DNA of 64,000 nt from Natronospira proteinivora. Its GTDB lineage: Bacteria > Pseudomonadota > Gammaproteobacteria > Natronospirales > Natronospiraceae. Location: NCBI RefSeq assembly GCF_024170465.1, contig NZ_JALJYF010000002.1, forward strand, positions 434,001-498,000, in the 5' to 3' direction. Position numbers and translations under genes: made by a program. Positions 1-64,000 of this stretch are shown here, piece by piece (position 1 is the first letter of the stretch; each line of letters begins with the position of its first letter). The notes beneath the pieces are model-generated. The model saw only the letters and a list, made by a program, of their open reading frames with translations, had not been told where the DNA came from and did not search any database.

Positions 1-20
1 GGAGCGGATTCATCCGCGAT
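1..20. repeat. REP element, cut by window edge
   Basis: Stem arms AGCGGAT and ATCCGCG around a short loop. This is the same palindrome as the elements at 4035, 5941 and 9028. The 5' bases that usually read CGTA lie off the window. It begins a longer composite repeat that continues to about 154 and is copied at 4035-4181. Confidence 0.8.
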
Positions 21-130
21 TGATCTCCGGGGGCCGCAGCAGCTCGCTAGGGCTGACCGCAGCATTCAAAATCGAACACGAAGGACACGAAGAAAGGCAG
101 AAGGGGTGGGGTTGGGTTTTGTCGCGGACC

Positions 131-154
131 AATCGCGGAGGAATCCGCTCCTAC
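131..154. repeat. REP element (inverse orientation)
   Basis: Arms GCGGA and TCCGC followed by TCCTAC. It is inverted with respect to the element at 1-20, and the two enclose a spacer with the phrase CATTCAAAATCGAACACGAA, which recurs near 4103. No gene is visible in 1-243: the 75-codon reading frame there is made of repeat sequence. Confidence 0.75.
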
Positions 155-243
155 ACCCCACCCTTCTGTGGGAGAGACATTCTTAACCGTCGACCCTGGA
201 AAGGGCCTCCCACAGCCCATAAGCAAGGCCCTAACGCGAGGCC

Positions 244-861
244 CTAGCGCCCTTCCGCCTGCAGCTCGGTAAACCGCTCAATGTCATTTTCGAAACGATC
301 ACGAACCTGCTGCAGCTGCTCTTCCAGATCCATCAGCTGCTGCTGGCGATCAACAATCTGGTTGGCCAGGTTCTCGTAACGCTCTTCCAGATATTCCGGC
401 GGGTCCTCATCGCGGCCTTCGTAGTTGTCCAGGCGACTTTCCACCGATTCCAGATCATCCTCCAGGCTCTCCAGATTGGAGGCCGTCAGACGGACCTGTG
501 AGCGCAGGCCGTCCACCCGGTCATCCCGCACCCGCTCAATCTCACCCACCGAGGCATACAGGCTCAGCAGACGGCGATCCCGTTCAGCCTGGAGCTGGGC
601 GACCCGATCGGCTTCGGCTGCCAGTTCTTCCTGATGACGAAGCTCTTCGCGCTCTTCCTCGGTCAAGGCCCGGTCGGTGCGTTCAATCTCAAGCCCGTCC
701 CGCAAGGTGCGCTGCTCCTGGTCCCGGTATTCGGGGGGAATGGAATCCCCGTAATGCACATTGCCGTCTTCATCCGTCCAGCTGTAGGCCTGACCGGATG
801 CCGACAACGGCAGGGCAGCCACCAGGGCGGCCACCGCGATAATCACCGAAAACTGTCTCAT
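244..861 (-). CDS. DUF4124 domain protein, exported, coiled coil
   Basis: 205 residues. Residues 1-24 form a signal peptide with a hydrophobic core (VIIAVAALVAALPL). Residues 26-45 match the short DUF4124 segment found in many gammaproteobacterial envelope proteins (YSWTDEDGNVHYGDSIP). The remainder is charged, heptad-rich helix (residues 60-200) likely to form a coiled coil in the periplasm. A strong Shine-Dalgarno, GGAGGTG, lies 8 bases before the ATG, which fixes the start. DUF4124 has no settled biochemical function; a structural or envelope-associated role is inference. The gene is separated from pyrE by 87 bases and shares its direction, so the two could be co-transcribed from the pyrE side. 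Confidence 0.85.
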   Translation of the reverse strand: MRQFSVIIAVAALVAALPLSASGQAYSWTDEDGNVHYGDSIPPEYRDQEQRTLRDGLEIERTDRALTEEEREELRHQEELAAEADRVAQLQAERDRRLLSLYASVGEIERVRDDRVDGLRSQVRLTASNLESLEDDLESVESRLDNYEGRDEDPPEYLEERYENLANQIVDRQQQLMDLEEQLQQVRDRFENDIERFTELQAEGR

Positions 862-948
862 GGTTGATTCACCTCCATGGACGCGAGCTTATGGGAAGCT
901 CAAAAGAAGCCATATACCCCGAATTCTAGCACTCTGTGGGACCAGAAC

Positions 949-1593
949 TCAGCGGACACCGTACTGTTCCCGATAGGCACGAATCGATTCACGATGAACG
1001 GCCCACTCGCCGGTCTCCGGCAGCCAGTCCAGCAGGTCCTGAAGGGTCACAATGGAGGCCACCTTCAAGCCATAGGCCTGCTCGGCCTGCTGGATGGCGG
1101 AGCTGCCGTCCGGGCCGGTCTCCTGCCGGTCCAGGGCGATCACCACCCCCACCGGCGCGGCCCCCGCCTCGCGGATGATATCCACCGATTCGCGAATGGC
1201 GGTGCCGGCGGTGATCACGTCATCCACGATCAGGACCCGGCCTTGCAGTGGTGCACCCACCAGATTGCCGCCTTCGCCGTGGTCCTTGGCTTCCTTGCGG
1301 TTAAAGCAATAGGGCACATCCCGGTCGTGCTCGGCGGCCAGGGCGGCGGCGGTGACCGTGGCCAGGGGGATACCCTTGTAAGCCGGGCCGAAGATCATGT
1401 CGAAGTCGATACCGGCTTCCACCACTGCGCGGGCGTAGAAACGGCCCAGCTGGTGCAGGGCCGAGCCCGTGTTGAACAGGCCGGCATTGAAGAAATAGGG
1501 GCTCACCCGCCCGGATTTCAGGGTGAACTCGCCAAAGCGCAGCACATCCCGGTCATGGGCAAATTGCAGGAAATCGGATTTGTAGTTGGACAT
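949..1593 (-). CDS. pyrE: Orotate phosphoribosyltransferase
   Basis: Transfers the phosphoribosyl group of PRPP to orotate to give orotidine 5'-phosphate in de novo pyrimidine synthesis (cytoplasm). The PRPP-binding signature [13 protein letters not shown] is present near residue 120. The N-terminal [17 protein letters not shown] and the central [14 protein letters not shown] segments are typical of bacterial PyrE. I chose the internal ATG (MSNYKSDF) because it gives 214 residues, the usual family length; the upstream 25 codons have no family match and run into repeat-rich DNA. The exodeoxyribonuclease III gene lies divergently upstream, a neighbour pairing seen in several gammaproteobacteria. 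Confidence 0.96.
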
Positions 1594-1674
1594 GGAGAAG
1601 TCTGTTCTGGGTTGTCGGGTGGATTTAGTTTTCGGGCATTTTATCAGGCCCCGGGAATTTCGGCGCAACGACCT

Positions 1675-1732
1675 GATCGCGGATAAATCCGCTCCTACAC
1701 CCCCTCCCGTAGGAGCGGATTTATCCGCGATT
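1675..1732. repeat. Pair of inverted REP elements (BIME-like)
   Basis: Two GCGGAT/ATCCGC palindromes in opposite orientation at 1675-1698 and 1709-1732, in the divergent gap between pyrE and xth. Confidence 0.85.
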
Positions 1733-1765
1733 CAAACCAGAGCCCGCTACACCCACCGCAAACCC

Positions 1766-1789
1766 ATCGCGAATGAATTCGCTCCTACG
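1766..1789. repeat. REP element, GCGAAT variant
   Basis: Same frame as the other REPs, but the stem reads GCGAAT/ATTCGC, so both arms changed together. It sits about 60 bases before the xth start. Confidence 0.8.
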
Positions 1790-1852
1790 GCGGGCGGGGT
1801 GGGGCTGGTATCATGCCTGCATTTGGCAACTGAACCGGCTAATCAAACCCCC

Positions 1853-2641
1853 ATGAAAATCGTCAGCTTCAACGCCAACGGCATCCGCGCCGCCGCCCGC
1901 AAGGGCTTTTTTGACTGGATGAACAAGACCCAGCCGGACATCGTCTGCGTGCAGGAACTCAAGGCCCAGGCCTGGCAGCTGGACGGCGAACCCTTCCACC
2001 CGCCGGGCTACCACGTCCATTTCCATGAGGCCGAGAAAAAGGGCTACTCGGGCGTGGCCATCTACAGCAAGGAAAAACCCGACAAGGTCTATATCGGCCT
2101 GGGCGATGGCTTTGAAGACATCGATGCGGAAGGCCGCTATATCGAAGCCCGCTTCGGCAAGCTCTCGGTGATCTCGCTCTACATGCAGTCGGGCTCGGCC
2201 AAGGAGGAACGCCAGCAGATCAAGTTCGATTTCATGGACCGCTTCATGCCGCTGCTCAAGAAATTCCGCAAGCGCAAGCGGGAATACATTATCTGCGGTG
2301 ACTGGAACATCGCCCACACCAAAAAAGACATCAAGAACTGGAAGGGCAACCTCAAGAACTCCGGCTTTTTGCCCGAGGAACGGGCCTGGCTGGATGAGCT
2401 GTTCGGCCCCGCCGGCTGGATGGACGGCTTCCGGCAAGTAAACCAGGAAGACGAGCAATACACCTGGTGGTCCCAACGCGGCCGGGCCCGGGAGAAGAAC
2501 GTGGGCTGGCGGATCGACTACCATGTGGTCACGCCCCCCATCGCCGAACGAATCCAGGGGGCCGAGATCTACACTGACGAGAACTTCTCCGACCACGCAC
2601 CGCTGATTCTGGCGTACGATCCAGCCATTCGCCACCTCTAA
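1853..2641 (+). CDS. xth: Exodeoxyribonuclease III
   Basis: Mg-dependent AP endonuclease and 3'-5' exonuclease of base-excision repair, in the endonuclease/exonuclease/phosphatase fold. Visible catalytic signatures are NANGIRAA at residues 6-13, VCVQELKAQ with the metal-binding Glu, GDWNIAH (GDxN), and the C-terminal SDHAPLIL. Length is 262 residues from the ATG at 1853, which starts exactly where the family starts (MKIVSFNANG). The open frame extends 89 codons upstream but only through REP sequence. The next gene starts 10 bases downstream, so the two are probably co-transcribed. Confidence 0.96.
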   Translation: MKIVSFNANGIRAAARKGFFDWMNKTQPDIVCVQELKAQAWQLDGEPFHPPGYHVHFHEAEKKGYSGVAIYSKEKPDKVYIGLGDGFEDIDAEGRYIEARFGKLSVISLYMQSGSAKEERQQIKFDFMDRFMPLLKKFRKRKREYIICGDWNIAHTKKDIKNWKGNLKNSGFLPEERAWLDELFGPAGWMDGFRQVNQEDEQYTWWSQRGRAREKNVGWRIDYHVVTPPIAERIQGAEIYTDENFSDHAPLILAYDPAIRHL

Positions 2642-2651
2642 GGCCCGATCC

Positions 2652-4031
2652 ATGAGCGATGCCGATACCGGGGCCCGCCCCGCCCCCAATCTCTTCCAGG
2701 CGCTGAAGGTCTATCTGCACGCCCGGGTGGTGGGCATGGCCTTTCTGGGCTTCGCCGCCGGCCTGCCCTTCATGCTGGTGGGGGCCACCTTCACCAACTG
2801 GCTGGCGGATCTGGGCGTGGAACGGGCGGCCATCGGCTTTCTCAGCTGGGCGTCCATGGCCTATTCCATCAAGTTCCTCTGGGCCCCGGTGGTGGATCGC
2901 CTGGAACTGCCCATCCTGGGCCGGCTGCTGGGACGGCGGCGATCCTGGATGCTATCCGCCCAGGTGCTGATTGCCCTGGGGCTGTTGGGCATGGCCCTGA
3001 TCAACCCGGCGGATAACCTGATGATCGTGGCCGGACTGGCGGTGATCACCGCCTTCGGCTCGGCCACCCAGGACATCGCCATCGATGCCTACCGGGTAGA
3101 GGCGGTGGGCCGGGAACGGCAAAGCGCCATGGCCGCCACCTATGTGGCCGGTTACCGGGTGGCCATGGTCACCGCACTGACCGGGGCGCTGAATATCGTG
3201 GCCTTCGCCAACTGGACCCTGGCCTATGGCGCCATGGCCCTGCTCATGACCGTCGGCATGATCACCACCCTGATAATCCGCGAGCCCGAAGCCCGCATGG
3301 ACCGCATGACCGCTGCCCTGGAGCAGCGGGTGATCGATTATCTGGACCGCACCGACCACAACGGCATCCGCCGGGATCTCACCGCCTGGTTCATCGGCGC
3401 GGTGATCTGCCCCTTTGCCGATTTCATGAAGCGCTTCGGCGGCCTGGCGATTCTGATCCTGCTGTTCATCGCCACCTTCCGGGTGAGCGATATCTTCATG
3501 GGGGTCATGGCCCAGCCCTTTTATCTGGACGTGGGCTTCACCCAGACCCAGATCGGCAATATCACAGGCGCCTTCGGCCTGGCCATGACCCTGGCCGGCG
3601 CCTTCATGGCGGGGATTCTGGTGGCCCGCTTCGGGGTCACCCGCATGCTGATCTTCGGGGCCCTGATGGCTCCGGCAACCAATCTGATCTTTGCCTGGGT
3701 GGCCATCATCGGCCCGGAGACCTATGGCCTGATCCTGGCCATCATCGGCGACAATATTACCGGCGGCCTGGCCGTTGGGGTCTTCATCGCCTATCTATCC
3801 AGTCTCACCAACAGCGCCTATACCGCCACCCAATATGCTCTGTTCTCTTCCATCATGACCCTGCCGGGCCAGTTCGCCGCCGGCTTTACCGGCATGCTGG
3901 CCGATGCGGTGGACTGGGTATGGTTTTTCATCATCACCGCCGGCACGGGGATTCCCGCCATTGCGCTGGCCCTGGTGCTGGCCTGGTACGCCAACCCGGA
4001 TCGCATTAACCGGCCGGGGATGGAAGGGTAA
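2652..4031 (+). CDS. ampG: AmpG-family MFS permease
   Basis: 459 residues and about 12 predicted membrane segments, in the inner membrane. The N-terminus GFAAGLPFMLVG, the loop KFLWAPVVDR, the LGRRRSW turn and the segment TQDIAIDAYR are characteristic of the AmpG branch of the major facilitator superfamily. AmpG imports anhydro-muropeptides (GlcNAc-anhMurNAc peptides) for cell-wall recycling. Substrate is inferred from family motifs only. There is no ampD or ampR homologue in the window. The gene begins 10 bases after xth and is followed by a composite REP region at 4035-4219, which separates it from the convergent gene at 4242. Confidence 0.88.
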   Translation: MSDADTGARPAPNLFQALKVYLHARVVGMAFLGFAAGLPFMLVGATFTNWLADLGVERAAIGFLSWASMAYSIKFLWAPVVDRLELPILGRLLGRRRSWMLSAQVLIALGLLGMALINPADNLMIVAGLAVITAFGSATQDIAIDAYRVEAVGRERQSAMAATYVAGYRVAMVTALTGALNIVAFANWTLAYGAMALLMTVGMITTLIIREPEARMDRMTAALEQRVIDYLDRTDHNGIRRDLTAWFIGAVICPFADFMKRFGGLAILILLFIATFRVSDIFMGVMAQPFYLDVGFTQTQIGNITGAFGLAMTLAGAFMAGILVARFGVTRMLIFGALMAPATNLIFAWVAIIGPETYGLILAIIGDNITGGLAVGVFIAYLSSLTNSAYTATQYALFSSIMTLPGQFAAGFTGMLADAVDWVWFFIITAGTGIPAIALALVLAWYANPDRINRPGMEG

Positions 4032-4034
4032 TCC

Positions 4035-4057
4035 GTAGGAGCGGATTCATCCGCGAT
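4035..4057. repeat. REP element opening composite repeat copy 2
   Basis: GCGGAT/ATCCGC palindrome followed by TTGATCTCCG, as at the left window edge. It starts 4 bases after the ampG stop codon. Confidence 0.85.
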
Positions 4058-4156
4058 TGATCTCCGAGCCCATCGTAGCTCGCTATGGTGGGCCGCGACA
4101 TTCAAAATCGAACACGAAGGGCACGAAGGGATTTAGTGGGGTAATTATGCCGGGGT

Positions 4157-4181
4157 GATCGCGGATGAATCCGCTCCTACG
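4157..4181. repeat. REP element closing composite repeat copy 2
   Basis: Inverted GCGGAT/ATCCGC palindrome. With 4035-4057 it frames a spacer of about 100 bases that is similar to positions 21-130, including AGCTCGCTA and the CATTCAAAATCGAACACGAA phrase. Confidence 0.85.
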
Positions 4182-4195
4182 GCAACCCACCACCC

Positions 4196-4219
4196 CGTAG
4201 GAGCGAATTTATTCGCGAT
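4196..4219. repeat. REP element, GCGAAT variant
   Basis: Stem GCGAAT/ATTCGC. It lies between the convergent genes ampG and the AhpD-like gene. Confidence 0.8.
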
Positions 4220-4241
4220 GGGGGGCGGATGAATCGGCGCC

Positions 4242-4805
4242 TTACTCCTGGCGCCAGGGCTCCAGCTTCACGCCCAGGCCCATCACCGAGCGGTTTACAT
4301 AACTGAAGTAAGCCGCTGCCTGGTTGATCTCGAGAATCTCGCCATCGGTCCAACCGGCACCGCGCAACTCGGCGATTTGATCTTCGTGGATCTGGGTGGG
4401 GGCCACGGTCAAATGCCCGGCATAGGCCAGGGCCAGGCATTCCTTGTCGGTGAATACATCTTCCGGCATGTCTTCCGGCAGCTCCACCCAGCGCAAAAGA
4501 TACCGGGCCCGTTCCTCATCCCCAAGCACGGCCGCCAGGGACTGGCCGTGGTGGATGGCGCAGTATTCACAGCCATTCAGGCGACTGACCAACACGCCGA
4601 TGGCCTCCAGCAGCCAGCGGGGCACCTCATTGGCCGGGTGATGCAACACACTGCGATACAGCTTGAGATGGGCGTCCAGCGTATGCGGACGCAGGGCATG
4701 AACCCGCATCACACCATCCACCCTTCCCTGGGCATCCGCCAACTCAGCGTAGATACGCTGAGTTCGGAGATCCAGTTCATGGGGTGACGGCGATTCAATC
4801 CACAT
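4242..4805 (-). CDS. AhpD-like / carboxymuconolactone decarboxylase family protein
   Basis: 187 residues from the ATG at 4805. The redox-type motif CEYCAIHH (Cys79, Cys82, His85/86) is the active-site CxxC-xxx-H of the AhpD/CMD fold, seen in the peroxidase-related subgroup. These proteins are small helical oligomers that reduce peroxides or act in thiol relay; the electron donor is unknown here. A second conserved stretch, DGEILEINQAAAYFSYVNR, follows near residues 150-168. The longer frame to 4901 adds 32 residues with no family character, so I trimmed it. Flanked on the left by REP repeats and followed upstream by the NTF2-like gene in the same direction. Confidence 0.82.
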   Translation of the reverse strand: MWIESPSPHELDLRTQRIYAELADAQGRVDGVMRVHALRPHTLDAHLKLYRSVLHHPANEVPRWLLEAIGVLVSRLNGCEYCAIHHGQSLAAVLGDEERARYLLRWVELPEDMPEDVFTDKECLALAYAGHLTVAPTQIHEDQIAELRGAGWTDGEILEINQAAAYFSYVNRSVMGLGVKLEPWRQE

Positions 4806-4954
4806 TTCCAGACCGTCGCTCACGGGTCGATCTCGTTTATCGATGGAAAAGGCCAAACATTGTTCCCCTTTCTGACCACGGTCGTCCCCGAATATTCCCA
4901 ATTCATCATCGGGCGGTCAGGCAAAAAGGACCATCCCCCGTATGGGGGGTTAAC

Positions 4955-5371
4955 TCAGTGGATGGGCTGGCGGGTATGCTGGCGCCGTTCCGGGGTAGGA
5001 GAAGCATGGTGCAGCACCATGCGCCAGCCTCCCTGGCAACGACGATAGATATTGGTGGCGTACACCGGCGCCCGCTCCTCGGCCTCGCCACTGAGTCGGA
5101 TGTATTCAGCCACCAGATGAATAGCCAGATCCTCTGTCAGGGTCTTCTCCAGAATCTGCACCCGAAAATGCATTTCCGGCCCGCCCGCAAAGATCGACTC
5201 CCAGCTTTGCAGAATCGATTTTTCCCCCTTGATGGGCTGGGAGCCGGGATGAATGCAGACCGCATTGCGGGTACCCGCCCAAACCGATTTCATGGCCGTC
5301 AGATCCGCCCGCTCCACAGCCTCGTAAAAAGCCAGCTCGGCGGATTCCGGCGAATCAAAAACAGTGGACAT
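4955..5371 (-). CDS. NTF2-like / SnoaL-like domain protein
   Basis: 138 residues. The pattern of a helical N-terminus (SAELAFYEAVERADL), then VWAGTRNAVCIHPG, followed by strands ending YRRCQGGWRMVLHHASP, is that of the NTF2-like alpha/beta-cone fold (SnoaL/DUF4440 type). Members are either small hydrolase/isomerase-like enzymes or ligand-binding proteins, and the substrate cannot be read from sequence. Start chosen at ATG 5371, with GGAAAAG 6 bases upstream, rather than the TTG at 5386. It may be co-transcribed with the AhpD-like gene 149 bases downstream. Confidence 0.75.
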   Translation of the reverse strand: MSTVFDSPESAELAFYEAVERADLTAMKSVWAGTRNAVCIHPGSQPIKGEKSILQSWESIFAGGPEMHFRVQILEKTLTEDLAIHLVAEYIRLSGEAEERAPVYATNIYRRCQGGWRMVLHHASPTPERRQHTRQPIH

Positions 5372-5621
5372 AATCGTCTTTTCCAAATCAATCGTTATAA
5401 ACTAAGCCTAGGCGCCATAACTGCAAACAACAAGGCTTATCTTGCATTGGGAATGCTGAATGCTTCCACATTCAGGGGCTTGCAAGGGGAACTGAAAACA
5501 ATCCAAAGGCCATCAGACGAACGGCAGCCAAAACGGCCTTGCAGAGGGCGGGGCTGGAACCTATACCTTGATGAACAGCGCCTGTCTGATCAGGGGCCCA
5601 GGGTCCCGGGGAGTGATGAGC

Positions 5622-5936
5622 ATGTTTGCACGGGAACAGTCCGATATACCCGCCGTGATCGGCGAATGGTACAAGGATTTCAGCGGCGGACTCTTCGAGG
5701 TGGTGGCCATTGACGAGCAGGACGGCACCATCGAGATCCAGCACTTTGACGGCACCATTGAGGAAGTGGATATCGATGTCTGGGACGAGGTGGCCATGGC
5801 CCAGGTGGAGCCCCCTGAAGACTGGTCCGGTTCCATGGACCTGGAGCGGGAAGATTACGGCGTGGACCTGGATGACGCCGGCCGGGAGGAATACCTCAAC
5901 CCCCTGGACCAGCTGGATTCCGATTACCGTTTCTAG
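5622..5936 (+). CDS. Small acidic DUF6763-like protein
   Basis: 104 residues from ATG 5622; an in-frame ATG at 5616 is also possible. GGGGAG ends 8 bases before 5622, which favours the second ATG. The segment PAVIGEWYKDFSGGLFEV, then TIEIQHFDGTIEEVDIDVW and PPEDWSG, matches a short gammaproteobacterial protein family that I recall as DUF6763. The protein is strongly acidic, with no membrane segment or cysteine. Function unknown. It stands alone on the plus strand and is closed by a REP element that also overlaps the stop codon of the convergent Rieske gene. Confidence 0.75.
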   Translation: MFAREQSDIPAVIGEWYKDFSGGLFEVVAIDEQDGTIEIQHFDGTIEEVDIDVWDEVAMAQVEPPEDWSGSMDLEREDYGVDLDDAGREEYLNPLDQLDSDYRF

Positions 5937-5940
5937 TGCC

Positions 5941-5966
5941 CGTAGGAGCGGATTTATCCGCGATCA
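5941..5966. repeat. REP element between convergent genes
   Basis: GCGGAT/ATCCGC palindrome lying 4 bases after the stop of the 5622 gene. It contains the stop codon of the Rieske gene on the other strand. It may act as a bidirectional terminator, but no U-tract is visible. Confidence 0.85.
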
Positions 5967-6308
5967 AGCCACCCGAACCCGCACTTCCCCCTCAACCACC
6001 CGGCAATCCAGGTCATTCAAATCCCGTCCCTCGCAGGGGCCGGCCAGGCAATGACCATCCTCAATCCGGAAAATGGCCCCATGCACCCCGCACATGATCT
6101 GGTCCCCCGCCTTGGTGAGAAAACGATCCGGCGCCCAGTTCAGGGCCGAACCGGTATGCGGACAACTGTTTACATAAGCATGAACCTCACCATCCCGGCG
6201 CACCACGAAACCGTAATCCCGGCCATCCCCGGTATCAAATTCAAACTCCCGGGCGCCTGGATCATCCAGCTCGTCCAAACGGCAAACGGTGATTTCCTGC
6301 TCGGCCAT
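5964..6308 (-). CDS. Rieske [2Fe-2S] ferredoxin-like protein
   Basis: 114 residues. Both cluster-binding boxes are intact: Cys49-Pro-His51 with TGS following, and Cys73-Gly-Val-His76 with GAIF following. The length and lack of any other domain suggest a soluble electron-transfer ferredoxin or a ferredoxin component of a dioxygenase/nitrite-reductase-like system; no partner oxygenase is nearby. It lies 3 bases downstream of the epimerase gene, so it is transcribed with it, though a functional link is not evident. Confidence 0.9.
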   Translation of the reverse strand: MAEQEITVCRLDELDDPGAREFEFDTGDGRDYGFVVRRDGEVHAYVNSCPHTGSALNWAPDRFLTKAGDQIMCGVHGAIFRIEDGHCLAGPCEGRDLNDLDCRVVEGEVRVRVA

Positions 6309-6311
6309 TCC

Positions 6312-7331
6312 TTACCTCCCGCTCGAATAATAGTCACAATACCATGACAAAAACCGCTCCATACCCTCCGCCAGACTGGTCTTGGGTGTAAAGCCCACCA
6401 GGCGCTGCAACGGTTCCACATCGGCATAGGTGGCCGGCACATCCCCCGCCTGCATGGGCAGATAGTGCTTCTCGGCCTCTTTACCCAGATGCTGCTCAAT
6501 CAGCTCGATCAGATGGCCCAGCGGCTCGGGCTTGTGATTGCCGATATTGAACAGGCGATAAGGTGCATAGCTGGTGGCCGGACTGGGATGGGCACCGGAC
6601 CAGTCCGGATCCGGCGTCGCGGGAATATCCATCAAACGGATCATGGCCGTGACCACATCATCCACATAAGTGAAATCCCGGTACATGTCGCCATGGTTGT
6701 AAAGGGAGATGGGCTCCCCGTTATCAATGGCCCGGGTGAACTTGAAATAGGCCATGTCCGGCCGGCCCCAGGGACCGTAAACGGTAAAAAAGCGCAGCCC
6801 CGTACAGGGCAGACCGTACAGGGAGGCATAACTATGGGCCATGGCTTCATTGGCCTTCTTGGTGGCCGCATAGAGGCTGATGGCATGATCCACGGTATCG
6901 TTCTCGGAGAAGGGCATGCGGGTATTGGCCCCGTACACCGAGCTGCTGGAGGCAAAGATCAAATTTCCCACCCCACCCCGGCGACAACCATCCAGAATGT
7001 TACCGAAGCCCACCAGGTTGCTGTCGATATAGCGTTCCGGATGTGCCAGGGAAAAACGCACCCCCGCCTGGGCCGCCAGATGCACCACCACGTCAAAGCC
7101 CGGTGACTCGGCAAACAAATCGGCCATGGCCTCCCGGTCGGCCACATCCAGTTCCCGGAATTCGAAATTGGCCTGCCCGGAAAGCTCGGACAGACGCCCC
7201 CGCTTGAGCGACACGTCGTAGTAGTCGTTGACGTTATCCACGCCCACGACCTCACAATCCTGCCCGGCCAGACCACGAACAAAATGAAAACCAATAAAGC
7301 CGGCCGCACCGGTCACCAAAACCCGTTTCAC
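6312..7331 (-). CDS. Nucleotide-sugar 4-epimerase (UDP-glucuronate 4-epimerase type)
   Basis: Extended short-chain dehydrogenase. NAD-binding GAAGFIGFH at the N-terminus, the VDNVNDYYDVSLKRGR segment typical of the CapI/UDP-GlcA 4-epimerase subgroup, catalytic Ser-Ser-Ser with the YAATKKANE (YxxxK) motif, and PWGRPDMAYF downstream. Predicted to interconvert UDP-glucuronate and UDP-galacturonate for surface polysaccharide. I place the start at the GTG at 7331: GAGG lies 9 bases upstream and the product then begins VKRVLVTG as expected (339 residues). The TTG at 7346 overlaps the ribosome-binding region. Confidence 0.88.
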   Translation of the reverse strand: MKRVLVTGAAGFIGFHFVRGLAGQDCEVVGVDNVNDYYDVSLKRGRLSELSGQANFEFRELDVADREAMADLFAESPGFDVVVHLAAQAGVRFSLAHPERYIDSNLVGFGNILDGCRRGGVGNLIFASSSSVYGANTRMPFSENDTVDHAISLYAATKKANEAMAHSYASLYGLPCTGLRFFTVYGPWGRPDMAYFKFTRAIDNGEPISLYNHGDMYRDFTYVDDVVTAMIRLMDIPATPDPDWSGAHPSPATSYAPYRLFNIGNHKPEPLGHLIELIEQHLGKEAEKHYLPMQAGDVPATYADVEPLQRLVGFTPKTSLAEGMERFLSWYCDYYSSGR

Positions 7332-7385
7332 AATCAATAACCTCAAATCAGCCTAGCCAGATTCTACCAGCCCCACCACCACCCC

Positions 7386-7453
7386 TGTGGGAGCGGCGTC
7401 CGCCGCGATCAATCGCAAGCCACCTGGAAATCGCGGCGGACGCCGCTCCCACA
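7386..7453. repeat. REP pair, GCGGCG variant, left of fic
   Basis: Two inverted palindromes with stems GCGGCG/CGCCGC (7386-7412 and 7428-7453) around a spacer ending CCACCTGGAA. A near-identical pair is at 8900-8966 on the other side of the fic gene. Confidence 0.85.
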
Positions 7454-7467
7454 ATGGCGCCATCTCC

Positions 7468-8802
7468 TCATGTAACCGCCTTGACCCGGTCCGGCAAATC
7501 CACCGGCACCGTAAACCGCTGCGGCTTACGCGCATGCCGGGTCTTGATCAACAGCCCCTTATCCACCAGATCAAGCACATCGGCACGGGCGGTGGCGTAG
7601 ACGATCCCGTGGCTGCGCTGGTGAGACTGCACCGTATAGCTGGCATCAGGGTTGCGCAATGCATGGGACAGCATGGAAAGCTGGCGATGGTTAAGGTCAC
7701 CGTGCACCCGCAGCAACCGTTCCGCCTCGGCCAACTGTTCTTGCTTGCGAGCCAGATAGGACTCCAGCTCTCCCACGGCCTGCTCGATCACATCCAGCTG
7801 GTGCAGGAAGAAGTAAGTCAAATCCTGCTCATCGGTCTCCGTTTCCAGAAAGGCCCGCTTGTACTGGCCCTGGCTTTTCCGGAGCACGGTGGAAATGGAA
7901 ATAAACTCGAACAGCCAATAATCGGCCTGCAGCATTTTCCAGTAGAACAGCGCCCGGGCCGTGCGCCCATTGCCATCCACAAAGGGATGATCCCAGGCCA
8001 GCCAGAAATGCAGGCAGATGGCATGCAGCACCGGATGCAGGAACGCGCCTCCCTCGAAACGCCGGTTGGCAAATTCGCACATGGCCTGCATCCGCACCTC
8101 CAGATGCTTGGCCGCCGGCGGATCGTGGAGCACCCGGTTTCGGGTGTTGTCATACACGGCAATACGGGTTTCCCCGGGGGCCTGGGGCCGACCCGCATCG
8201 GCCGGGTCGTCGAGCGTATCCTCGGTCACCATGCGATGGAGCTCGCACACCCGCTCCGGGGTCATGGGCTCATCCCGCCACGCCCGGATCTGGCTCATGG
8301 CCGCATAGTTGTTAAAGATCATCTGCTCGTCTTTGTCCCGAGGCGAGCGGCCGCTGCGAAGCATGTCCACCGCCACCCGGCGGGTGGTCGCAGCCCCTTC
8401 CAGCTGACTGGAAGTCACCGCCTCCTCGATCAGCGACGAAATCAGATAGCGATCCCGATGAGCCGGCCGGGCCACCGCCTCCGGCATGGCCAAACGCCCC
8501 GTGGCCTGGCTGTCCAGATGATGCAGGCGGTCTTCCAGCTGGGCCACCGGCACATACCCAAACGGGCGCCCAACCGTATCCAAAAAGGGGAGATCGCGCC
8601 GCAGCATGTGCCGGGCGTATTTGACCGCCGCCCACCACTGCTCCGAGCTAAAGCCTTCGGGGGCCTTGAGATGGCGGAGATTGTCCCAGTGCCGGTAACG
8701 GCCCCTGGGACAGGGCCCCATATCCCGCCCCAGCAGCTTCCGCATCTGCTGCGGCTTGAAGCGGCCCAGCGTGGCCTGCCAATTGGGGGAGGGCTGGATC
8801 AT
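7468..8802 (-). CDS. Fic-domain AMPylase-type protein with C-terminal winged helix
   Basis: 444 residues. The catalytic Fic motif HPFVDGNGRTAR is complete at about residues 272-283. The self-inhibition motif TSSQLEG (class II, N-terminal to the core) is near residue 130. The last 80 residues (LNHRQLSMLSHALRNP... YTVQSHQRSHGIVYATARADVLDLVDKGLL) look like a winged helix. Fic enzymes transfer AMP or other nucleotide monophosphates to target hydroxyls. This arrangement (inhibitory helix, Fic core, DNA-binding tail) fits a self-regulated enzyme that represses its own gene. The promoter region holds a compact set of TATCAA repeats (8811-8883). Confidence 0.92.
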   Translation of the reverse strand: MIQPSPNWQATLGRFKPQQMRKLLGRDMGPCPRGRYRHWDNLRHLKAPEGFSSEQWWAAVKYARHMLRRDLPFLDTVGRPFGYVPVAQLEDRLHHLDSQATGRLAMPEAVARPAHRDRYLISSLIEEAVTSSQLEGAATTRRVAVDMLRSGRSPRDKDEQMIFNNYAAMSQIRAWRDEPMTPERVCELHRMVTEDTLDDPADAGRPQAPGETRIAVYDNTRNRVLHDPPAAKHLEVRMQAMCEFANRRFEGGAFLHPVLHAICLHFWLAWDHPFVDGNGRTARALFYWKMLQADYWLFEFISISTVLRKSQGQYKRAFLETETDEQDLTYFFLHQLDVIEQAVGELESYLARKQEQLAEAERLLRVHGDLNHRQLSMLSHALRNPDASYTVQSHQRSHGIVYATARADVLDLVDKGLLIKTRHARKPQRFTVPVDLPDRVKAVT

Positions 8803-8810
8803 GACAAATG

Positions 8811-8883
8811 ATCAATTTTGGGGGAATTGATAGTTATAATAGCCAAACTATCAAATATTATCAATTTCCAGAAAATTGATAAT
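8811..8883 (-). promoter_or_regulatory. fic promoter with three overlapping inverted repeats
   Basis: On the minus strand a -35 TTGATA (8864-8859) and -10 TATTAT (8841-8836) are 17 bases apart. The same DNA holds three dyads sharing the core TATCAA/TTGATA: ATCAATT/AATTGAT (8811-8831), TTGATAGTT/AACTATCAA (8827-8854) and ATTATCAATTT/AAATTGATAAT (8857-8883, 11-base arms, 5-base spacer). The -35 is inside the third dyad and the -10 inside the second, as expected for an autorepressed promoter. The binding protein is inferred to be the Fic protein's own winged helix. Confidence 0.7.
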
Positions 8884-8899
8884 TCAAACACCCCTCCCC

Positions 8900-8966
8900 G
8901 TGGAAGCGGCATCCGCCGCGATCAATAGCAGGCCACCTGGAAATCGCGGCGGACGCCGCTCCCACA
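8900..8966. repeat. REP pair, GCGGCG variant, right of fic
   Basis: Near copy of 7386-7453 in the same overall orientation, with a GGCATCC change in the first stem loop. It also keeps the CCACCTGGAA spacer. Confidence 0.85.
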
Positions 8967-8985
8967 AGGCTGCAGCACCCACCTC

Positions 8986-9053
8986 AATCGCGAATGAATT
9001 CGCTCCTACGGCGGGGAGGCAATAGCCCGTAGGAGCGGATTCATCCGCGATCA
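8986..9053. repeat. Two REP elements, GCGAAT and GCGGAT variants
   Basis: 8986-9010 has the stem GCGAAT/ATTCGC and 9028-9053 the stem GCGGAT/ATCCGC in opposite orientation. The second contains the stop codon and last codons of the glycosyltransferase at 9041. It is the last REP before the polysaccharide interior; I see no further REP until 57681. Confidence 0.85.
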
Positions 9054-10231
9054 AGCAACCGCTCGTAGACCCCCAGCAAGGCCGGGGCCTGGGTCTCCCA
9101 GGACAGGGCGCGGGCATTGGATTGGGCCTGATGGCGGAAATGGGCGCGCAGCTCAGCATCATCACGCAGGCGGATCATGGCCTCACGCACGGCCGCCGAA
9201 TCCGCCGGATCCACCAGGAGACCGAAATCCGCCTCGGTGACAATCTTGCGAATCTCGGGAAAATCACTGGCGATTACCGGCACACCGGCCAATCCGTATT
9301 CAAAGATCTTGTTGGAGTCGGTGGTGTAATGATTCAGGCCCACGTTTTCCAGCAACTGCAGGCCCACATCCGCCGAAGCCGTCCACTCGGCCAACTCCTG
9401 CCAGGGTACCGCATCCAGCAGATGCACCCGCTCGCTGACCCCCAGTTCCTCGGCCCGCGCCCGCAGGCTCTCGCGTAGAACGCCCGGGCCCAGGAAAACA
9501 AAATGCGCATCGGCCACTTCCGGCACCCGATCAATGATCATTTCCAGGCCGCGCCGGGGTTGGAGCCCCCCTTGGTAAAGAAACAGCACCCGGTCCTCGG
9601 GCACCCCGGTGGCCTCGCGCAGACGCCGGCCGGGTTTGGCCGCCCGGTACAGGGGCCGGTTCTGAATCACCACCGGCCGGGGAATATCGTGCACCCGGGC
9701 GAAGTGATCGGCCCGCATGCCGGTGGTGGTGAGCATGGCAGCCACCCGGCGGGCAAAATAGCGCTCGAAGCGGCCCACCAGCGGCCCGACCCGGCCAAAG
9801 CCGGTGCGGTCGGTGGTGATCTCGTGGGCATCGTAGATGACGGGGCAGCCGCGGGCAGCATAATAAACCCAGGGCAGGGCCTGGATATCATGGGCGTGAT
9901 AAACATCCCCCTTCAAAGAGCGGATGGCACGGGTAAAACGCAAAAAACCCGGCAGCACCCGCAACGCGCGGGAAAAAACCGCCAACAGCCCCGGCCGGTT
10001 CTTATGCAGGGCCCAGGGCACAGGGCGCCGAATGGTCAGCACATCAAACCCTTCAGGGTGGTGATAACGGCCGATCTCATCTTCATCCCAACTGGCCGCG
10101 ACCACCGTAACCCGGGCCCCGTGACGGGCCAGTTCCGCCGCCGAACGCACCACGCGGGCATCGTGTTTCAGACTGCCCCAGACGGCCATGACAACCCGGC
10201 GATCCTGCAACTCAGGGGATTCAGCCGTCAT
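9041..10231 (-). CDS. Glycosyltransferase family 4 (GT-B)
   Basis: 396 residues from ATG 10231. GT-B retaining fold: N-terminal domain with VVMAVWGSLKHDARV and VYHAHDIQALPWVYY, and C-terminal nucleotide-sugar domain with LFLYQGGLQPRRGLEMI, LQLLENVGLNHYTTDSNKIFEYGLAG and PVIASDFPEI (the E-x7-E region of GT4). Cytoplasmic, building the polysaccharide repeat unit. It is a clear paralogue of the next gene: both share DAHEITTDR/DAHEISTDR, IQNRP/LQNRP and DSNKxFEY. The start overlaps the end of that gene by 11 bases, so the two are translationally coupled. Donor and acceptor unknown. Confidence 0.88.
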   Translation of the reverse strand: MTAESPELQDRRVVMAVWGSLKHDARVVRSAAELARHGARVTVVAASWDEDEIGRYHHPEGFDVLTIRRPVPWALHKNRPGLLAVFSRALRVLPGFLRFTRAIRSLKGDVYHAHDIQALPWVYYAARGCPVIYDAHEITTDRTGFGRVGPLVGRFERYFARRVAAMLTTTGMRADHFARVHDIPRPVVIQNRPLYRAAKPGRRLREATGVPEDRVLFLYQGGLQPRRGLEMIIDRVPEVADAHFVFLGPGVLRESLRARAEELGVSERVHLLDAVPWQELAEWTASADVGLQLLENVGLNHYTTDSNKIFEYGLAGVPVIASDFPEIRKIVTEADFGLLVDPADSAAVREAMIRLRDDAELRAHFRHQAQSNARALSWETQAPALLGVYERLLDRG

Positions 10232-11507
10232 CACGCCCCCCAAGGTTGGGAAGGCCGGCATACAGATCCACAAGCACAGCCTCCTGTGCTTCCCAGCTCA
10301 ATGCCTTGCGATGGGCAAGGGCATTAGCGCCATAGCGCGCCCGCAACTCGGCAGATCCCACCATGGCATTCAGGGCCCTGGCCAGCTCCCCCGGCTGCTC
10401 GGGGTCGTAGACCCGGCCAATCTCGTGGCCCTGAACGATTCGCCGTATTTCGGGGAAGGCACTGGCCACCACGGGCAAGCCCGCCATGGCATATTCAAAC
10501 AACTTATTGGAGTCGGTACTCAAGTGGTTCAGACAGGTATTGCGGATAGGCTGAACGCCGATATCCGCCGATGCCGTGTAAGTCAGCAACTCGGACAGGG
10601 GAACCGTGGGTATGAAAAACACCCGTGCCTGCAAATCCAGCGACTCGGCAATCCCGGAAAGACGCGCCGTCAACTGCCCGCCACCAATCAGCACGAAATA
10701 GGCCTCCGGCACCTCGGCGGCCGCATGAACCAGATCTTCCAGTCCGCGTCCTGCCTGCAAGCCTCCCTGGTACACGATGATGGGCCAGTCTTCTTTCAAC
10801 GAAAGACGCTCTCTCAAACGCTTGCTCGCCTCAATCACCTGATAACGGGGCCGATTCTGCAGGATCGCCGGACGCGCCACCCCATAGGCCCGGGCAAAGA
10901 AACGCGCCCGCATGTCGGTGGTGGTAATCGTGGCATCCGCCCGGGGCATGAGCCGCTTCTCAATCGTACCAATACAGCGACGAACACCGGCATAGCCTTC
11001 CCGATCCGTACTGATCTCATGGGCGTCATACACCAGCCGGGCCCGGGACAAACGCGCCGCCAGCCAGCCTATCACCAGGGTATTGGCATCATGGGCATGG
11101 ACCACGTCAGGACGGGTCCTGAGCAAGGCCAGCAACAGCAGCAACTGGGTATTCAGGCGAAAACACTGGGAAAGGAAGCGACGTACACGGCCCGGATTGG
11201 GTGGCGCAGGCGGTGATACCGATTGCCTGGATGATGCCGCTTCGGTTTTTTCCTCGGCGGCGGCTCGCTGCTGGGCATTCCAGCGGGCCACACGACGACG
11301 GCGGGACGGAATCAGCATCACGGGGGAACGCAGTACCCGCCGAACCTCAATCCCTTCGGCCAGCGTTTCCCGCTGTTCGGTTACCCCGGGGGTATGCAAG
11401 GCACAGACGGTGACCCGATAACCAGCCTCCACCAGGGTCTGGGCCTCCTTGAGCACCCTTGCATCGGTCTCGAAGGTATTCCAGACCACCATGCTGACCT
11501 GTTTCAA
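10221..11507 (-). CDS. Glycosyltransferase family 4 (GT-B), paralogue of neighbour
   Basis: 428 residues, TTG start with GGGGAGG 6 bases upstream. Domain order as in its neighbour: WNTFETDARVLKEAQ at the N-terminus, VVHAHDANTLVIGW, VYDAHEISTDREGY, IVYQGGLQAGRGL and DSNKLFEYAMAGLPVVASAFPEI. A 30-residue low-complexity insert (about residues 75-105, rich in Ala, Ser and Pro) separates the first strands and is absent from the paralogue. The pair probably arose by tandem duplication and may add two consecutive sugars. Specificity unknown. Confidence 0.88.
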   Translation of the reverse strand: MKQVSMVVWNTFETDARVLKEAQTLVEAGYRVTVCALHTPGVTEQRETLAEGIEVRRVLRSPVMLIPSRRRRVARWNAQQRAAAEEKTEAASSRQSVSPPAPPNPGRVRRFLSQCFRLNTQLLLLLALLRTRPDVVHAHDANTLVIGWLAARLSRARLVYDAHEISTDREGYAGVRRCIGTIEKRLMPRADATITTTDMRARFFARAYGVARPAILQNRPRYQVIEASKRLRERLSLKEDWPIIVYQGGLQAGRGLEDLVHAAAEVPEAYFVLIGGGQLTARLSGIAESLDLQARVFFIPTVPLSELLTYTASADIGVQPIRNTCLNHLSTDSNKLFEYAMAGLPVVASAFPEIRRIVQGHEIGRVYDPEQPGELARALNAMVGSAELRARYGANALAHRKALSWEAQEAVLVDLYAGLPNLGGRDDG

Positions 11508-11565
11508 ACCGGGCCTCCCCTTGCTACCGAGCGCTCACAACAACGGCCTATTCTACACGGGGCGA

Positions 11566-12213
11566 TCAGATCCCGGCTTCCAACCAATGGATCAATCCTT
11601 GCAGGTATTCCCGGTCTGGAACCTGGTGGTGAACGGGAAGCACCGGTGCCGCCCGGTACATGCGCGCCAGGTGCAGGAGCTTGGCAGTGCGTGCCTCGCG
11701 GATATCCGAGGCCTGCCCGCTCTCTCCCACCGACAGGTCCGGCACATACTCCACCAGCCAACCGCGACTGGAGTAGTAGCTGAAGTCACTGACATTGGTA
11801 ATCAGTACCGGTGAAAGGCGGCTGGCGGGGCTCAACAGTTCAGCCACCTGTTCGCAACTGGCCCGAATCAGCTCGGGGTCGGTATCCATGGCCCAGATGA
11901 TCAATGGCATCCGGCCATCTTCCCCTTCCGCATGGGACAGGTCCGAACGCCAGGGCGCCGGATGATGCATATCCACACCGCCACGACCGTTCATGGGCGC
12001 AAGCAGTGACTGGGGTAGCGGCACCGGTCGTTGAAAGGTCAGCACTCGATAGAGATTGCCCAGAAAATGCGACACCCGGAATACCCGGCTCTGCCGCAGG
12101 GCATCAAAATGCTCCGCCACCACCGACTGCTCCGCTTCACGGAATCGCAGCTCGGAACGCAGGGCGGCAATGGTTTCCTCGGCGGTCTCGTCGGTCCGGG
12201 ATGGCTCATCCAT
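11566..12213 (-). CDS. Unknown protein with N-terminal coiled coil, polysaccharide cluster
   Basis: 215 residues from ATG 12213. Residues 8-45 form a heptad helix (EETIAALRSELRFREAEQS), followed by SRVFRVSHFLGNLYRVL, which resembles the Ser-Arg/Trp-x-(F/W)-R tail seen on many glycan-cluster proteins, including the one at 53297 (SRSWRLTRPVRAIGRIL). The second half (MPLIIWAMDTDPELIRASCEQVAELL, then YSSRGWLVEYVPDL) suggests an alpha/beta domain. I do not recognise a family. The start overlaps the glycosyltransferase gene upstream by 8 bases, so they are translated together. A helper or truncated glycosyltransferase is possible. Confidence 0.6.
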   Translation of the reverse strand: MDEPSRTDETAEETIAALRSELRFREAEQSVVAEHFDALRQSRVFRVSHFLGNLYRVLTFQRPVPLPQSLLAPMNGRGGVDMHHPAPWRSDLSHAEGEDGRMPLIIWAMDTDPELIRASCEQVAELLSPASRLSPVLITNVSDFSYYSSRGWLVEYVPDLSVGESGQASDIREARTAKLLHLARMYRAAPVLPVHHQVPDREYLQGLIHWLEAGI

Positions 12214-13303
12214 CACGTTTCTCCACACACTGCATGATTTCCCGGGCAGCCTGCCGGGCCCCGTCCAGGCTGGGATACTGGCCTGCATCAGCACAAGACA
12301 AGGCCAATACATCCTGAATGGCCCGGACCCGCGTTTCCGGGCCCTCACAATCAGAAACAACCACCGGCAAGGTTGTCGCCAGGTGCCGGGCCCGGCGCAA
12401 CTGGTCATCGGTGGTCAGCTGACGGTTGGGCACCAGCAAGGCTGGAATCCCGGCCAGCAATAACTCACAGCAACTGTTATACCCCGCAGCCCCGACAAAA
12501 AGATCAAAAGCCCGCAGATAACGGGCCAGAGGATAGCACCGGATACGCTCCACCTGCGGTGGCAACAGCGGTTCCCGGATGGCAATGGGTGGCTGCGCCC
12601 AGACCGCCTTTACATCACGCTCGATCAGACCCGCCGCCAGGCCGGAGGCTATCTCGCGGGTATCCTTTTGATTGCCGGAGCCCAGGGAGAAAAGGGCATA
12701 CTGCTCATCCGGGGCCAGTCCCAGTTCCGTCCGGGCCGCCTCCCGACTCAGCAATTCATCCGCCGCCAGCAGGGTCACCGGTTCCAGTGCAACCCGGCGG
12801 TAATCTTCCCGCTCGCTAATCACCCGATATTCATCCCCAATCTCCCCCGGCTCCAGGAGCAAATCACAGAAATCCTCATCCACCGGGACGGGACGGGCAT
12901 CGGGCCGATTGGAACCACGGCGAGACCAAATGAAGGGGATATCATCGAATTGCCGGCACGCCTCCACCAGGCCCCTGAAGGGTATCGTGCCATCAAACAC
13001 CACGGCCACGGGTCGCACGGCCCGCAGCATCAGCGTCATGCGATAGGCAAGCTCCCGATTCCAGGCCTCGGAACCGGAGGCGGACCAGAAGTGGGAAACG
13101 AAGTAATCCGCATCAAAACCAAAATCATGGATCACATCCACCGCCGAACTGAGGGTGAAGAAAACCGGCGTCACCTCCGACGACAGCGTCCTGGCATAAG
13201 CCAGGCAACGGTTCAGATGGCCAAGCCCTGCCCCATTGGTGTTGACGAACAACACTCGCGGCCTTGATGGCGCTGGCTGTGCTGAGTGCTGGCCTTCCGT
13301 CAC
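12206..13303 (-). CDS. Glycosyltransferase, GT28/MurG-like GT-B
   Basis: 365 residues, GTG start preceded by AAAGGGG. The N-terminus VLFVNTNGAGLGHLNRCLAYA has the glycine-rich GxGHxxR loop of the MurG/GT28 and MGT clan. The C-terminal part carries YALFSLGSGNQKDTREI and the donor-site GAAGYNSCCELLLAGIPALLVP. The enzyme is therefore a GT-B transferase using a UDP- or dTDP-sugar at the cytoplasmic face. GDP or other donors cannot be excluded. It is 33 bases downstream of the sulfotransferase-like gene, in the same operon. Confidence 0.8.
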   Translation of the reverse strand: MTEGQHSAQPAPSRPRVLFVNTNGAGLGHLNRCLAYARTLSSEVTPVFFTLSSAVDVIHDFGFDADYFVSHFWSASGSEAWNRELAYRMTLMLRAVRPVAVVFDGTIPFRGLVEACRQFDDIPFIWSRRGSNRPDARPVPVDEDFCDLLLEPGEIGDEYRVISEREDYRRVALEPVTLLAADELLSREAARTELGLAPDEQYALFSLGSGNQKDTREIASGLAAGLIERDVKAVWAQPPIAIREPLLPPQVERIRCYPLARYLRAFDLFVGAAGYNSCCELLLAGIPALLVPNRQLTTDDQLRRARHLATTLPVVVSDCEGPETRVRAIQDVLALSCADAGQYPSLDGARQAAREIMQCVEKRDG

Positions 13304-13336
13304 CCCGTGTCCCCTTTATCATGGCAGTCGATACAC

Positions 13337-15163
13337 CTACTTCCCGGCTACCAATGGTGCCAGACGCTGCAAAGCCTGCTCGTCCAGACGAGCTTCATGA
13401 ATCCCGATATTCTGCTGTGAGCGAGCCGGGTCCAGAATCTCGCGAACCCGCTGCCCGCCCACCGGCGTCAGCGCCCACTGACACAGTTCCTCGCGAAGCC
13501 TTCCATCCCTGACCAGGCCCTCAAAGGCCACCTGGCGCACGGGCACTCGCCCCTGATCGGCCAGTCCGGCAATCCGCTGGCGGGTTCGCCGTTCATTGCC
13601 CGCATAAAAGTCGGCAAATTCCTGCACAGTACGCCAATGGCGATCATCGTCAAGCATGCGGTCCGCCCAGACGTCCCGCGGGTCCCGGTGAACACACACG
13701 GCCCTGGCCTGGTGGAACAGGGGAAGGATATCCACATTGCGGGCGAAGACCGCGTTGTTCAGCACCAGCACGGACTGATCCGGCTCGCCCCCGGCATGCC
13801 GAACCGCCTCCAGGCATGCCCGCTCGGCCAGGCAAGTCAGGGCATACCGGGCTCCTTCCACATCCTCGCTGGCCACGGCCGAGCACAGAGCCGGCAGGGT
13901 TTCGCTGAACATATACCAATGGGCCAGCCCAAAGGCGGATTGCATGGCCCGGGCCATCACCGCGCATTTGTACTCCGGGTATCCCACCCAGGCCCCGCCC
14001 AGCACATGGCAACGAAAGAGATCCCAGAGATCCCGCCAATGGGGCAAGGTCCCCTTGTCCAGCTTGCGCCAAAGCCCGCCTAGACCGGCCGCACCCTGGA
14101 ACAGTGATACCTCCGAAAAGGATCCCTTGTTGGCCAATGCCTCGGGGGCGGCCTGGGGAAACTCCACCACGGTGTCATATTCCTGCAAGGCATTATGCAT
14201 GGCCCCCGAGCCGGACCAACCATTGCCACAGACAAACACCTTGTGCACACAAACCGGCCGGCTTGCCTCAAGCGATACCGATGGCCCATCCCCCATTCGA
14301 CACGCCAGGATCTGTTTCAGCATCCCATGACTCAGTGTCTGCACGGTGTCTGAATCATCCACGGGCAGATCCGCCGACCGCAACCATTCATCCAGGCGGG
14401 CAGCAGCCCCCTCGGCATCTCCCTGGTGAATGGCAAGCTCACATGCCAGCAAAGCGTACTGGGGGTCCGCCCGGTATCCACGGGCAGAAGCCAAGTCGCT
14501 TTCAAGGGCGGGCCCCGTCTCCGGGGCCACACCTGCCCGAGACTGGGCATAGTGCATGGCCAGGCGATCCACCGCGTTCCCCTGACCGGCCCCAAGGCCA
14601 CGCTCAAGCAGCGCACCACTCAGTGAAAACTCACGGAAATCGAAGGCCACCCGTCCCAGGGCAATATCCAGTCGGCGTTGCTCACCCTGACGGGCCAGTT
14701 CAATCAGATCATCCGGCTCCGGCATATCCGCTTCAAGGATGGACGGCATGAAGCGCCAGAACTTCGCTGCCAGGCGATCACGAAACTCAGCCAGGGCCTC
14801 AAGCAGGCAGGCGGTTTCCTCATGCCATTGCAGGCGAAGCAAAAGTCGAAGGCGTGAAGCGGGGGAAAAACCCATTCTCGATTCATTGGCCTGGAAGGCC
14901 TTCCAGACCCTTTGCGGATGCCCTGCCCGCAGCCCGTGCGCTACCAGGCCATCCAGCCAATCCTGACGCTGCGGCTGACGATCCACCGCCACTGCCAGCA
15001 AGGCCACCATGGCCCGATCACTGGCCCGACCGTCCAGGCGACGCAGCAAACCAGCCACCCGGCCTTCCCCAATCAATCCCAGTGACAAGGCCACAGCACT
15101 CACATGCCCTATAAGACTGGCAATGGGGGGTACATTCAAAAAATGGAGCAGTAGGCCTTTCAT
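13337..15163 (-). CDS. Sulfotransferase-like P-loop protein with long N-terminal repeat region (A)
   Basis: 608 residues. The C-terminal half has the two signatures of the sulfotransferase fold: GNGWSGSGAM (phosphate loop at about 310) and VCVHRDPRDVWADR (3'-phosphate site at about 490), plus a C-terminal SQQNIGIH motif. The N-terminal 290 residues are helical and probably form TPR-like repeats. Two other proteins here (37327 and 45280) share the same layout and motifs. True members use PAPS to sulfate glycans, but in this locus the donor could be another 3'-phosphonucleotide; see findings. It is 9 bases upstream of the GT28 gene side and follows the ATP-grasp gene by 9 bases. Confidence 0.72.
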   Translation of the reverse strand: MKGLLLHFLNVPPIASLIGHVSAVALSLGLIGEGRVAGLLRRLDGRASDRAMVALLAVAVDRQPQRQDWLDGLVAHGLRAGHPQRVWKAFQANESRMGFSPASRLRLLLRLQWHEETACLLEALAEFRDRLAAKFWRFMPSILEADMPEPDDLIELARQGEQRRLDIALGRVAFDFREFSLSGALLERGLGAGQGNAVDRLAMHYAQSRAGVAPETGPALESDLASARGYRADPQYALLACELAIHQGDAEGAAARLDEWLRSADLPVDDSDTVQTLSHGMLKQILACRMGDGPSVSLEASRPVCVHKVFVCGNGWSGSGAMHNALQEYDTVVEFPQAAPEALANKGSFSEVSLFQGAAGLGGLWRKLDKGTLPHWRDLWDLFRCHVLGGAWVGYPEYKCAVMARAMQSAFGLAHWYMFSETLPALCSAVASEDVEGARYALTCLAERACLEAVRHAGGEPDQSVLVLNNAVFARNVDILPLFHQARAVCVHRDPRDVWADRMLDDDRHWRTVQEFADFYAGNERRTRQRIAGLADQGRVPVRQVAFEGLVRDGRLREELCQWALTPVGGQRVREILDPARSQQNIGIHEARLDEQALQRLAPLVAGK

Positions 15164-15172
15164 GGTCTGCCA

Positions 15173-16504
15173 TCAGTGTGGACGATGCGAATCTCTTTCT
15201 TTCAAGTGAAACGCAATCAATTTGCCAAAGCGGTCATGGCTCAGGGGGCCACCTATCCGGCGTTGAACCACATCGGTACAGGGCTGACCATTGCCCTCCA
15301 CCACCAGGGGCCCGGCGTCCGTCATGCAGACATCCCAGCCCACCACAACACGGGGCTTGAAGGCTTCATGGGCCTGACGACAGAGATCAAGCACTTCGGA
15401 CCAGGCCGGTATCTGCACCCCCTCAATCTGGGCGCCGTTATCCTTGCGCTTGTCATGCCTTTCCATGTCACCACTCAAACCCAGATAAGCCCCTTTACTC
15501 AAGGTACCGTCTTGCAGGTTCACTGCTGCCGAGATCCCGCCCGCATGGGCATTGTCCACCACCCCAGTCAATGACCCCGGCATGCGAAATGAGGCAAAGA
15601 CCGGCTCTGGTGTGCCAGACTCATCCAGGATGGTCACTACACGGCAAGTGGAAGCCACTTCACCGGTCAGCGGCTTCAAAGCATCATGATTCACGATGCG
15701 AGGCTGCACGAGAAACTTGTCACCCGAGCGCTTGGCCTTCTTCCGGTACTTTTTGACGATGGCAGCGAAATCCTCGAATGCCTTCCCTTTTGATGACAGA
15801 AAACCTTTGCCGTCACCCTGAAAGCGAAAACGCTCGGCACCTCGCCCACCCTTTCCTGACACCGGCTTTACAAATACATCGAAATCGACCGTATCATCGT
15901 AGTCTTCATAGAACTGGATGCCCGATTCCGTAACGACACCGATGATCGGAACCACGGCAACATCGTTGGCGTGGGCATGCTCAAAGAACTTTCTCTTATT
16001 GGACAGGGAGACAGAAGCCGACCCACCCTGTGCATTCAGGTAACTGTAGACCACGTTCTTCATTTCATAGCGGTGCAGGTACTCGCTCGCCAGCTTCCTT
16101 GCCTCCCGCTTGTACCACTCGAACTTATAGTAGTTCTCCGGCATGGAAGGCACCCGAACAGCCAGCCAGAGCATTTCAAGCAGTTGCCGCCAACGCCCTT
16201 TCCCGGTAATGGCCTTAATGGATGGGCCATTCTCCACCACCAGATTGACCGATTGCGCCAGCACATCTTCCAGGAACCACGCACGCCAGTGGCGACGTCC
16301 CTTATAACGTGAGTACTGTCGCTGAGTTGCATCCTTGGGATGGTCCACCATGAATGGTGAAAGAAAGCGTTCTCGCTCACGGAAGTAGCAGGCATGGATG
16401 TAATCCGCATCCGATTGCTCGGGGTGCAGGCGCCGCATCAAGACGGGCATGACACGGGCCCGGCGTTTATGGCGTCGAGCCCATTTATACAAGAGTTTCA
16501 GCAT
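15173..16504 (-). CDS. Sugar-transfer-associated ATP-grasp protein
   Basis: 443 residues from ATG 16504. The ATP-grasp elements are visible: VDFDVFVKPVSGKGGRGAERF (nucleotide lysine and Gly-rich loop), FLVQPRIVNH, a strand with CRVVTIL, and VVVGWDVCMTDAGPLVVEGNG with the metal-binding E-x-N. This is the arrangement of the ATP-grasp family found in capsule and exopolysaccharide clusters (Pfam ATPgrasp_ST). Such enzymes ligate a carboxylate to an amine or hydroxyl, here possibly an amino acid or acyl group onto a sugar. The substrate is unknown. The start overlaps the GDPD gene by 7 bases. Confidence 0.85.
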   Translation of the reverse strand: MLKLLYKWARRHKRRARVMPVLMRRLHPEQSDADYIHACYFRERERFLSPFMVDHPKDATQRQYSRYKGRRHWRAWFLEDVLAQSVNLVVENGPSIKAITGKGRWRQLLEMLWLAVRVPSMPENYYKFEWYKREARKLASEYLHRYEMKNVVYSYLNAQGGSASVSLSNKRKFFEHAHANDVAVVPIIGVVTESGIQFYEDYDDTVDFDVFVKPVSGKGGRGAERFRFQGDGKGFLSSKGKAFEDFAAIVKKYRKKAKRSGDKFLVQPRIVNHDALKPLTGEVASTCRVVTILDESGTPEPVFASFRMPGSLTGVVDNAHAGGISAAVNLQDGTLSKGAYLGLSGDMERHDKRKDNGAQIEGVQIPAWSEVLDLCRQAHEAFKPRVVVGWDVCMTDAGPLVVEGNGQPCTDVVQRRIGGPLSHDRFGKLIAFHLKERDSHRPH

Positions 16505-17199
16505 CGTGCACCTTTGGCTTCGTCCGTGATGGCGAAAGAACATCCCACCTCTTCCGCCATCAAGAGGTTTTCCTGTTGATTGATAATCGAAACCCCCATG
16601 GCAGCATCTGCCTCCCTGATTTCCCGGAGCAAAGCCTGATTCTCCACCAGAAAACGATCCCGGGGCATGGGTACCAGATAATCCACAAGACCCTCTTTCA
16701 CCAGGGTCAACCGTTCATCCAGGTTATCCCAGTTTGTTCTCAGCAGGACCACGGGTGCGTCCGGCATAAGGGATCTCACTCGCTCGACTTGCTCAGGGAA
16801 ACGCACCATCCAGAAGACCTGCCCTTGGGCCTGTTCCCGGCGAAGGGCACTGGCCTGAACCACATCATGAATGATAGGAAGCACCTCGGGATCCTTAACC
16901 TTGATATCCAGAAACAGCCGCTTGACGCCATGTGCCCGACAGGCCGCCAGGTAGTCCACCAGACGCGGAATCCGGCAGCCGTTGTCCAACACCTGCCCCC
17001 GCAGCGCTGAATAATCCAATTGTTCAATCGCCGGGCCATCCGCAGGCAGACATCGATCATGATGGAGAACCGGAACACCATCCCGGCTCAGACGCACATC
17101 CACTTCCACCCCATCAATGCCCCCGGGCAACTGCCACAGACCCTCGATCAGGTTGGGCCTGTGCAAACTCGTGGTTCCCCGATGAGCGATCAGCAGCAT
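16498..17199 (-). CDS. Glycerophosphodiester phosphodiesterase family protein
   Basis: 233 residues from ATG 17199 (MLLIAHRG), starting 5 bases after the LicD-like stop codon. The GDPD catalytic set is present: AHRG at the N-terminus, GVEVDVRLSRDGVPVLHHD with the Glu-x-Asp metal ligands and the second His, and LFLDIKVKD. No signal peptide is visible, so it acts in the cytoplasm. The family hydrolyses glycerophosphodiesters to glycerol-3-phosphate plus alcohol. With the LicD-like and glycerol-3-phosphate cytidylyltransferase genes next to it, it probably supplies glycerol-3-phosphate or edits a glycerol-phosphate substituent. Confidence 0.85.
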   Translation of the reverse strand: MLLIAHRGTTSLHRPNLIEGLWQLPGGIDGVEVDVRLSRDGVPVLHHDRCLPADGPAIEQLDYSALRGQVLDNGCRIPRLVDYLAACRAHGVKRLFLDIKVKDPEVLPIIHDVVQASALRREQAQGQVFWMVRFPEQVERVRSLMPDAPVVLLRTNWDNLDERLTLVKEGLVDYLVPMPRDRFLVENQALLREIREADAAMGVSIINQQENLLMAEEVGCSFAITDEAKGARC

Positions 17200-17203
17200 G
17201 GCG

Positions 17204-18640
17204 CTACCAACCCACCCGCCGTTCAAATTCTTCCAACGGATAGAGGTCTTCCATGGCAATGGCAATCAAGGTGCCCATCTCGGGCTGCTTGTCGCGCTCA
17301 TCCTCGATACGGTCCTGCATCCGAACAATTTCACCGGAACCCAGGCAGGTTCGATCCAGATTCTCGAACACCCACTCAGGAATCACCTGACTGGCATTGG
17401 AGTAGGCAGGGTCCGGATACTTCCAGCCAGGGCCGTAATAAGCCTTGAGGAAGGACTTGGTCTTTTTGGGGATATAGGCCTGCACGTGACGGAAATCCAC
17501 GGTCTTTACTTTCTTGAAACCCTGAAAATCCAGCTCAAGGGCCGCCTGGCGTTGCGCCCAGACCTTGCCGTCCTGATACCAGACCGGGCGGGCATCCAGG
17601 TGGATATCCTCGCCCACCTCCGGATGCATGATGCGGAATGGCTTGCCACGACGATTCAGGCTGATCACGAAACCGGCACGCACCAGTTTCATCATGATTG
17701 CCTTGGTCTCTTCCCGCACCGAATCCGGATTCTGCTTGTCGGATACAAAGCCCACATCGAAATCATCATCGCCGGGAATGAAATCACCGTCCCGGTAGCG
17801 CCCCAGCAGGGTGCCGTACAACAGGAACAGCGGGCGGCCCACTTCCTCATCGAAAGCATCCCGGGCCCGGGCATACAAATCCAGATAGGCATCCTGGCGA
17901 GCACTAACGGTTCCCGGGTCCGCTGGCAGATAGCCTTTCTTGTCCAGCATTTTCCCGTCCGACAGCAACTCACTCAGACCACCCCGGGCATGGGGAATCT
18001 GGACACGCGCAACCCTTGCCTGCCCCCTGAACAGCAGTGGCATACCGTTATCGCTTTCCACCGCAATATCCGCATGGGGCGGAAACATTTCCAGCGCAGG
18101 GCGCTTGATGGTCAGGGAGAAACGCGCCTTGTTCTCTTGATAGTCCAGCTTGATGGTACGAATCAGTTGTCCGTCCAGCAGAATACGGACTTGCTCAGGT
18201 CGATCCGCCTCCCCCAGATCAACCGGCATCTTTACCTGGCCACTGACCTTGAGCCCGAGAAAGACAAAGCTGACCTTGAATTGCCCGGCCACTTCAAGCG
18301 GTCCTTCCAGCACGGAACAATGAAAGAGTGGGTCATAGACGCTTTCACCACTCTCCTGGAACAGGGCGCGCTCGAAATTGAACTGACTGGGTTGCCTCCG
18401 GCGGGAGATGGCCGTCTGACCCTTACGGTCAGCGGCATCGAAGGTCATCGCATGGGCCGCTCGGGCCCCATCAAAATCACCGGCCCGAAGACAATAGGCG
18501 GCAAGCCGTTCAGCCCAGGCCGCATTCCCCGTCAAACGGAACATGGCAGCCAGTGTCTGTTGCTTGATACGGCCTGACAGTCGGGCCTTGAGGGAAGCCG
18601 GGACCAGCCGCCGATACATTCCATACAACAACTGGCTCAT
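17204..18640 (-). CDS. LicD-family phosphotransferase with N-terminal accessory domain
   Basis: 478 residues. The LicD core is at about residues 270-400: LFLLYGTLLGRYRDGDFIPGDDDFDVGF contains the G-T-L-L-G and D-D-D-x-D metal motif of the family, followed by GEDIHLDARPVW and a late YYGPGWKYPDP. LicD proteins transfer a phospho-alcohol such as phosphocholine or phosphoglycerol from a CDP-linked donor to a sugar. The neighbouring CTP:glycerol-3-phosphate cytidylyltransferase suggests CDP-glycerol as donor. Residues 1-240 are a separate region with beta-strand character (LDGQLIRTIKLDYQENKARFSL). The stop overlaps nothing; the start overlaps the HIT gene by 4 bases. Confidence 0.85.
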   Translation of the reverse strand: MSQLLYGMYRRLVPASLKARLSGRIKQQTLAAMFRLTGNAAWAERLAAYCLRAGDFDGARAAHAMTFDAADRKGQTAISRRRQPSQFNFERALFQESGESVYDPLFHCSVLEGPLEVAGQFKVSFVFLGLKVSGQVKMPVDLGEADRPEQVRILLDGQLIRTIKLDYQENKARFSLTIKRPALEMFPPHADIAVESDNGMPLLFRGQARVARVQIPHARGGLSELLSDGKMLDKKGYLPADPGTVSARQDAYLDLYARARDAFDEEVGRPLFLLYGTLLGRYRDGDFIPGDDDFDVGFVSDKQNPDSVREETKAIMMKLVRAGFVISLNRRGKPFRIMHPEVGEDIHLDARPVWYQDGKVWAQRQAALELDFQGFKKVKTVDFRHVQAYIPKKTKSFLKAYYGPGWKYPDPAYSNASQVIPEWVFENLDRTCLGSGEIVRMQDRIEDERDKQPEMGTLIAIAMEDLYPLEEFERRVGW

Positions 18641-19089
18641 TTAAGACGCTCCGCCGCCGAAGAAAGATCCTGTTGCAGGGAAAGCAGGGTCTGTTCCTCG
18701 GTCGGGGCCGGGCCGAAAGTGGGCGGGCCGGGCCAGAAGGCATCCTCCCATTCCACGCCATAACGGGAGACCGAACGGTCAAAGCGGGGCAACACATGGA
18801 AATGCACAATGGGGTCTTTCATCATCAGACACACGGCATTGATGCGAACCGCACCCAGCGCTTCCTTGGCAAGGCGCTCGGCCACAGCCAATTCACGCCC
18901 CATGTCGGCGGATTCTTCAGCACTCAACTCGGAAAAATGCAGACGCCCCGAGCGGGAACTCAACACCATGGACCCCAGGGTCATCTGCTCGGGCCGCACC
19001 GAAAGAATCCAGTGTTCGCTTTCATGCACGGTCAACTGATCCAACTGGAAGTTTTCACGAAACGCTGTCAGCGGATTGTCGGCATTCAT
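18637..19089 (-). CDS. HIT-family nucleotide hydrolase/transferase
   Basis: 150 residues. The segment IVHFHVLPRF is the histidine-triad motif with its first His replaced by Ile; the central catalytic His and the last His remain. MVLSSRSGRLHFSELSAEE is the typical N-terminal substrate region. HIT proteins cleave or transfer nucleoside monophosphates (Ap4A, AMP-amidates, NDP-sugars). Its place between the LicD-like and cytidylyltransferase genes, with 4-base overlaps on both sides, ties it to CDP-linked intermediates, perhaps as a proofreading hydrolase. That role is inference. Confidence 0.85.
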   Translation of the reverse strand: MNADNPLTAFRENFQLDQLTVHESEHWILSVRPEQMTLGSMVLSSRSGRLHFSELSAEESADMGRELAVAERLAKEALGAVRINAVCLMMKDPIVHFHVLPRFDRSVSRYGVEWEDAFWPGPPTFGPAPTEEQTLLSLQQDLSSAAERLK

Positions 19090-19532
19090 CGTTCGCCCTC
19101 CTTGATGGAGTCACCATTCTGGATCTTCTCCAACACTTCACGCAGCTTGCTGCTGGAGGTGTGACGGGTATAGGGGAAGTAAACAATCTCCACACCTCGT
19201 TCGGCGAAATCCCGTTCCAGGGCATTCCATTTTTCGGAGCCTTTCCAGTCGTCCCCCACGAACATGCGATCAAAACGCAGATTGTTCCAGGCCTCGATCT
19301 TGTCCATATTGGTCTGGGGCACCACCTCATCCACGAAACGGATATGCTCCACAATCTCCATCCGCTCGGTGAAGGGGATCACGGGGCGTGTGCCCTTGCG
19401 CTGCTCACAGAGTTCATCCGTGGTCACGCCCACAATCAGATGATCACACTCAAGCTTGGCCCGCTTGAGCAAATTCAGATGCCCCACATGAAAGAGGTCA
19501 TAGACCCCCGTGGTGTAGCCAATCATTTTCAT
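19086..19532 (-). CDS. tagD: Glycerol-3-phosphate cytidylyltransferase (TagD/GCT-like)
   Basis: 148 residues from ATG 19532 (MKMIGYTTGVYDLFH). HxGH motif at His15-Val-Gly-His18; GDDWKGS and RHTSSSKL correspond to the conserved GDDW and the RTxGISTT-like signature of the family. Makes CDP-glycerol from CTP and sn-glycerol-3-phosphate in the cytoplasm. A CDP-ethanolamine or ADP-heptose-type cytidylyl/adenylyltransferase is the alternative, but GDDWKGS with length near 130-150 points to the GCT group. First gene of a translationally coupled set running down to GDPD. The 180-base gap before the divergent gene at 19734 must carry its promoter. Confidence 0.87.
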   Translation of the reverse strand: MKMIGYTTGVYDLFHVGHLNLLKRAKLECDHLIVGVTTDELCEQRKGTRPVIPFTERMEIVEHIRFVDEVVPQTNMDKIEAWNNLRFDRMFVGDDWKGSEKWNALERDFAERGVEIVYFPYTRHTSSSKLREVLEKIQNGDSIKEGER

Positions 19533-19702
19533 TGCCCGCTTGCTCCCCATACCAAATAGTCACATCCAATCGAAATCGCGCCGGCCCATTTACCACACAG
19601 GCAGTCCCGGCAGGCCAAGCCACTGATTTTACATGCTTTGGGTTTATCAACCCACCATTCTCTCAGGCCCCATTGGACAGACATCGCGCTGTGACCCAGA
19701 AT

Positions 19703-19733
19703 CTCCCCCTGTATTCTCACGGGGGGCAACACC
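19703..19733 (+). promoter_or_regulatory. Hairpin overlapping the ribosome-binding G-run
   Basis: CCCCC at 19705-19709 can pair with the GGGGGG run at 19721-19726 that lies 7 bases before the ATG at 19734. Formation would hide the only Shine-Dalgarno-like sequence. Seen in sequence; a regulatory effect is inference. Confidence 0.35.
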
Positions 19734-20087
19734 ATGACGATGACCATATCTGCCTGGATAGCCGGCCTGGTTCTGCTGTTCCTGTTGCTGAATACCGGCT
19801 TGCTGGCCTGGATCCTGCGACGACAGCGGCGCGCCAATCACGCTTTGAGGGAACTTACCCAGCACCTGGGCAAACGCATGGACAGCCTCTACAGGAGCAC
19901 GGCCGAAGATGCCCATGAACAACTGGGTCGGCACGAGGCTTTGACCACTGAGCTGTCCGAGATCCACGGCTTCATCCATTACCTGGAAGGCGTCCTCCGG
20001 GAAACCCATCCCGATGGCCTGCCCGGCACCCATGCCGGACCGCCCCGGCCCGGGTCCAACGGCCATGACCGGCAAAACAATGACTGA
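19734..20087 (+). CDS. Small single-pass membrane protein, unknown
   Basis: 117 residues. Residues 5-28 are one strongly hydrophobic segment (AWIAGLVLLFLLLNTGLLAWIL) followed by RRQRR, which predicts an N-out or N-in anchor with a positive cytoplasmic side. Residues 35-95 form an amphipathic helix (LRELTQHLGKRMDSLYRSTAEDA). No family recognised. It overlaps the PP-loop gene by 8 bases (ATG inside its last codons), so the two are coupled and their products may work together at the membrane. These two are the only plus-strand genes inside the polysaccharide locus besides the HipB-like gene. Confidence 0.6.
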   Translation: MTMTISAWIAGLVLLFLLLNTGLLAWILRRQRRANHALRELTQHLGKRMDSLYRSTAEDAHEQLGRHEALTTELSEIHGFIHYLEGVLRETHPDGLPGTHAGPPRPGSNGHDRQNND

Positions 20088-21555
20088 GTTCGGGCCGCCC
20101 CCCTGGCCGGCAGTGACGGTAAGACCGGATCGCCCCCGGGTGGAAGGCAGCACCTTGCACCTGAGCTGGACACAGTCCGGCGGCGGCCCCCTGTTCAGGC
20201 ACTGCCATTGCTTTATCCGCTACCCGCGCCAGTCACTGGAAAATCTGCCACCGGCAATCGCCTGGAGCGTCTTTTCTGGCCTGATCGCCAGCCTCTACGC
20301 CCGCCACCACCAGGAATTGACCTTGCACTTCCCCGAGCCCATCCCGCGGATGGCCCTGGCACCCTGGCTGGACCTACACCGCTGTGACAATGTCGTCGCA
20401 GGCCCGCTGAAAGAGTCCGAAGCGCCTGGCGCGCCATCGACATCCGAGCCGGAACACATCGGTATCCTGTTCGGCGGCGGCAAGGATTCCCTGGCCACGC
20501 TGGGCTTGATGGGGGAGCTTTTTGGCTACCAGCGCCTGACCCTGCTTTCCTGTGTCTTCCCCGAAAGAAGCCGCTACCTGCGCACCGTCGAACAGCGGCG
20601 GGACCGCCACGCCCTGGGGCCCATCCGGGGCCGAACCGGCGTTCGGGTCCAGAAGATCATCAGCAACTTGCGCTGCCAGATCGGGGAAGACGCCAGCAGT
20701 CGCGCCCTGCACACCGGCCTCTACCATGCCCTGGCCCTGCCCATGACCCGGCAACTGGGCCTGGAACTGGTCACCCACAGCAATGAGTTCAACCACTACT
20801 GGACCTCGACTCAACCGAATCGCCCCCGGGCCGGCTTCGCCCGTTCCCGCCCGGAAGCCGACGACTTCCTGGCCGACGCCCTCTCGCGACTCCTGCAGCA
20901 ACCCCTGAGTATCAAGAACCCCAATTTCTGTATCGGCAAGGACGGAGCCATCCGCCTGCTGAAGGAACGCTATCCCGGCCTGCTGACCTCACTGATGATG
21001 TGTGAATCGGTCACCGACCCCAATCAGCGATGGTGCGGCAACTGCTATAAATGCTTTCAGTACGCGATTTACCGGCTGGCGCTGAACCTGCCCGACGCCG
21101 GGCTCGACCCCCAGACCTTCTTTGCCGAGAGCGAGTGGGTCCAGGACCACCTGGCCCGGGCCAGCCAGGCCAAAGTCGGCCAGTGGCTGCCGGAGCTCAG
21201 CAGCCGGGCCAGCTTTCCGGCCTTCAGCCACCTCTTTCATCAGCACCCGCCGGACACCCTGGCGAAACAACTCAGCGGCCAGGCGAAAGCACATTTCCTG
21301 GCCCTGACCCGGCCCTTCCCCCGAGAGCCCCATCCGGCCACCCAGGCCTGGATGCAGGCCGCCCTGGACAAGCTGGCCCCGCCCCGGACCCGGCAACTGG
21401 CCGCCATTCTCGACCAGCACCTGCCCCGGGAAACCGCCCGGCAAATTCAACTCCCCTGGGGCAGCCACCGCAGCCATATTGATTATGATGCAGCCATTGC
21501 ACCGAAAACCGTGGCCATTGAAACTCCGGACGCTGATGCAGCTTTCAAGCTGTAA
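20080..21555 (+). CDS. PP-loop ATPase (QueC/ExsB-like fold) of unknown substrate
   Basis: 491 residues from ATG 20080. The pyrophosphatase loop GILFGGGKDSLATLG is at about residues 130-144. A four-cysteine site, CESVTDPNQRWCGNCYKC, at about residue 310 resembles the zinc site of QueC-type enzymes. HSNEFNHYW follows the nucleotide-binding core. These enzymes adenylate a carboxyl or carbonyl group and attach nitrogen or sulfur. In polysaccharide loci such proteins (for example WbpG) amidate or aminate sugars, but this one is longer and differs in motif. A MurL-like epimerase is another remote possibility. The substrate is unresolved. Confidence 0.7.
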   Translation: MTEFGPPPWPAVTVRPDRPRVEGSTLHLSWTQSGGGPLFRHCHCFIRYPRQSLENLPPAIAWSVFSGLIASLYARHHQELTLHFPEPIPRMALAPWLDLHRCDNVVAGPLKESEAPGAPSTSEPEHIGILFGGGKDSLATLGLMGELFGYQRLTLLSCVFPERSRYLRTVEQRRDRHALGPIRGRTGVRVQKIISNLRCQIGEDASSRALHTGLYHALALPMTRQLGLELVTHSNEFNHYWTSTQPNRPRAGFARSRPEADDFLADALSRLLQQPLSIKNPNFCIGKDGAIRLLKERYPGLLTSLMMCESVTDPNQRWCGNCYKCFQYAIYRLALNLPDAGLDPQTFFAESEWVQDHLARASQAKVGQWLPELSSRASFPAFSHLFHQHPPDTLAKQLSGQAKAHFLALTRPFPREPHPATQAWMQAALDKLAPPRTRQLAAILDQHLPRETARQIQLPWGSHRSHIDYDAAIAPKTVAIETPDADAAFKL

Positions 21556-21588
21556 CAGTGCCGCTCCTTCTCACCAACCTCCCGAATC

Positions 21589-23358
21589 TCAAAATCCTTC
21601 CAGAATACTGCTGAGATCCAGCACCTTGCTGTCGTCGCCGCTAAAGCGCTTGGCGTTGCCGGAAACCAGGCGTGTCTTTCCCTTACGGTTCTCCACGCGT
21701 GAGGCCTTGGCGGGTACCTTGGGACGAAGCTCGAACACTGTTGCCAGCAGTACATCATGCTCCTGGCCCTTCACCGAATAACCGAAGGTAGTGGTGGGAA
21801 TGGTTTGCAGATAGGCGGGGGAGACCCAGCCCAGCATGGGGGATTCCTGACCACGGGCCTGGGTAAAGGTGGGTTCTCCCTCAACCCCTTCGGCATGAAA
21901 ACTCACGGTGCAAACCCGCTCACCCCGCAGTCCCGTAATCAGGCGTTGATCATCATTCAACATGGTCAGTTCGTGATCCGGGTTGAGATGCCACCAGCTG
22001 CTGTACTTGCGACCCGCCGAACCCTCGCTCCGGAGCTGGTCAAGCACCACCAGCAAACGCTTGGGGAGATAAAGCACCGTTCGACGATGACGAATCTTGC
22101 GTTCCGGCCGATGCTGGTCCGCCCGTATCAGCCAGCCCTGGCCATAGGGCTCCACCGTCTCCATGGCATTGCCATGGGCATATCTCGACTCGATGGAAAA
22201 GGTCTTGCCATCCACTTCCACGGTATTGTGGGCACGGGTGCTCTTGAAGTAATTGCGGGCCTTGCCGGCGTTGTAGCCATACTTGCCGGGGTCCACCAGG
22301 ATATCCTCGCCCCGCTCCTGCCAGACAAAGGACAGGCAATCCGCATGCTTGTGGGTCTTGGCAAAAAAACCGCCCTGCATGAACAGCAGGGAACGATCAC
22401 CCCGCTTGGCATTGGGCCGGCTGCGCACCACGCCATAGGCATCCACCAGGGCGCCGACGGTTTTCCCGTTTTCCCGGTGCGGCCAATCCAACAGAGTCTC
22501 AGGGGATTTCAACTTGATACGCGGATTCCCGGAATCCCCCATGGGAACACAATAGCCATTGGGATCCAGCATCCAGTACTTGGCCACATGGGCCCGTTGC
22601 ACCAAGTCAAAGATGGCCGACATATCGGCACTTTCCCACCAGGGGGCATCCAGCACCTGCTCGATGACCTTGATCACGAAAAAGTGATAATGAGGTGAGT
22701 GCTCACGATGCACCCCCAGATCACCCAACTGATCATGCAGCAAGGCCTCCAACTGATGGGCCGTGTAATCGATGCGCTTGTCCCGTTCCCCGGCATCCGG
22801 GTAAATCCACAGCAGGGCCATCAGGCCATTGAGCTGAAACAGGCCATGATTACCCGGGTTCAATTCCTTTGGGTCGGTCAGCTTCGCGAGATGGGATTCA
22901 ATCAGCGCCGGCCAGAAATCCTGCTCCAGCAAATCGCGGTAACCGTAATAACGAAAGGCCCACAGGAGAAAGGCAATCTTCTGGGCCCGAATCCCGGTGG
23001 ACATGTCATACCAGACCCAGCGAGAGCGCATGAAGGAACGGGCATGGTCATGCCAGGCGGCCACTTCCGCCACAATGCGCTCGGCCATTTCACGGGCCCG
23101 GCCCGGCTCATTCACCAGAATATGCAGCATGGAATCCAGGCTGCGCCAGGCATGGAACTGGAACATCCAGTTCCGGTCCTTGTAGGGCTTGATGGACCAA
23201 TCGGCGGGGGAATCCAGCGGCACCGGTTCCAGATCCTTGCGGCCCTTGGCCACAAAACCCTCGCTGTCCTGCTGTGCCAACTCCTTGGCCGCATCTTTGA
23301 TCTTGGCAATTTCAAAATGCCTGAGCGGCGGCAAGGTGTCCGGCTGCATCACATCCAT
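21589..23358 (-). CDS. Heparinase II/III-family protein
   Basis: 589 residues. The N-terminal (alpha/alpha) toroid has WVWYDMSTGIRAQKIAFLLWA and LNPGNHGLFQLNGLMALLW; the C-terminal beta-sandwich domain begins with THKHADCLSFVW and DPGKYGYN, the conserved His and Asp region of the family. No signal peptide is visible, which is unusual for a lyase. Members in capsule and exopolysaccharide clusters are thought to trim or modify uronate-containing chains. The locus makes uronic acids (wecC, the 4-epimerase), which gives a plausible substrate. Convergent with the PP-loop gene (33-base gap). Confidence 0.85.
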   Translation of the reverse strand: MDVMQPDTLPPLRHFEIAKIKDAAKELAQQDSEGFVAKGRKDLEPVPLDSPADWSIKPYKDRNWMFQFHAWRSLDSMLHILVNEPGRAREMAERIVAEVAAWHDHARSFMRSRWVWYDMSTGIRAQKIAFLLWAFRYYGYRDLLEQDFWPALIESHLAKLTDPKELNPGNHGLFQLNGLMALLWIYPDAGERDKRIDYTAHQLEALLHDQLGDLGVHREHSPHYHFFVIKVIEQVLDAPWWESADMSAIFDLVQRAHVAKYWMLDPNGYCVPMGDSGNPRIKLKSPETLLDWPHRENGKTVGALVDAYGVVRSRPNAKRGDRSLLFMQGGFFAKTHKHADCLSFVWQERGEDILVDPGKYGYNAGKARNYFKSTRAHNTVEVDGKTFSIESRYAHGNAMETVEPYGQGWLIRADQHRPERKIRHRRTVLYLPKRLLVVLDQLRSEGSAGRKYSSWWHLNPDHELTMLNDDQRLITGLRGERVCTVSFHAEGVEGEPTFTQARGQESPMLGWVSPAYLQTIPTTTFGYSVKGQEHDVLLATVFELRPKVPAKASRVENRKGKTRLVSGNAKRFSGDDSKVLDLSSILEGF

Positions 23359-23398
23359 TGATCACGTCCGTTATCTGAAAAAATGGGCGGCAAGCTTA

Positions 23399-24097
23399 TC
23401 ACGCGGTTTTGAGATCAAGCAGATCCGGATGCTTCGGATCTTTCACCCTACGGACGGCACCCCCCGTACCCGTAGCCAGAGCTTCCCGCACTTGCTGCCA
23501 ATGGGCATGGCGCATCAGCACCCGAACCGGAATGGTGGACAAATCCAGCAGCTGGGCCATAGCCAGACGATGACTGCCACCATGCCCGAACAGAAACCCT
23601 CCCTCACGATCAATGGAGACAAACAGATCATCCGTCACCGGCGCCCCCCGTTCCTCGGCCGACTGCAATCGCCCTTCCTGGCGTATCTGCTCATAAAGGG
23701 CGTCCAGGCGATGGTAGCGGGCCAGTAATTGCTTCTCGCTCCGGCAGCCATCAATGCGCCCCTTTTCCTCAAGCCGGGCACGCTTGTGCGCCCAGATGGC
23801 ACAGGCCGCCCAGGGCTTGCCCTGGATAAAATGCTCGGCCAGCTGATCCGCCAGAATCCCGGTATGCAGCACCTTGCGCCGCTGTAGATCCCAGCGGCCA
23901 TCCTCCACCCGGCCCCAGTCATCCAGCTTCGCCCCACCGGCCCGCTTGGTCCGCATGTGGAAGGGGCAATGGTGGCTAATGGCTTTCGGGTCCACCTGAA
24001 TATACTTCTCCGGATCGGCCAGGGCGGCATAGTCCTGTCTGGCTTTTGCCAGATTCGCCTCACAGACCGCTTTCCATTTTGACTGACTATCCACCAT
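23399..24097 (-). CDS. ParB/Srx-fold-like protein of a glycan cluster
   Basis: 232 residues from ATG 24097. A CAGGG ribosome site lies 6 bases before this ATG, and it overlaps the upstream stop by one base (TGATG). The C-terminal third (DLFVSIDREGGFLFGHGGSHRLAMAQLL, then IPVRVLMRH) has the pattern of the ParB-like nuclease/kinase fold: a G-x-x-R loop after a strand, then a short helix and strand. Four cysteines are scattered, with no metal motif evident. ParB-like domains bind CTP or ATP. No DNA-binding helix-turn-helix is present, so a partition function is unlikely. Role in polysaccharide synthesis unknown. Confidence 0.6.
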   Translation of the reverse strand: MVDSQSKWKAVCEANLAKARQDYAALADPEKYIQVDPKAISHHCPFHMRTKRAGGAKLDDWGRVEDGRWDLQRRKVLHTGILADQLAEHFIQGKPWAACAIWAHKRARLEEKGRIDGCRSEKQLLARYHRLDALYEQIRQEGRLQSAEERGAPVTDDLFVSIDREGGFLFGHGGSHRLAMAQLLDLSTIPVRVLMRHAHWQQVREALATGTGGAVRRVKDPKHPDLLDLKTA

Positions 24098-26385
24098 CAA
24101 CATCCCTGAAAAAAAACATCCCAATCCAGTTCATCCCGGGTTTCACCCAGCATGAATGACAACAATACCCGCGACACATAATTGGGGTGATATTCCTCGC
24201 CGGCGTGCAAATAAAGACAAAGCGCTACCCGCTCTTCATCAAACCACCAGGCTTTGTCCTCAGCCTCGCCCGGTCGTTCCGGCATCAATCGAAGGCGGGG
24301 TTCATCGTGCAAGCCATCGGGCAGCGAGACCGCATTGTCGGTGACCAGGCAAAGCAAATCCACACGGGCCAGCCAGTCACGAATCCGGGCCGCCAGCAGC
24401 TGCCCCGACACATCCCCGGCTTCCAAATGCACCACCACCCGGTATGCCGGTGGAAATATCTCGCTACGGATGGACGGGGGCGATACCACATAGCGCTCCC
24501 GCAGCGGGAAAGGCATCAGCAATTGCTCACCGCTGCGATGCCAATGATTGAAGGCGGCAATATAGGCTCGCCGTGACTCGGACAGATAACTGGCCGGATC
24601 GCTGTCATCACGCAAGGACAGGTGCACGGGGTTTTGCCCGGTGAGGGAGTCCCCGGCGATCGGGGCCCAGTACAGCACACGGTCCACCACGCGGGTAGCC
24701 TCCGCACCCAGCACCGCCCTCACCCGCTTCTGAAACTCATCATCCGCCCCCACGCGAACCGCATCAAAAAACCCGACCCGGGCAATCAATTCACGGCGGA
24801 ACAAGGCCGAGGGGTAACCCGGCCGGGCCTGTCGGCCCCGGTTCAACAGGACTTCCCCATGTTCATCCACCCGCTGCCAATGCACATAGCAAATCCAGGC
24901 CTGGGGATGTTCTTCCAGTTCGGCAATCTGCACGGCCAATCGAGCCGGATCCGAGGTGTCATCCGCATCATGCAGGGCAATGTATTGCCCCCGGGCCATC
25001 ATCAATCCCAGGTTCTTGGCCCAGTAGGTTCCCCGGTTTTCCCCACAGCGAAGCAATCGTACGCGCCCGTCTTCCGCCGCCATGGCTTCCACACGGCCAG
25101 CGGTATCGTCCTCACTGGCATCATCCACCACGATCAATTCCAGATCCCGCTCGCTCTGCTCAAGGACCGAACGCATGGCCGCCTCGATGCTGTCGGCGGC
25201 ATTCCAGGCCGTCATGACCACAGACACCCGGGGTCGGTCTTCATCCGATACAGGCGCATCCTTGAAGGGGGCGACTTCCTCGGCCAGTTCCGGATTGGGG
25301 CGGAGGCGATCCAGCAGGGCCAGGTAATCCGCCAGCAACTGGCGAGGATGAAAACGCGCCCGAACCGTGGCCAGGCCCTCACGGGCAAGACGTTCATGCA
25401 GCGGCTGATCTGAAAACAGGGAAAGAATCTGCTCGGCGGCCAAACGGTCATCGCCGGGCGGATACATCAGGGCGTTGCAGCCCGAGTCCAACACCTCTCT
25501 CACGGCGCCGGCCGGCGCCGCGACCACCGGCACGCCCGACCACATGGCCTCGTGCACGGTGAAACAGAAAGACTCCCGGCGAGAGCAGGAAAGCAGCACC
25601 CCCCGCGCCCGGGCAACGGCCCGGTAAAGCTCGGCCATGGCCGATTGGGAGAGGTTATGCAGCCATTGCAGGTGGGCACTCAAGCCCAGGGCCTCGGCCC
25701 GGGCCAGAAACTCCCCGACTCGCAGTGAATCCAGCTTGCCGCCGGTTACCACCAACACAGGGGTCTCCGGGCGCTGGCGGCAAACCCGCGCCGCCGTGTG
25801 CAGCATTTCCTGCCATTGCTTGCCCCCGCCCAGCTTGCCCACCCAGAGCAGGGGTTTCTGCCCGGCATGAAATGCAGGCACTGCCCCGGTGTCTGCCTGG
25901 GTATCTGCCGGGACTGGCAGCTGAACCGGGTTGGGACAAACGCTGATCTGCTCGTCAGGCAACGGGGGATACTGCAGTTGCAGCCAACGCCGGGACCAGT
26001 CACTGGGTACCACCACTCGGCGAGCCCCGCACAAGGTCTCGGCCGTCAATCCGCGTATCCCCCTGGGCAGGGAGGTATGCATCTCATAACAAACCGGCAG
26101 GCCCGCCGACACCGCCCGGCTGAGGACTTCCGGCGTATCAATCACCAGCAGTGCCTGATACGCCCCCTCGCGGGCGCTTGTGACGAACTGATCGGCCAGT
26201 CCGCGCGCCACGATATCCACCTGGCTCGCCCCGGCCCGCAGCAGATCCGGCCGCCCCCCATCGTCCCGCCCGAACAGGCAATGCACTTCCCAGCCAGCCG
26301 CCCGCAGAGCGGGCAGGCGCTGTTTGAGAACGGAAGTCACCCCGCCGAAATTGCAATAACGATAGGCCAGGAGCAATCGCTTCAC
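24097..26385 (-). CDS. Bifunctional glycosyltransferase, GT4 + GT2 domains
   Basis: 762 residues. Residues 1-350 form a GT-B family 4 enzyme (LLLAYRYCNFGGVTSVL, PLLWVGKLGGGKQW, SCSRRESFCFTVHEAMWSGVPVVA). Residues 385-600 form a GT-A family 2 enzyme (RVSVVMTAWNAADSIEAAM, LIVVDDASEDDT, ENRGTYWAKNLG, ALHDADDTSD with the DxD). The last 150 residues are a tail without a recognised fold. Two active sites in one chain suggest consecutive sugar additions. The GT2 half resembles that of the protein at 48505, sharing the N-x-G-T-Y and D-D signatures. The start overlaps the upstream gene by 4 bases (ATGA). Confidence 0.88.
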   Translation of the reverse strand: MKRLLLAYRYCNFGGVTSVLKQRLPALRAAGWEVHCLFGRDDGGRPDLLRAGASQVDIVARGLADQFVTSAREGAYQALLVIDTPEVLSRAVSAGLPVCYEMHTSLPRGIRGLTAETLCGARRVVVPSDWSRRWLQLQYPPLPDEQISVCPNPVQLPVPADTQADTGAVPAFHAGQKPLLWVGKLGGGKQWQEMLHTAARVCRQRPETPVLVVTGGKLDSLRVGEFLARAEALGLSAHLQWLHNLSQSAMAELYRAVARARGVLLSCSRRESFCFTVHEAMWSGVPVVAAPAGAVREVLDSGCNALMYPPGDDRLAAEQILSLFSDQPLHERLAREGLATVRARFHPRQLLADYLALLDRLRPNPELAEEVAPFKDAPVSDEDRPRVSVVMTAWNAADSIEAAMRSVLEQSERDLELIVVDDASEDDTAGRVEAMAAEDGRVRLLRCGENRGTYWAKNLGLMMARGQYIALHDADDTSDPARLAVQIAELEEHPQAWICYVHWQRVDEHGEVLLNRGRQARPGYPSALFRRELIARVGFFDAVRVGADDEFQKRVRAVLGAEATRVVDRVLYWAPIAGDSLTGQNPVHLSLRDDSDPASYLSESRRAYIAAFNHWHRSGEQLLMPFPLRERYVVSPPSIRSEIFPPAYRVVVHLEAGDVSGQLLAARIRDWLARVDLLCLVTDNAVSLPDGLHDEPRLRLMPERPGEAEDKAWWFDEERVALCLYLHAGEEYHPNYVSRVLLSFMLGETRDELDWDVFFQGC

Positions 26386-27796
26386 GCGGCCACCTCTTCA
26401 CCCAGTAGACGATTGGCCAGGGCCTGCCAGCTCAGCCCGTCCGCTGCTCTCTCCGCTGTCACCGGCGCGGCATCAAGGGCAGCATCCAGGCCGGCCAGGA
26501 ATTCGGTTTCATCGGCATAGCAATGTACAAGGGGCTCGTCCTTGGACAGAGCCACGTCACACTCGGCGGGCAGCAATACCGGCAACCCCAGGGCCCGGAA
26601 TTCCCCCCATTGCCAGGGGGCCAGTAGTTGCTGGCCGGTGGGCAAGGGCAAGATCGCCACGCGCCAATGCCCCGGTGCCGTGTCCGCAAACCCAGCCCCC
26701 GACGCCACTATCAGATTCTCCAGACTTGGCAGATCGCCGGGCGCCCCTTCCCCCCGGCAATAAAACCGCACATCAGGACGCGCGCGGGCGGCATGCAGCA
26801 AAGTCGGCCAGTCAAAGACCTCGGCAGCCAGACTGCCCCAGTAAACCACCGTCGGCCGATCGTCTTGGTCAGGATCCGTTTTGACAGGCGGGCGGGCCTC
26901 GGCGGAAGCGCTGGCCTCCCGCCCCGGCGCCCACAGGGGCACATGATCCCGCCCACACAATGTGGCCAGCCTGCCGGCCAGCACGGGGCCGGCAGCGGCC
27001 GCTACCGAAGCCTGTCGGGCCAGAGGGCCCTCGGCCAGGGTGGCACCACTGAGCTGGGATTCGCCGGTCAGGTAATAGGCGCAATGCCAGCCGGCAGCGG
27101 CAAAAAGGGATTGATGATGCAGCGCCTCGGTATCGGCCATGAGTTGCACCAGATAGCCGCCCCCCTTACCGGCCGCCGCCAGCAAGCGTTCACTCTGCTC
27201 GGCAAAGAGATCATCCGGGATTCGCAGCAACAGCGCATCCTCGGACTGGACCACCGGCACTTCGGCCACGGCCCGGGGGGCCAGCTGCACAACGGGGTGG
27301 CCGGCCAAGCGCCAGGCCTGAATCAGGCGAGGGACATAACCCACGTCACTGCCCAGGGCCTCGCGGCTGCGGATGATCACCGGCCGCCTGTGACACTCTA
27401 CGGCCTGCGCAAGAAACCTCGTCACGGCCTCATCCAGCTGTTCCCGTTGCAAGCCCAGACTCAAGCCACTGGGCTGCACGGCCAGTGACTCGCATGTCAG
27501 ATCGGGATCGGACCAGGCATACAGGGCCAGCTGGACTTGCCGGGCGCCGGGCGGGCACGGCAAGTCACAATGAACATGGCTGCTGCCGGGCCGGGTGGGT
27601 AGATAGCGATAGGCCCCCAGGACCTCGGATTCGGCGCATTCCGGGTAGGGCCCCGGCAATCGCTCACCTGCTTCATCCAGAAAGCGAAGCGCCACCGCCA
27701 ATCCATGTCGATGGCCAGCCGCTTCTGCGTAGTCAATCTGGAGGCGGTAAAGGGTGCCATCCTGCAGGGCCTCGGATGTTTCAATCAGCGGCGGGG
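26382..27796 (-). CDS. Glycosyltransferase-like protein, 3' part of a gene split at an A10 tract
   Basis: The reading frame stays open from the A10 tract to 26382, about 470 codons. The first start codon in frame is a TTG at 27701, but the 32 codons before it read as sensible protein (LIETSEALQDGTLYRLQIDY), so the true N-terminus lies upstream. A -1 shift or one extra A at 27802-27811 joins it to the 27797-28396 frame, giving one 671-residue protein. The visible parts are a beta-rich segment (GAYRYLPTRPG), then a GT-B-like C-terminus (RPTVVYWGSLAAEVFDWPTL, WQWGEFRALGLPVLLP). Glycosyltransferase activity is likely but not proven. Confidence 0.6.
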
Positions 27797-28396
27797 TCAG
27801 CTTTTTTTTTTGGCCGCCCCGTTCTTGCGCTGCAACAGGCGCTCGGCAAAACCCGGCATACCCGGCGTTACCAGCAGCGTTACTCCATCGGGCAGGCGAT
27901 GCTGGCTGCGGGCGGCCCGCAATTCCAGGGTGTATTGCGGCAAGGCCGCCAGATCGGCAAAACCCAGGGTCACGGTCCCGCCATTGCTGGGCAGGTAGCG
28001 GTAATACTCACCCCGCTTGTTGCAATGCCAGCCCTCCAGGCCCTGGACCTTGGACAAATCCACATCGGCCTGCAGAAACAGCGCCGGCTTCATGGCCGCC
28101 ACGGCCTCATTGGTTCCGGTCAGGGAGAACTGCAATCGATCCCATTCATTGTCCAGGCGCAGCCGGGCCAATCCATCTTCACTCGACACCGCCAGCTGGT
28201 GACCCTGACGCAGGGGGCGGGACAGGGGCGGCTCAAACGGCTGCTTGCGCCCGAACAGGGAACGACGCGGGCGCTGCTGGGCAGCCGCCTCGAAATGCCG
28301 CTCGGCACAGCGCTGCAACTGGGGCACCTGGAGCCGGGCCAGCCACTGCTGAAACTGCTCAAGATCCTTGTTCTGACTGTTTTCCACTTCCGACAT
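27797..28396 (-). CDS. Beta-rich protein, 5' part of the gene split at an A10 tract
   Basis: 199 residues if translated without a shift, ending Lys-Lys-Lys-Ser stop directly after the A10 run. Residues 60-180 carry a repeat-like segment (GEYYRYLPSNGG, followed by LPQYTLELRAAR) that resembles a segment just after the frameshift (GAYRYLPTRPGSS, then ARQVQLALYAW). This supports both halves being one protein with tandem beta-sandwich domains. It starts 13 bases after the upstream glycosyltransferase stop. The short form may be made in its own right if the shift is programmed. Confidence 0.6.
   Translation of the reverse strand: MSEVENSQNKDLEQFQQWLARLQVPQLQRCAERHFEAAAQQRPRRSLFGRKQPFEPPLSRPLRQGHQLAVSSEDGLARLRLDNEWDRLQFSLTGTNEAVAAMKPALFLQADVDLSKVQGLEGWHCNKRGEYYRYLPSNGGTVTLGFADLAALPQYTLELRAARSQHRLPDGVTLLVTPGMPGFAERLLQRKNGAAKKKS
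27802..27811 (-). other. A10 homopolymer at the split point (slippage or error site)
   Basis: Ten consecutive A on the minus strand. Zero frame reads GCC AAA AAA AAA AGC TGA; the -1 frame continues AAA AAG CTG into the long downstream frame. Both ribosomal -1 shifting and RNA-polymerase slippage to A11 would restore the full protein. A homopolymer sequencing or assembly error is an equally simple explanation. Confidence 0.75.
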
Positions 28397-28409
28397 GCGC
28401 TTTACCTTA

Positions 28410-30302
28410 TCAAGCCGTCAGACCCTGGTAGAGTTTTGATGCATCTTCTGCCAGCCGTCGCCAGTCGCGATTTTCCCGCACCCATCGCAGCGCGGTCTCG
28501 GCCAGACGTTCACGCAGGGCATCGTCATCGGCCAGCGTGGCGATGGCCTCGGCCAGTGAATCCACGTTGCCCTTCTCGAACAGGCGGCCCGTTTCCCCAT
28601 CCTTGACGATTTCCGCCAGCGCGGCAACATCAGAGGCCAACACCGGCTTGCCCAGCGCCATGGCCTCAAAGGGCTTCATGGGCGAGACAATCTCGGTAAC
28701 CGGCTGAGGCTTTCGGGGGAAGACCATCACATCCATGGCCGCGTAGTAATCCCCCACCTGCTCATGGGGCACCCGCCCGGTAAACTTGATCTGCTCGCTG
28801 ACACCCAGGCGATGGGCCTGCCATTTCAGACGGCTCAGCTGATCCCCGTCCCCCACCAGCAAACAGTATAGATTGTCCTGGCCCTGCTCCCGCAGACGGG
28901 CCACCGCCTCTATCAAATCATCCAGGCCCTCGTACTGGGGCATGGAGCCCACATAGCCCAATACCAGGGCGTCCGGAGGAATCCCCCACTCACGGCGAAG
29001 TGCCTGCCCGCCGGCATCGGCCTCGACATCCGGGGCGGGGCCGGCGAAACGCTCAGTGTCCACCCCGTTGGGGATCACCGCAATCTTCTCCCCCGGCACC
29101 CCGCGATCCACCAGCAACTGCTTGAGGGCATCGGTAATGGCAATGACCTGATCCGCTTCCTGGCAGGCCTGGGTCTCCAGCTGCACGATCATGTCATACA
29201 GCTCCGAGCCCTCGAAGCTGGGCTGGCGGGAGAGACGCGTCAGCTCCCACAGCCCCCTGACTTCATACACCGAGGGCAGACCCAGCTTGCGCCCGGCCCA
29301 GACCGCGGCAATCCCGTTGATGTGGTTGGAGGCCCCATGCAGCAGGGCCGGGCGGCGTTTTTTCGCCAGCTTCAGCACCGTCTCGGCATTGCGCTCCAGA
29401 TAGCGCTCGGCATCCAGGCGACGATAACTGCGGCTGGGATCCAACAGGCGCTGATAGGGGACGCCATCCACCGTCACCCGGGGCACCACCCAGTGGGCCC
29501 GGTGCTTGAGATCCGAGGGATAACCCAGGCGGGTGACGCATTCCATGTCCCAGCCATGTTCAATCAAGGCCCGGGACAGGCCATGGGTACGGGTGGCATA
29601 GCCCCCGCTGTCCAAAGGAAGCGCATTATGTAACAAATACAAGACCCGACGCGTAGCGGGACGGGCATTGTGCGCCGCCTCCTGGGCCGGCAGGGCCACG
29701 CCCCCGCGCGCCAACATGCGCTCGCGGGCATCCAGAATCTCGCAGCTCCGCTCAAAGGCTCCTTCGCTGTGACGCAGGGCCTCGGCCAGTTCCCGGGTGC
29801 GGCGGATATGGCCGGCGTGGTTGTATTGATAGTAGAGGGATTTTCTCAGGCGATGCAGGGGGAACTGCGCCAGCAGGGCCTCGCCTTCCGCCAGGCCGTC
29901 CACGGGGTTTTCATCCAGGGCGGCGAGAAAGCCGCCCCAGCGGATATCCGGCTCGTATTCAGGCGCGGCATCCAGCAGGGCCGCGATGTAATCATCGGCC
30001 CGGGCCTGATCATAGCGCAGGCGCAGGGCGCGGCAGGAGGTGGCCACCGAGCTGGCGGTATAGATGGAATAGCGGGGCGGGCCGGGATAACGGGCTTCGG
30101 GATCGTTGGAGGCGGCATTGGGCGACTCGCCGTCCCCGGCCTCTGGGGCCGGTGCCTTGCTGGCTTTACCCAGACGCGCCTTGAGGGGCGCCAGGCGCAG
30201 CCATCCGGCAATGCGCTCATGGGGCAGGCCCAAGTGGTAGCTCATGGGCACCACCACCCGCCACTTGAAGCTGCGCAGGCCGGAAACCAGCTTGCTAGCC
30301 AT
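28410..30302 (-). CDS. Glycosyltransferase family 4 with N-terminal helical extension
   Basis: 630 residues. The GT-B core spans about 230-620: VLYLLHNALPLDSGGYATRTHGL at its start, LLHGASNHINGIAAVWAGRKLGLPSVYEVRG, IAVIPNGVDTERF, LGYVGSMPQYEGLDDLIEA, and VFPRKPQPVTEIVSPMKPFEAMALGKPV (the E-x7-E region). The first 220 residues are helical and partly low-complexity, perhaps TPR-like. The N-terminal GGYATRTHGL is typical of WcaL/PelF-like GT4 enzymes. The start overlaps the membrane-kinase gene upstream by 8 bases. Confidence 0.88.
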   Translation of the reverse strand: MASKLVSGLRSFKWRVVVPMSYHLGLPHERIAGWLRLAPLKARLGKASKAPAPEAGDGESPNAASNDPEARYPGPPRYSIYTASSVATSCRALRLRYDQARADDYIAALLDAAPEYEPDIRWGGFLAALDENPVDGLAEGEALLAQFPLHRLRKSLYYQYNHAGHIRRTRELAEALRHSEGAFERSCEILDARERMLARGGVALPAQEAAHNARPATRRVLYLLHNALPLDSGGYATRTHGLSRALIEHGWDMECVTRLGYPSDLKHRAHWVVPRVTVDGVPYQRLLDPSRSYRRLDAERYLERNAETVLKLAKKRRPALLHGASNHINGIAAVWAGRKLGLPSVYEVRGLWELTRLSRQPSFEGSELYDMIVQLETQACQEADQVIAITDALKQLLVDRGVPGEKIAVIPNGVDTERFAGPAPDVEADAGGQALRREWGIPPDALVLGYVGSMPQYEGLDDLIEAVARLREQGQDNLYCLLVGDGDQLSRLKWQAHRLGVSEQIKFTGRVPHEQVGDYYAAMDVMVFPRKPQPVTEIVSPMKPFEAMALGKPVLASDVAALAEIVKDGETGRLFEKGNVDSLAEAIATLADDDALRERLAETALRWVRENRDWRRLAEDASKLYQGLTA

Positions 30303-32076
30303 TCACCACTCCTTCGGCATCGCCGGGCACTTCGGCCGGTCCATCCAGATAACTCAACAACTTCTCCACATTCGTAAAAGCCGCGTTGAACGCCGACTTC
30401 TTCTGTACCAGGTCCTCAATGCGATACGCCAGACAGGCGATCCGCAAGTCATCCAGCCCCAGATCATCCGGGCAATCCTTCCGGGCACGCAGTTTATCAA
30501 ATACCGCATCCATCCGCCGATGGGTGAGCAAGGTCGGCGCCACGCCCACCCCCACCGGCTCCAGGGACCACTTGCCCCAGTCGGTCAATGTCAGGTCGCC
30601 GTCATCATCCGCGAAAGCGGTTTTCTCGCTCAAGCCGGCGTTATAGGGAAACAGGGGGATTCGGTTCAAACGGTCACGAATCTCATCCAGGCGGCGGGTG
30701 AGCTCGGCAAACAGCTCGCATTTTTCAGGGTCATCCAGGGCCAGCTCCATGCGTTCCAGCAGCTCCGGCGAGAAACGCTGGCCCAGATAAGGCTGGGACA
30801 GCTCAAACACCGAGCACAGGGCCTGGGGCGGCTCCAGCTGCCATAGTTCCAGGGTGAGCGGTAGCGCGTGGCGCTTCCAGGCATTGCGGGACAGAGCCTG
30901 GCCCTCACCCAGCTCATACAGGCGGCAACGGAAACCGGCCACCTCATACTCCGAGCGCACATCGGCCAGGCGCAGCGGACCGGCGCCCATGTGATCCCGG
31001 ATCAGATCCTCGTTATCCAGGTTCTGTGCCTGCTTGAACGGCACCACCTGTTCCAGCCCCCGAAACACGGTCTCCCCTGCCCCGTTCTCGGCCTGAACCA
31101 GAAAGAGATACATGCCGCGCAAGGGGTCCACCCAGTGACTGCTCACCGACAAGGCATCATCGTCTGCATGCAAATTCAGCAGCTCCCGAATCCGGGCCTC
31201 GCGGCGCTCTGGGGTGTAATGGTATTGCAGGTCCTGAAAGGCGGAGCGGGCCTGTTTCACATGCTGCTCTTCCAGAAACACCAGCGGGTCAATGGTGGAG
31301 CGCTGCCCGGACAGACTCACCGCCGTACTCACCGCACCGCTCAGGGCCGAAAGCAGCTGGCGGGCAATCAGGAAGGAGAGAATGGCGATCAACACATTGA
31401 TGCCATCGAACAGCAGGAAATCGATCACCAGATAGGAGAAGACCGCCAGGAAGAGAATGGCGTAGAGATAACCCAGATAAGAACCCAGGTTGCCCAGGAT
31501 ATAACCCCCGAAACCCCGGGGCTCCCGGGGTTCCACCGTCCGCAGTGCGGCCCAGGAAACCAACGCCATCAGGACGATGACACCGGTGGTAAAGACAAAC
31601 AGCCAGGGGTGAATAAGAAAACCCGCCAGCAGCAGAATCGAGGCCAACAGAAAACTGGCGCTGACATCGGAAAAACTCGAAAAGTAGCGCTTGGCCAGTT
31701 CCTTCTGGTTCTGGACCACCGACAGCTGATTGGAAACCGCGAGCAACCGCTGACTGCCCTTCTCCGAGAGATTCTCGGAGAGCTTGTCCAGGACCAGGGT
31801 CAGCAGGTAGGCCACCACCGCCGCAATGGACAGGCCAATGGCCCACTCATTGCGCAACTCGGGTTCAATAAAGAAACGAAAATAACGCGGCACGCCGGGC
31901 GTGGCCAGCAGCAGCAAAACCTTCAAGGGGATGAAGAAGGCCAGGATCCGGGTGATGTTGGCGGTGGCCTTGGACCAGACCAGCACCGGCGTCATCACCG
32001 GATGAATGGCCATAAAGGCCCCCATCACAGCAAAATGCCAGCGCAAAAACTGCCAGGTACTGCTAAATAGACGCAT
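30295..32076 (-). CDS. Membrane protein with kinase-like C-terminal domain, unknown
   Basis: 593 residues. Residues 30-260 contain about five or six hydrophobic segments (ILAFFIPLKVLLLLA, IGLSIAAVVAYLLTLVL, FLLASILLLAGFLIHPWLFVFTTG, AILFLAVFSYLVIDFLLF) arranged like the membrane half of an ABC exporter, but there is no Walker A, so it is not one. Residues 330-580 are soluble; DLTLTDWGKWSLEP resembles the D-x-G metal loop of phosphotransferase (APH/choline-kinase) folds. A clear H-x-D-x4-N catalytic loop is not obvious. It could be a membrane-anchored sugar or lipid kinase or pseudokinase. First gene of the run that goes down to 21589. Confidence 0.6.
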   Translation of the reverse strand: MRLFSSTWQFLRWHFAVMGAFMAIHPVMTPVLVWSKATANITRILAFFIPLKVLLLLATPGVPRYFRFFIEPELRNEWAIGLSIAAVVAYLLTLVLDKLSENLSEKGSQRLLAVSNQLSVVQNQKELAKRYFSSFSDVSASFLLASILLLAGFLIHPWLFVFTTGVIVLMALVSWAALRTVEPREPRGFGGYILGNLGSYLGYLYAILFLAVFSYLVIDFLLFDGINVLIAILSFLIARQLLSALSGAVSTAVSLSGQRSTIDPLVFLEEQHVKQARSAFQDLQYHYTPERREARIRELLNLHADDDALSVSSHWVDPLRGMYLFLVQAENGAGETVFRGLEQVVPFKQAQNLDNEDLIRDHMGAGPLRLADVRSEYEVAGFRCRLYELGEGQALSRNAWKRHALPLTLELWQLEPPQALCSVFELSQPYLGQRFSPELLERMELALDDPEKCELFAELTRRLDEIRDRLNRIPLFPYNAGLSEKTAFADDDGDLTLTDWGKWSLEPVGVGVAPTLLTHRRMDAVFDKLRARKDCPDDLGLDDLRIACLAYRIEDLVQKKSAFNAAFTNVEKLLSYLDGPAEVPGDAEGVVNG

Positions 32077-32448
32077 CAGTGGAACCCGGGCCCAAACAAA
32101 CAGGATATTGCGAGAAGCGCATTATACTGACTAAGGGGAAAATTTTCGCCAAACACCCTCCCCGGCTGGGCAGGAAACAACGAAAACCGATCTCGCGCCA
32201 AGACGCTAAGGCGCCAAGAAACCAGAAAAAAGAACTGAAAGGTTTTGACTTCTTAGCGCCTTCGCGTCTTAGCGCGATCCCATCCTTTCCGCCCTTGAAT
32301 TTCCTGCCACCCTCCGCGCCTCAGCAGGGGACAAGCCCTACACCTTTGGAAAATGAAAATACTCCCGTTCGGGAATAAATTCTTCCTTCCACGGCAATCC
32401 AGGCTATAATAATCCCGGACGGGAAGATTTAGGCTGGAGATTCCGATA
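32077..32448. other. Intergenic region between divergent genes
   Basis: About 370 bases without a coding frame I believe in. It holds a long imperfect hairpin (32193-32277), two TCCCG-NN-CGGGA operators, and a TATAAT box for the plus-strand HipB-like gene. The promoter for the minus-strand operon starting at 32076 must also lie here; I cannot place its boxes with confidence. Confidence 0.6.
32193..32277. repeat. Long inverted repeat, 28-base arms
   Basis: Left arm 32193-32220 begins TCGCGCCAAGACGC; right arm 32250-32277 ends GTCTTAGCGCGA. By eye 25 of 28 positions are complementary, with a 29-base loop. Phrases of this type (GCGCCAAGACGCTAAGG) occur as dispersed repeats in many bacteria. Confidence 0.75.
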
Positions 32449-32474
32449 ATGGACAAAATAATCCCGAACGGGAT
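32362..32474 (+). promoter_or_regulatory. Promoter and three operators of the HipB-like gene
   Basis: Three near-identical palindromes TCCCG-NN-CGGGA at 32363-32374, 32413-32424 and 32462-32473, spaced 50 and 49 bases. A perfect -10 box TATAAT at 32405-32410 lies between the first two; a -35 box at 17 bases is weak. The third site is inside the coding sequence (codons 5-8). The spacing is close to five helical turns, which suits cooperative binding. HipB proteins autorepress through similar dyads. Confidence 0.72.
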
Positions 32475-32688
32475 TATTCATGATGTAGCAATGCTGGGTG
32501 CCGGCATCCGCCAGCGTCGGCGCCAACTGGGCCTGACGCAGGCGGATGCCGCCATGGCCTGTGGCGTGGGTACCCGGTTCCTCGCCGAGCTGGAACGGGG
32601 CAAGCCCACCGCCCAGCTCGGCAAGACTCTGCAGATTCTCACCGGCCTGGGCCTGGAACTGACACTGCACACACGGGAGCGGACATGA
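32449..32688 (+). CDS. HipB-like XRE-family regulator (orphan antitoxin)
   Basis: 79 residues. Helix-turn-helix of the Cro/CI type: GAGIRQRRRQLGLTQADAAMACGVGTRFLAELERGK, followed by a short strand TLQILTGLGLELTL that forms the HipB dimer interface. A GGAG lies 9 bases before the ATG. Its stop codon overlaps a new ATG (ATGA), the usual coupling to hipA, but only a 12-codon frame follows, so the kinase partner seems to be lost. It probably still represses its own promoter through the three operators. Confidence 0.85.
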   Translation: MDKIIPNGIIHDVAMLGAGIRQRRRQLGLTQADAAMACGVGTRFLAELERGKPTAQLGKTLQILTGLGLELTLHTRERT

Positions 32689-32823
32689 TCGTGGCAGGCC
32701 TGCTGAGCGAGGCCCAGAACTGAAACCAGAGCTTCGCCTACGACCCGCGCAGAATGAATACGGCGAAACCCCCAGCCTTTCCCGGATCACCAAGATCATG
32801 GGCAGACGCATCATTTTCATTAA
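32685..32823 (+). pseudogene. Possible hipA remnant
   Basis: An ATG overlapping the hipB-like stop begins a frame that closes after 12 codons (MIVAGLLSEAQN). Read through the TGA it continues NQSFAYDPRRMN, which recalls the F-x-YD segment near the N-terminus of HipA. The rest is not recognisable. Too short to be sure: it may simply be non-coding. Confidence 0.3.
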
Positions 32824-33662
32824 ATCTCCGCCCTGACTAGCCCCTCCCACAGGGCCGCGAGGACAGTGGGTATCCGCTGTATTGGCGAGCGCATGTATCG
32901 ATGGACATCAGCAACGAGTCTTGAGTCCCCATCTTGATCTATTTCATGCCCCAGAAAATCCAGCAAGAAAGTCCGATCATCGCTCGCCAGAATCTCACCG
33001 GCTTGCCATCCAAGAACCGATATAGCTGCAAGGTGAAGATCATAGTCATGAAAAGCAGCGAGATCCGGATACCGGTCGTATATCTCATCCACATTGGCGA
33101 TTCTTTCCGCATGCTCAATGAGATACGCAATATCCTCGGCATCCCGCCCCGGTTGCTGGTGGCCCCGCTCTTCCCATGCGAACAGCTTCAATGCCAACAG
33201 CCCGGCCGGGCTCGCAACGGGCACTTCCAGTTCATCATTCACCGTAACCCGGTAGGCTGCCTTGGCCGCACCGCGAAAACCTCGAACGGTCATCACCGAG
33301 TCACCATGAGGTGGCCACAGCACCTGGTTCCCCGGCCCTTCAACCCCGCCATAGGGAAGCAGATCGAAATACCGGCCATTGACCGCACGAAATCGTTTAG
33401 GCGGTCTTGCCAGTGCCTCAAAATGACGGGTGTCGGCACATGCCTGGCACAGCCTGTCGAAATGAGCCCAGTCCTCGACCCAGACTGCAAAATCGGTATC
33501 CTCCGTAGCCCGTCCTTTCGGCCATTGATAGACGCTTTCGAGCAAAAGACATCGGGCGGTGGCCCCCACAATAAGCCAGGGCACGGTTGCCAATTCTGCT
33601 GCCCTTGAGAACTGTCGCAGCGATTCCAGAAGTTCCTCATCGACAGTCGTATGCAAGCTCAC
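32820..33662 (-). CDS. AbiEii-type nucleotidyltransferase toxin
   Basis: 280 residues from a GTG at 33662 that overlaps the antitoxin stop (GTGA) with GGGAG 8 bases upstream. The nucleotidyltransferase fold is indicated by PWLIVGATARCLLLES and KGRATEDTDFAVWV (G-[S/A]-x and D-x-D metal site), a later strand with DLLPYGGVE, and SPAGLLALKLFAWEERGHQQPGRDAEDIAYLI, typical of the AbiEii/DUF1814 group. These toxins nucleotidylate cellular targets (tRNA in the best studied relatives) and cause abortive infection or growth arrest. Paired with the AbiEi-like gene directly upstream. Confidence 0.85.
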   Translation of the reverse strand: MSLHTTVDEELLESLRQFSRAAELATVPWLIVGATARCLLLESVYQWPKGRATEDTDFAVWVEDWAHFDRLCQACADTRHFEALARPPKRFRAVNGRYFDLLPYGGVEGPGNQVLWPPHGDSVMTVRGFRGAAKAAYRVTVNDELEVPVASPAGLLALKLFAWEERGHQQPGRDAEDIAYLIEHAERIANVDEIYDRYPDLAAFHDYDLHLAAISVLGWQAGEILASDDRTFLLDFLGHEIDQDGDSRLVADVHRYMRSPIQRIPTVLAALWEGLVRAEI

Positions 33663-34726
33663 AGGAACTGCTCCCGAATCAAACCGGCTGCATCCAGGCA
33701 CCGCGCGTCGCCGGTACCGACCAGATCCGCGTAAACAAGAAGAGGCGGAACCAAGCGCTTGCCACCGTATTCTTTTACAGCATCGGCTTTATCGAAATCC
33801 CAGAACGGTTGCAACAACTCAAGCTCACCTTCGTCATCGCGGCTCAATCTCAGACGCCGGGCCAGCTCATTCAGCTTCGGTCGACCGTAAACCGTAACGC
33901 GCCCGGGACGAAGATACTGGGTGAGCACAGAAGCGGCCGGTTCGCCTCCCAACCAGAGATCATGGGCCCTGAAATCAGCCAGCTCAAAACTGCGCCACCA
34001 GTCCGGGTCGTGAGCGCGGAATCGCTGCCCACCCAGTCTCGGCCGCAACTTCTGGAGATACCCCTCGACCCAACGATCAAGCAGCTCATCTTCTCTGTCG
34101 GGGTCAAAAATCCGGCCCCCCTTTCGGGACCGACAGTACCCCAGTCGCTCGAGATCCTCGATGGTGCCGGCAACGGTACCCAGTGCAACCCCGGAGTAAC
34201 GGGCCAGGGTCCGATAGCTGCTATTTCGCTGGGAATACAGACTCAACAGCGTGAAGATCACTTTCAGGCCAGCGGGCTGAAAGGCCCGGACGACCTTCGC
34301 TGGCCGAGACTTGGCAACATGCTTGCCCGAAAGGCGGATATGAACATAGGGCTCGGTTGAACGCAGATAGACATTGCCAATGCCGTCCACATACTGAATA
34401 CCGAGCGTTTTCAGGCTGGCGAGGGCCTCAGCATCGATCCGTTCGGCCACCAGAAGGTAGGGGCCCGGTACAGGTAGCCGCTGGGCAACCGCTGCGACAT
34501 TCCGGGCCACCGCCGCAGTCACCTGACGGCGGACCAGCACCGCATACTGGATGTCGGGCCCTTTCTCCGGGAAACGCAGATCGAGAAAGGCCTCAATACC
34601 GTCTCTCGGGCGAGTAATGCCGTTGAAACGACGATCTGTTTTAGGCTCATCTGTTCGGACGCCGGCCTGCTGCGCCAACACCTGCCGGGCCGTCTCAATG
34701 AGCGAAAATTTTGTCGGCTGGTCCAT
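33659..34726 (-). CDS. AbiEi-family antitoxin / autorepressor
   Basis: 355 residues. A central winged-helix region (KVIFTLLSLYSQRNSSYRTLARYSGVALGTVAGTIEDLERLGYC) and a C-terminal domain (FRAHDLWLGGEPAASVLTQYLRPGRVTVYG) match type IV antitoxins of the AbiEi group, here the longer version with an extra N-terminal nuclease-like domain (residues 45-150). It neutralises the toxin and represses the operon. The promoter has a perfectly symmetric set of four half sites (34730-34782). The pair sits between polysaccharide genes and is unrelated to them in function. Confidence 0.85.
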   Translation of the reverse strand: MDQPTKFSLIETARQVLAQQAGVRTDEPKTDRRFNGITRPRDGIEAFLDLRFPEKGPDIQYAVLVRRQVTAAVARNVAAVAQRLPVPGPYLLVAERIDAEALASLKTLGIQYVDGIGNVYLRSTEPYVHIRLSGKHVAKSRPAKVVRAFQPAGLKVIFTLLSLYSQRNSSYRTLARYSGVALGTVAGTIEDLERLGYCRSRKGGRIFDPDREDELLDRWVEGYLQKLRPRLGGQRFRAHDPDWWRSFELADFRAHDLWLGGEPAASVLTQYLRPGRVTVYGRPKLNELARRLRLSRDDEGELELLQPFWDFDKADAVKEYGGKRLVPPLLVYADLVGTGDARCLDAAGLIREQFL

Positions 34727-34729
34727 GAC

Positions 34730-34782
34730 TGTTCAATAAAAAACGCTGTTCAATAAAATTGAACATAGCATAATATTGAACA
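34730..34782 (-). promoter_or_regulatory. AbiE operator: four half sites with common dyad
   Basis: TGTTCAAT occurs at 34730-34737 and 34747-34754, and its complement ATTGAACA at 34758-34765 and 34775-34782. All four are symmetric about position 34756: the inner arms are 3 bases apart and each outer half site is 17 bases from the inner one. The element starts 4 bases upstream of the antitoxin ATG. AbiEi proteins are known to bind inverted repeats and repress their own genes. Confidence 0.8.
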
Positions 34783-34847
34783 CCCCGCCATATACTTTAC
34801 CGCCCTGCCCCTTCAGCGCCTCGGCGGGAGATAGAGCCCTTAAACAA

Positions 34848-36095
34848 TCACCCAAAGAGATTCACGAAATCCAGGACCTTGCCGAATTCGATCTGGCGGC
34901 CTTCCAGGCCTTCGTAGAGGGCATCGTGGCGGACCAGGACGGCGGTGAGGTCGGCCTGGGCCAGGGCAGTATCCAGGTTCACCAGGGCCACCTGGGGGTA
35001 ATCACTGAGGGAGGGTGGCAGGGCATCCGCATGGGGCTCCACCACCAGAATCCGGGCATTTGACGACTGCGCCAGGCGCTCCACCACCCGCACGGCGGGG
35101 CTTTCCCGGAAATCATCCACATTGGGCTTGAAGGACAAGCCCAGGCAGGCCACCACCGGCTGCTCGAGCCCCTCGAGCTTCTGGCGAATCCGCTCCACAC
35201 ACCAGTCGGGTTTCATTTCATTGACTTCCCGGGCGGTGCGGATCAGGCGGGCGGTTTTGGGATCCTGGGAGACGATGAACCAGGGGTCCACCGCAATACA
35301 GTGCCCACCCACCCCGGTACCCGGCTGCAGGATATTGACCCGGGGATGGCGGTTCGCCAGAGCGATCAGCTCCCAGACATCAATGTCATGATGGTCACAG
35401 ATCAGCGAGAGCTCATTGGCGAAGGCAATATTCACATCCCGGAAACTGTTCTCCACCAGCTTGCACATCTCCGCCGTGCGGGCATTGGTGCGCACCAGCT
35501 CGCCCTTGACGAAATGCTTGTAAACCCGGGCCGCGGCCTGGGAGCAGGCATAGGTCATGCCGCCGATCACCCGGTCATTGTCCACCAGCTCCCGCAGTAC
35601 CTGGCCGGGCAGCACCCGCTCGGGGCAATGGGCGATGCGGATATCCGAGAACTCGCCTTTCTGGTGGGGGAAGGTCAGATCCGGGCGGGCCTCGGCCAGC
35701 CACTGGCTGAGTTTTTCCGTGGTGCCCACCGGTGAGGTGGATTCCAGAATCACCACATCCCCGGCCTTGAGCACGCCCGCCACATTTCGGGCGGCAGACT
35801 GGATGAAGGAAAGATCCGGCTGGTGGGCACCATCAAAGGGCGTGGGCACGGCAATCAGAAAGGCATCCGCCGGCTGGGGGGCCGTATGGGCGCGCAGCTT
35901 GCCGCCCGACACCGCGCTACGCACAGCCATGTCCAGATCCGGCTCCACGATATGAATGCCGCCGGCATTGATGGTCTCCACCACCGAGGGCAAAACATCC
36001 ACGCCCACCACCTCGATGCCGCGCGAGGCGATAACGGCCGCTGTCGGCAGGCCAATATAGCCCAGGCCGACAACCGCAATCCGCTCAATAGCCAT
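34848..36095 (-). CDS. wecC: UDP-N-acetyl-D-mannosamine dehydrogenase
   Basis: 415 residues from ATG 36095. Oxidises UDP-ManNAc at C6 with two NAD+ to UDP-ManNAcA. N-terminal Rossmann motif [19 protein letters not shown], central region with [18 protein letters not shown] and [13 protein letters not shown] (catalytic Cys in GGHCIAVDP), and the C-terminal [13 protein letters not shown] with NAD/UDP binding. The open frame runs 56 codons further upstream, but that is overlap with wecB; the family starts at [10 protein letters not shown]. It overlaps wecB by 11 bases. The product is a uronic acid donor for the repeat unit. Confidence 0.94.
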
Positions 36096-37221
36096 GTCTG
36101 GCAAGTACTCCCTGAATAATTCTCGGGCAGGCGGCACCATCGCCATAAGGGTTGTGCGCCCGACGCATTCGATTATAGGCATCCGGGTCGTCAAGGAGTG
36201 TCGCGGCCGCATCCACGATCCGCTGGCGGCTGGTCCCCACCAGCTGCACGGTGCCGGCCTCAAGGGCCTCCGGCCGCTCGGTCTGCTCCCGCATCACCAG
36301 CACCGGCCGGCCCAGCGAGGGCGCCTCTTCCTGGACACCACCAGAATCGGTAATTATGAGGGATGCCCGGGTCATGAGAAAGACAAAGGGCAGATAATCC
36401 TGGGGCTCAATGAGATGCACATTCTCCCGGCCACTCAGGGTCTCGCGCACCGGCTTCTGCACCCGGGGGTTGAGATGCACAGGATACACAATTTGCACAT
36501 CCGGCCGCTCGGAAAGCTCGGCCAGGGCCTCGCATATCCGATCAAAACCGGCCCCGAAGCTCTCCCGCCGATGCCCCGTCACCAATATCAGCCGACGCGA
36601 GGGGTCCAGAAAGGGAAAACGCGCCGCCAGCGACTCGGCCAGATCCGGCTCCTGCTCAATCCGGGCCGCCATCCGCAGCAAGGCATCGATGACGGTATTG
36701 CCCGTCACCTGAACGGCATTACTGGGCACCCCTTCCCGCAGCAAGGACTCCCGGGCCCGCTCAGTGGGGGCAAAATGCAGATCCGCAATCCCACCCGTCA
36801 ACTTGCGATTGATCTCCTCCGGCCAGGGCGAATAGATATCCCCCGTCCGCAGCCCGGCCTCCACATGCCCCACGGGCACCTGGGCGTAATAAGACGCCAG
36901 ACTGGCCGCCAGGGTGGTGGTGGTGTCCCCATGGACCAGTACCCGATCCGGCCGCCACTCCGCCAGCACATCACGAAGCCCGGTCAGCACCCCGGCGGTA
37001 ATATCCGTCAGATCCTGCCCACCCTGCATGATCCCCAGATCAAAATCCGGCTCAATCCCGAACAGGGCCAGCACCTGATCCAGCATTTCCCGGTGCTGCC
37101 CGGTCACACACACCCGCGCTTCAATCTCCGGCGCATCAGCCAGCGCCTTGACCAGCGGCGCCATTTTGATGGCCTCCGGGCGAGTACCAAACACAGTGAG
37201 AATCTTAAGGGGCGCTTCCAT
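36085..37221 (-). CDS. wecB: UDP-N-acetylglucosamine 2-epimerase (non-hydrolysing)
   Basis: 378 residues from ATG 37221. Interconverts UDP-GlcNAc and UDP-ManNAc. Conserved blocks are [16 protein letters not shown] at the N-terminus, [51 protein letters not shown], and [31 protein letters not shown]. Directly upstream of wecC, forming the usual UDP-ManNAcA pair. The 105-base gap to the sulfotransferase-like gene upstream contains only an extension of the open frame without family similarity. Confidence 0.95.
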
Positions 37222-37326
37222 GTGGCTCCTTCCTGAGAGGGTCTGAGTCATCCGGCGCAGTCCAAAAGCATGACAAAGCAGTCGATTATACCGATTCAGG
37301 CCCCACGATTGGCCGAACCGGGCCAA

Positions 37327-38808
37327 TCAGATAGCAGGACCCTCCAAAAAAGGGCTAAGCTGCCCTTCGATAAAGCGACGCTCATCTTCATTTAAAATCT
37401 GGCGATACACACCGATATTTTCAGAGGACTCCTCCGGCTTGAATTGACTGCCTTCCATCCGAATACCTCCGGACAAACCAAGCTTTTCTGCCAAGCGCTG
37501 GCGCAGGCCCTCATTCAAGACAAAGGCCTCGAAGCCCACCACCGTTATTCGCTCGTTACCCGGTACCTGGGCGCCGATTGCCTTATCCAGCATTCGCCGC
37601 TGACTCGCATAGCGGCTGGCAAACCGCTCCACAGGCGGCGCGGAGGCGTTCATTTTCAGGGTGGCATACACATCACGGGGGTCGCGGACAACGCAGACCA
37701 TATCGAAGCCTTCCATGTACCCCAACCCCTCAAAACCTTGACTGCCGAATTTGAGCAGCTGATCAAACAGGTACAACTGGCCTTCGCCGTAGGACTGGGC
37801 ATAGAAATCAAGCGCGCCGCCAAAGGTATTTCTCAAGCCGATCTCATCAACGCCTTGGCCCTCGCGGTACGCTTCTGCAATCAATCTCTCGAACTGCCGA
37901 CATGAGTACAGAAAAGCTTCCCAAAGTTTCTCGCCGGACTCTTCCCTCAGGAACTGCTCATACATCCGGTGCATCGGCGCATTGTCGGCAGGCCAAACCC
38001 CGAAGTATTTCTGCAGCAGAAACAGAATCAAGGCGCGGGCACATTCGTCGGCTTGTGAACAATGCTCGAATATAGGCGCGATGCTCCAGTTGCCGGTAAA
38101 CGGCCTGAAGCCACCTCCCACGGGAATCACATCATCCTGATCACAGAAAAAATCATAGACTGCGCTCGCCCCGGACCATCCCATCCCGGACACCGTCACC
38201 TTGTTGCGTCGTGGAGCAGCATCCAGGCCAACAGAACCCCGAGCCCCCTCTCCCTCCCGAACAGAACCAGTGGAGATGCTCACCAGCCGCTCGAAGGCTT
38301 CAAGCATCAGTGCAGCAACATTCGGATCCACGGCCCGAACGCGCAAAGCCTTTGCAGCAAGATCAAGGGCGGCCTCACGGAACCTGGAATCCAGGGGAAA
38401 GGCAGCCAACGAGTCACCCACCTCCGTAGTAACAGTCACACGCGCCATGGCGTGCTGAATAGAACGGCTTAGAACTTCAGGGGAAGGGCCTTCATCATCA
38501 CCTCCCCAGCTCAGGCCGTCTTTCCGTGCCGATAAACTGGATTTGAGCTTCACCAGCCGCCGCACAGCCCGAAAAATCCGGTCTCTCTCAGTATCGGGAT
38601 CGCCGAGCTCAATCAACTCAAGCAGACCGCGAACCTCCCCGGCATCCAGCACCATGCCGGCTTTCATACGGAGATCAAGCAACTGGGATTTGACTTCCAA
38701 GGCCCGGGGATAGGCCGCCTCAGCATCCTTCAAGACCTGCAGTGCCTCACCATAGGCTCGACTGCGCTTGAGTCGGGAGACCTTTGCCAGCATCCTCTCT
38801 ATCTTCAT
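37327..38808 (-). CDS. Sulfotransferase-like P-loop protein (B)
   Basis: 493 residues. A phosphate-binding loop SGMGWSGASAVYDF at about 210, VCVVRDPRDVYATLK at about 380 (3'-phosphate site), and a C-terminal KPEESSENIGVYR motif that is shared with the proteins at 13337 (SQQNIGIH) and 45280 (SMKNVGLY). The N-terminal 190 residues are helical. The family transfers sulfuryl from PAPS. Here it is 104 bases downstream of the phosphoramidate cytidylyltransferase gene, so it is the best candidate for transferring the phosphoramidate or a sulfate. No PAPS-synthesis gene is in the window. Confidence 0.72.
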   Translation of the reverse strand: MKIERMLAKVSRLKRSRAYGEALQVLKDAEAAYPRALEVKSQLLDLRMKAGMVLDAGEVRGLLELIELGDPDTERDRIFRAVRRLVKLKSSLSARKDGLSWGGDDEGPSPEVLSRSIQHAMARVTVTTEVGDSLAAFPLDSRFREAALDLAAKALRVRAVDPNVAALMLEAFERLVSISTGSVREGEGARGSVGLDAAPRRNKVTVSGMGWSGASAVYDFFCDQDDVIPVGGGFRPFTGNWSIAPIFEHCSQADECARALILFLLQKYFGVWPADNAPMHRMYEQFLREESGEKLWEAFLYSCRQFERLIAEAYREGQGVDEIGLRNTFGGALDFYAQSYGEGQLYLFDQLLKFGSQGFEGLGYMEGFDMVCVVRDPRDVYATLKMNASAPPVERFASRYASQRRMLDKAIGAQVPGNERITVVGFEAFVLNEGLRQRLAEKLGLSGGIRMEGSQFKPEESSENIGVYRQILNEDERRFIEGQLSPFLEGPAI

Positions 38809-38911
38809 GCCGCTCTCCGGGCAATGGCCACATTCCCTTACGACCTCTTACTACGCCTTCAGGTGATCAAGTGACTTACGAAGCTTGAAACCCTCATGCA
38901 CAGAAGCAGCC

Positions 38912-39688
38912 CTAATCCAGACGGCAAAATGCCTCCAATTTGCCGTCAGCCTGCATTTCCTCATAAACCTCAAGCTCGGAGGCAGTATCCACCTCCAGCC
39001 AGCCATTTTCGACCAGAGCCGCACGCGTGTCCCATCCGGCATCGATCAGATGCTGGATAAAACTGGTCATATACATGTTGTCGAAGTCCTTGCCGTCATA
39101 CTCGGCATTCCGATCCATGCCCTGATACGCCGTGACAAAATCCTTCACCCGGTCGCCGCGAATCTTGATCAAACCCATGTACTGGGCCTGGGCATCGTCA
39201 TAGGAGGTCGGCTCCTTGCCGAGCTCGGTGACGCGATTACCATCTCTCATCTTAAAGGTTTCGGCATCGGAGAGCGGATCATCCATCCGGGTTTCCCAAA
39301 GCCGGCGCCACTCGCGATCGGCGCCCAGAACGATCTCCCCTTCACCTTCCAACACGGCCTGTAGGACGCGATCCTCGAAGACGATATCCCCATAGCTGAT
39401 GAGCAAACCATTCCCAGGCGTCATCTGATCGGCGGCACAGAACAGGGTCGCAACCATATTGGTTTGATCAAAGCGTGGGTTGGTGATCACCGCCACATCC
39501 GGGGCTTCCAGGCACTCTGCGCGATACCCGCCAACCAGCGAAATATCTTCCACCCCGTTGCGGCGCAGCACATCAATCTGCCGATGCAGCATTGGCCGGC
39601 CAGCGAGCAGGACCATGCACTTGGGCTTATCTTCCGTGTAGGGACGAAGGCGGGTGCCCTGCCCCGCGGCAAGAATAATGGCTTTCAT
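38912..39688 (-). CDS. CTP:phosphoglutamine cytidylyltransferase-like (LicC-type nucleotidyltransferase)
   Basis: 258 residues. The nucleotidyltransferase signature LAAGQGTRLRPYTEDKPK spans residues 6-23 with the catalytic Arg13 and Lys23. LLISYGDIVFED carries the metal-binding Asp. LEVDTASELEVYEEM at the end is typical of this group. By itself it could be phosphocholine cytidylyltransferase. Its neighbours (GATase-like hydrolase 2 bases upstream, glutamine-kinase-like gene at 41030) match Cj1416-Cj1417-Cj1418 of Campylobacter jejuni, where this enzyme makes CDP-L-glutamine from CTP and N-phospho-L-glutamine. Specificity is inferred from context. Confidence 0.8.
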   Translation of the reverse strand: MKAIILAAGQGTRLRPYTEDKPKCMVLLAGRPMLHRQIDVLRRNGVEDISLVGGYRAECLEAPDVAVITNPRFDQTNMVATLFCAADQMTPGNGLLISYGDIVFEDRVLQAVLEGEGEIVLGADREWRRLWETRMDDPLSDAETFKMRDGNRVTELGKEPTSYDDAQAQYMGLIKIRGDRVKDFVTAYQGMDRNAEYDGKDFDNMYMTSFIQHLIDAGWDTRAALVENGWLEVDTASELEVYEEMQADGKLEAFCRLD

Positions 39689-39690
39689 AA

Positions 39691-40320
39691 TCAGTTCCAG
39701 AATAGTTGCGAGATAAGTTGCGTGTCGGCATCAAGGAAAGGCGTCTCCCGCTCAGGGTGCCACATGATGGCAAGCCAGGGGAGTGAGGTATGAACGGCGG
39801 CCTCGACGGTACCATCATCGGCACGGGCTCGGGCCTTCAGCTCCTGGCCAAGCCCATCTGAGGGAACCGCCCAATCGTGAAAACTGTTCACTTCACGGTA
39901 GGCCTCAAAAAGGGGGTCACCCCCTTCGGGCACCACCACGTGCCGGGTGGCCACATGGCCTTGTACAGGCTGGAGACGGCCACCCAGGAAATGATTCATC
40001 ATCTGCATGCCACGGCAGACCCCGAGCACGGGCAGGTTTTGTGCCCGGGAGAACTCCAGAACGGCTGCCTCGGTGCGATCCCGCTCCGGCGCCGACCGAC
40101 TGACGTTAGGCAAATGTGCCAGATCATTGCCACCGCTCAAGATAAACCCATCCAGACCCAGATCCGCCAGATAAGCGCTCGGGTGCTCAAGGCTATTGGG
40201 CAGCGGGACAGGCACGAGACCCAGGGATTCCAGCAGGCGAAACCAGGCCTGATCGAGGCAGTCACGGCGTTCGCCGTATCTATCGATTACTTCAACTCGT
40301 TGGGAGACACCAATTCTCAC
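39691..40320 (-). CDS. Gamma-glutamyl-CDP-amidate hydrolase-like class I amidotransferase
   Basis: 209 residues, peptidase C26 / class I glutamine-amidotransferase fold. The catalytic triad is visible: Cys102 in LGVCRGMQMM, His188 and Glu190 in WHPERE. The N-terminus IGVSQRVEVIDRYGERRDCLD matches the Cj1417 type more than PuuD. In the MeOPN pathway it releases L-glutamate from CDP-L-glutamine to leave cytidine diphosphoramidate. No synthase partner of a normal amidotransferase is present. Start ATG 40320; the cytidylyltransferase gene begins 2 bases after its stop. Confidence 0.82.
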   Translation of the reverse strand: MRIGVSQRVEVIDRYGERRDCLDQAWFRLLESLGLVPVPLPNSLEHPSAYLADLGLDGFILSGGNDLAHLPNVSRSAPERDRTEAAVLEFSRAQNLPVLGVCRGMQMMNHFLGGRLQPVQGHVATRHVVVPEGGDPLFEAYREVNSFHDWAVPSDGLGQELKARARADDGTVEAAVHTSLPWLAIMWHPERETPFLDADTQLISQLFWN

Positions 40321-40350
40321 GTGTTACCGCCATAAATCGGAGAAGACACC

Positions 40351-40995
40351 TTAGGCCTCCTTTCGAAAAATTTTATTCTTGACGAGTTCGGTATATCGTC
40401 CAGAGCGTCGAACCAGACGCTCTACGATCATCTCTACCTGTCGCGCTTCAATTTGCTCGTCAGTATACATATCGGCCGTGGCGGATATCTTTTCCGGATC
40501 AAGGCTGGAACCACGAAGCCGCCAGCCATAATCATCAAAATCAAAATAACCGCCAGGTTTCAGTAGTCGATCCGCAAGGAAAAAGGTCAAAGCATCAACC
40601 GCCCAGGTGTGAGCCCCATCCAAATAGACATAGTCAAATATGGGATAGGAAAATTGATCCATAAGCTTACCGAGAGGCCAGTTATAGGAATCAAGGAATC
40701 GCTGAGTGGAACCAAACCGTCGGACTTTCTTATAGCCCTCTTTCTTCAGGTTCTCCGCGACATAGTCAACGTTATCCTCATAATCAAAAAGGAACAACTC
40801 GCCCTTCTTGCCTAGAAGGCGGGCCAACTGGAATGAAGTACCACCCTTCCATATACCAATTTCGGCAAAGCGAAGAACCCCCTTATCCGGAACATTCATC
40901 AAGCCACTGTGCTTCTCAATGAAGTCAATCGTAGTCTTGTTGTACTTCTCGGCAAACTCGCCGGCGAGGATTTTTTTGGGGTACCACTTTTCCAT
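40351..40995 (-). CDS. Class I SAM-dependent methyltransferase
   Basis: 214 residues from ATG 40995, which has AGAGGG 6 bases upstream. An ATG at 41064 (237 residues, overlapping the next gene by 35 bases) is the alternative. Motif I is LRFAEIGIWKGGTSFQLA, motif II ELFLFDYEDN, and the post-motif YVYLDGAHTWAVDALTFFLADRLLKPGGYFDFDD. The fold is that of small-molecule or sugar O-methyltransferases (Methyltransf_24-like). Its place inside the phosphoramidate genes suggests it makes the O-methyl phosphoramidate ester, as Cj1419/Cj1420 do in Campylobacter; sugar O-methylation is the alternative. Confidence 0.8.
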   Translation of the reverse strand: MEKWYPKKILAGEFAEKYNKTTIDFIEKHSGLMNVPDKGVLRFAEIGIWKGGTSFQLARLLGKKGELFLFDYEDNVDYVAENLKKEGYKKVRRFGSTQRFLDSYNWPLGKLMDQFSYPIFDYVYLDGAHTWAVDALTFFLADRLLKPGGYFDFDDYGWRLRGSSLDPEKISATADMYTDEQIEARQVEMIVERLVRRSGRYTELVKNKIFRKEA

Positions 40996-41029
40996 TCGAG
41001 GCCCTCTGGTCGTCAAATAGGTTCGCCAG

Positions 41030-44000
41030 CTATCGGAGAACCTGTATTTTTCTATTACCCGCATCCAGCTCCAATACCTGCGCGCCGGAAAGCTGGGCGT
41101 ATTTCGTCTCACCCACGCCAATAGCCGCTGGCAGACCAAACTCGGCCGCCCGAATGGCCATGTGGGAGTTAGCACCCCCATACATGGTTATCAGCCCAGC
41201 GATACCCTGACCGAAGAGCCAATCATAACCTGGGTCCGCCTGGGGGATCATGGCAATCTTGCCTGACAGCTTGGGTGCTTCCCGGCTCCCCGTCTCGGCG
41301 AGATCGACACAATCAGCCGTGATTCGGCCACCACCGATGAAGTTGGGCTGGTTTCCCGGATACATGAATACGTCAAAGTCGCCCGCATCAAGCAGCAGAG
41401 GTGGGAGCTCAATCACGCTTGCCATGTGTCTCAGGCGATGGCCAGCATAGGCACGATCCTTCAACCACTGGGCAATATCCGAGGTCACCACGCTGCCGGT
41501 GCGTAGGCCGAAAAAGGCATCCAGCGGCACATTGGAGATTTCTTCACGATCGAGGCCGTGGCTTTCACCAAATTCCGCCAGGCAATCGAGTGCAGCGGAC
41601 AGGTTGCGAGTAAACACAAACTTCGCATACTCCCGCCCTTCAATCGCCTCCCGCATGAACCGTTCCACCGCATCAATGTCATCGGAAAGGCCTACCTCAG
41701 AGACAGCTTTGCCGAATGCGCTCCGGGCCGCATCCCAGGCACTGGTATCGGCCTGTTCCGGCATCTGGCCTTTGGCACGCTCCACGATCGGGCGCAGGTA
41801 ATGCTCTGGGTCTTCAAGATAACTGGGGGAGGTAATGTCGTAGGTGCCGGGGCGCAGATGGCCATAACGGGCGACGAAGGCCTCCCAGCTCATCTCACCT
41901 TCGGCGGTCGCGGCGGCATCATGGGTAAATCGATGCGTGACCGTACGGATGGAATTGAGGAAGGCATCCATCGCCGCCTTGTCCATCACTTCGGTTTCAA
42001 CCGCTGTTTTCAATAATGTCACAGCGACGAAGGCACTGCGGGCAAGGTGCGAAAAGGCCAGTGTTCCATAACGCTGGCAGTCCTCCAAGAGTACGACAAC
42101 CCGTTCCAGCGCCGGGATGTCAGCCGCCATGATCCGGTCGAAACGAGACTCCAACGTATCCACAGACGCCAGATCATGGGCATTACGTCCAAGCGCGTCG
42201 CGCGTAATACCTTTGAGGGCATCGCGGAGCTGGGCAACCTCCTCAGAGCTGAACCCACCCTCATCGACCAGCCGACGTTCCCAGCGCTCAAAATTCAGCC
42301 CATAACAGGTGGGTACTACATCAAATTCGACCTTGTCATGGAGATGCGGATTCGCTTCCAGCCATTCCAGGTAGAAATCTACCAGTCGGCCAGCTAGCTC
42401 ATCATCCAGTTTAGCCGGAACAAAGGAATTGAAACTCGCACGGATATCCACATAAGGGTGACCTGCAAAAGCAACCAGTAGAGGGTGTGGCCGAACATCA
42501 CGATATCCGTACTCAGCCCGCTGCGTGGCCCAGACCTCATCCATAATCAAATATCGGTATAGGCCCATAGCCAAGCGGCCCGGCTTAGTACCAATAATCT
42601 CAGCAGGATTCCAATCGGGCATGACACCAAAGAACGCGCGACGACCAACAGTGAATGGCGAAGGTGTCTGTAGCGCCTGAAAACGATTCCTACCGGTCTC
42701 AATCAATGCAGCTACATCGCCATCCGACACTTCCCACTGCTCATGATCCACGGCAATGGGGCGCACTTGGAGGATATGCACTTCACCTGCCGAACTGATG
42801 GCGAATTCGATATCAAGCGAATCGTATTCCAGCAGACGCTCGATCTCGCGCAGGGCGGCCGGCAAGCCACGCACCGATTCCGGAATACGTTCCGGATCCA
42901 GCTCCGCCCCCCGGTAGATCACCAGGGTCTTGTGTTCCTTGCTGGCCCCACTGGTGATGGACTCGGTACTCCGAGTCACATCATCGTAGTTGATCACATA
43001 ATAGGGGGCGCCATAGGCAAGCGTCCGGGTGAAGGCCACCCCACTCGCCCGCACATCGGCCACCATGGGCTGGACCAGCACCTGGTTGGCCGGGTTGCCG
43101 TCCGGATAGGAAGCCACGACTTCTTCAATCGCCTGGCGTAGGGCGACTGCATCACTGCTATCCACATGCAGCACACTGGTATAGGCACCGGCATTGGCAG
43201 AAGAAAAACCATCTTCAGAGAGTGCACTACTTCGAACCACCAGCGGCTTTCCATCAAAAGCCGCGGCCACGCGGCGAATCACCTCGGTCGTATCGGCCTG
43301 CCACTGGGCGACCGTGAAGGTGACCTGATCCTCAATGCGGCTCTTCTTGACAAGGCCCTGGAGGCGGTAAAGTGTCTGGGCCTTGGTGCCGAGCACGAAG
43401 TGGGCAAGGTCCCGACTCTCATTGAGCTCTGCCCAATCGCCGGCCACATCCACAGCGCGCACACTAAAGCCCCGGGTCCGGAGAAACTCCACGAGCTGCG
43501 AGAGCTTGGCACGCCGCATGCGGCCAGCCAGAGTTCTTGCCTGATCTTTCAGGAAGGCAACCACGCGCGGCGAGAAACGCACCAGGCCGATGAACTCGGC
43601 ATCGGCAAATTCCGGGTCAATATCGGCACCCAGGCGGGTAACCGTCCCCTCATGCAGGTTCAACTTCTCGCAGCGAGCAATATCTTCTTCAGTCCGACCT
43701 TCGAAACGCTTGCGCCAATGCGTATCCGCGCCAACAACTATATCGGCGTCAACTTGCCGCATTTCCCGCACGACAGAGTCATGAAATAGAATATCGGCAT
43801 AGGACACGTAATGATCGACCACGCCTGATAATGCCGCTTCCAACAAAGAGGCGGCCGCCCCCGTTTCCTCCCACTCTGGATTCACCACGTAGTGGAAGTC
43901 CGGATATCGGCGGGCCACTTCCTCAACCTGATAACCACCAACAAAGTGGATCTCGGGTTTTAGGTCGCTGACCGCCTGAAGGAGCCAATCAAGAACACGG

Positions 44001-44122
44001 CCCTCGCCGGTTGTTCCGCGCAGCGCCGTATGCTGCTGTCCACGGAATGGGCGGCCCGCGCCGAGGACGACCAGCTTCGGGGAGTCATTGTGCTCCGACG
44101 GGACGCGCTTAACACCTGCCAT
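41030..44122 (-). CDS. L-glutamine kinase-like PEP-synthase relative fused to a degenerate nucleotidyltransferase
   Basis: 1030 residues in three parts. Residues 15-250 resemble the cytidylyltransferase at 38912 (VGGYQVEE, SYADILFHD, VGADTHWRKRFEGR, AEFIGLVRF) but lack the G-x-G-T-R-L and K-P-K catalytic signature. Residues 260-470 are the ATP-binding domain of PEP synthase/PPDK (LVVRSSALSEDGFSSANAG and EFAISSAGEVHILQVRPI). The C-terminus is the swivelling phosphohistidine domain, with His987 in GGANSHMAIRAAEFG. The long middle is helical and replaces the PEP barrel. This is the layout of Cj1418, which phosphorylates the amide of L-glutamine with ATP; the N-terminal fusion is extra. Phosphorylated substrate inferred from neighbours. 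Confidence 0.82.
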   Translation of the reverse strand: MAGVKRVPSEHNDSPKLVVLGAGRPFRGQQHTALRGTTGEGRVLDWLLQAVSDLKPEIHFVGGYQVEEVARRYPDFHYVVNPEWEETGAAASLLEAALSGVVDHYVSYADILFHDSVVREMRQVDADIVVGADTHWRKRFEGRTEEDIARCEKLNLHEGTVTRLGADIDPEFADAEFIGLVRFSPRVVAFLKDQARTLAGRMRRAKLSQLVEFLRTRGFSVRAVDVAGDWAELNESRDLAHFVLGTKAQTLYRLQGLVKKSRIEDQVTFTVAQWQADTTEVIRRVAAAFDGKPLVVRSSALSEDGFSSANAGAYTSVLHVDSSDAVALRQAIEEVVASYPDGNPANQVLVQPMVADVRASGVAFTRTLAYGAPYYVINYDDVTRSTESITSGASKEHKTLVIYRGAELDPERIPESVRGLPAALREIERLLEYDSLDIEFAISSAGEVHILQVRPIAVDHEQWEVSDGDVAALIETGRNRFQALQTPSPFTVGRRAFFGVMPDWNPAEIIGTKPGRLAMGLYRYLIMDEVWATQRAEYGYRDVRPHPLLVAFAGHPYVDIRASFNSFVPAKLDDELAGRLVDFYLEWLEANPHLHDKVEFDVVPTCYGLNFERWERRLVDEGGFSSEEVAQLRDALKGITRDALGRNAHDLASVDTLESRFDRIMAADIPALERVVVLLEDCQRYGTLAFSHLARSAFVAVTLLKTAVETEVMDKAAMDAFLNSIRTVTHRFTHDAAATAEGEMSWEAFVARYGHLRPGTYDITSPSYLEDPEHYLRPIVERAKGQMPEQADTSAWDAARSAFGKAVSEVGLSDDIDAVERFMREAIEGREYAKFVFTRNLSAALDCLAEFGESHGLDREEISNVPLDAFFGLRTGSVVTSDIAQWLKDRAYAGHRLRHMASVIELPPLLLDAGDFDVFMYPGNQPNFIGGGRITADCVDLAETGSREAPKLSGKIAMIPQADPGYDWLFGQGIAGLITMYGGANSHMAIRAAEFGLPAAIGVGETKYAQLSGAQVLELDAGNRKIQVLR

Positions 44123-44399
44123 ACTCTCGGTATCCTATATATAGACAATCTTCAATTATCTAAAACTAGCCGATCATGCCGTAAGCGGCCCCATTATGTG
44201 GACAACGCAAAAGAGCCGATTCTAGCCGGAGACACAATAGGCTCCAGCGACTTTACTACGCTAAACTCCTGACTATGCGCGCCGCTCAATCTGTAATGAA
44301 AAGCGAATACCCTGCTGCCGAGGCCCAGCGCGGCTTACAATATAGACAAGCCAATCATCTGCTAACACTTGTATAGATCTCCGGCAACGGCCAAGCTAG
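44123..44399. other. Intergenic, AT-rich, probable promoter region
   Basis: About 280 bases with no convincing gene. On the minus strand, ATTGTCTATATATAGG before the ATG at 44122 contains possible -10 hexamers, without a clear -35. It is the largest gap inside the 37-51 kb block, so a promoter of the phosphoramidate genes is likely to lie here. Confidence 0.45.
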
Positions 44400-45287
44400 T
44401 TATTTAATACGCCTTGAATCACCTAGCATAAACTCAAACTCCACAGGATAGTGATAGGAAGGAAACGCAGATCCAACACGAAATCCAAGCTCACAAACCT
44501 GATTTATTTCTCCGCGACCGACGAGAACCGCCCTCGTATTTGCGCCAATGCCTCTACCGTATCCATCATGGAAGAAATTGTGCTGCGTCAACCAGCGACC
44601 CTTCCTGTTATTCGCAATCCATTCATCACTACTATCGATTCCGCGTGTTGACATCTTTTCTGACGCTAGGTCTAGCACTGCACTCCACTCCGGATCACTA
44701 AACGGCTTACAATTCGTATCACCCCCCATAATTACCACCTCTGAGCCTTCAACCTTGTCACACACATAATCAATCATTTCGATGCCGGTAAGCTCTCGAT
44801 ATCGCCTAGCGCTGGCTGCATTTGAATTTCTCAACCGGAAATTCAAAACGTTTACATGCATACTTTCACTTGCGTCCGAAAATCGACCATGGACGAACAG
44901 AGTACCGCCCGAACCCGACACTCCAGTAGAGTCCGTCTTGAAATTAACCACCGGGTCTCGATCAAGCTCCGGGTGCCATTTTTCTGGGTTGTACATTATT
45001 GGCACCCCATCTCCGCGCTCGTTCGCGCAAAGTGCTGCTGAATTTGGCCAGAGCTCAAGGCCTGTCGCACGCGCAAGGTTTTCCAACGCGGCTGCTTCTG
45101 CGCACCCGAAGTGCTGCAAATTCACAAAATCATAATTACCAGCCAGTATAATCGCGCTGATCAATTCGATCCTCACTTGCCAACCAACATCTTGCGGCAA
45201 CCCGCTCAGATAGCCCTTATCCAGCATATGCGAGGGAGCAGACATTGCACTAAAGCTAAGCACCCGAACCGTAGTAGATTCAGCCAT
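44400..45287 (-). CDS. Endonuclease/exonuclease/phosphatase-fold protein with altered active site
   Basis: 295 residues from ATG 45287, with GGAGGG 8 bases upstream; it overlaps the sulfotransferase-like gene by 8 bases. The fold is recognisable from VVIMGGDTNCKPF (the GDxN strand) and the terminal Ser-Tyr-His-Tyr-Pro in SAFPSYHYPVEFEFML. However, the usual Q-E metal ligand is replaced by Gln-His (FVNLQHFG) and the usual Ser-Asp-His is Ser-Tyr-His, so normal Mg-phosphodiesterase chemistry may be lost. It could act on a nucleotide intermediate or a sugar phosphate, or be a catalytically dead binding protein. Low GC relative to neighbours. Confidence 0.65.
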   Translation of the reverse strand: MAESTTVRVLSFSAMSAPSHMLDKGYLSGLPQDVGWQVRIELISAIILAGNYDFVNLQHFGCAEAAALENLARATGLELWPNSAALCANERGDGVPIMYNPEKWHPELDRDPVVNFKTDSTGVSGSGGTLFVHGRFSDASESMHVNVLNFRLRNSNAASARRYRELTGIEMIDYVCDKVEGSEVVIMGGDTNCKPFSDPEWSAVLDLASEKMSTRGIDSSDEWIANNRKGRWLTQHNFFHDGYGRGIGANTRAVLVGRGEINQVCELGFRVGSAFPSYHYPVEFEFMLGDSRRIK

Positions 45288-47295
45288 GAGTAGAACCCTC
45301 CTCACTCACAGACTGCCCCTGCAGATAGCTTGACAATCTTCCATCACCTTCTATAGCCACCACGATGTCATCCCTCAGGTCGCTTTGTTTATACAACCCA
45401 ACATTCTTCATTGAATCTCTCGGGTTAAACTTGGGGCCCGCCTGCGAGAGAGGCTCCTGACCACCAGTAACCCAAAGAAGCAAACGCCTCCGCTCTTTGC
45501 TGTCCTGCACAAACTGTTCAAACTGAACAGTTTGTACTGCTTTTGTTAATTCACAATCAACGACGGATCGCTCAAATTTTTCAGTTTTCTCCAAATAATC
45601 ACTAATAAACTCTCCAGCCTCAACCTTTCCTTTGCCTTCATCACGCCTAGTAATGTACACATCTCTGGGGTCTCTAAAGGACACGCACATCTTCGATCCA
45701 GAAAAATTACGAATAAGGCAGGCATCCCAAGCTCGGATTACGCTATCGAGAAGTATAGGGACGCTTGGTTTTCGACCAAGCGAGTCGGCCATTGCAGCGA
45801 TTACTGGACCTAGTTGAATAGGAGCCTGGCGCACCCCTTGATCCCTTCCTTTCGCCAACCCCAAGAACAACGCTTTCAATTCATTCAAAATCCGACATCG
45901 AGCGCGGACATCCGACACTTCATCCACTACCCCACTAACCGCATCAGGCCGCTTAGTTCCAAATGGAATCCCGAGATAATTGGACGAAATAAACCGAGCC
46001 AGAGTTTCGATCCATTCTCTCTCGCTGCTTTTACTAGCATTAATTACGCCAATAAGATCCGTTCGCGCCCCACTGATCCATAGACAGTCTTTCGGAAACC
46101 GGAATGCGTTCGTATGAGCCTCTAAGTAATCTGCTATTGCCCCAGCTCCCGAATAATGAAATCCTGAAGTAAGCCAAATACGAGGATAGGTTGCCGAAAG
46201 ACTAGAGCACCGTCCCACACAGTCCGCCGGGTCTCTTATCTTGCAGAATATTTCGAAGATAATTTCTTTTTCATCAGACGACAAAGATGAATTATCACAA
46301 ATAATCTCTGCTAATTTAGGTAGATTGCTACTCGTTATAGATTTGCACTCAAAAAGAATCCTCTCACCTTGAGAAATTCTTTTTAGCATGTTAAATGCTT
46401 TTTTTTCATACCGTAAAATCTCTGCATCTTTCGAAATAGACGAATAATATTCGTTTACAACCCCACCCACCTCGTCATATCGCTTTGCTTTATAGGAGAT
46501 TTTCACATACTCACGCAAAACTGACGGCGATACTGCCGAACCCGCACTATTAATATATGTCTTTAATGCACTCAAATACCGTCCACGACCAGAGAATGAA
46601 TCCAATTTGAGCAAAATAAGAGGATCTTTCGGGCATTTTGAATAAAGCTCTATGCTAGACCATTCTTTGATAAGCAGATTCGCGCAATACCGCGCCTCGG
46701 CTCGAGTCGACTCTCGACGCATATATCTATCCTTGGTAAATGCTGCCGTTAACTCTTCTAGAACAAATGCGCGCGTCGGAACATCACTGGAAACGGCTAT
46801 CTTCAAGATCGCTTCGATTGCGCGTGACCAGCCATATATCGTCGAAAATGGAACCAATAACCCGGAGGCGTGCTTGGATTGACCAGGCATCAGAACTGCA
46901 CGTAACAACTCACTTGCGACTTGATCAACACTTTCAACGCTATTTACGTGACCACCGACATGCGTTAGCATGAACTTTCTTTTCATTCGTTCATAACAAT
47001 CATCACAATCCTCAAGTCGATAAAATAACATTTCACTCCATCTCATCGACTCAAACGCGGGACCAAGGTCACCAATAAATCGCCACGCCTTTGGGCTGAC
47101 AAAGTACTCGGAAAGATACTCATAAGCATAAAGCGTTGACAGCGCTTTCCTATTATTCTTAAAGCTCGCCAAAATAAGCGCGCGATACACGCGCTCGCTT
47201 ACTGCAGGTCTCTCAAGAGCAGCGATTCGCTCAATTATATCTAAAGCTTTAATCCAATCGCCGCTATCTGCAGCATGCCGGTAGTTCTTCCACAT
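45280..47295 (-). CDS. Sulfotransferase-like P-loop protein (C), AT-rich
   Basis: 671 residues. Helical N-terminal half (residues 1-340, TPR-like ALDIIERIAALERPAVSERVYRALIL). The phosphate loop is SGFHYSGAGAIADYLEA at about 378, the 3'-phosphate site VSFRDPRDVYITRRDEG at about 545, and the C-terminal motif FNPRDSMKNVGLY. Related in layout to proteins A and B but very divergent, and encoded by visibly AT-rich DNA. A genuine PAPS sulfotransferase, or a transferase for 3'-phospho-CDP-phosphoramidate; no experimental or sequence evidence in the window decides. Start ATG 47295; its ribosome site is weak. Confidence 0.68.
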   Translation of the reverse strand: MWKNYRHAADSGDWIKALDIIERIAALERPAVSERVYRALILASFKNNRKALSTLYAYEYLSEYFVSPKAWRFIGDLGPAFESMRWSEMLFYRLEDCDDCYERMKRKFMLTHVGGHVNSVESVDQVASELLRAVLMPGQSKHASGLLVPFSTIYGWSRAIEAILKIAVSSDVPTRAFVLEELTAAFTKDRYMRRESTRAEARYCANLLIKEWSSIELYSKCPKDPLILLKLDSFSGRGRYLSALKTYINSAGSAVSPSVLREYVKISYKAKRYDEVGGVVNEYYSSISKDAEILRYEKKAFNMLKRISQGERILFECKSITSSNLPKLAEIICDNSSLSSDEKEIIFEIFCKIRDPADCVGRCSSLSATYPRIWLTSGFHYSGAGAIADYLEAHTNAFRFPKDCLWISGARTDLIGVINASKSSEREWIETLARFISSNYLGIPFGTKRPDAVSGVVDEVSDVRARCRILNELKALFLGLAKGRDQGVRQAPIQLGPVIAAMADSLGRKPSVPILLDSVIRAWDACLIRNFSGSKMCVSFRDPRDVYITRRDEGKGKVEAGEFISDYLEKTEKFERSVVDCELTKAVQTVQFEQFVQDSKERRRLLLWVTGGQEPLSQAGPKFNPRDSMKNVGLYKQSDLRDDIVVAIEGDGRLSSYLQGQSVSEEGSTHG

Positions 47296-47431
47296 ATTTC
47301 GCCGCCCATGATTACTAAATCAAAAGCCTGGAATCACAGCTTAGGCGGCCGGACTCAAGAGCATCCAGCTATAGCTAGCGCTATCATTCCAGGCACGAAA
47401 ACTAAGTCCAGGCCAACCACAGTTCCACCAA

Positions 47432-48454
47432 TCACTCACTTTCCCCTAATTGATCTGTCAGCTGCTCAGCTGCTGCGACTACATCAGTAAGCCTTTCGAG
47501 ATCATGAGTCGATTTCACATTCAGGTTAACCGGCGCCCACTTTTCAACATATGCGGCACATGTCGCTGCCTTCACATCTGAAAACGACAATGCGTCATAT
47601 TTGAGACCAGATGACCTACAAAGCTCCGACCAATATCGAGCCAAAGCAGCCTCGCCTCCACTCGACCCACGCGCAATATAGTAATAAAGCCAATACAACT
47701 CATATCCTACGGGCCCATAGAATACCCTCCCGAAGTCGCGCAAAGATACGACGTCCGAGTCAATTGAGATATTCCAATGATTGAAATCGCCATGGGTCAG
47801 GACCATTGGCAGGCTCGACAAATACTCGGAAACAACAGACCATTTCCGAGAAACAACATCCAGACGCTCCCACAAAGAACGGAGCGATGCGCGACTCGCG
47901 CCGCCGAAGACATCTACTAAGGTTGAAAGCGCCGGAACTTTTAGTCCACGCCCTTTATCGAGAACAGGCACACTGACTCGATCGTTGTCCCGATAAGGAT
48001 TGGCGCTATGAAATTCGGCCACCGCATCGATAACGAGACGCGGCACAGCCCGGCAGCTGCCACCGGGATCCACATTCAACCGATTGTCCTCCAAGCAAGG
48101 AAAAAATAGGTAAATCCTTCCTTCAAAGCAAATGACTCTCTCCGCAACAACCATGCTGTATAATTGGCCACGCGGATTAACATTACCTTTTTCAACATCT
48201 TCGAATAGCTTCGCTTCTGCCCGCTTACTGCCATCGACAACCTTCAAAAACTTGAGAGTGTCACAACCATAAACCTTGCCGGTATAAATATTCGCAGATC
48301 CCCCTGTCTTCGGCTCGATCCTCAGATTATCAAAGCACTCTCTTTCACGAGACATTCTCTCAAAGTCATCTCTTACTGCGGAGACGTACTTTTCAAACTC
48401 TGCTTTTCTGCGGGTGCGATTAGCGGAAACCCTTAAGGCTTTGACTGGATCCAT
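47432..48454 (-). CDS. APH/choline-kinase-type phosphotransferase
   Basis: 340 residues from ATG 48454 (a GTG lies directly before it). The kinase-like catalytic loop LTHGDFNHWNI (H-G-D-x-x-x-x-N) and the D-F-G-like VSLRDFGRVFYGPVGYEL are intact. N-terminal EPKTGGSANIYTGKVYG stands for the nucleotide loop. It should phosphorylate a small molecule or sugar hydroxyl with ATP. In this block it could supply a sugar phosphate, or stand in for the kinase step (Cj1415) of the phosphoramidate pathway; the second idea is speculation. AT-rich, like its neighbours. Confidence 0.78.
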   Translation of the reverse strand: MDPVKALRVSANRTRRKAEFEKYVSAVRDDFERMSRERECFDNLRIEPKTGGSANIYTGKVYGCDTLKFLKVVDGSKRAEAKLFEDVEKGNVNPRGQLYSMVVAERVICFEGRIYLFFPCLEDNRLNVDPGGSCRAVPRLVIDAVAEFHSANPYRDNDRVSVPVLDKGRGLKVPALSTLVDVFGGASRASLRSLWERLDVVSRKWSVVSEYLSSLPMVLTHGDFNHWNISIDSDVVSLRDFGRVFYGPVGYELYWLYYYIARGSSGGEAALARYWSELCRSSGLKYDALSFSDVKAATCAAYVEKWAPVNLNVKSTHDLERLTDVVAAAEQLTDQLGESE

Positions 48455-48504
48455 CACGAACTATTTCTCTTACAATTTAAATTTAGAAGGAACGGCATAC
48501 ACAA

Positions 48505-50178
48505 TCACCCTTGATCACCCTGCTCCGCTACCAGCTCATTCAATTCAGCTAGATAGGATTTTGGCATTCTTTGACCCTCGGACGGATAAACATCAGGCAG
48601 CTGCTCCAGAGACAAGGACCGATGGCGGCTACGAAACAACTCTCGGTGCAACTCCCTCTTTGAAAGATCCGATGTTATTCTACCTTCCGTCACATCGTAG
48701 ATATCTGCCGTAAGATTCTTTCCGGTAAATGGCTGAAAAAGCACCGGGTACCTTTCCCACCAAACAGAACCACGCCCCCCAAAATGCTTAACACGCTCAA
48801 TAAATTCGGTATCAGCGTTCTTCCAAAGGTTTTCATAGTATCCGTAAATCCGATGCACATCCGCTTGTGCACACAGAGAGGCTGTGCCATATCGATCGGC
48901 CTTTCCATCAAGCGGTAGCAAACGAAAGTCCCCGTCCACTCGAACAATATCGCCGAACGTCACTTCGACTCGAGGTATATCCAAGGAACTCAACTGCACA
49001 GCTGCTCGCTGAGATACACTAAAATCGTCAGAATCATTTACAAGATATACGCCATCGTTCTTAACTTCATTCGATATTATTGAATTGCGTATCCTATATG
49101 TTCCGATATTTTGCTCATTGCGCCGAACTGTCAGGAACAAATGATCCACTAACATATTTTTAAACTTCATGGCTACATCAACTGAGCCATCCGTACTACA
49201 GTCATCTATCAGGACCACTTTGCACTCAGGATAAGTCTGCATAGCCACCGAATAGAGCGCAGAACACAAATGCTCTTCTTTATTGTGATTCGACATAGCG
49301 AAAGTCACGCCATGGGACGCGTCACTCCAGAGCGGCCTTGAAAGCTTGCGAACAGAGAGGATCATTCTCGGAACACTCCACGGACCATCCAACTGATCGC
49401 AGGACTTCACGCTGGAGCTTATCGGCTGAATATCGACGATGAGCTCGCCGCCATCTGCAAGTTCTAATCGACCGGGCCGACGATTTTCCTGCGGGCAATC
49501 CCTTTGACTAGCGCTACTTTCCTTAAAACCAGATTCAAGACATAAGATACTTTTGAATTCTGATACGGGCAGCCCGCCAACCAGGAAAGGCAAGGATTGA
49601 AATTCACTCAGGCCTCCAAACCTTTTCAAACCAGTATCTGTGACGAATAGGACTGGACATTCTGACACATCTTCAGCAGCACCCTGCAGCATGGGGCTTG
49701 CGGAAACAGCGGAACGGGTATCTTCATCGGACCGAAAATCATCTGTTCTTACAGAAACGGAGACCCGACCATGAACGATACCGGATGGGTCGCCAGCCTT
49801 GCCAAAATCAATAAGATCGCGAATCAAGAAGGGCCAGCGATTCTCAAGATCGCTCAACTTCAAAAATACCAAACGGCGGGCGTTTTCCCGGCGAGCACAT
49901 TCAAGCGTATCCGACATAAACTGACCACGCTGATCTGAAATATACGCTCGATCAATTAAATCCTGGCTGAACAGCCTCTCCCCAACATCTGATTCAAAAA
50001 AGGCGTTAGGGCCAGAGAAAGAAAACATTACACCTAAATTAAACCGCTTCCGTAACGCACGTAACGAAACCGAAACACGGTCGACAGAGACAATCGGCCT
50101 GTCCTGAACAACAACCAGCACTAAATCAGGTAAATTACTCAATCGCTCCCCCACGATGCCAATCACAAAGCCTTGCAA
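48505..50178 (-). CDS. Glycosyltransferase family 2 with long N-terminal domain
   Basis: 557 residues. The GT-A core begins at about 290: VTFAMSNHNKEEHLCSALYS, VVLIDDCSTDGSVD, RRNEQNIGTYRIRNS and VYLVNDSDDFSVSQR with the DxD-like metal site. The first 280 residues (VLVVVQDRPIVSVDRVSVSL at the start) have no match I recognise and may form an accessory domain. The N-x-G-T-Y and N-D-S-D-D motifs also occur in the GT2 half of the protein at 24097. Start ATG 50178 overlaps the upstream gene by 16 bases. AT-rich codon use. Confidence 0.8.
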   Translation of the reverse strand: MQGFVIGIVGERLSNLPDLVLVVVQDRPIVSVDRVSVSLRALRKRFNLGVMFSFSGPNAFFESDVGERLFSQDLIDRAYISDQRGQFMSDTLECARRENARRLVFLKLSDLENRWPFLIRDLIDFGKAGDPSGIVHGRVSVSVRTDDFRSDEDTRSAVSASPMLQGAAEDVSECPVLFVTDTGLKRFGGLSEFQSLPFLVGGLPVSEFKSILCLESGFKESSASQRDCPQENRRPGRLELADGGELIVDIQPISSSVKSCDQLDGPWSVPRMILSVRKLSRPLWSDASHGVTFAMSNHNKEEHLCSALYSVAMQTYPECKVVLIDDCSTDGSVDVAMKFKNMLVDHLFLTVRRNEQNIGTYRIRNSIISNEVKNDGVYLVNDSDDFSVSQRAAVQLSSLDIPRVEVTFGDIVRVDGDFRLLPLDGKADRYGTASLCAQADVHRIYGYYENLWKNADTEFIERVKHFGGRGSVWWERYPVLFQPFTGKNLTADIYDVTEGRITSDLSKRELHRELFRSRHRSLSLEQLPDVYPSEGQRMPKSYLAELNELVAEQGDQG

Positions 50179-51173
50179 ACATCAAGGACGGAATATCCGT
50201 AGTTTGCAGAGAAATATTTCTCCAAGGCTCCTACGGCATCGTCATTTTTATTTCCACTACCGCTTGAGTTATGCGCTTTATAAAGACTTACGTCACGATA
50301 TTCTTTCGAGTAGTCGACCACAGGGAAGCTCTCATAATCAGACGTAGCTGCCTTTGGGCGTAGGACAATCGATCGGACACCGTTCAATGCCGTATGCCAC
50401 TTTATCCACAAATCATCGGCCGTAGGCGCAGCGTCTAGCGCACCACCCATATCCATGAACTCATCAGTAAAGAAGCTAGTGGAATAAATCACCCCATCTT
50501 TCCCGGTGGGGACGTTCAAAAAACTCGGTTCTGGAACGCCTAGTTGCCACTCAGAATAGGGTGCAATTTCATTCTCGGCTAAGCACATTCTTCGCCCGCG
50601 GAATGCGACCACACACTTGGACCTGAGGTATTCCTGATATAGACGCTCGAGAAAATAGTAAGGATAGAGCGTATCGTCATCTGCAGTGACGAACAGCTGG
50701 CCGCTGGCAGATTCTTCTCCGGCACACTCTTCCACATAGGGAACAATTTTCCGATACGAGCCCGTATTCCTGGTCCACTTAATTTCGACCCGCTCCATTT
50801 TGCGGATCGGTCCTAAGCGAGGGTCTTTTCTACTCACCCCATTATCTAGCAGGCGTGGATCTTCCGAGAGATACAGAACAATCCGCCTGGGAGTGAGGCT
50901 TTGATTACTCAATGAATGCAAGACTGGGATAATACGATCCAGCCTGGAGCTGATTGTTGTGAGAGTCACATCTATCTGAGGAGAAGATTGATGCTCGATC
51001 GCTCCGGCTTCGGGAGCCTCGCCGGCTTTTCTGGCCTCGCAGAGGCGAATATTATAGTCGAGCAGATGCGCAAGCTCTGGTGTTTGAGCTTGTGCTTTTC
51101 GATATTGCGCCAATGCATCGTCATAGCGCGCCATTCGCATTAATTCATATGCAGCTTCGAGAGTCTGACTCAT
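50163..51173 (-). CDS. Glycosyltransferase-like GT-A protein with N-terminal TPR motif
   Basis: 336 residues. Residues 1-45 are TPR-like (LEAAYELMRMARYDDALAQYRKAQAQTPE). The core starts VTLTTISSRLDRIIPVLHSL and has RRIVLYLSEDPRLL, GQLFVTADDDTLYPYYFLERL (the DDD metal motif) and, further on, TADDLWIKWHTAL with the typical D-D/ED catalytic acid. This fits a GT2-like inverting transferase, close to capsule synthesis glycosyltransferases. Donor unknown. Confidence 0.78.
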   Translation of the reverse strand: MSQTLEAAYELMRMARYDDALAQYRKAQAQTPELAHLLDYNIRLCEARKAGEAPEAGAIEHQSSPQIDVTLTTISSRLDRIIPVLHSLSNQSLTPRRIVLYLSEDPRLLDNGVSRKDPRLGPIRKMERVEIKWTRNTGSYRKIVPYVEECAGEESASGQLFVTADDDTLYPYYFLERLYQEYLRSKCVVAFRGRRMCLAENEIAPYSEWQLGVPEPSFLNVPTGKDGVIYSTSFFTDEFMDMGGALDAAPTADDLWIKWHTALNGVRSIVLRPKAATSDYESFPVVDYSKEYRDVSLYKAHNSSGSGNKNDDAVGALEKYFSANYGYSVLDVCKAL

Positions 51174-51212
51174 AGCTCACTCATTCCGTGTTTTCAGATT
51201 TCCGTCCTAGTG

Positions 51213-53246
51213 TTATTCGACGCCCATTAGGACCGCGCCTTTTTCGAAGGCCAATTCGGTTCTCGAAACGCTCAATCCGCGTCGATCTGCCTCTTGCTCC
51301 CACAAGTTAAGCACAGCAGCCTCGTCGTCCCTTTTTGAGTCATCCATAAGAAAGTCGACCTGATGGCCCGCGAATCCTTTCATGATCACGGGAAATGCAG
51401 GATACCGTGCGTTTTTCGTGGTTTTTCCGGGTGGGCCGTCAACCAGGCAGAGAATCTTTACTGGATGATCACTCATGCGATGAGCAAGAGATTGGATCAC
51501 CTGTTCACAGTCATAGTAGAGATACTGTTCCCCATTGCCGCTTCTAAAGTCCATGAGGGGGGCATGAACAAGCTCTACAAACTCGGCTAAACCAGCACGC
51601 TGGAGATTCTCAGCTGTCTTCTTATAAAACTCTCGCATATGCTCGAATGCGACAATTCGAGGCATGACATCTGCGCGAGCCAACTCCTTTGCAACCTGAT
51701 GAGTGGGCACCCCTGAACTCAACCCCTCCGACCTGGGGTCTGCAGTCGTAGTATGGTGGCTGAGCTCACGGCGACTTGCACTAACATCCTCCATGCCAGC
51801 CGATCGCATCTTTTGAGCAACCGCATGCGCCATGAGTACAGTCGAGCTACCGCTGCCAAATTCAACGATAAGGTCGTAATCTCGATCATTTATTAGGCGC
51901 ATCAAATAGAGTGCCAGGTCAGGTGATATCGGCCATCCGTGGAGGTCAGGCAATATCTGGCCACTCTCCATAAAGGCGTTGAGCCCGATATAAGACTCTA
52001 CCTGCTTCGCGGAATTATCTATGCGAGATACGATCTTATTGAGGACACGCCCTTCCATCGCCTCCCTAGTCTGCTTCTGCTCAGCCGCGACTTTCTCAAA
52101 CTTTTCAGACTGGGCTTCCAGAAGCTTCTTGAGTTCCTCACCAACTGCGGGCTGTGATTGCGCCTCAGTCTTGAAGCGCTGCGCTTCTTCACGCGCTTCA
52201 CGGAGCTTTTCCTCAATGCGCTCGCAACGCTTTTTGGCGTCCTTGGCTTCCGCTAAGGTATTCTGAGCCTGCTCTTTGTATTGACCACGCTCGACCCAGG
52301 TCTTTTTTAGCTCACCCTGGACTTTCTCGAGCTCCTTGCGGATGGACTCGTGCTCGGCAAGCTTTTTCTCCAACTTGCTAGCCTGCTCGGCTTTTTTCTT
52401 TAGCTCCGCCAGCTTCTGGGCGCTGTCTTCCCGCTCTTGTCGCAACGCGGATAACTCGGCTTGAAGGCGCTCAGCTTGTTTTTCTGATTCCTTTAATTTG
52501 CCCTCCAGCGCTCCAACACTTTCCTTGGTCTCTTCGACTTGAGTCTCCAGACTTTCTCTGGTGCTCTTCTCGCGCTTGAGTTGCTTCTCAAGCTTTCGCA
52601 GTTTCAGGGCGGCGAGGTCCCGCTGGAAGCTTTTTATGGGACGAATTGGGTCGGTATTTTCGTCGGTTGTGCTGAGCGTGTAATTCGCATCAAGCAATCG
52701 CTGCTCGATCTCATTGATCGATCTGGCACCTGCGTAGAGCGGTACCGTGGGTGCCTGTACGATCAGGTGGCTGATCTGCTCGATGGCTTCGCTTTCGATC
52801 AGCGCTTCGACAATGGCGCATTCTTCGCCGGGCGTTTCAATGACCACGGCATTGAACTGCTCGGCGTCAAGGGCTTCTCTCTTTATCAGTTCATCAATGC
52901 CGGTAACTGCATGAGGGACGCGCTTGCGGGTGCGGATACCGGGGAAGAGTTCAAGCAGGCGTTCGGGTTCGCGGAGGCTGCTGGCATCAGGGTAATTGAG
53001 TACATGCAGTTCGCCCTGGCCGCTTTTTGCGGAGACGGCATCATCCAGCACGGAGACATCGTCCATGCTCTCGGCCAGGGTTGTGAGGTCTGCCACGCGG
53101 ACCTGGTCCGCTTCCACCAGGACCACGCGCTGGAAACCGGCGCTGCGCCAGGCACTCAGATCTCGTCCACGGCCTGCCCCCAGGTGGATCAACACACCTG
53201 GCTTTTTGCCCGAAAGGTCTGGAATTAGGTTTTTGCTAGCAAGCAT
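51213..53246 (-). CDS. Two methyltransferase-like domains joined by a coiled coil
   Basis: 677 residues. Residues 15-200 look like an FkbM-type methyltransferase (VLIHLGAGRGRDLSAWRSAGF, VVLVEA, later FNAVVIETPGEE). Residues 215-430 are an uninterrupted charged heptad region (KLEKQLKREKSTRESLETQVEE onward), long enough for a rod of roughly 30 nm. The C-terminus is a second SAM-like domain (PISPDLALYLMRLI, DLIVEFGSGSSTVLMAHAV, IVAFEHMREFYKKTAENL). The layout recalls WbdD, a methyltransferase-kinase whose coiled coil measures O-antigen length. A chain-terminating or length-gauging role is inference. Confidence 0.72.
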   Translation of the reverse strand: MLASKNLIPDLSGKKPGVLIHLGAGRGRDLSAWRSAGFQRVVLVEADQVRVADLTTLAESMDDVSVLDDAVSAKSGQGELHVLNYPDASSLREPERLLELFPGIRTRKRVPHAVTGIDELIKREALDAEQFNAVVIETPGEECAIVEALIESEAIEQISHLIVQAPTVPLYAGARSINEIEQRLLDANYTLSTTDENTDPIRPIKSFQRDLAALKLRKLEKQLKREKSTRESLETQVEETKESVGALEGKLKESEKQAERLQAELSALRQEREDSAQKLAELKKKAEQASKLEKKLAEHESIRKELEKVQGELKKTWVERGQYKEQAQNTLAEAKDAKKRCERIEEKLREAREEAQRFKTEAQSQPAVGEELKKLLEAQSEKFEKVAAEQKQTREAMEGRVLNKIVSRIDNSAKQVESYIGLNAFMESGQILPDLHGWPISPDLALYLMRLINDRDYDLIVEFGSGSSTVLMAHAVAQKMRSAGMEDVSASRRELSHHTTTADPRSEGLSSGVPTHQVAKELARADVMPRIVAFEHMREFYKKTAENLQRAGLAEFVELVHAPLMDFRSGNGEQYLYYDCEQVIQSLAHRMSDHPVKILCLVDGPPGKTTKNARYPAFPVIMKGFAGHQVDFLMDDSKRDDEAAVLNLWEQEADRRGLSVSRTELAFEKGAVLMGVE

Positions 53247-53296
53247 GGTTCATCCGAAATGTTATTAAGTGATGAGCGCAAGGGTGAAGGTCCGAG

Positions 53297-54718
53297 TCAC
53301 TTTCGACCTTTCAGCCGCCGGAGTATCCGGCCGATTGCTCGGACGGGCCGGGTAAGGCGCCAGGAACGCGAGCGCTTGAGACTGGTGATTTCAGATTCTA
53401 GATCATGAACCGCCCGAGCATTCTGGCTGGCCGCCTTTTTCTGGGACTCAATCTGTTTATCCCTTTTACTGACATCCTCTTTCAGCGTCTTGAGCTGCTT
53501 GGTGAGTTCTTTGTTACGGGTGGCCTCGTCTCTATGGCGCAGGAAGTAGTCTTCCAGCTCGAGCTGGACCTTGTGGAGTTGCTCGAGCATGGTTTCGTTT
53601 TCCTGCTGGAGGTCCTTGATTCTGGCCTCCAGTTGCTCGCGCTCCTTGCTGCTCTGTTCCTTGCCTTGCTGAGCGGTTTCCAGTGCCTTGAGCTGTTTCT
53701 GTACTTGTTCGTGCTGGGAACGTTCGGTTTTGAGTTCAGCCAGGATCTCCTTTAAGGAGCTTTCCGATTCGGCTTTCTGCTCAAGGGCCTGGTCTCTTGC
53801 CTTCTCGGCCTCGGCGAGCCGAGTCTCAAGGGCTTTTACATCACCTTCTTTGGCTTTTTTTAGCGCTTTTCGGGTGGCTTCGTGGGAGGCCCGTTCCTTG
53901 TTCAGGGCGTTGAAGTGTTCCTCAAGCTCGAGTTGTACCTTGTGGAGCTGGGCGAGCATTTCTTCCCGCTCGCTGCGCAGGCTTTCCAGCTCCCGGTACT
54001 GCTTGCGAAACTCTTCCAGTTCCCGGCTGCCGCCGCGATAGGCCTCTACCGCCGCACGGATATCCAGATCACGGCTACGATCAGGGTCTTCCGTCAGAGG
54101 CCAAGCACTGGCTTCCAGCTCCAGGGCCAGATCGGATATTTCGGGTTCCTGATTTACATGCTGGGCGGCGAGGATGCTGTAGAGAGCAGTTTCGGGGCTG
54201 CCTGCTTCTGGCGCTTCTACGGCCTGCAAATTCAGGCCATACCGCCTAGTCAATAATTTGGTAAAGGTCTCGGGGGCAGCCAGAACCTGCTCAAGTTGGA
54301 CGGTCAGGCAGCGCAAGCGATATTGATTAATTTGAGCGAGTGCAGATTCAGCCTGTGCTCGCCAATTGTCAGCAGCCTTCTCCAATTGCTCGCCTGCGTG
54401 CAAGGCGCGAGCGATGTACGCCACCGGGCCTTCCACAACAAAAAGGGCGTGGACACTGTCCCCTTCGTTCATAACCCGGGTCACAGTCGGAGTCGGCTCT
54501 TCTGTATCGTTGCTCAGAATAACCGGGTCCCGCGCATCGGGGTCGAGCGGTGGTAAGGCTGTGCCACCTGGGGGTACTTGAGAGAGCACCGCGCCAGCCT
54601 GTGATAAAACCTGGCTTACACGGCTGAACTCGCCTACCGGCCAGACTGAAAGCAGCATATGTTCAGGCTGCTGGGATGATATGAGGGTGCTGGACTCTGC
54701 TTCAGGTGCCCCGGACAT
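53297..54718 (-). CDS. Long coiled-coil protein of the glycan cluster
   Basis: 473 residues from ATG 54718 (GGAG 8 bases upstream). Residues 1-240 form a globular or partly ordered N-terminal region. Residues 245-450 are continuous coiled coil, with an internal repeat of MLAQLHKVQLELEEHF (about 270) and MLEQLHKVQLELEDYF (about 395), spaced about 125 residues apart. The C-terminus SRSWRLTRPVRAIGRIL resembles the membrane-proximal tail of many glycan-cluster proteins. No enzymatic motif seen. Probably a scaffold or length gauge working with the protein at 51213, 50 bases downstream. Confidence 0.7.
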   Translation of the reverse strand: MSGAPEAESSTLISSQQPEHMLLSVWPVGEFSRVSQVLSQAGAVLSQVPPGGTALPPLDPDARDPVILSNDTEEPTPTVTRVMNEGDSVHALFVVEGPVAYIARALHAGEQLEKAADNWRAQAESALAQINQYRLRCLTVQLEQVLAAPETFTKLLTRRYGLNLQAVEAPEAGSPETALYSILAAQHVNQEPEISDLALELEASAWPLTEDPDRSRDLDIRAAVEAYRGGSRELEEFRKQYRELESLRSEREEMLAQLHKVQLELEEHFNALNKERASHEATRKALKKAKEGDVKALETRLAEAEKARDQALEQKAESESSLKEILAELKTERSQHEQVQKQLKALETAQQGKEQSSKEREQLEARIKDLQQENETMLEQLHKVQLELEDYFLRHRDEATRNKELTKQLKTLKEDVSKRDKQIESQKKAASQNARAVHDLESEITSLKRSRSWRLTRPVRAIGRILRRLKGRK

Positions 54719-54846
54719 GCCTGCTTCTCCAAAGGTCTCCATCGATTGGGGCATTGTAACGCCTATCAGATGGATCCGGGTATCAGGCGGATTCGCGCCA
54801 CAACGGTCGGGCGGCATCGAACATGGAGGCATAGGGTCGCTGCCGC

Positions 54847-56481
54847 TCATGATTGATGACCACCCCGGTTTTGGCCAGGGACACGGAACGGCGCAGCCCC
54901 GGGAAATTCTTTCAGCCATCGGTCCCTGGCGAAATCGCCCATCGTCTGACCCGAGTCAAGAGCTCCTAGGGCGCCCGTTGCAACCTGCTTGCCCAATTCC
55001 ACCCCCATCTGGTCATAGGGGTTAATACCCCATATGAGCGACTGAACGAAGGTCCGGTGCTCATAGAGAGCAACAAGCGCACCCAAGTTCCGGGGTGTGA
55101 CGCGATCCATCAGGATCAAGCCGCTGGGCCGGTTCCCGGGGCAAGCCTGGTGGGGAGCCATGACTGCGTCACTACTCGGCTCACGGCCATTCGCGAGTGC
55201 TGCCATCTGTCCTAGGCAGCTGGCAACTAACTGATGATGAGCCTCAATTTCCTCGGGAATGTCTGGTTCTCGGGCGAGAATGAAATCCACAGGGACCGGA
55301 TTAGGCCCCTGATGGAACATCTGAAAAAAGGAATGCTGGGCGTCGGTTCCGGTGCCGCCGAGTAAGACGGGACTAGACGCGGAAACGGGATTGCCCCGGG
55401 AGTCGACACCCTTGCCATTGCTCTCCATCACCAACTGCTGAAGGTAAGACGGCAACTGTCTGAGTCGGTCTGAGTAGGGGATCACAGCCCAGCTATGCCA
55501 GCCAAAGGCAGAAATGTACTGGGCGTCGATCAGACCAAGCAGAAGTGGAATGTTGTCTTCATCAGGCGCTTTTTCGAAATGCGTATCCATGTCGGCTGCA
55601 CCAGCGAGAAGCTCACGGAAGCCTTTCGGCCCCAAGTGCAGCATGGCAGCAAGACCAACGGCTGACCAAACAGAGTAGCGCCCGCCCACCCAATCCCAGA
55701 AACCAAACTGCTGTTCTGGGGCGACGCCAAAACGGGCCACGGCCTCGGCGTTGGTAGAGATGGCGACGAAATGCCGGGCAATGGCCTTCTCGCCCAGGGC
55801 CTCGCATAGCCAGGCCTTTGCGCGGTTGGCGTTGCTCAGGGTTTCGCGGGTGGTAAAGCTCTTTGAGACCACCAGGACGAGGGTTTCGGCCGGGTCCAGC
55901 GGAGCAAGTACGCGGCGCGCCTGGGCCGGGTCAACGTTGGAGAGGAAATGGACGTCGGGTGCCTCAGGCGCGGTGTCCAGCGCAGTGACGACCAGCTCCG
56001 GGCCAAGGTGGGAACCGCCGATACCAATATTGATGACATGGCGAAAGCGTTTTCCAGTCGCGCCTTTCAACTCGCCTGCGTGAACTTGCCGGGTGAAGGC
56101 CTCGAGCCGTTTGAGTTCATGACAAATGGCCTCCGAAACGGGCTCACCTTCTGCACGCCAGTCGCGGTCTTTGGAGGCGCGCAGGGCCATGTGCAGGGCA
56201 GCGCGGGATTCGGTGTGATTGACCGGCTCTCCGGCAAACAGGCGTTCACGAGCGCCGGGCCAGCCCTGAGCCCGAATCAGGCCAAGGAGCTGTGTGAGAG
56301 ATTCGCGGTCAATGAAGTGGCGAGAGATATCCACACTCAAGCCGGCGGCATCACGCCGCCAGGTTTCTACACGATGAGGGTCCTCGGCGAACATCTGGCG
56401 CAAATGCCGACCACGCCAGTGCGCGGCCAGCCCCAGCCAGCCTTCCGCAGCCGGGGAGGATTGTCCTACTGTGCTTGCCAT
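54847..56481 (-). CDS. pgi: Glucose-6-phosphate isomerase
   Basis: 544 residues. Interconverts glucose-6-phosphate and fructose-6-phosphate, feeding UDP-glucose (with GalU) and the hexosamine route to UDP-GlcNAc. Signatures: INIGIGGSHLGPELVVTAL, the phosphate loop VVSKSFTTRETLSNA, GGRYSVWSAVGL, and the C-terminal SLIWGINPYDQMGVELGKQVA. The gene ends in the 5' region of the coiled-coil gene and starts 8 bases after galU. A housekeeping gene that has become part of a surface-sugar operon. Confidence 0.96.
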   Translation of the reverse strand: MASTVGQSSPAAEGWLGLAAHWRGRHLRQMFAEDPHRVETWRRDAAGLSVDISRHFIDRESLTQLLGLIRAQGWPGARERLFAGEPVNHTESRAALHMALRASKDRDWRAEGEPVSEAICHELKRLEAFTRQVHAGELKGATGKRFRHVINIGIGGSHLGPELVVTALDTAPEAPDVHFLSNVDPAQARRVLAPLDPAETLVLVVSKSFTTRETLSNANRAKAWLCEALGEKAIARHFVAISTNAEAVARFGVAPEQQFGFWDWVGGRYSVWSAVGLAAMLHLGPKGFRELLAGAADMDTHFEKAPDEDNIPLLLGLIDAQYISAFGWHSWAVIPYSDRLRQLPSYLQQLVMESNGKGVDSRGNPVSASSPVLLGGTGTDAQHSFFQMFHQGPNPVPVDFILAREPDIPEEIEAHHQLVASCLGQMAALANGREPSSDAVMAPHQACPGNRPSGLILMDRVTPRNLGALVALYEHRTFVQSLIWGINPYDQMGVELGKQVATGALGALDSGQTMGDFARDRWLKEFPGAAPFRVPGQNRGGHQS

Positions 56482-56489
56482 ATCAGGCC

Positions 56490-57383
56490 TCAGGATGCGC
56501 TGCGTTGCTGCTGCAGGAAGCGATCCAGATACTCGCCAAAATCTTCGCCCAGCTCCGGATGCTCCAGCGCCATTTCCACCGTGGCTTCCAGGTAGCCCAG
56601 CTTGTCGCCGCAGTCGTAGCGTTTGCCTTCGAAGTTGTAGGCATAGACGGCTTCTTCCAGCATCAGGGTGGCGATGGCGTCGGTGAGCTGGATTTCACCG
56701 CCGGCGCCTTTGCCGGTGTTGGCCAGGTGGTGGAAGATGCGCGGGGTCAGGGCATAGCGGCCGATGACGCCCCAGTTTGAGGGGGCCTGTTCGGGCTCAG
56801 GCTTTTCCACGATGCGGTTGAGGCGGCGCAGCTGGTCTGTGATGGCATCGCCGGCGACGATGCCGTATTTGTTGGTGTGGTCTTCGGGGACTTGCTGCAC
56901 GCCGATGAGGCTGTGGCTGAGTTCGTCGAACTGATCACCCATCTGGGCAAGGCAGCCCTTGCCGCCGTTGTGGACGAGATCATCGGCGAGCACCACATAG
57001 AAGGGCTCGTTGCCGACGATCTTCTCGGCGCATTGCACGGCATGGCCGAGGCCGAGGGCTTCGGCCTGGCGGATGTAAACGCAGTCCACGTGATCCGGGA
57101 TGACGTTGCGGGCAAGTTCGTACTTGTCTTCCTTGCCGCGCAGCTTGAGCTCGTTTTCCAGCTCGTAGGCGCGGTCGAAGTGGTCCGGGATGGGGCGCTT
57201 GTTGCGGCCGGTGACGAAGATGATGGTATCGACGCCAGCTTCCACGGCCTCTTCCACGGCGTACTGCACCAGTGGCTTGTCCACCACGGGCAGCATTTCC
57301 TTGGGGCTGGCCTTGGTGGCGGGGAGAAAACGGGTGCCGAGCCCGGCTACCGGGAATACGGCTTTGCGGATGGTGCTTGTCAT
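56490..57383 (-). CDS. galU: UTP-glucose-1-phosphate uridylyltransferase
   Basis: 297 residues. Makes UDP-glucose from UTP and glucose-1-phosphate. N-terminal FPVAGLGTRFLPATKASPKEMLPVVDKPLVQYAVEEA is the nucleotide-binding signature. VVLADDLVHN holds the metal-binding Asp, and a later segment has RIVEKPEPEQAPSNWGVIGRYAL. UDP-glucose is also the route to UDP-glucuronate, the substrate of the 4-epimerase at 6312; a UDP-glucose dehydrogenase is not seen in the window. A leader of roughly 120 bases separates it from a candidate -10 box. Confidence 0.97.
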   Translation of the reverse strand: MTSTIRKAVFPVAGLGTRFLPATKASPKEMLPVVDKPLVQYAVEEAVEAGVDTIIFVTGRNKRPIPDHFDRAYELENELKLRGKEDKYELARNVIPDHVDCVYIRQAEALGLGHAVQCAEKIVGNEPFYVVLADDLVHNGGKGCLAQMGDQFDELSHSLIGVQQVPEDHTNKYGIVAGDAITDQLRRLNRIVEKPEPEQAPSNWGVIGRYALTPRIFHHLANTGKGAGGEIQLTDAIATLMLEEAVYAYNFEGKRYDCGDKLGYLEATVEMALEHPELGEDFGEYLDRFLQQQRSAS

Positions 57384-57725
57384 AGTGTGCTCCCCTGGCT
57401 TCCTGCCAGTTCCCTCGGGGTGCGGTCTGGGCCGTCCCTAAAAAACAACAAGTTTATGTTTAATGAATGCTCTGCAGGGCCTGCTCCCTGTAAGCGGGCA
57501 GTGAGTATAGGAGATGGTGTTGTGTTTGCACACCCCTAAAAGCTGATACTGTTTTAAATGCAATAAATCTTTAGGAATTTGGTTGCAAAATGCCGGGGTT
57601 GGGGTTAAGTCATTTGTGTGGGGTGGTCGGGCTTTGGCCCGAAGCGTTGCGTGACGAGGGAGGAGGCGGATTCCGGTCATGATCGCGGATGAATCCGCTC
57701 CTACGGGGTGGGGGGGAGGGTTGGT
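57384..57725. other. Intergenic region upstream of galU
   Basis: About 340 bases without a credible gene. Between 57470 and 57600 the DNA is AT-rich; on the minus strand GTGCAA, 16 bases, then TATACT (57504-57509) is a possible promoter for galU. A REP element at 57681-57705 closes the upstream side near the hipA stop codon. No terminator with a clear U-tract was seen. Confidence 0.45.
57681..57705. repeat. REP element, first after the polysaccharide interior
   Basis: Stem GCGGAT/ATCCGC, 20 bases beyond the hipA-like stop codon. Confidence 0.85.
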
Positions 57726-58964
57726 TTAGGGTGTCCAGAAGAGGCGTTTGAAAAGAGCCTGGTCCTTTGGGCTGAGGTCCAGGTTTTGAAGGGCCTGGGG
57801 CAGATCGCTGAAGGCGTGGCGAAGGGCTTCATTCACTTCTCGCGCCTCGGTGGGAGGCAGGCCGAAATGGCGGGCGGCGGCCAGGGCCTTGTCGCTGCCC
57901 GGCCGGGGAAGGCTCACCTGATGGCCAAAACCCAGTACGGGCCAGCTCCCAAGGGCCTCCGAGGGAACCAGGTCATAGGCCGGTGACAAGTGCAGGCCGC
58001 CCTCCCCCTGAAGAAAGCTGAAGTTGCGCAGGTGGTCGTCGCGATTGTTGATCGCTTCGTTGAACAGCATCTGCGCATAAAGCCGTTTCAAGTCCCGGGC
58101 GGGTTCGGCGCCATGGTGGCGGATAAGCTCGACCAGATCGTCATAGCGCGGATGGGCCAGGTCGGCTTGGGTCTCCGGGTCCTTGAGCAGGGCATTCGCC
58201 GAGAGCATGTGGTAGCGCCCGCCGGCCTCGTTCACATCGAAACGGTGTAGCAACAGCGCTTCCAGCTCGCCAATTCGCATGACCCGGTGGGCCGGGATCT
58301 GGAGGCCGGCGCGCTCGGCCAGATTCAGGCAGAGGGCTTCAGCCCGGACATGGTTGAAGGGGTCGTCGGCCCGGTTGAACTTGGCCAGCCATGGCTGGCC
58401 CCCGTCCTGGATCAGCGCCTTGGGACGGGCGCCCCCGGCCGAGGAGCCTTGCCGCAGTCGCTTGAGCGCGGCCGCCTCGGGAAAGGCCTCGGCTTCCACG
58501 GCACGGGCGTCCAGGATCAAGGCTTCAAGGTCGGACAGGGATAGCGGGCTGTTGAGGGCCGGCGGCTGGGCATTGCCGGGCAGTATTTCCATGGCACCGA
58601 GGCGGAAGCTGCTGCGCGGTGCCGAGAGTACGGCATGCAGATCGCCCGGATCCCGTAGGGTGTTTGACTGGTTCCAGGCATGGCGTAGCAGCTGACGTTC
58701 CCACTGCCCGGGCAGCACCTCATCCAGCACGGCCGGGAGTTCAGGGCCAAGCCATTCCCGGGGCTCGGTTTGCAGGGGGGCGTGTACCGGATTGAGGGGG
58801 AAGGCCTCGGGCGCATCCAGCCAGGCGGGCAGATAGCGCAGGCCGGAGCGTCGATGACGGCCCCGGGGGTCGGTTTCAAGCAGGAACTCCGCCACGGGGC
58901 GGCAGTGGCCGTCCGGCAGTGCTAGCCATAGGGTGTAGGCCTCAAGGCGGTTGGCGGTACTCAT
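57726..58964 (-). CDS. hipA: HipA-family Ser/Thr kinase toxin
   Basis: 412 residues. Kinase elements of HipA: GSSAGGARPKALI (the Gly/Ser-rich loop that starts the kinase core), PWLAKFNR with the nucleotide Lys, EALLLHRFDV, INNRDDHLRNFSFL (catalytic N-x-x-D-x-H-x-x-N) and LSPAYDLVPS (metal-binding Asp). The N-terminal subdomain has the usual L-x-Y-x-x-x-W. HipA phosphorylates glutamyl-tRNA synthetase in E. coli and induces dormancy; the target here is unknown. Coupled to the XRE gene by a 4-base overlap. Confidence 0.9.
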   Translation of the reverse strand: MSTANRLEAYTLWLALPDGHCRPVAEFLLETDPRGRHRRSGLRYLPAWLDAPEAFPLNPVHAPLQTEPREWLGPELPAVLDEVLPGQWERQLLRHAWNQSNTLRDPGDLHAVLSAPRSSFRLGAMEILPGNAQPPALNSPLSLSDLEALILDARAVEAEAFPEAAALKRLRQGSSAGGARPKALIQDGGQPWLAKFNRADDPFNHVRAEALCLNLAERAGLQIPAHRVMRIGELEALLLHRFDVNEAGGRYHMLSANALLKDPETQADLAHPRYDDLVELIRHHGAEPARDLKRLYAQMLFNEAINNRDDHLRNFSFLQGEGGLHLSPAYDLVPSEALGSWPVLGFGHQVSLPRPGSDKALAAARHFGLPPTEAREVNEALRHAFSDLPQALQNLDLSPKDQALFKRLFWTP

Positions 58965-59242
58965 GGGCCGCTCCTGCGGTCAAACAGGGACGGTTCGGGG
59001 GGGTGGAAGGCGGCCACCAGGGCTTCGGCCAGACCCAGGAGATGGGCGGCGCGCAGGTAGCTGCCCATGGCCACGGAGGGGTCGCCTTTTTCCATTTTGC
59101 GCCAGGTGTAGTGGGAGACGCCGATGCGGCGGGCGAAATCGCTTTGGGTATCGCCGGGAAAGCGGCGTTTGCGGGCGGCGCGCAGGTTGGCACCGAGTTG
59201 CCGGGCCAGGGTTTGCAGGGTTTGTTCGGTGGCGGTTTGCAT
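58961..59242 (-). CDS. hipB: HipB-like XRE antitoxin
   Basis: 93 residues from ATG 59242. The helix-turn-helix is RFPGDTQSDFARRIGVSHYTWRKMEKGDPS. The ATG is embedded in a perfect 14-base palindrome (59236-59249). The TTG at 59248 would add two residues, but is inside the palindrome as well. Forms a toxin-antitoxin pair with the kinase gene downstream; it should bind HipA and repress the operon. Confidence 0.87.
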   Translation of the reverse strand: MQTATEQTLQTLARQLGANLRAARKRRFPGDTQSDFARRIGVSHYTWRKMEKGDPSVAMGSYLRAAHLLGLAEALVAAFHPPEPSLFDRRSGP

Positions 59243-59249
59243 ATGCAAA
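59236..59249 (-). promoter_or_regulatory. Palindrome over the hipB start codon
   Basis: TTTGCATATGCAAA is its own reverse complement and covers the ATG at 59242-59240. A -10-like TAATAT is just upstream on the minus strand, with TTGCAA (59278-59273) at about 18 bases as a -35. It would make the transcript nearly leaderless. Autorepression is inferred. Confidence 0.5.
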
Positions 59250-59319
59250 TATTATTGCGGTTTTTTGGGTTTTTGCAAGGATTCTTGCTTTTTCTGGGTA
59301 TAGGGATGTTAGAGAGGGT

Positions 59320-59383
59320 GATCGCGGATGAATCCGCTCCTACGGCGGTGGCGGCTTTGATCGCGGCGGACGCCGCTCTCACA
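59320..59383. repeat. Two REP elements (GCGGAT and GCGGCG variants) in tandem
   Basis: 59320-59344 has GCGGAT/ATCCGC and 59359-59383 has GCGGCG/CGCCGC, both in the same direction, between hipBA and brnTA. Confidence 0.85.
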
Positions 59384-59451
59384 GGGGGTGGGATTGACTG
59401 GGGTTGTCGGGCCAGGAATGGCCCTCCCACAGGCGTGGGGAGGATTGAGGG

Positions 59452-59745
59452 TTAATTCTGGTTGTTGTTGGTATCCACATCCTTGAGGCTGCCGGCAATG
59501 TACTTGTGAAGGATGCTGGCGACGAGCGACTGGTACGGCAGCCCTTCCCGCAAGGCATGACGCTTGAGAAGCATGAGGTCCCGGCTGGAGATGCGGATAT
59601 TAATCCGCTGATCCTTTCGGGCGGTTGCTTCAGCGATCTCGGCAAGTTCCCCGGCACGGGCTTGGTCGAGTTCTGATTCAAATTCACCGCCTTCATAGGC
59701 TTCCAGAAGGGCCTTTTCCTCTTTGTCGAGCTTGGTGTTACTCAT
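59452..59745 (-). CDS. brnA: CopG/BrnA-type antitoxin
   Basis: 97 residues. A ribbon-helix-helix DNA-binding segment lies near the end: INIRISSRDLMLLKRHALREGLPYQSLVASILHKYI. The N-terminal part is acidic and helical (LDKEEKALLEAYEGGEFES), probably wrapping the toxin. The start overlaps the toxin gene's stop by 4 bases. Toxin-first order is typical of brnT-brnA. Confidence 0.82.
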   Translation of the reverse strand: MSNTKLDKEEKALLEAYEGGEFESELDQARAGELAEIAEATARKDQRINIRISSRDLMLLKRHALREGLPYQSLVASILHKYIAGSLKDVDTNNNQN

Positions 59746-60020
59746 GATTGCCTCTTGAGGTAGTCTCGCGTTGCCTTCCTGCTGGGAAATATCGTTTTCA
59801 AAAATAGTTCCGATTCATTTTCCACATAAGGAACGAGCCAGGCATATCCATCCAATTCAATGACCATTAGGCGCTGATCGGGGTATTTTTCCCGGTTCGG
59901 ATGCTTTAGGTCATCCAGCAATCCATTGGACTGCAGTGCATAGACAACATCTTCAAATGCGACCCCGCGCTCCTGGAGTAGCCAGCGATTTTTCTCTGGA
60001 TTCCAAGTGAGGGTTTTCAT
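59742..60020 (-). CDS. brnT: BrnT-type RNase toxin
   Basis: 92 residues. N-terminal TWNPEKNRWLLQERGVAFEDV fits the W-x-x-x-K-x-x-x-N-x-x-x-x-G-V-x-F pattern of BrnT. The C-terminal PSRKATRDYLKRQS carries the S-x-R-K-A-T catalytic basic cluster of the family. The toxin cleaves RNA in relatives. It is the first gene of the pair; an ATG start at 60020 is followed upstream by 54 bases and a REP pair. Confidence 0.82.
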   Translation of the reverse strand: MKTLTWNPEKNRWLLQERGVAFEDVVYALQSNGLLDDLKHPNREKYPDQRLMVIELDGYAWLVPYVENESELFLKTIFPSRKATRDYLKRQS

Positions 60021-60074
60021 AGGGGAAGTCTAGCCCTTATGGATGCCTTTTGTCATCAGGCGAGTGATTTGCTT

Positions 60075-60141
60075 GATCGCGGCGGACGCTGCTCCCACAG
60101 GGTAGATGGCTCTGGATCGCGGATAAATCCGCTCCTACGGG
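60075..60141. repeat. Two REP elements upstream of brnT
   Basis: 60075-60099 (GCGGCG variant, one stem mismatch, GCTGC) and 60115-60141 (GCGGAT/ATCCGC), both in the same direction. They fill the gap between brnT and the dehydratase gene. Confidence 0.8.
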
Positions 60142-60148
60142 GTGGGGG

Positions 60149-62032
60149 TTATTTGACGATGCGCAGGGGGGTGGGGTCGCCGGGGTCGGTTTCGGGGATG
60201 AAGCGGTTGAAGGCCGGGACCAGGTCCTTGAGCAGGGCAATGGCTCTTGCTTCGTCGCCTTCGGCCAGGGCGATATCCAGGGCTTGAAGGTACTCGGGCA
60301 GTTTGGGGCAAAGGTCGTCACCGCAATCGGCCAGCATGAGCTTGCTGTGGGCGGTGCCGTGGAGGTTTTCGCTGTCGTAGAAAAGCTCTTCTTCCAGCTT
60401 TTCACCCGGGCGCAGGCCGGTATAGGTGATCTCGATATCCTTGTGGGGCTTGAGCCCGGAGAGGCGGATCATGTTCTCGGCCAGTTCCCGGATCAGCACG
60501 GGCTGACCCATTTCCAGCACATACACTTCCCCGCCCCGGCTGAGGGCGGCGGCCTGGGTGATCAGGCCGGTGGCCTCTTCCACGGTCATGAAGAAGCGCT
60601 TGACCTCGGGATGGGTCACGGTCACCGGCCCGCCTTCGGCAATCTGGCGCTCGAACAGGGGAATCACCGAGCCGGCGGAGCCCAGGACATTGCCGAAACG
60701 GGTAATGAGGTAGTCGGTGGCCGAGTGGCGCTCGTGCAGGTCCCGGCAGATCAGCTCGGCCACCCGCTTGGAGGCGCCCATGACATTGGTGGGGTTGACG
60801 GTCTTGTCGGTGGAGACCAGCACGAATTTCCCGGCCTCGAACTGGGCGGCGGTCTCGGCCACCACGCGGGTGCCCTGGACATTGTTACAGAGCGCGGCCA
60901 GGACATTGGATTCCAGCAGGGGCACATGCTTGTAGGCGGCGGCATGCAGGACGATATCCGGGCGGTGCTTGCCGAACAGGCCCTGCATGTGGGACCGGTC
61001 ACAGACGTTGCCCAGGATAAACTCGATTCGGGTGGCACCGGCTTCCGGCATCAGGATCTGCTCGGCCCGGTAGAGGTTGTATTCACTCAGATCCAGCAGC
61101 AGCAGGCGCGCGGGCTGGTGGCCCAGGACCCGCCGGCAGAGCTCCAGGCCGATGGAGCCGCCCCCGCCGGTGACCAGCACGGTCTTGCCCCGGAAGGTGG
61201 CGCTGATGGCCGGCTCGTCCAGGGTGACCGGATCCCGGCCCAGGACGTCCTCGGTGGTGACCGGCCGCAGACCGCCCAGAATGCTGTCGTGTTCGGACAG
61301 GGCGCTGCTGATCTGGCAGGGCACACCCACTTCATTGGTCTGACTCAGCACCCGGGAGAAGGCCTCCCGGGAGGCCGAGGAGATGGCCAGGATGACATTG
61401 TCCACGTGGTAACGGCGGCAGATCTCGGCCAGCTGGCTGATGGGGCCGAGTACACGTACGCCGTAGATTTCGGTGCCCCATTTGATGGGATCGTCATCCA
61501 CCAGACCGATGGGCAGCACGTCGTGGCGGCTGCGAAGGCCCCGCACCAGGTGCTCGCCATCGGTACCGGCGCCCACCACGATCATGCGCTGGACATTGGG
61601 ATCGCGCAGGCGGGAGAGATAGAACTCCTTGTACACCCGGTAGGCAGCCCGGGCACCACCGGTGGCCACGATCAGAAACAGGGGGTAGAGAAAGACCACC
61701 GAGCGCGGAACACCGGCCAGGCGGTCATAGAGGAATACGACGGTCACCGCCAGCAGGGCGCCCACCACGATGGCCTTGGACAGGCGAAACAGGTCCGGCA
61801 TGCTGGCGAAGCGCCAGACACCGCGATAACAGCCAAAGTACCAATAGCTGGCGGCGTGGATGGGAACAGCCACGCCAATCAGCACGAGAATGGAGGTGTG
61901 GAACTCGGCGGGGATGGTATCCAGGTTAAAGCGCATCCAGTAGGCCATGATGATGGCCACGGGGATCCACAGGAGGTCATGCAGCACCACCAATGGGCGG
62001 CGCCATTGCAAAGTCCTTTGCATGTCGTTCAT
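60149..62032 (-). CDS. wbpM: UDP-N-acetyl-hexosamine 4,6-dehydratase, membrane-bound (WbpM/CapD type)
   Basis: 627 residues from ATG 62032 (AGGCAGG upstream). The N-terminal third has four membrane helices (LLWIPVAIIMAYWMRF and three more). A first Rossmann domain has VGAGTDGEHLVRGLRS. The catalytic Rossmann domain has VLVTGGGGSIGLELCRRVL, VLHAAAYKHVPLLES, LVSTDKTVNPTNVMGASKR with the S-T-D-K-x-x-x-P-x-x-x-M motif, and YLITRFGNVLGSAGSVIPLFE. Converts UDP-GlcNAc to UDP-4-keto-6-deoxy-GlcNAc, the precursor of QuiNAc, FucNAc and relatives. Situated next to the WbpL- and WbpV-like genes, as in Pseudomonas O-antigen loci. Confidence 0.93.
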   Translation of the reverse strand: MNDMQRTLQWRRPLVVLHDLLWIPVAIIMAYWMRFNLDTIPAEFHTSILVLIGVAVPIHAASYWYFGCYRGVWRFASMPDLFRLSKAIVVGALLAVTVVFLYDRLAGVPRSVVFLYPLFLIVATGGARAAYRVYKEFYLSRLRDPNVQRMIVVGAGTDGEHLVRGLRSRHDVLPIGLVDDDPIKWGTEIYGVRVLGPISQLAEICRRYHVDNVILAISSASREAFSRVLSQTNEVGVPCQISSALSEHDSILGGLRPVTTEDVLGRDPVTLDEPAISATFRGKTVLVTGGGGSIGLELCRRVLGHQPARLLLLDLSEYNLYRAEQILMPEAGATRIEFILGNVCDRSHMQGLFGKHRPDIVLHAAAYKHVPLLESNVLAALCNNVQGTRVVAETAAQFEAGKFVLVSTDKTVNPTNVMGASKRVAELICRDLHERHSATDYLITRFGNVLGSAGSVIPLFERQIAEGGPVTVTHPEVKRFFMTVEEATGLITQAAALSRGGEVYVLEMGQPVLIRELAENMIRLSGLKPHKDIEITYTGLRPGEKLEEELFYDSENLHGTAHSKLMLADCGDDLCPKLPEYLQALDIALAEGDEARAIALLKDLVPAFNRFIPETDPGDPTPLRIVK

Positions 62033-62158
62033 TGAACCTGCCTCTTCCGTCGAGGGTAGAAAATAGGGCCTCCTGCCCGCTCCGCCACCCCCCATGCTTT
62101 GGCAGAGTCCGGGATAATACTCCCATTCTACGATATTTTCTGGAGACTTGCCGGAGAC

Positions 62159-63226
62159 TTAGTGCCGCTGAGCCTGCTGAAAGTGCCCGTCAATCCAGAA
62201 ACCTGTTGCCACCAGAATGACCAGAGCCACCGCGCTCACGCCCAGCCCGGGCAGGACGGAGGGCAGGACAGAGGCCAAGCCGGCGCCGAGCAGAGCCAGG
62301 CCGCCACACAAGACCATCAGGGCATAGAAGACCAGGGCCGTGCCCCGGTGGCCGACGCCGGAGCGGACCAGGCGCTGATAGAAATGGCTGCGGTGGGGCC
62401 GCCAGAAGGCTTCCCGATTGAGGATGCGGCGCAGCAGGGTGACGCTGGCATCCAGCCAGAAGGGGGCGAAAGGCAGCAGGGCCAGCCAGGGGGCCAGGCC
62501 GGTTTCCAGAAACAGCATCAGGGCGAAGGCCCCGGCCAGAAAGCCCAGGGGGATGGCGCCGGCATCGCCCAGAAACAGCCGCGCCGGGGGGAAGTTCCAG
62601 CAGAGGAAACCGGCGCAGACACCGGAGATGGCGAGACTGGCCAGGGCGATCTGGGGGGCATCCTGGATCAGGGCCAGGGCGGCGATGGCGGCGAAGCCGA
62701 TCAGGCCCTGGCCGCCGGCCAGGCCGTCGGCGCCGTCCATGAAGTTGTAGAGGTTGGTCATCCAGGCCAGGCCCAGGGTGAACAAGACACCCCAGAAAAG
62801 CATCCAGCCGGGGGCATCACCGAGCAGCCGGGTGGCCTCGGGGGTATCGCGCAGACTGAAGACCATGGCCGCGCAGAGCAATAGATAGAGGGACAGGCGC
62901 GGGCCCACGGGCAGGGGGCGACGATCATCCCAGGTGGCAATAACCATGAGCCCGGCCGCCAGGCCCAGGGCCAGGGCCAGGACGGGGCTGCCCACGAAAC
63001 TGGACGGGATCAGCAGCAGGGTCAGGGCGAGGGCCAGGGCCATGGGCAGGCCCCCGGCGCGGACCATGGGCTCGGCATGCAGGGAGCGCTCGCTGGGGTA
63101 ATCGAGAAAGCCGAAATAACGGGCCAGGGGCCGCCAGGCGGTGCAGGCCAGGGCTGAGAAAACAGCCGCCAACAACCAGCTCAGGGGCCAGATGGCGCTG
63201 CCTTGTATGGGTAACTCCCATGGCAT
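62159..63226 (-). CDS. Undecaprenyl-phosphate N-acetyl-aminosugar-1-phosphate transferase (WecA/WbpL/MraY family)
   Basis: 355 residues with about 10 membrane segments. Family signatures: LDYPSERSLHAEPMVRAGGL at the N-terminus, TWDDRRPLP (DDxx loop), MTNLYNFMDGADGLAGG, RLFLGDAGAIPLGF and RRILNREAFWRPHRSHFYQRLV (the C-terminal HxH). Starts repeat-unit synthesis by moving GlcNAc-, FucNAc- or QuiNAc-1-P to undecaprenyl phosphate in the inner membrane. It is just downstream of the reductase gene (3-base gap) and upstream of wbpM. Confidence 0.92.
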   Translation of the reverse strand: MPWELPIQGSAIWPLSWLLAAVFSALACTAWRPLARYFGFLDYPSERSLHAEPMVRAGGLPMALALALTLLLIPSSFVGSPVLALALGLAAGLMVIATWDDRRPLPVGPRLSLYLLLCAAMVFSLRDTPEATRLLGDAPGWMLFWGVLFTLGLAWMTNLYNFMDGADGLAGGQGLIGFAAIAALALIQDAPQIALASLAISGVCAGFLCWNFPPARLFLGDAGAIPLGFLAGAFALMLFLETGLAPWLALLPFAPFWLDASVTLLRRILNREAFWRPHRSHFYQRLVRSGVGHRGTALVFYALMVLCGGLALLGAGLASVLPSVLPGLGVSAVALVILVATGFWIDGHFQQAQRH

Positions 63227-63229
63227 TGG

Positions 63230-64000
63230 CTATTTCTCCTGCATGGCCTGGACCAGGCACTGATAGGTCTCGGGTGACGCCGGCAGGGCCCGGGGAGATT
63301 GAGCCAGGGCTTCGCGGCTGACCTGATTATCCACGATCAACGAGCCGGTGAGGGAATCCATCATGGCCTGACGTGCTGTGATGCGGGCGCCCAGGCGCAG
63401 CAGTGACACCGGGCAGGGCCAAAGACGGGCCGGCTTGCCCAGGCCCTCGCCCAGGGCACGGGCCATGTCCGGGGTTGAGATGGGGTGATCATCTGACACG
63501 GCCAGGGCCGGGGGCAATTGGCGAAAAGCCTCGGGGCTCAGGGCCAGGGCGGCGAGGAGGATGTGTGCCAGGTGCTCCACGCCGATCAGGCTGCGTTGGT
63601 TACGGACCCAAGCCAGGGGCAGCGGCCAGCCCCGTTCCACCGCGGCTTTGAGGCGGGCCAGGTTGCCCGGGGCGCCGGGGCCGTAAACCATGGGTGGGCG
63701 CAGACTGAGGCTGTCCAGCCGGCCCTGTTCCCGGCGCTCGGCCAGATCGGCCTCGGCCCGGGCCTTGGCTGTGCCGTAAGGGGTGGTGGGGCGGATGGGG
63801 GTGTGTTCGGTGATGGGTTCGTCGCTGGCGTTTAAGCCGTGGACGGACAAGGAGCTCATGTGGATCAGGCGCTGCACGCGGCCTTCGCAGGCCTCGGCCA
63901 GGCGGCGGGTGGCCTGGTGATTGATGGCCTCGTGGGCCTCGGCTTCGCCGGGGCCGTCCGGATGATGGGCGCGGCCGGCCAGGTGAATCACCGTGTCGAT
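63230..64000 (-). CDS. NAD-dependent epimerase/reductase (WbpV-like), 5' end off window
   Basis: At least 257 residues; the frame continues past 64000 without a stop, so the N-terminal Rossmann motif lies outside. Visible are IDTVIHLAGRAHH, the catalytic Ser-Ser-Leu-Ser with TPYGTAKARAE (YxxxK), and LRPPMVYGPGAPGN. It belongs to the extended SDR group that reduces UDP-4-keto-6-deoxy-HexNAc in O-antigen clusters. With the WbpL- and WbpM-like genes it makes and loads a 6-deoxy-N-acetyl sugar. Confidence 0.88.
   Translation of the reverse strand: MDTVIHLAGRAHHPDGPGEAEAHEAINHQATRRLAEACEGRVQRLIHMSSLSVHGLNASDEPITEHTPIRPTTPYGTAKARAEADLAERREQGRLDSLSLRPPMVYGPGAPGNLARLKAAVERGWPLPLAWVRNQRSLIGVEHLAHILLAALALSPEAFRQLPPALAVSDDHPISTPDMARALGEGLGKPARLWPCPVSLLRLGARITARQAMMDSLTGSLIVDNQVSREALAQSPRALPASPETYQCLVQAMQEK

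Follow-up and report, generated by a model that had tools for sequence, protein, structure and literature searches.

The Campylobacter jejuni pathway to the precursor of MeOPN, Cj1415-Cj1418, is reportedly the work of Taylor, Raushel and colleagues. MeOPN has been described as restricted to Campylobacter (PMC6429109), and the glutamine kinase as specific to C. jejuni (PMC9561416). Phosphoramidate transfer is still treated as an open step in recent work (PMC12409886), and a role of Cj1419 and Cj1420 as MeOPN methyltransferases is not established, because knock-outs of these genes gave no apparent change in the capsule (PMC11800397).

Here, we analyze a 64,000-nucleotide stretch of the Natronospira proteinivora genome (the window), for which an earlier note had proposed a pathway from glutamine and CTP to cytidine diphosphoramidate (CDP-amidate) outside Campylobacter, within a polysaccharide locus. 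This core claim is well supported by the protein families, the catalytic residues, and the near-universal linkage of three of the genes. We consider it likely that the locus makes CDP-amidate and modifies a surface polysaccharide with phosphoramidate. If this is true, surface glycans with P-N bonds are widespread but have escaped notice so far, because NMR screens based on the methyl group are blind to phosphoramidate that lacks it (PMC3907429).

Core genes of the locus

The four genes described on the minus strand from 44122 to 38912 are all present, with undamaged frames of 1030, 214 (from the likely start), 209, and 258 aa. Their surroundings are those of a polysaccharide locus, with genes for a UDP-sugar dehydrogenase, WecB, glycosyltransferases, and an initiating transferase.

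The 1030-aa protein (41030..44122, minus strand) is predicted from homology to be an L-glutamine kinase fused to a pseudo-cytidylyltransferase. The NF004508/PRK05849 family covers residues 236-1029 with 901 bits (cut-off 501), and Pfam recognizes PPDK_N and PEP-utilizers domains. Residues ~243-1030 have the three parts of a dikinase, namely an ATP-grasp domain, a middle substrate domain, and a C-terminal His domain, in which His987 lies within GGxxSHMAIR and is invariant in 38 sequences. The AF2 model (pLDDT 88.7) has rifampin phosphotransferase as its best full-length fold match (E 1.3e-21) and also matches cytidylyltransferase folds (Z 23). Residues ~12-240 (43403..44089, minus strand) form an additional NTase-fold domain, unmentioned in the earlier note, that lacks the nucleotide signature (GxGxR and the PK lysine) and is found by the HMM of the free NTase at 90 bits. 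Across 46 such fused domains, the residues listed at the 'PK' position include no lysine, GxGxR is deleted in 40, and the D/E/W pocket residues are retained.

The 209-aa protein (39691..40320, minus strand, GTG start) belongs to PF07722/PF00117 (Peptidase_C26) and resembles the Cj1417 type of hydrolase. Its best NCBIfam match is the gamma-glutamyl-CDP-amidate hydrolase model NF045546 (130 bits, E 9e-38), followed by a family at 47 bits. The score lies under the curated equivalog cut-off of 250 bits, which counts against the CDP-amidate reading. All 48 hydrolases tested match this model, and the proposed triad of Cys102, His188, and Glu190 is invariant across 48 relatives. The 258-aa protein (38912..39688, minus strand) is a MobA/LicC-like NTP transferase with an intact LAAGQGTRL..DKPK signature; its linkage to the kinase suggests a free CTP:phosphoglutamine cytidylyltransferase of the Cj1416 type. 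Judged by homology, the glutamine kinase would act first, the 258-aa enzyme would couple L-glutamine phosphate to CTP with release of PPi, and the Cys/His/Glu hydrolase would then remove L-glutamate to leave CDP-amidate.

The fourth gene encodes a SAM methyltransferase (40351..40995, minus strand, PF13578; 214 aa from the most likely start at 40995) that appears to be accessory. Its G+C content is 46.8%, compared to 57-60%, and a search for homologues in other loci with the trio found none. Given also that Cj1419 and Cj1420 have no proven role (PMC11800397), the "MeOPN-type" label that the pathway had been given is unsupported; any methylation of the product may or may not involve this enzyme.

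Conservation of the trio in other genomes

Hundreds of other genomes carry the set of kinase, hydrolase, and cytidylyltransferase, which takes two forms. When all six reading frames were used, 84 of 88 related loci, spread over many bacterial and archaeal phyla, had all three genes within 6 kb, and the trio is therefore a conserved unit rather than a chance association. By analogy with Cj1418, Cj1416, and Cj1417, the unit most likely makes CDP-amidate. Type B, to which the window locus belongs, is defined by the kinase with the fused pseudo-NTase domain. A Cj1415-like CDP-amidate kinase is encoded nearby in 3 of 46 type-B loci compared to 30 of 34 type-A loci, and in type A it is sometimes fused to the glutamine kinase; fusions of the glutamine kinase to an APS-kinase-like domain were found in six genomes. 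The fourth enzyme of the Campylobacter pathway is such a kinase (PMC11800397), so these fusions, together with the neighbors in most type-A loci, support the CDP-amidate reading.

Our search agreed with the earlier note that the window has no APS-kinase homologue. Elsewhere in the genome, a search returned just a CysNC-type APS kinase and a partial P-loop match, and several type-B genomes show no full-length APS-kinase homologue at all. Within the Shewanellaceae, a family in which phosphoramidate is known from chemistry, the glutamine kinase was found in only 4 of 96 genomes. Campylobacter was absent from the best 80 matches of the genome-contig search and from the 14 matches of a tblastn search of plasmids. 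Two further families were considered in relation to these loci. The c4 family (Formyl_trans_N-like) has no homologue in the window. The c5 family is Glyphos_transf/TagF-like, based on a match to PDB 3l7i (E 2.5e-7) and on PF04464 in 16 of 19 members.

Candidate transferases

Genes of the sulfotransferase fold, likewise unmentioned in the earlier note, flank the trio in the window. STa (37327..38808, minus strand; domain at residues ~196-470) matches an HMM with the trio-adjoining Marinobacter member at 301 bits, and the fold list of its AF2 model (pLDDT 71) is filled by sulfotransferases (best Z 10.3). STb (45280..47295, minus strand; domain at residues ~369-649) matches the HMM at 285 bits. 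STb is adjoined by a gene for an exo/endonuclease/phosphatase-fold protein (44400..45305, minus strand; PF03372 at its cut-off), which matches residues 554-858 of the product of 13816-16407 in locus L066 (phmmer E 2.6e-18), where the same sulfotransferase-fold domain is fused to it. Both types have genes of this fold linked to the trio, and in several genera they stand directly beside it, making STa and STb candidate phosphoramidate transferases. In an uncertain fourth step, they would use CDP-amidate or a 3'-phosphorylated form of it to move phosphoramidate to a sugar hydroxyl, yielding a phosphoramidate-modified glycan. The presence of these genes in just part of the type-B loci counts against the explanation.

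The binding-site residues of sulfotransferases (a Lys/Arg before Ser-Gly in the 5'-phosphosulfate loop and a Ser at the 3'-phosphate) vary in these proteins. Trp or Tyr replaces the Lys/Arg of the 5'-loop. The 3'-phosphate position is Ser in type-A transferases with a readable motif and Glu or Asp in several type-B members without a nearby kinase. STa and STb retain Arg...Thr at this site (Arg541 and a Thr at +8 in STb), even though no APS-kinase homologue is near the trio, which counts against the explanation that we favor.

One alternative is that the trio makes CDP-amidate and that STa and STb are ordinary PAPS-dependent sulfotransferases, as could be the case because the genome has a CysNC-type APS kinase and as the retained Arg...Thr would also suggest. 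The transferase would then be another gene, such as that for the LicD-like protein (17204-18640) or, in relatives, a member of the TagF-like family c5, using CDP-amidate directly with CMP as the leaving group. The LicD match has an E value of 1.8e-10 but spans only 27 residues, and the gene is 20 kb away; c5 is present in 19 of 47 type-B loci compared to 5 of 34 type-A loci, but has no homologue in the window. Against ordinary sulfotransferases stand the genes directly adjoining the trio in several genera, and Legionella septentrionalis and Marinobacter daepoensis, which have the sulfotransferase-fold gene and in which no full-length APS kinase was found. We regard this alternative as somewhat improbable.

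More broadly, we tentatively propose, with slightly more doubt than confidence, that bacteria and archaea have a second, kinase-free phosphoramidate branch. In it, the fusion kinase, cytidylyltransferase, and hydrolase would produce CDP-amidate that sulfotransferase-fold or TagF-like transferases use directly, without 3'-phosphorylation, to form glycans with unmethylated phosphoramidate, while in type A 3'-phospho-CDP-amidate would serve the sulfotransferase-fold transferases as a PAPS analogue. If our explanation of the locus is right, it also offers candidates and a testable rule for phosphoramidate transfer, namely the residue at +8 of the 3'-phosphate loop.

Other readings of the core genes

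A phosphocholine-type, CDP-linked decoration following LicA/LicC/LicD logic is very unlikely. Here the NTase would be a phosphocholine cytidylyltransferase, the APH-like protein encoded at 47432-48457 a choline kinase, and the LicD-like protein the transferase. LicC (1jyk) is indeed the nearest solved structure to the NTase, at 50 bits, and the window's LicD-like and APH-like genes would also permit a different CDP-linked decoration. However, in 84 of 88 loci the NTase family accompanies the glutamine kinase and hydrolase families, and this reading leaves both the kinase and the hydrolase unexplained; the LicD match is partial, and the APH-like protein matches neither a solved structure by sequence nor an NCBIfam family. 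Least probable of all is a PEP synthase or pyruvate dikinase with a PuuD-like gamma-glutamyl hydrolase in unrelated metabolism, readings that the earlier note had named among those that would refute its claim: the PPDK_N, PEP-utilizers, and Peptidase_C26 domains fit it, but the 1030-aa protein has no Pfam match to the PEP/pyruvate-binding C-terminal (barrel) domain of PEP synthase, its His domain being C-terminal instead, its closest fold is rifampin phosphotransferase, another PEPS/PPDK-like protein is encoded elsewhere in the genome (792-aa frame at C1:501192), and the PuuD model gives the hydrolase 34 bits against 130.

Comparison with known systems

The locus resembles Cj1415-Cj1418 of C. 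jejuni in that families of glutamine kinase, phosphoglutamine cytidylyltransferase, and CDP-glutamine hydrolase are clustered in a polysaccharide locus, a likeness drawn through the families rather than from an alignment with Campylobacter proteins. It differs in the N-terminal pseudo-cytidylyltransferase of the kinase and in having no Cj1415-like CDP-amidate kinase near the trio. The kinase shares its domain order with rifampin phosphotransferase, whereas identity is low (14-16%), the expected substrate is another, and the NTase domain is extra. STa and STb share the fold of PAPS sulfotransferases (PF13469) but depart from them at the 5'-loop, where Trp or Tyr stands, and at the 3'-phosphate Ser, replaced by Thr in the window and by Glu/Asp in the Marinobacter and Legionella members. 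Outside Campylobacter, Xanthomonas campestris and Shewanella sp. MR-4 have unmethylated phosphoramidate on a surface glycan, their LPS; the available portions of the reports name no genes for it (PMC3907429, PMC3210612).

Results

The four minus-strand genes of the earlier note are intact and lie in succession, encoding a 1030-aa kinase (44122-41030), a methyltransferase (40351-40995, likely start at 40995), a 209-aa hydrolase-like protein (40320-39691) and a 258-aa LicC-like NTP transferase (39688-38912), the last assigned by family and structure matches. The 1030-aa protein has ATP-grasp-type and His domains (Pfam) and matches NCBIfam NF004508 with 901 bits (cut-off 501) across residues 236-1029. 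The best NCBIfam family for the 209-aa protein is gamma-glutamyl-CDP-amidate hydrolase, at 130 bits, under the curated cut-off of 250. The rival identities PEP synthase and PuuD fare poorly, since Pfam gives no match to a PEP-binding barrel in the 1030-aa protein and the PuuD model reaches 34 bits with the hydrolase.

Kinase, hydrolase and cytidylyltransferase form a recurrent trio. Among 369 genomes searched from its class, the kinase scores above cut-off in 9, this one included; in all eight others the trio genes are close together, seven with the same gene order and one (locus L048) with the hydrolase first. Scanning 84,980 species, each represented by one genome, yielded at least 550 relatives. 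Where the kinase could be recognised (88 loci), both partner genes lie within 6 kb of it in 84. All 48 hydrolases match the CDP-amidate hydrolase model and retain the proposed catalytic residues Cys102, His188 and Glu190; His987 is invariant in 38 of 38 kinases. By these sequence comparisons the grouping is beyond chance. Archaeal loci in Haloferax elongans (L118) and a member of the Woesearchaeota (L097) also have the kinase and partners, with an APS-kinase-like gene nearby.

Type A kinases (~780 aa) either stand alone or, in L042, L099, L110, L111, L113 and L128, are fused with an APS-kinase-like domain, whereas type B kinases (~1000-1060 aa), including that of the window, carry a pseudo-cytidylyltransferase in front. 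An APS-kinase-like gene or domain occurs in 30 of 34 type A loci, compared to such a gene in 3 of 46 type B loci (Fisher p 2e-14, ignoring relatedness of loci). In the tree, the window's clade (45 rows, SH-aLRT 99) has 41 fused proteins and the type A clade (32 rows) none. A small number of fused proteins fall in other parts of the tree, so the fusion may predate the separation of these clades. The kinase at L047:6925-9726 has an N-terminal extension resembling, on visual inspection, an HxGH-type cytidylyltransferase, which would make a third fusion type.

The predicted structure of the type B fused domain has a cytidylyltransferase fold (Z 23). Its GxGxR motif is deleted in 40 of 46 cases. 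All 74 free enzymes have the PK lysine, for which the fused domain mostly substitutes Ser, Ala or Thr, but it retains the acidic and aromatic residues of the pocket. We infer a pseudo-enzyme that binds a substrate or partner.

Searching 12 genomes with type B loci for the APS-kinase family gave no full-length match in eight. Three of them are 1.3-Mb partial genomes; the remaining five have normal genome sizes, although drafts can have gaps (Legionella septentrionalis, Marinobacter daepoensis, Marinobacter M30B21, Halomonas alkalisoli and Rhodoferax TH121). A second search agreed for four of these five. The sole APS-kinase homologue in the window's own genome is CysNC-type.

The trio is flanked by two candidate transferases, STa (37327-38808, -) and STb (45280-47295, -), of a single family, members of which adjoin the trio in Marinobacter, Legionella and one Sulfitobacter MAG. 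The model of the ST domain (pLDDT 71) resembles sulfotransferases, with Z 10.3 at best. The related family ST2 goes with type A; its members in Lachnospiraceae include large proteins. Eight residues after the presumed 3'-phosphate-binding Arg, the residue is Ser in those ST2 proteins whose motif is readable and in L077, Glu in five Marinobacter proteins, Asp in Legionella, and Thr in L066 and the window proteins. Leaving the window aside, this distribution would fit use of a 3'-phosphorylated donor by type A and of an unphosphorylated donor by some type B members, a pattern spotted after looking and drawn from few independent lineages. STb neighbours an exo/endonuclease/phosphatase-fold protein; the two domains are fused beside the hydrolase gene at L066:13816-16407. 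Many type B loci contain Formyl_trans_N-like (c4) and TagF/Glyphos_transf-like (c5) genes (e.g., L068:15157-15984 and 17272-18420), and c5 could use CDP-amidate directly.

The surrounding polysaccharide locus encodes a UDP-sugar dehydrogenase, a WecB-like epimerase (putative from our reading of the ORF, 36085-37326), phosphoglucose isomerase, glycosyltransferases and an initiating transferase. It looks like a mosaic, because G+C is 45-49% in the methyltransferase, EEP, STb and APH genes (40351-40995 and 44400-48457, -) versus 57-60% in the trio. A LicD-family match (PF04991, E 1.8e-10; 17204-18640, -) spans 27 residues with the stretch GTLLGRYRDGDFIPGDDDFD; its protein is a possible CDP-dependent phosphotransferase of the same locus. 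A third sulfotransferase-like protein (ST HMM E 6.6e-20) adjoins a "sugar-transfer associated ATP-grasp" protein (PF14397; 13337-15163 and 15173-16543, -). An AbiEii/AbiEi type IV toxin-antitoxin-like pair (32820-34726, -) and, between sugar genes, a HipA-like kinase gene (PF07804; 57726-58964, -) are also present.

Discussion

The interest of these findings lies in how far the trio has spread and in type B, free of the APS-type kinase. The open literature searched holds no description of a glutamine kinase outside Campylobacter, though others may already have reported that it is more widespread. Likeness to the Campylobacter jejuni pathway is judged here by family models, motifs and gene linkage. 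In that species Cj1415-1418 make 3'-phospho-CDP-amidate and transfer requires Cj1421/1422 (PMC11800397). For a phosphoramidate pathway outside Campylobacter, the families, the linked trio and the invariant catalytic residues indicate that the core of the proposal is right; its methyl part is unsupported, and Cj1419/1420 have no assigned function (PMC11800397). Unmethylated phosphoramidate is itself known, from the LPS of Xanthomonas and Shewanella (PMC3907429, PMC3210612).
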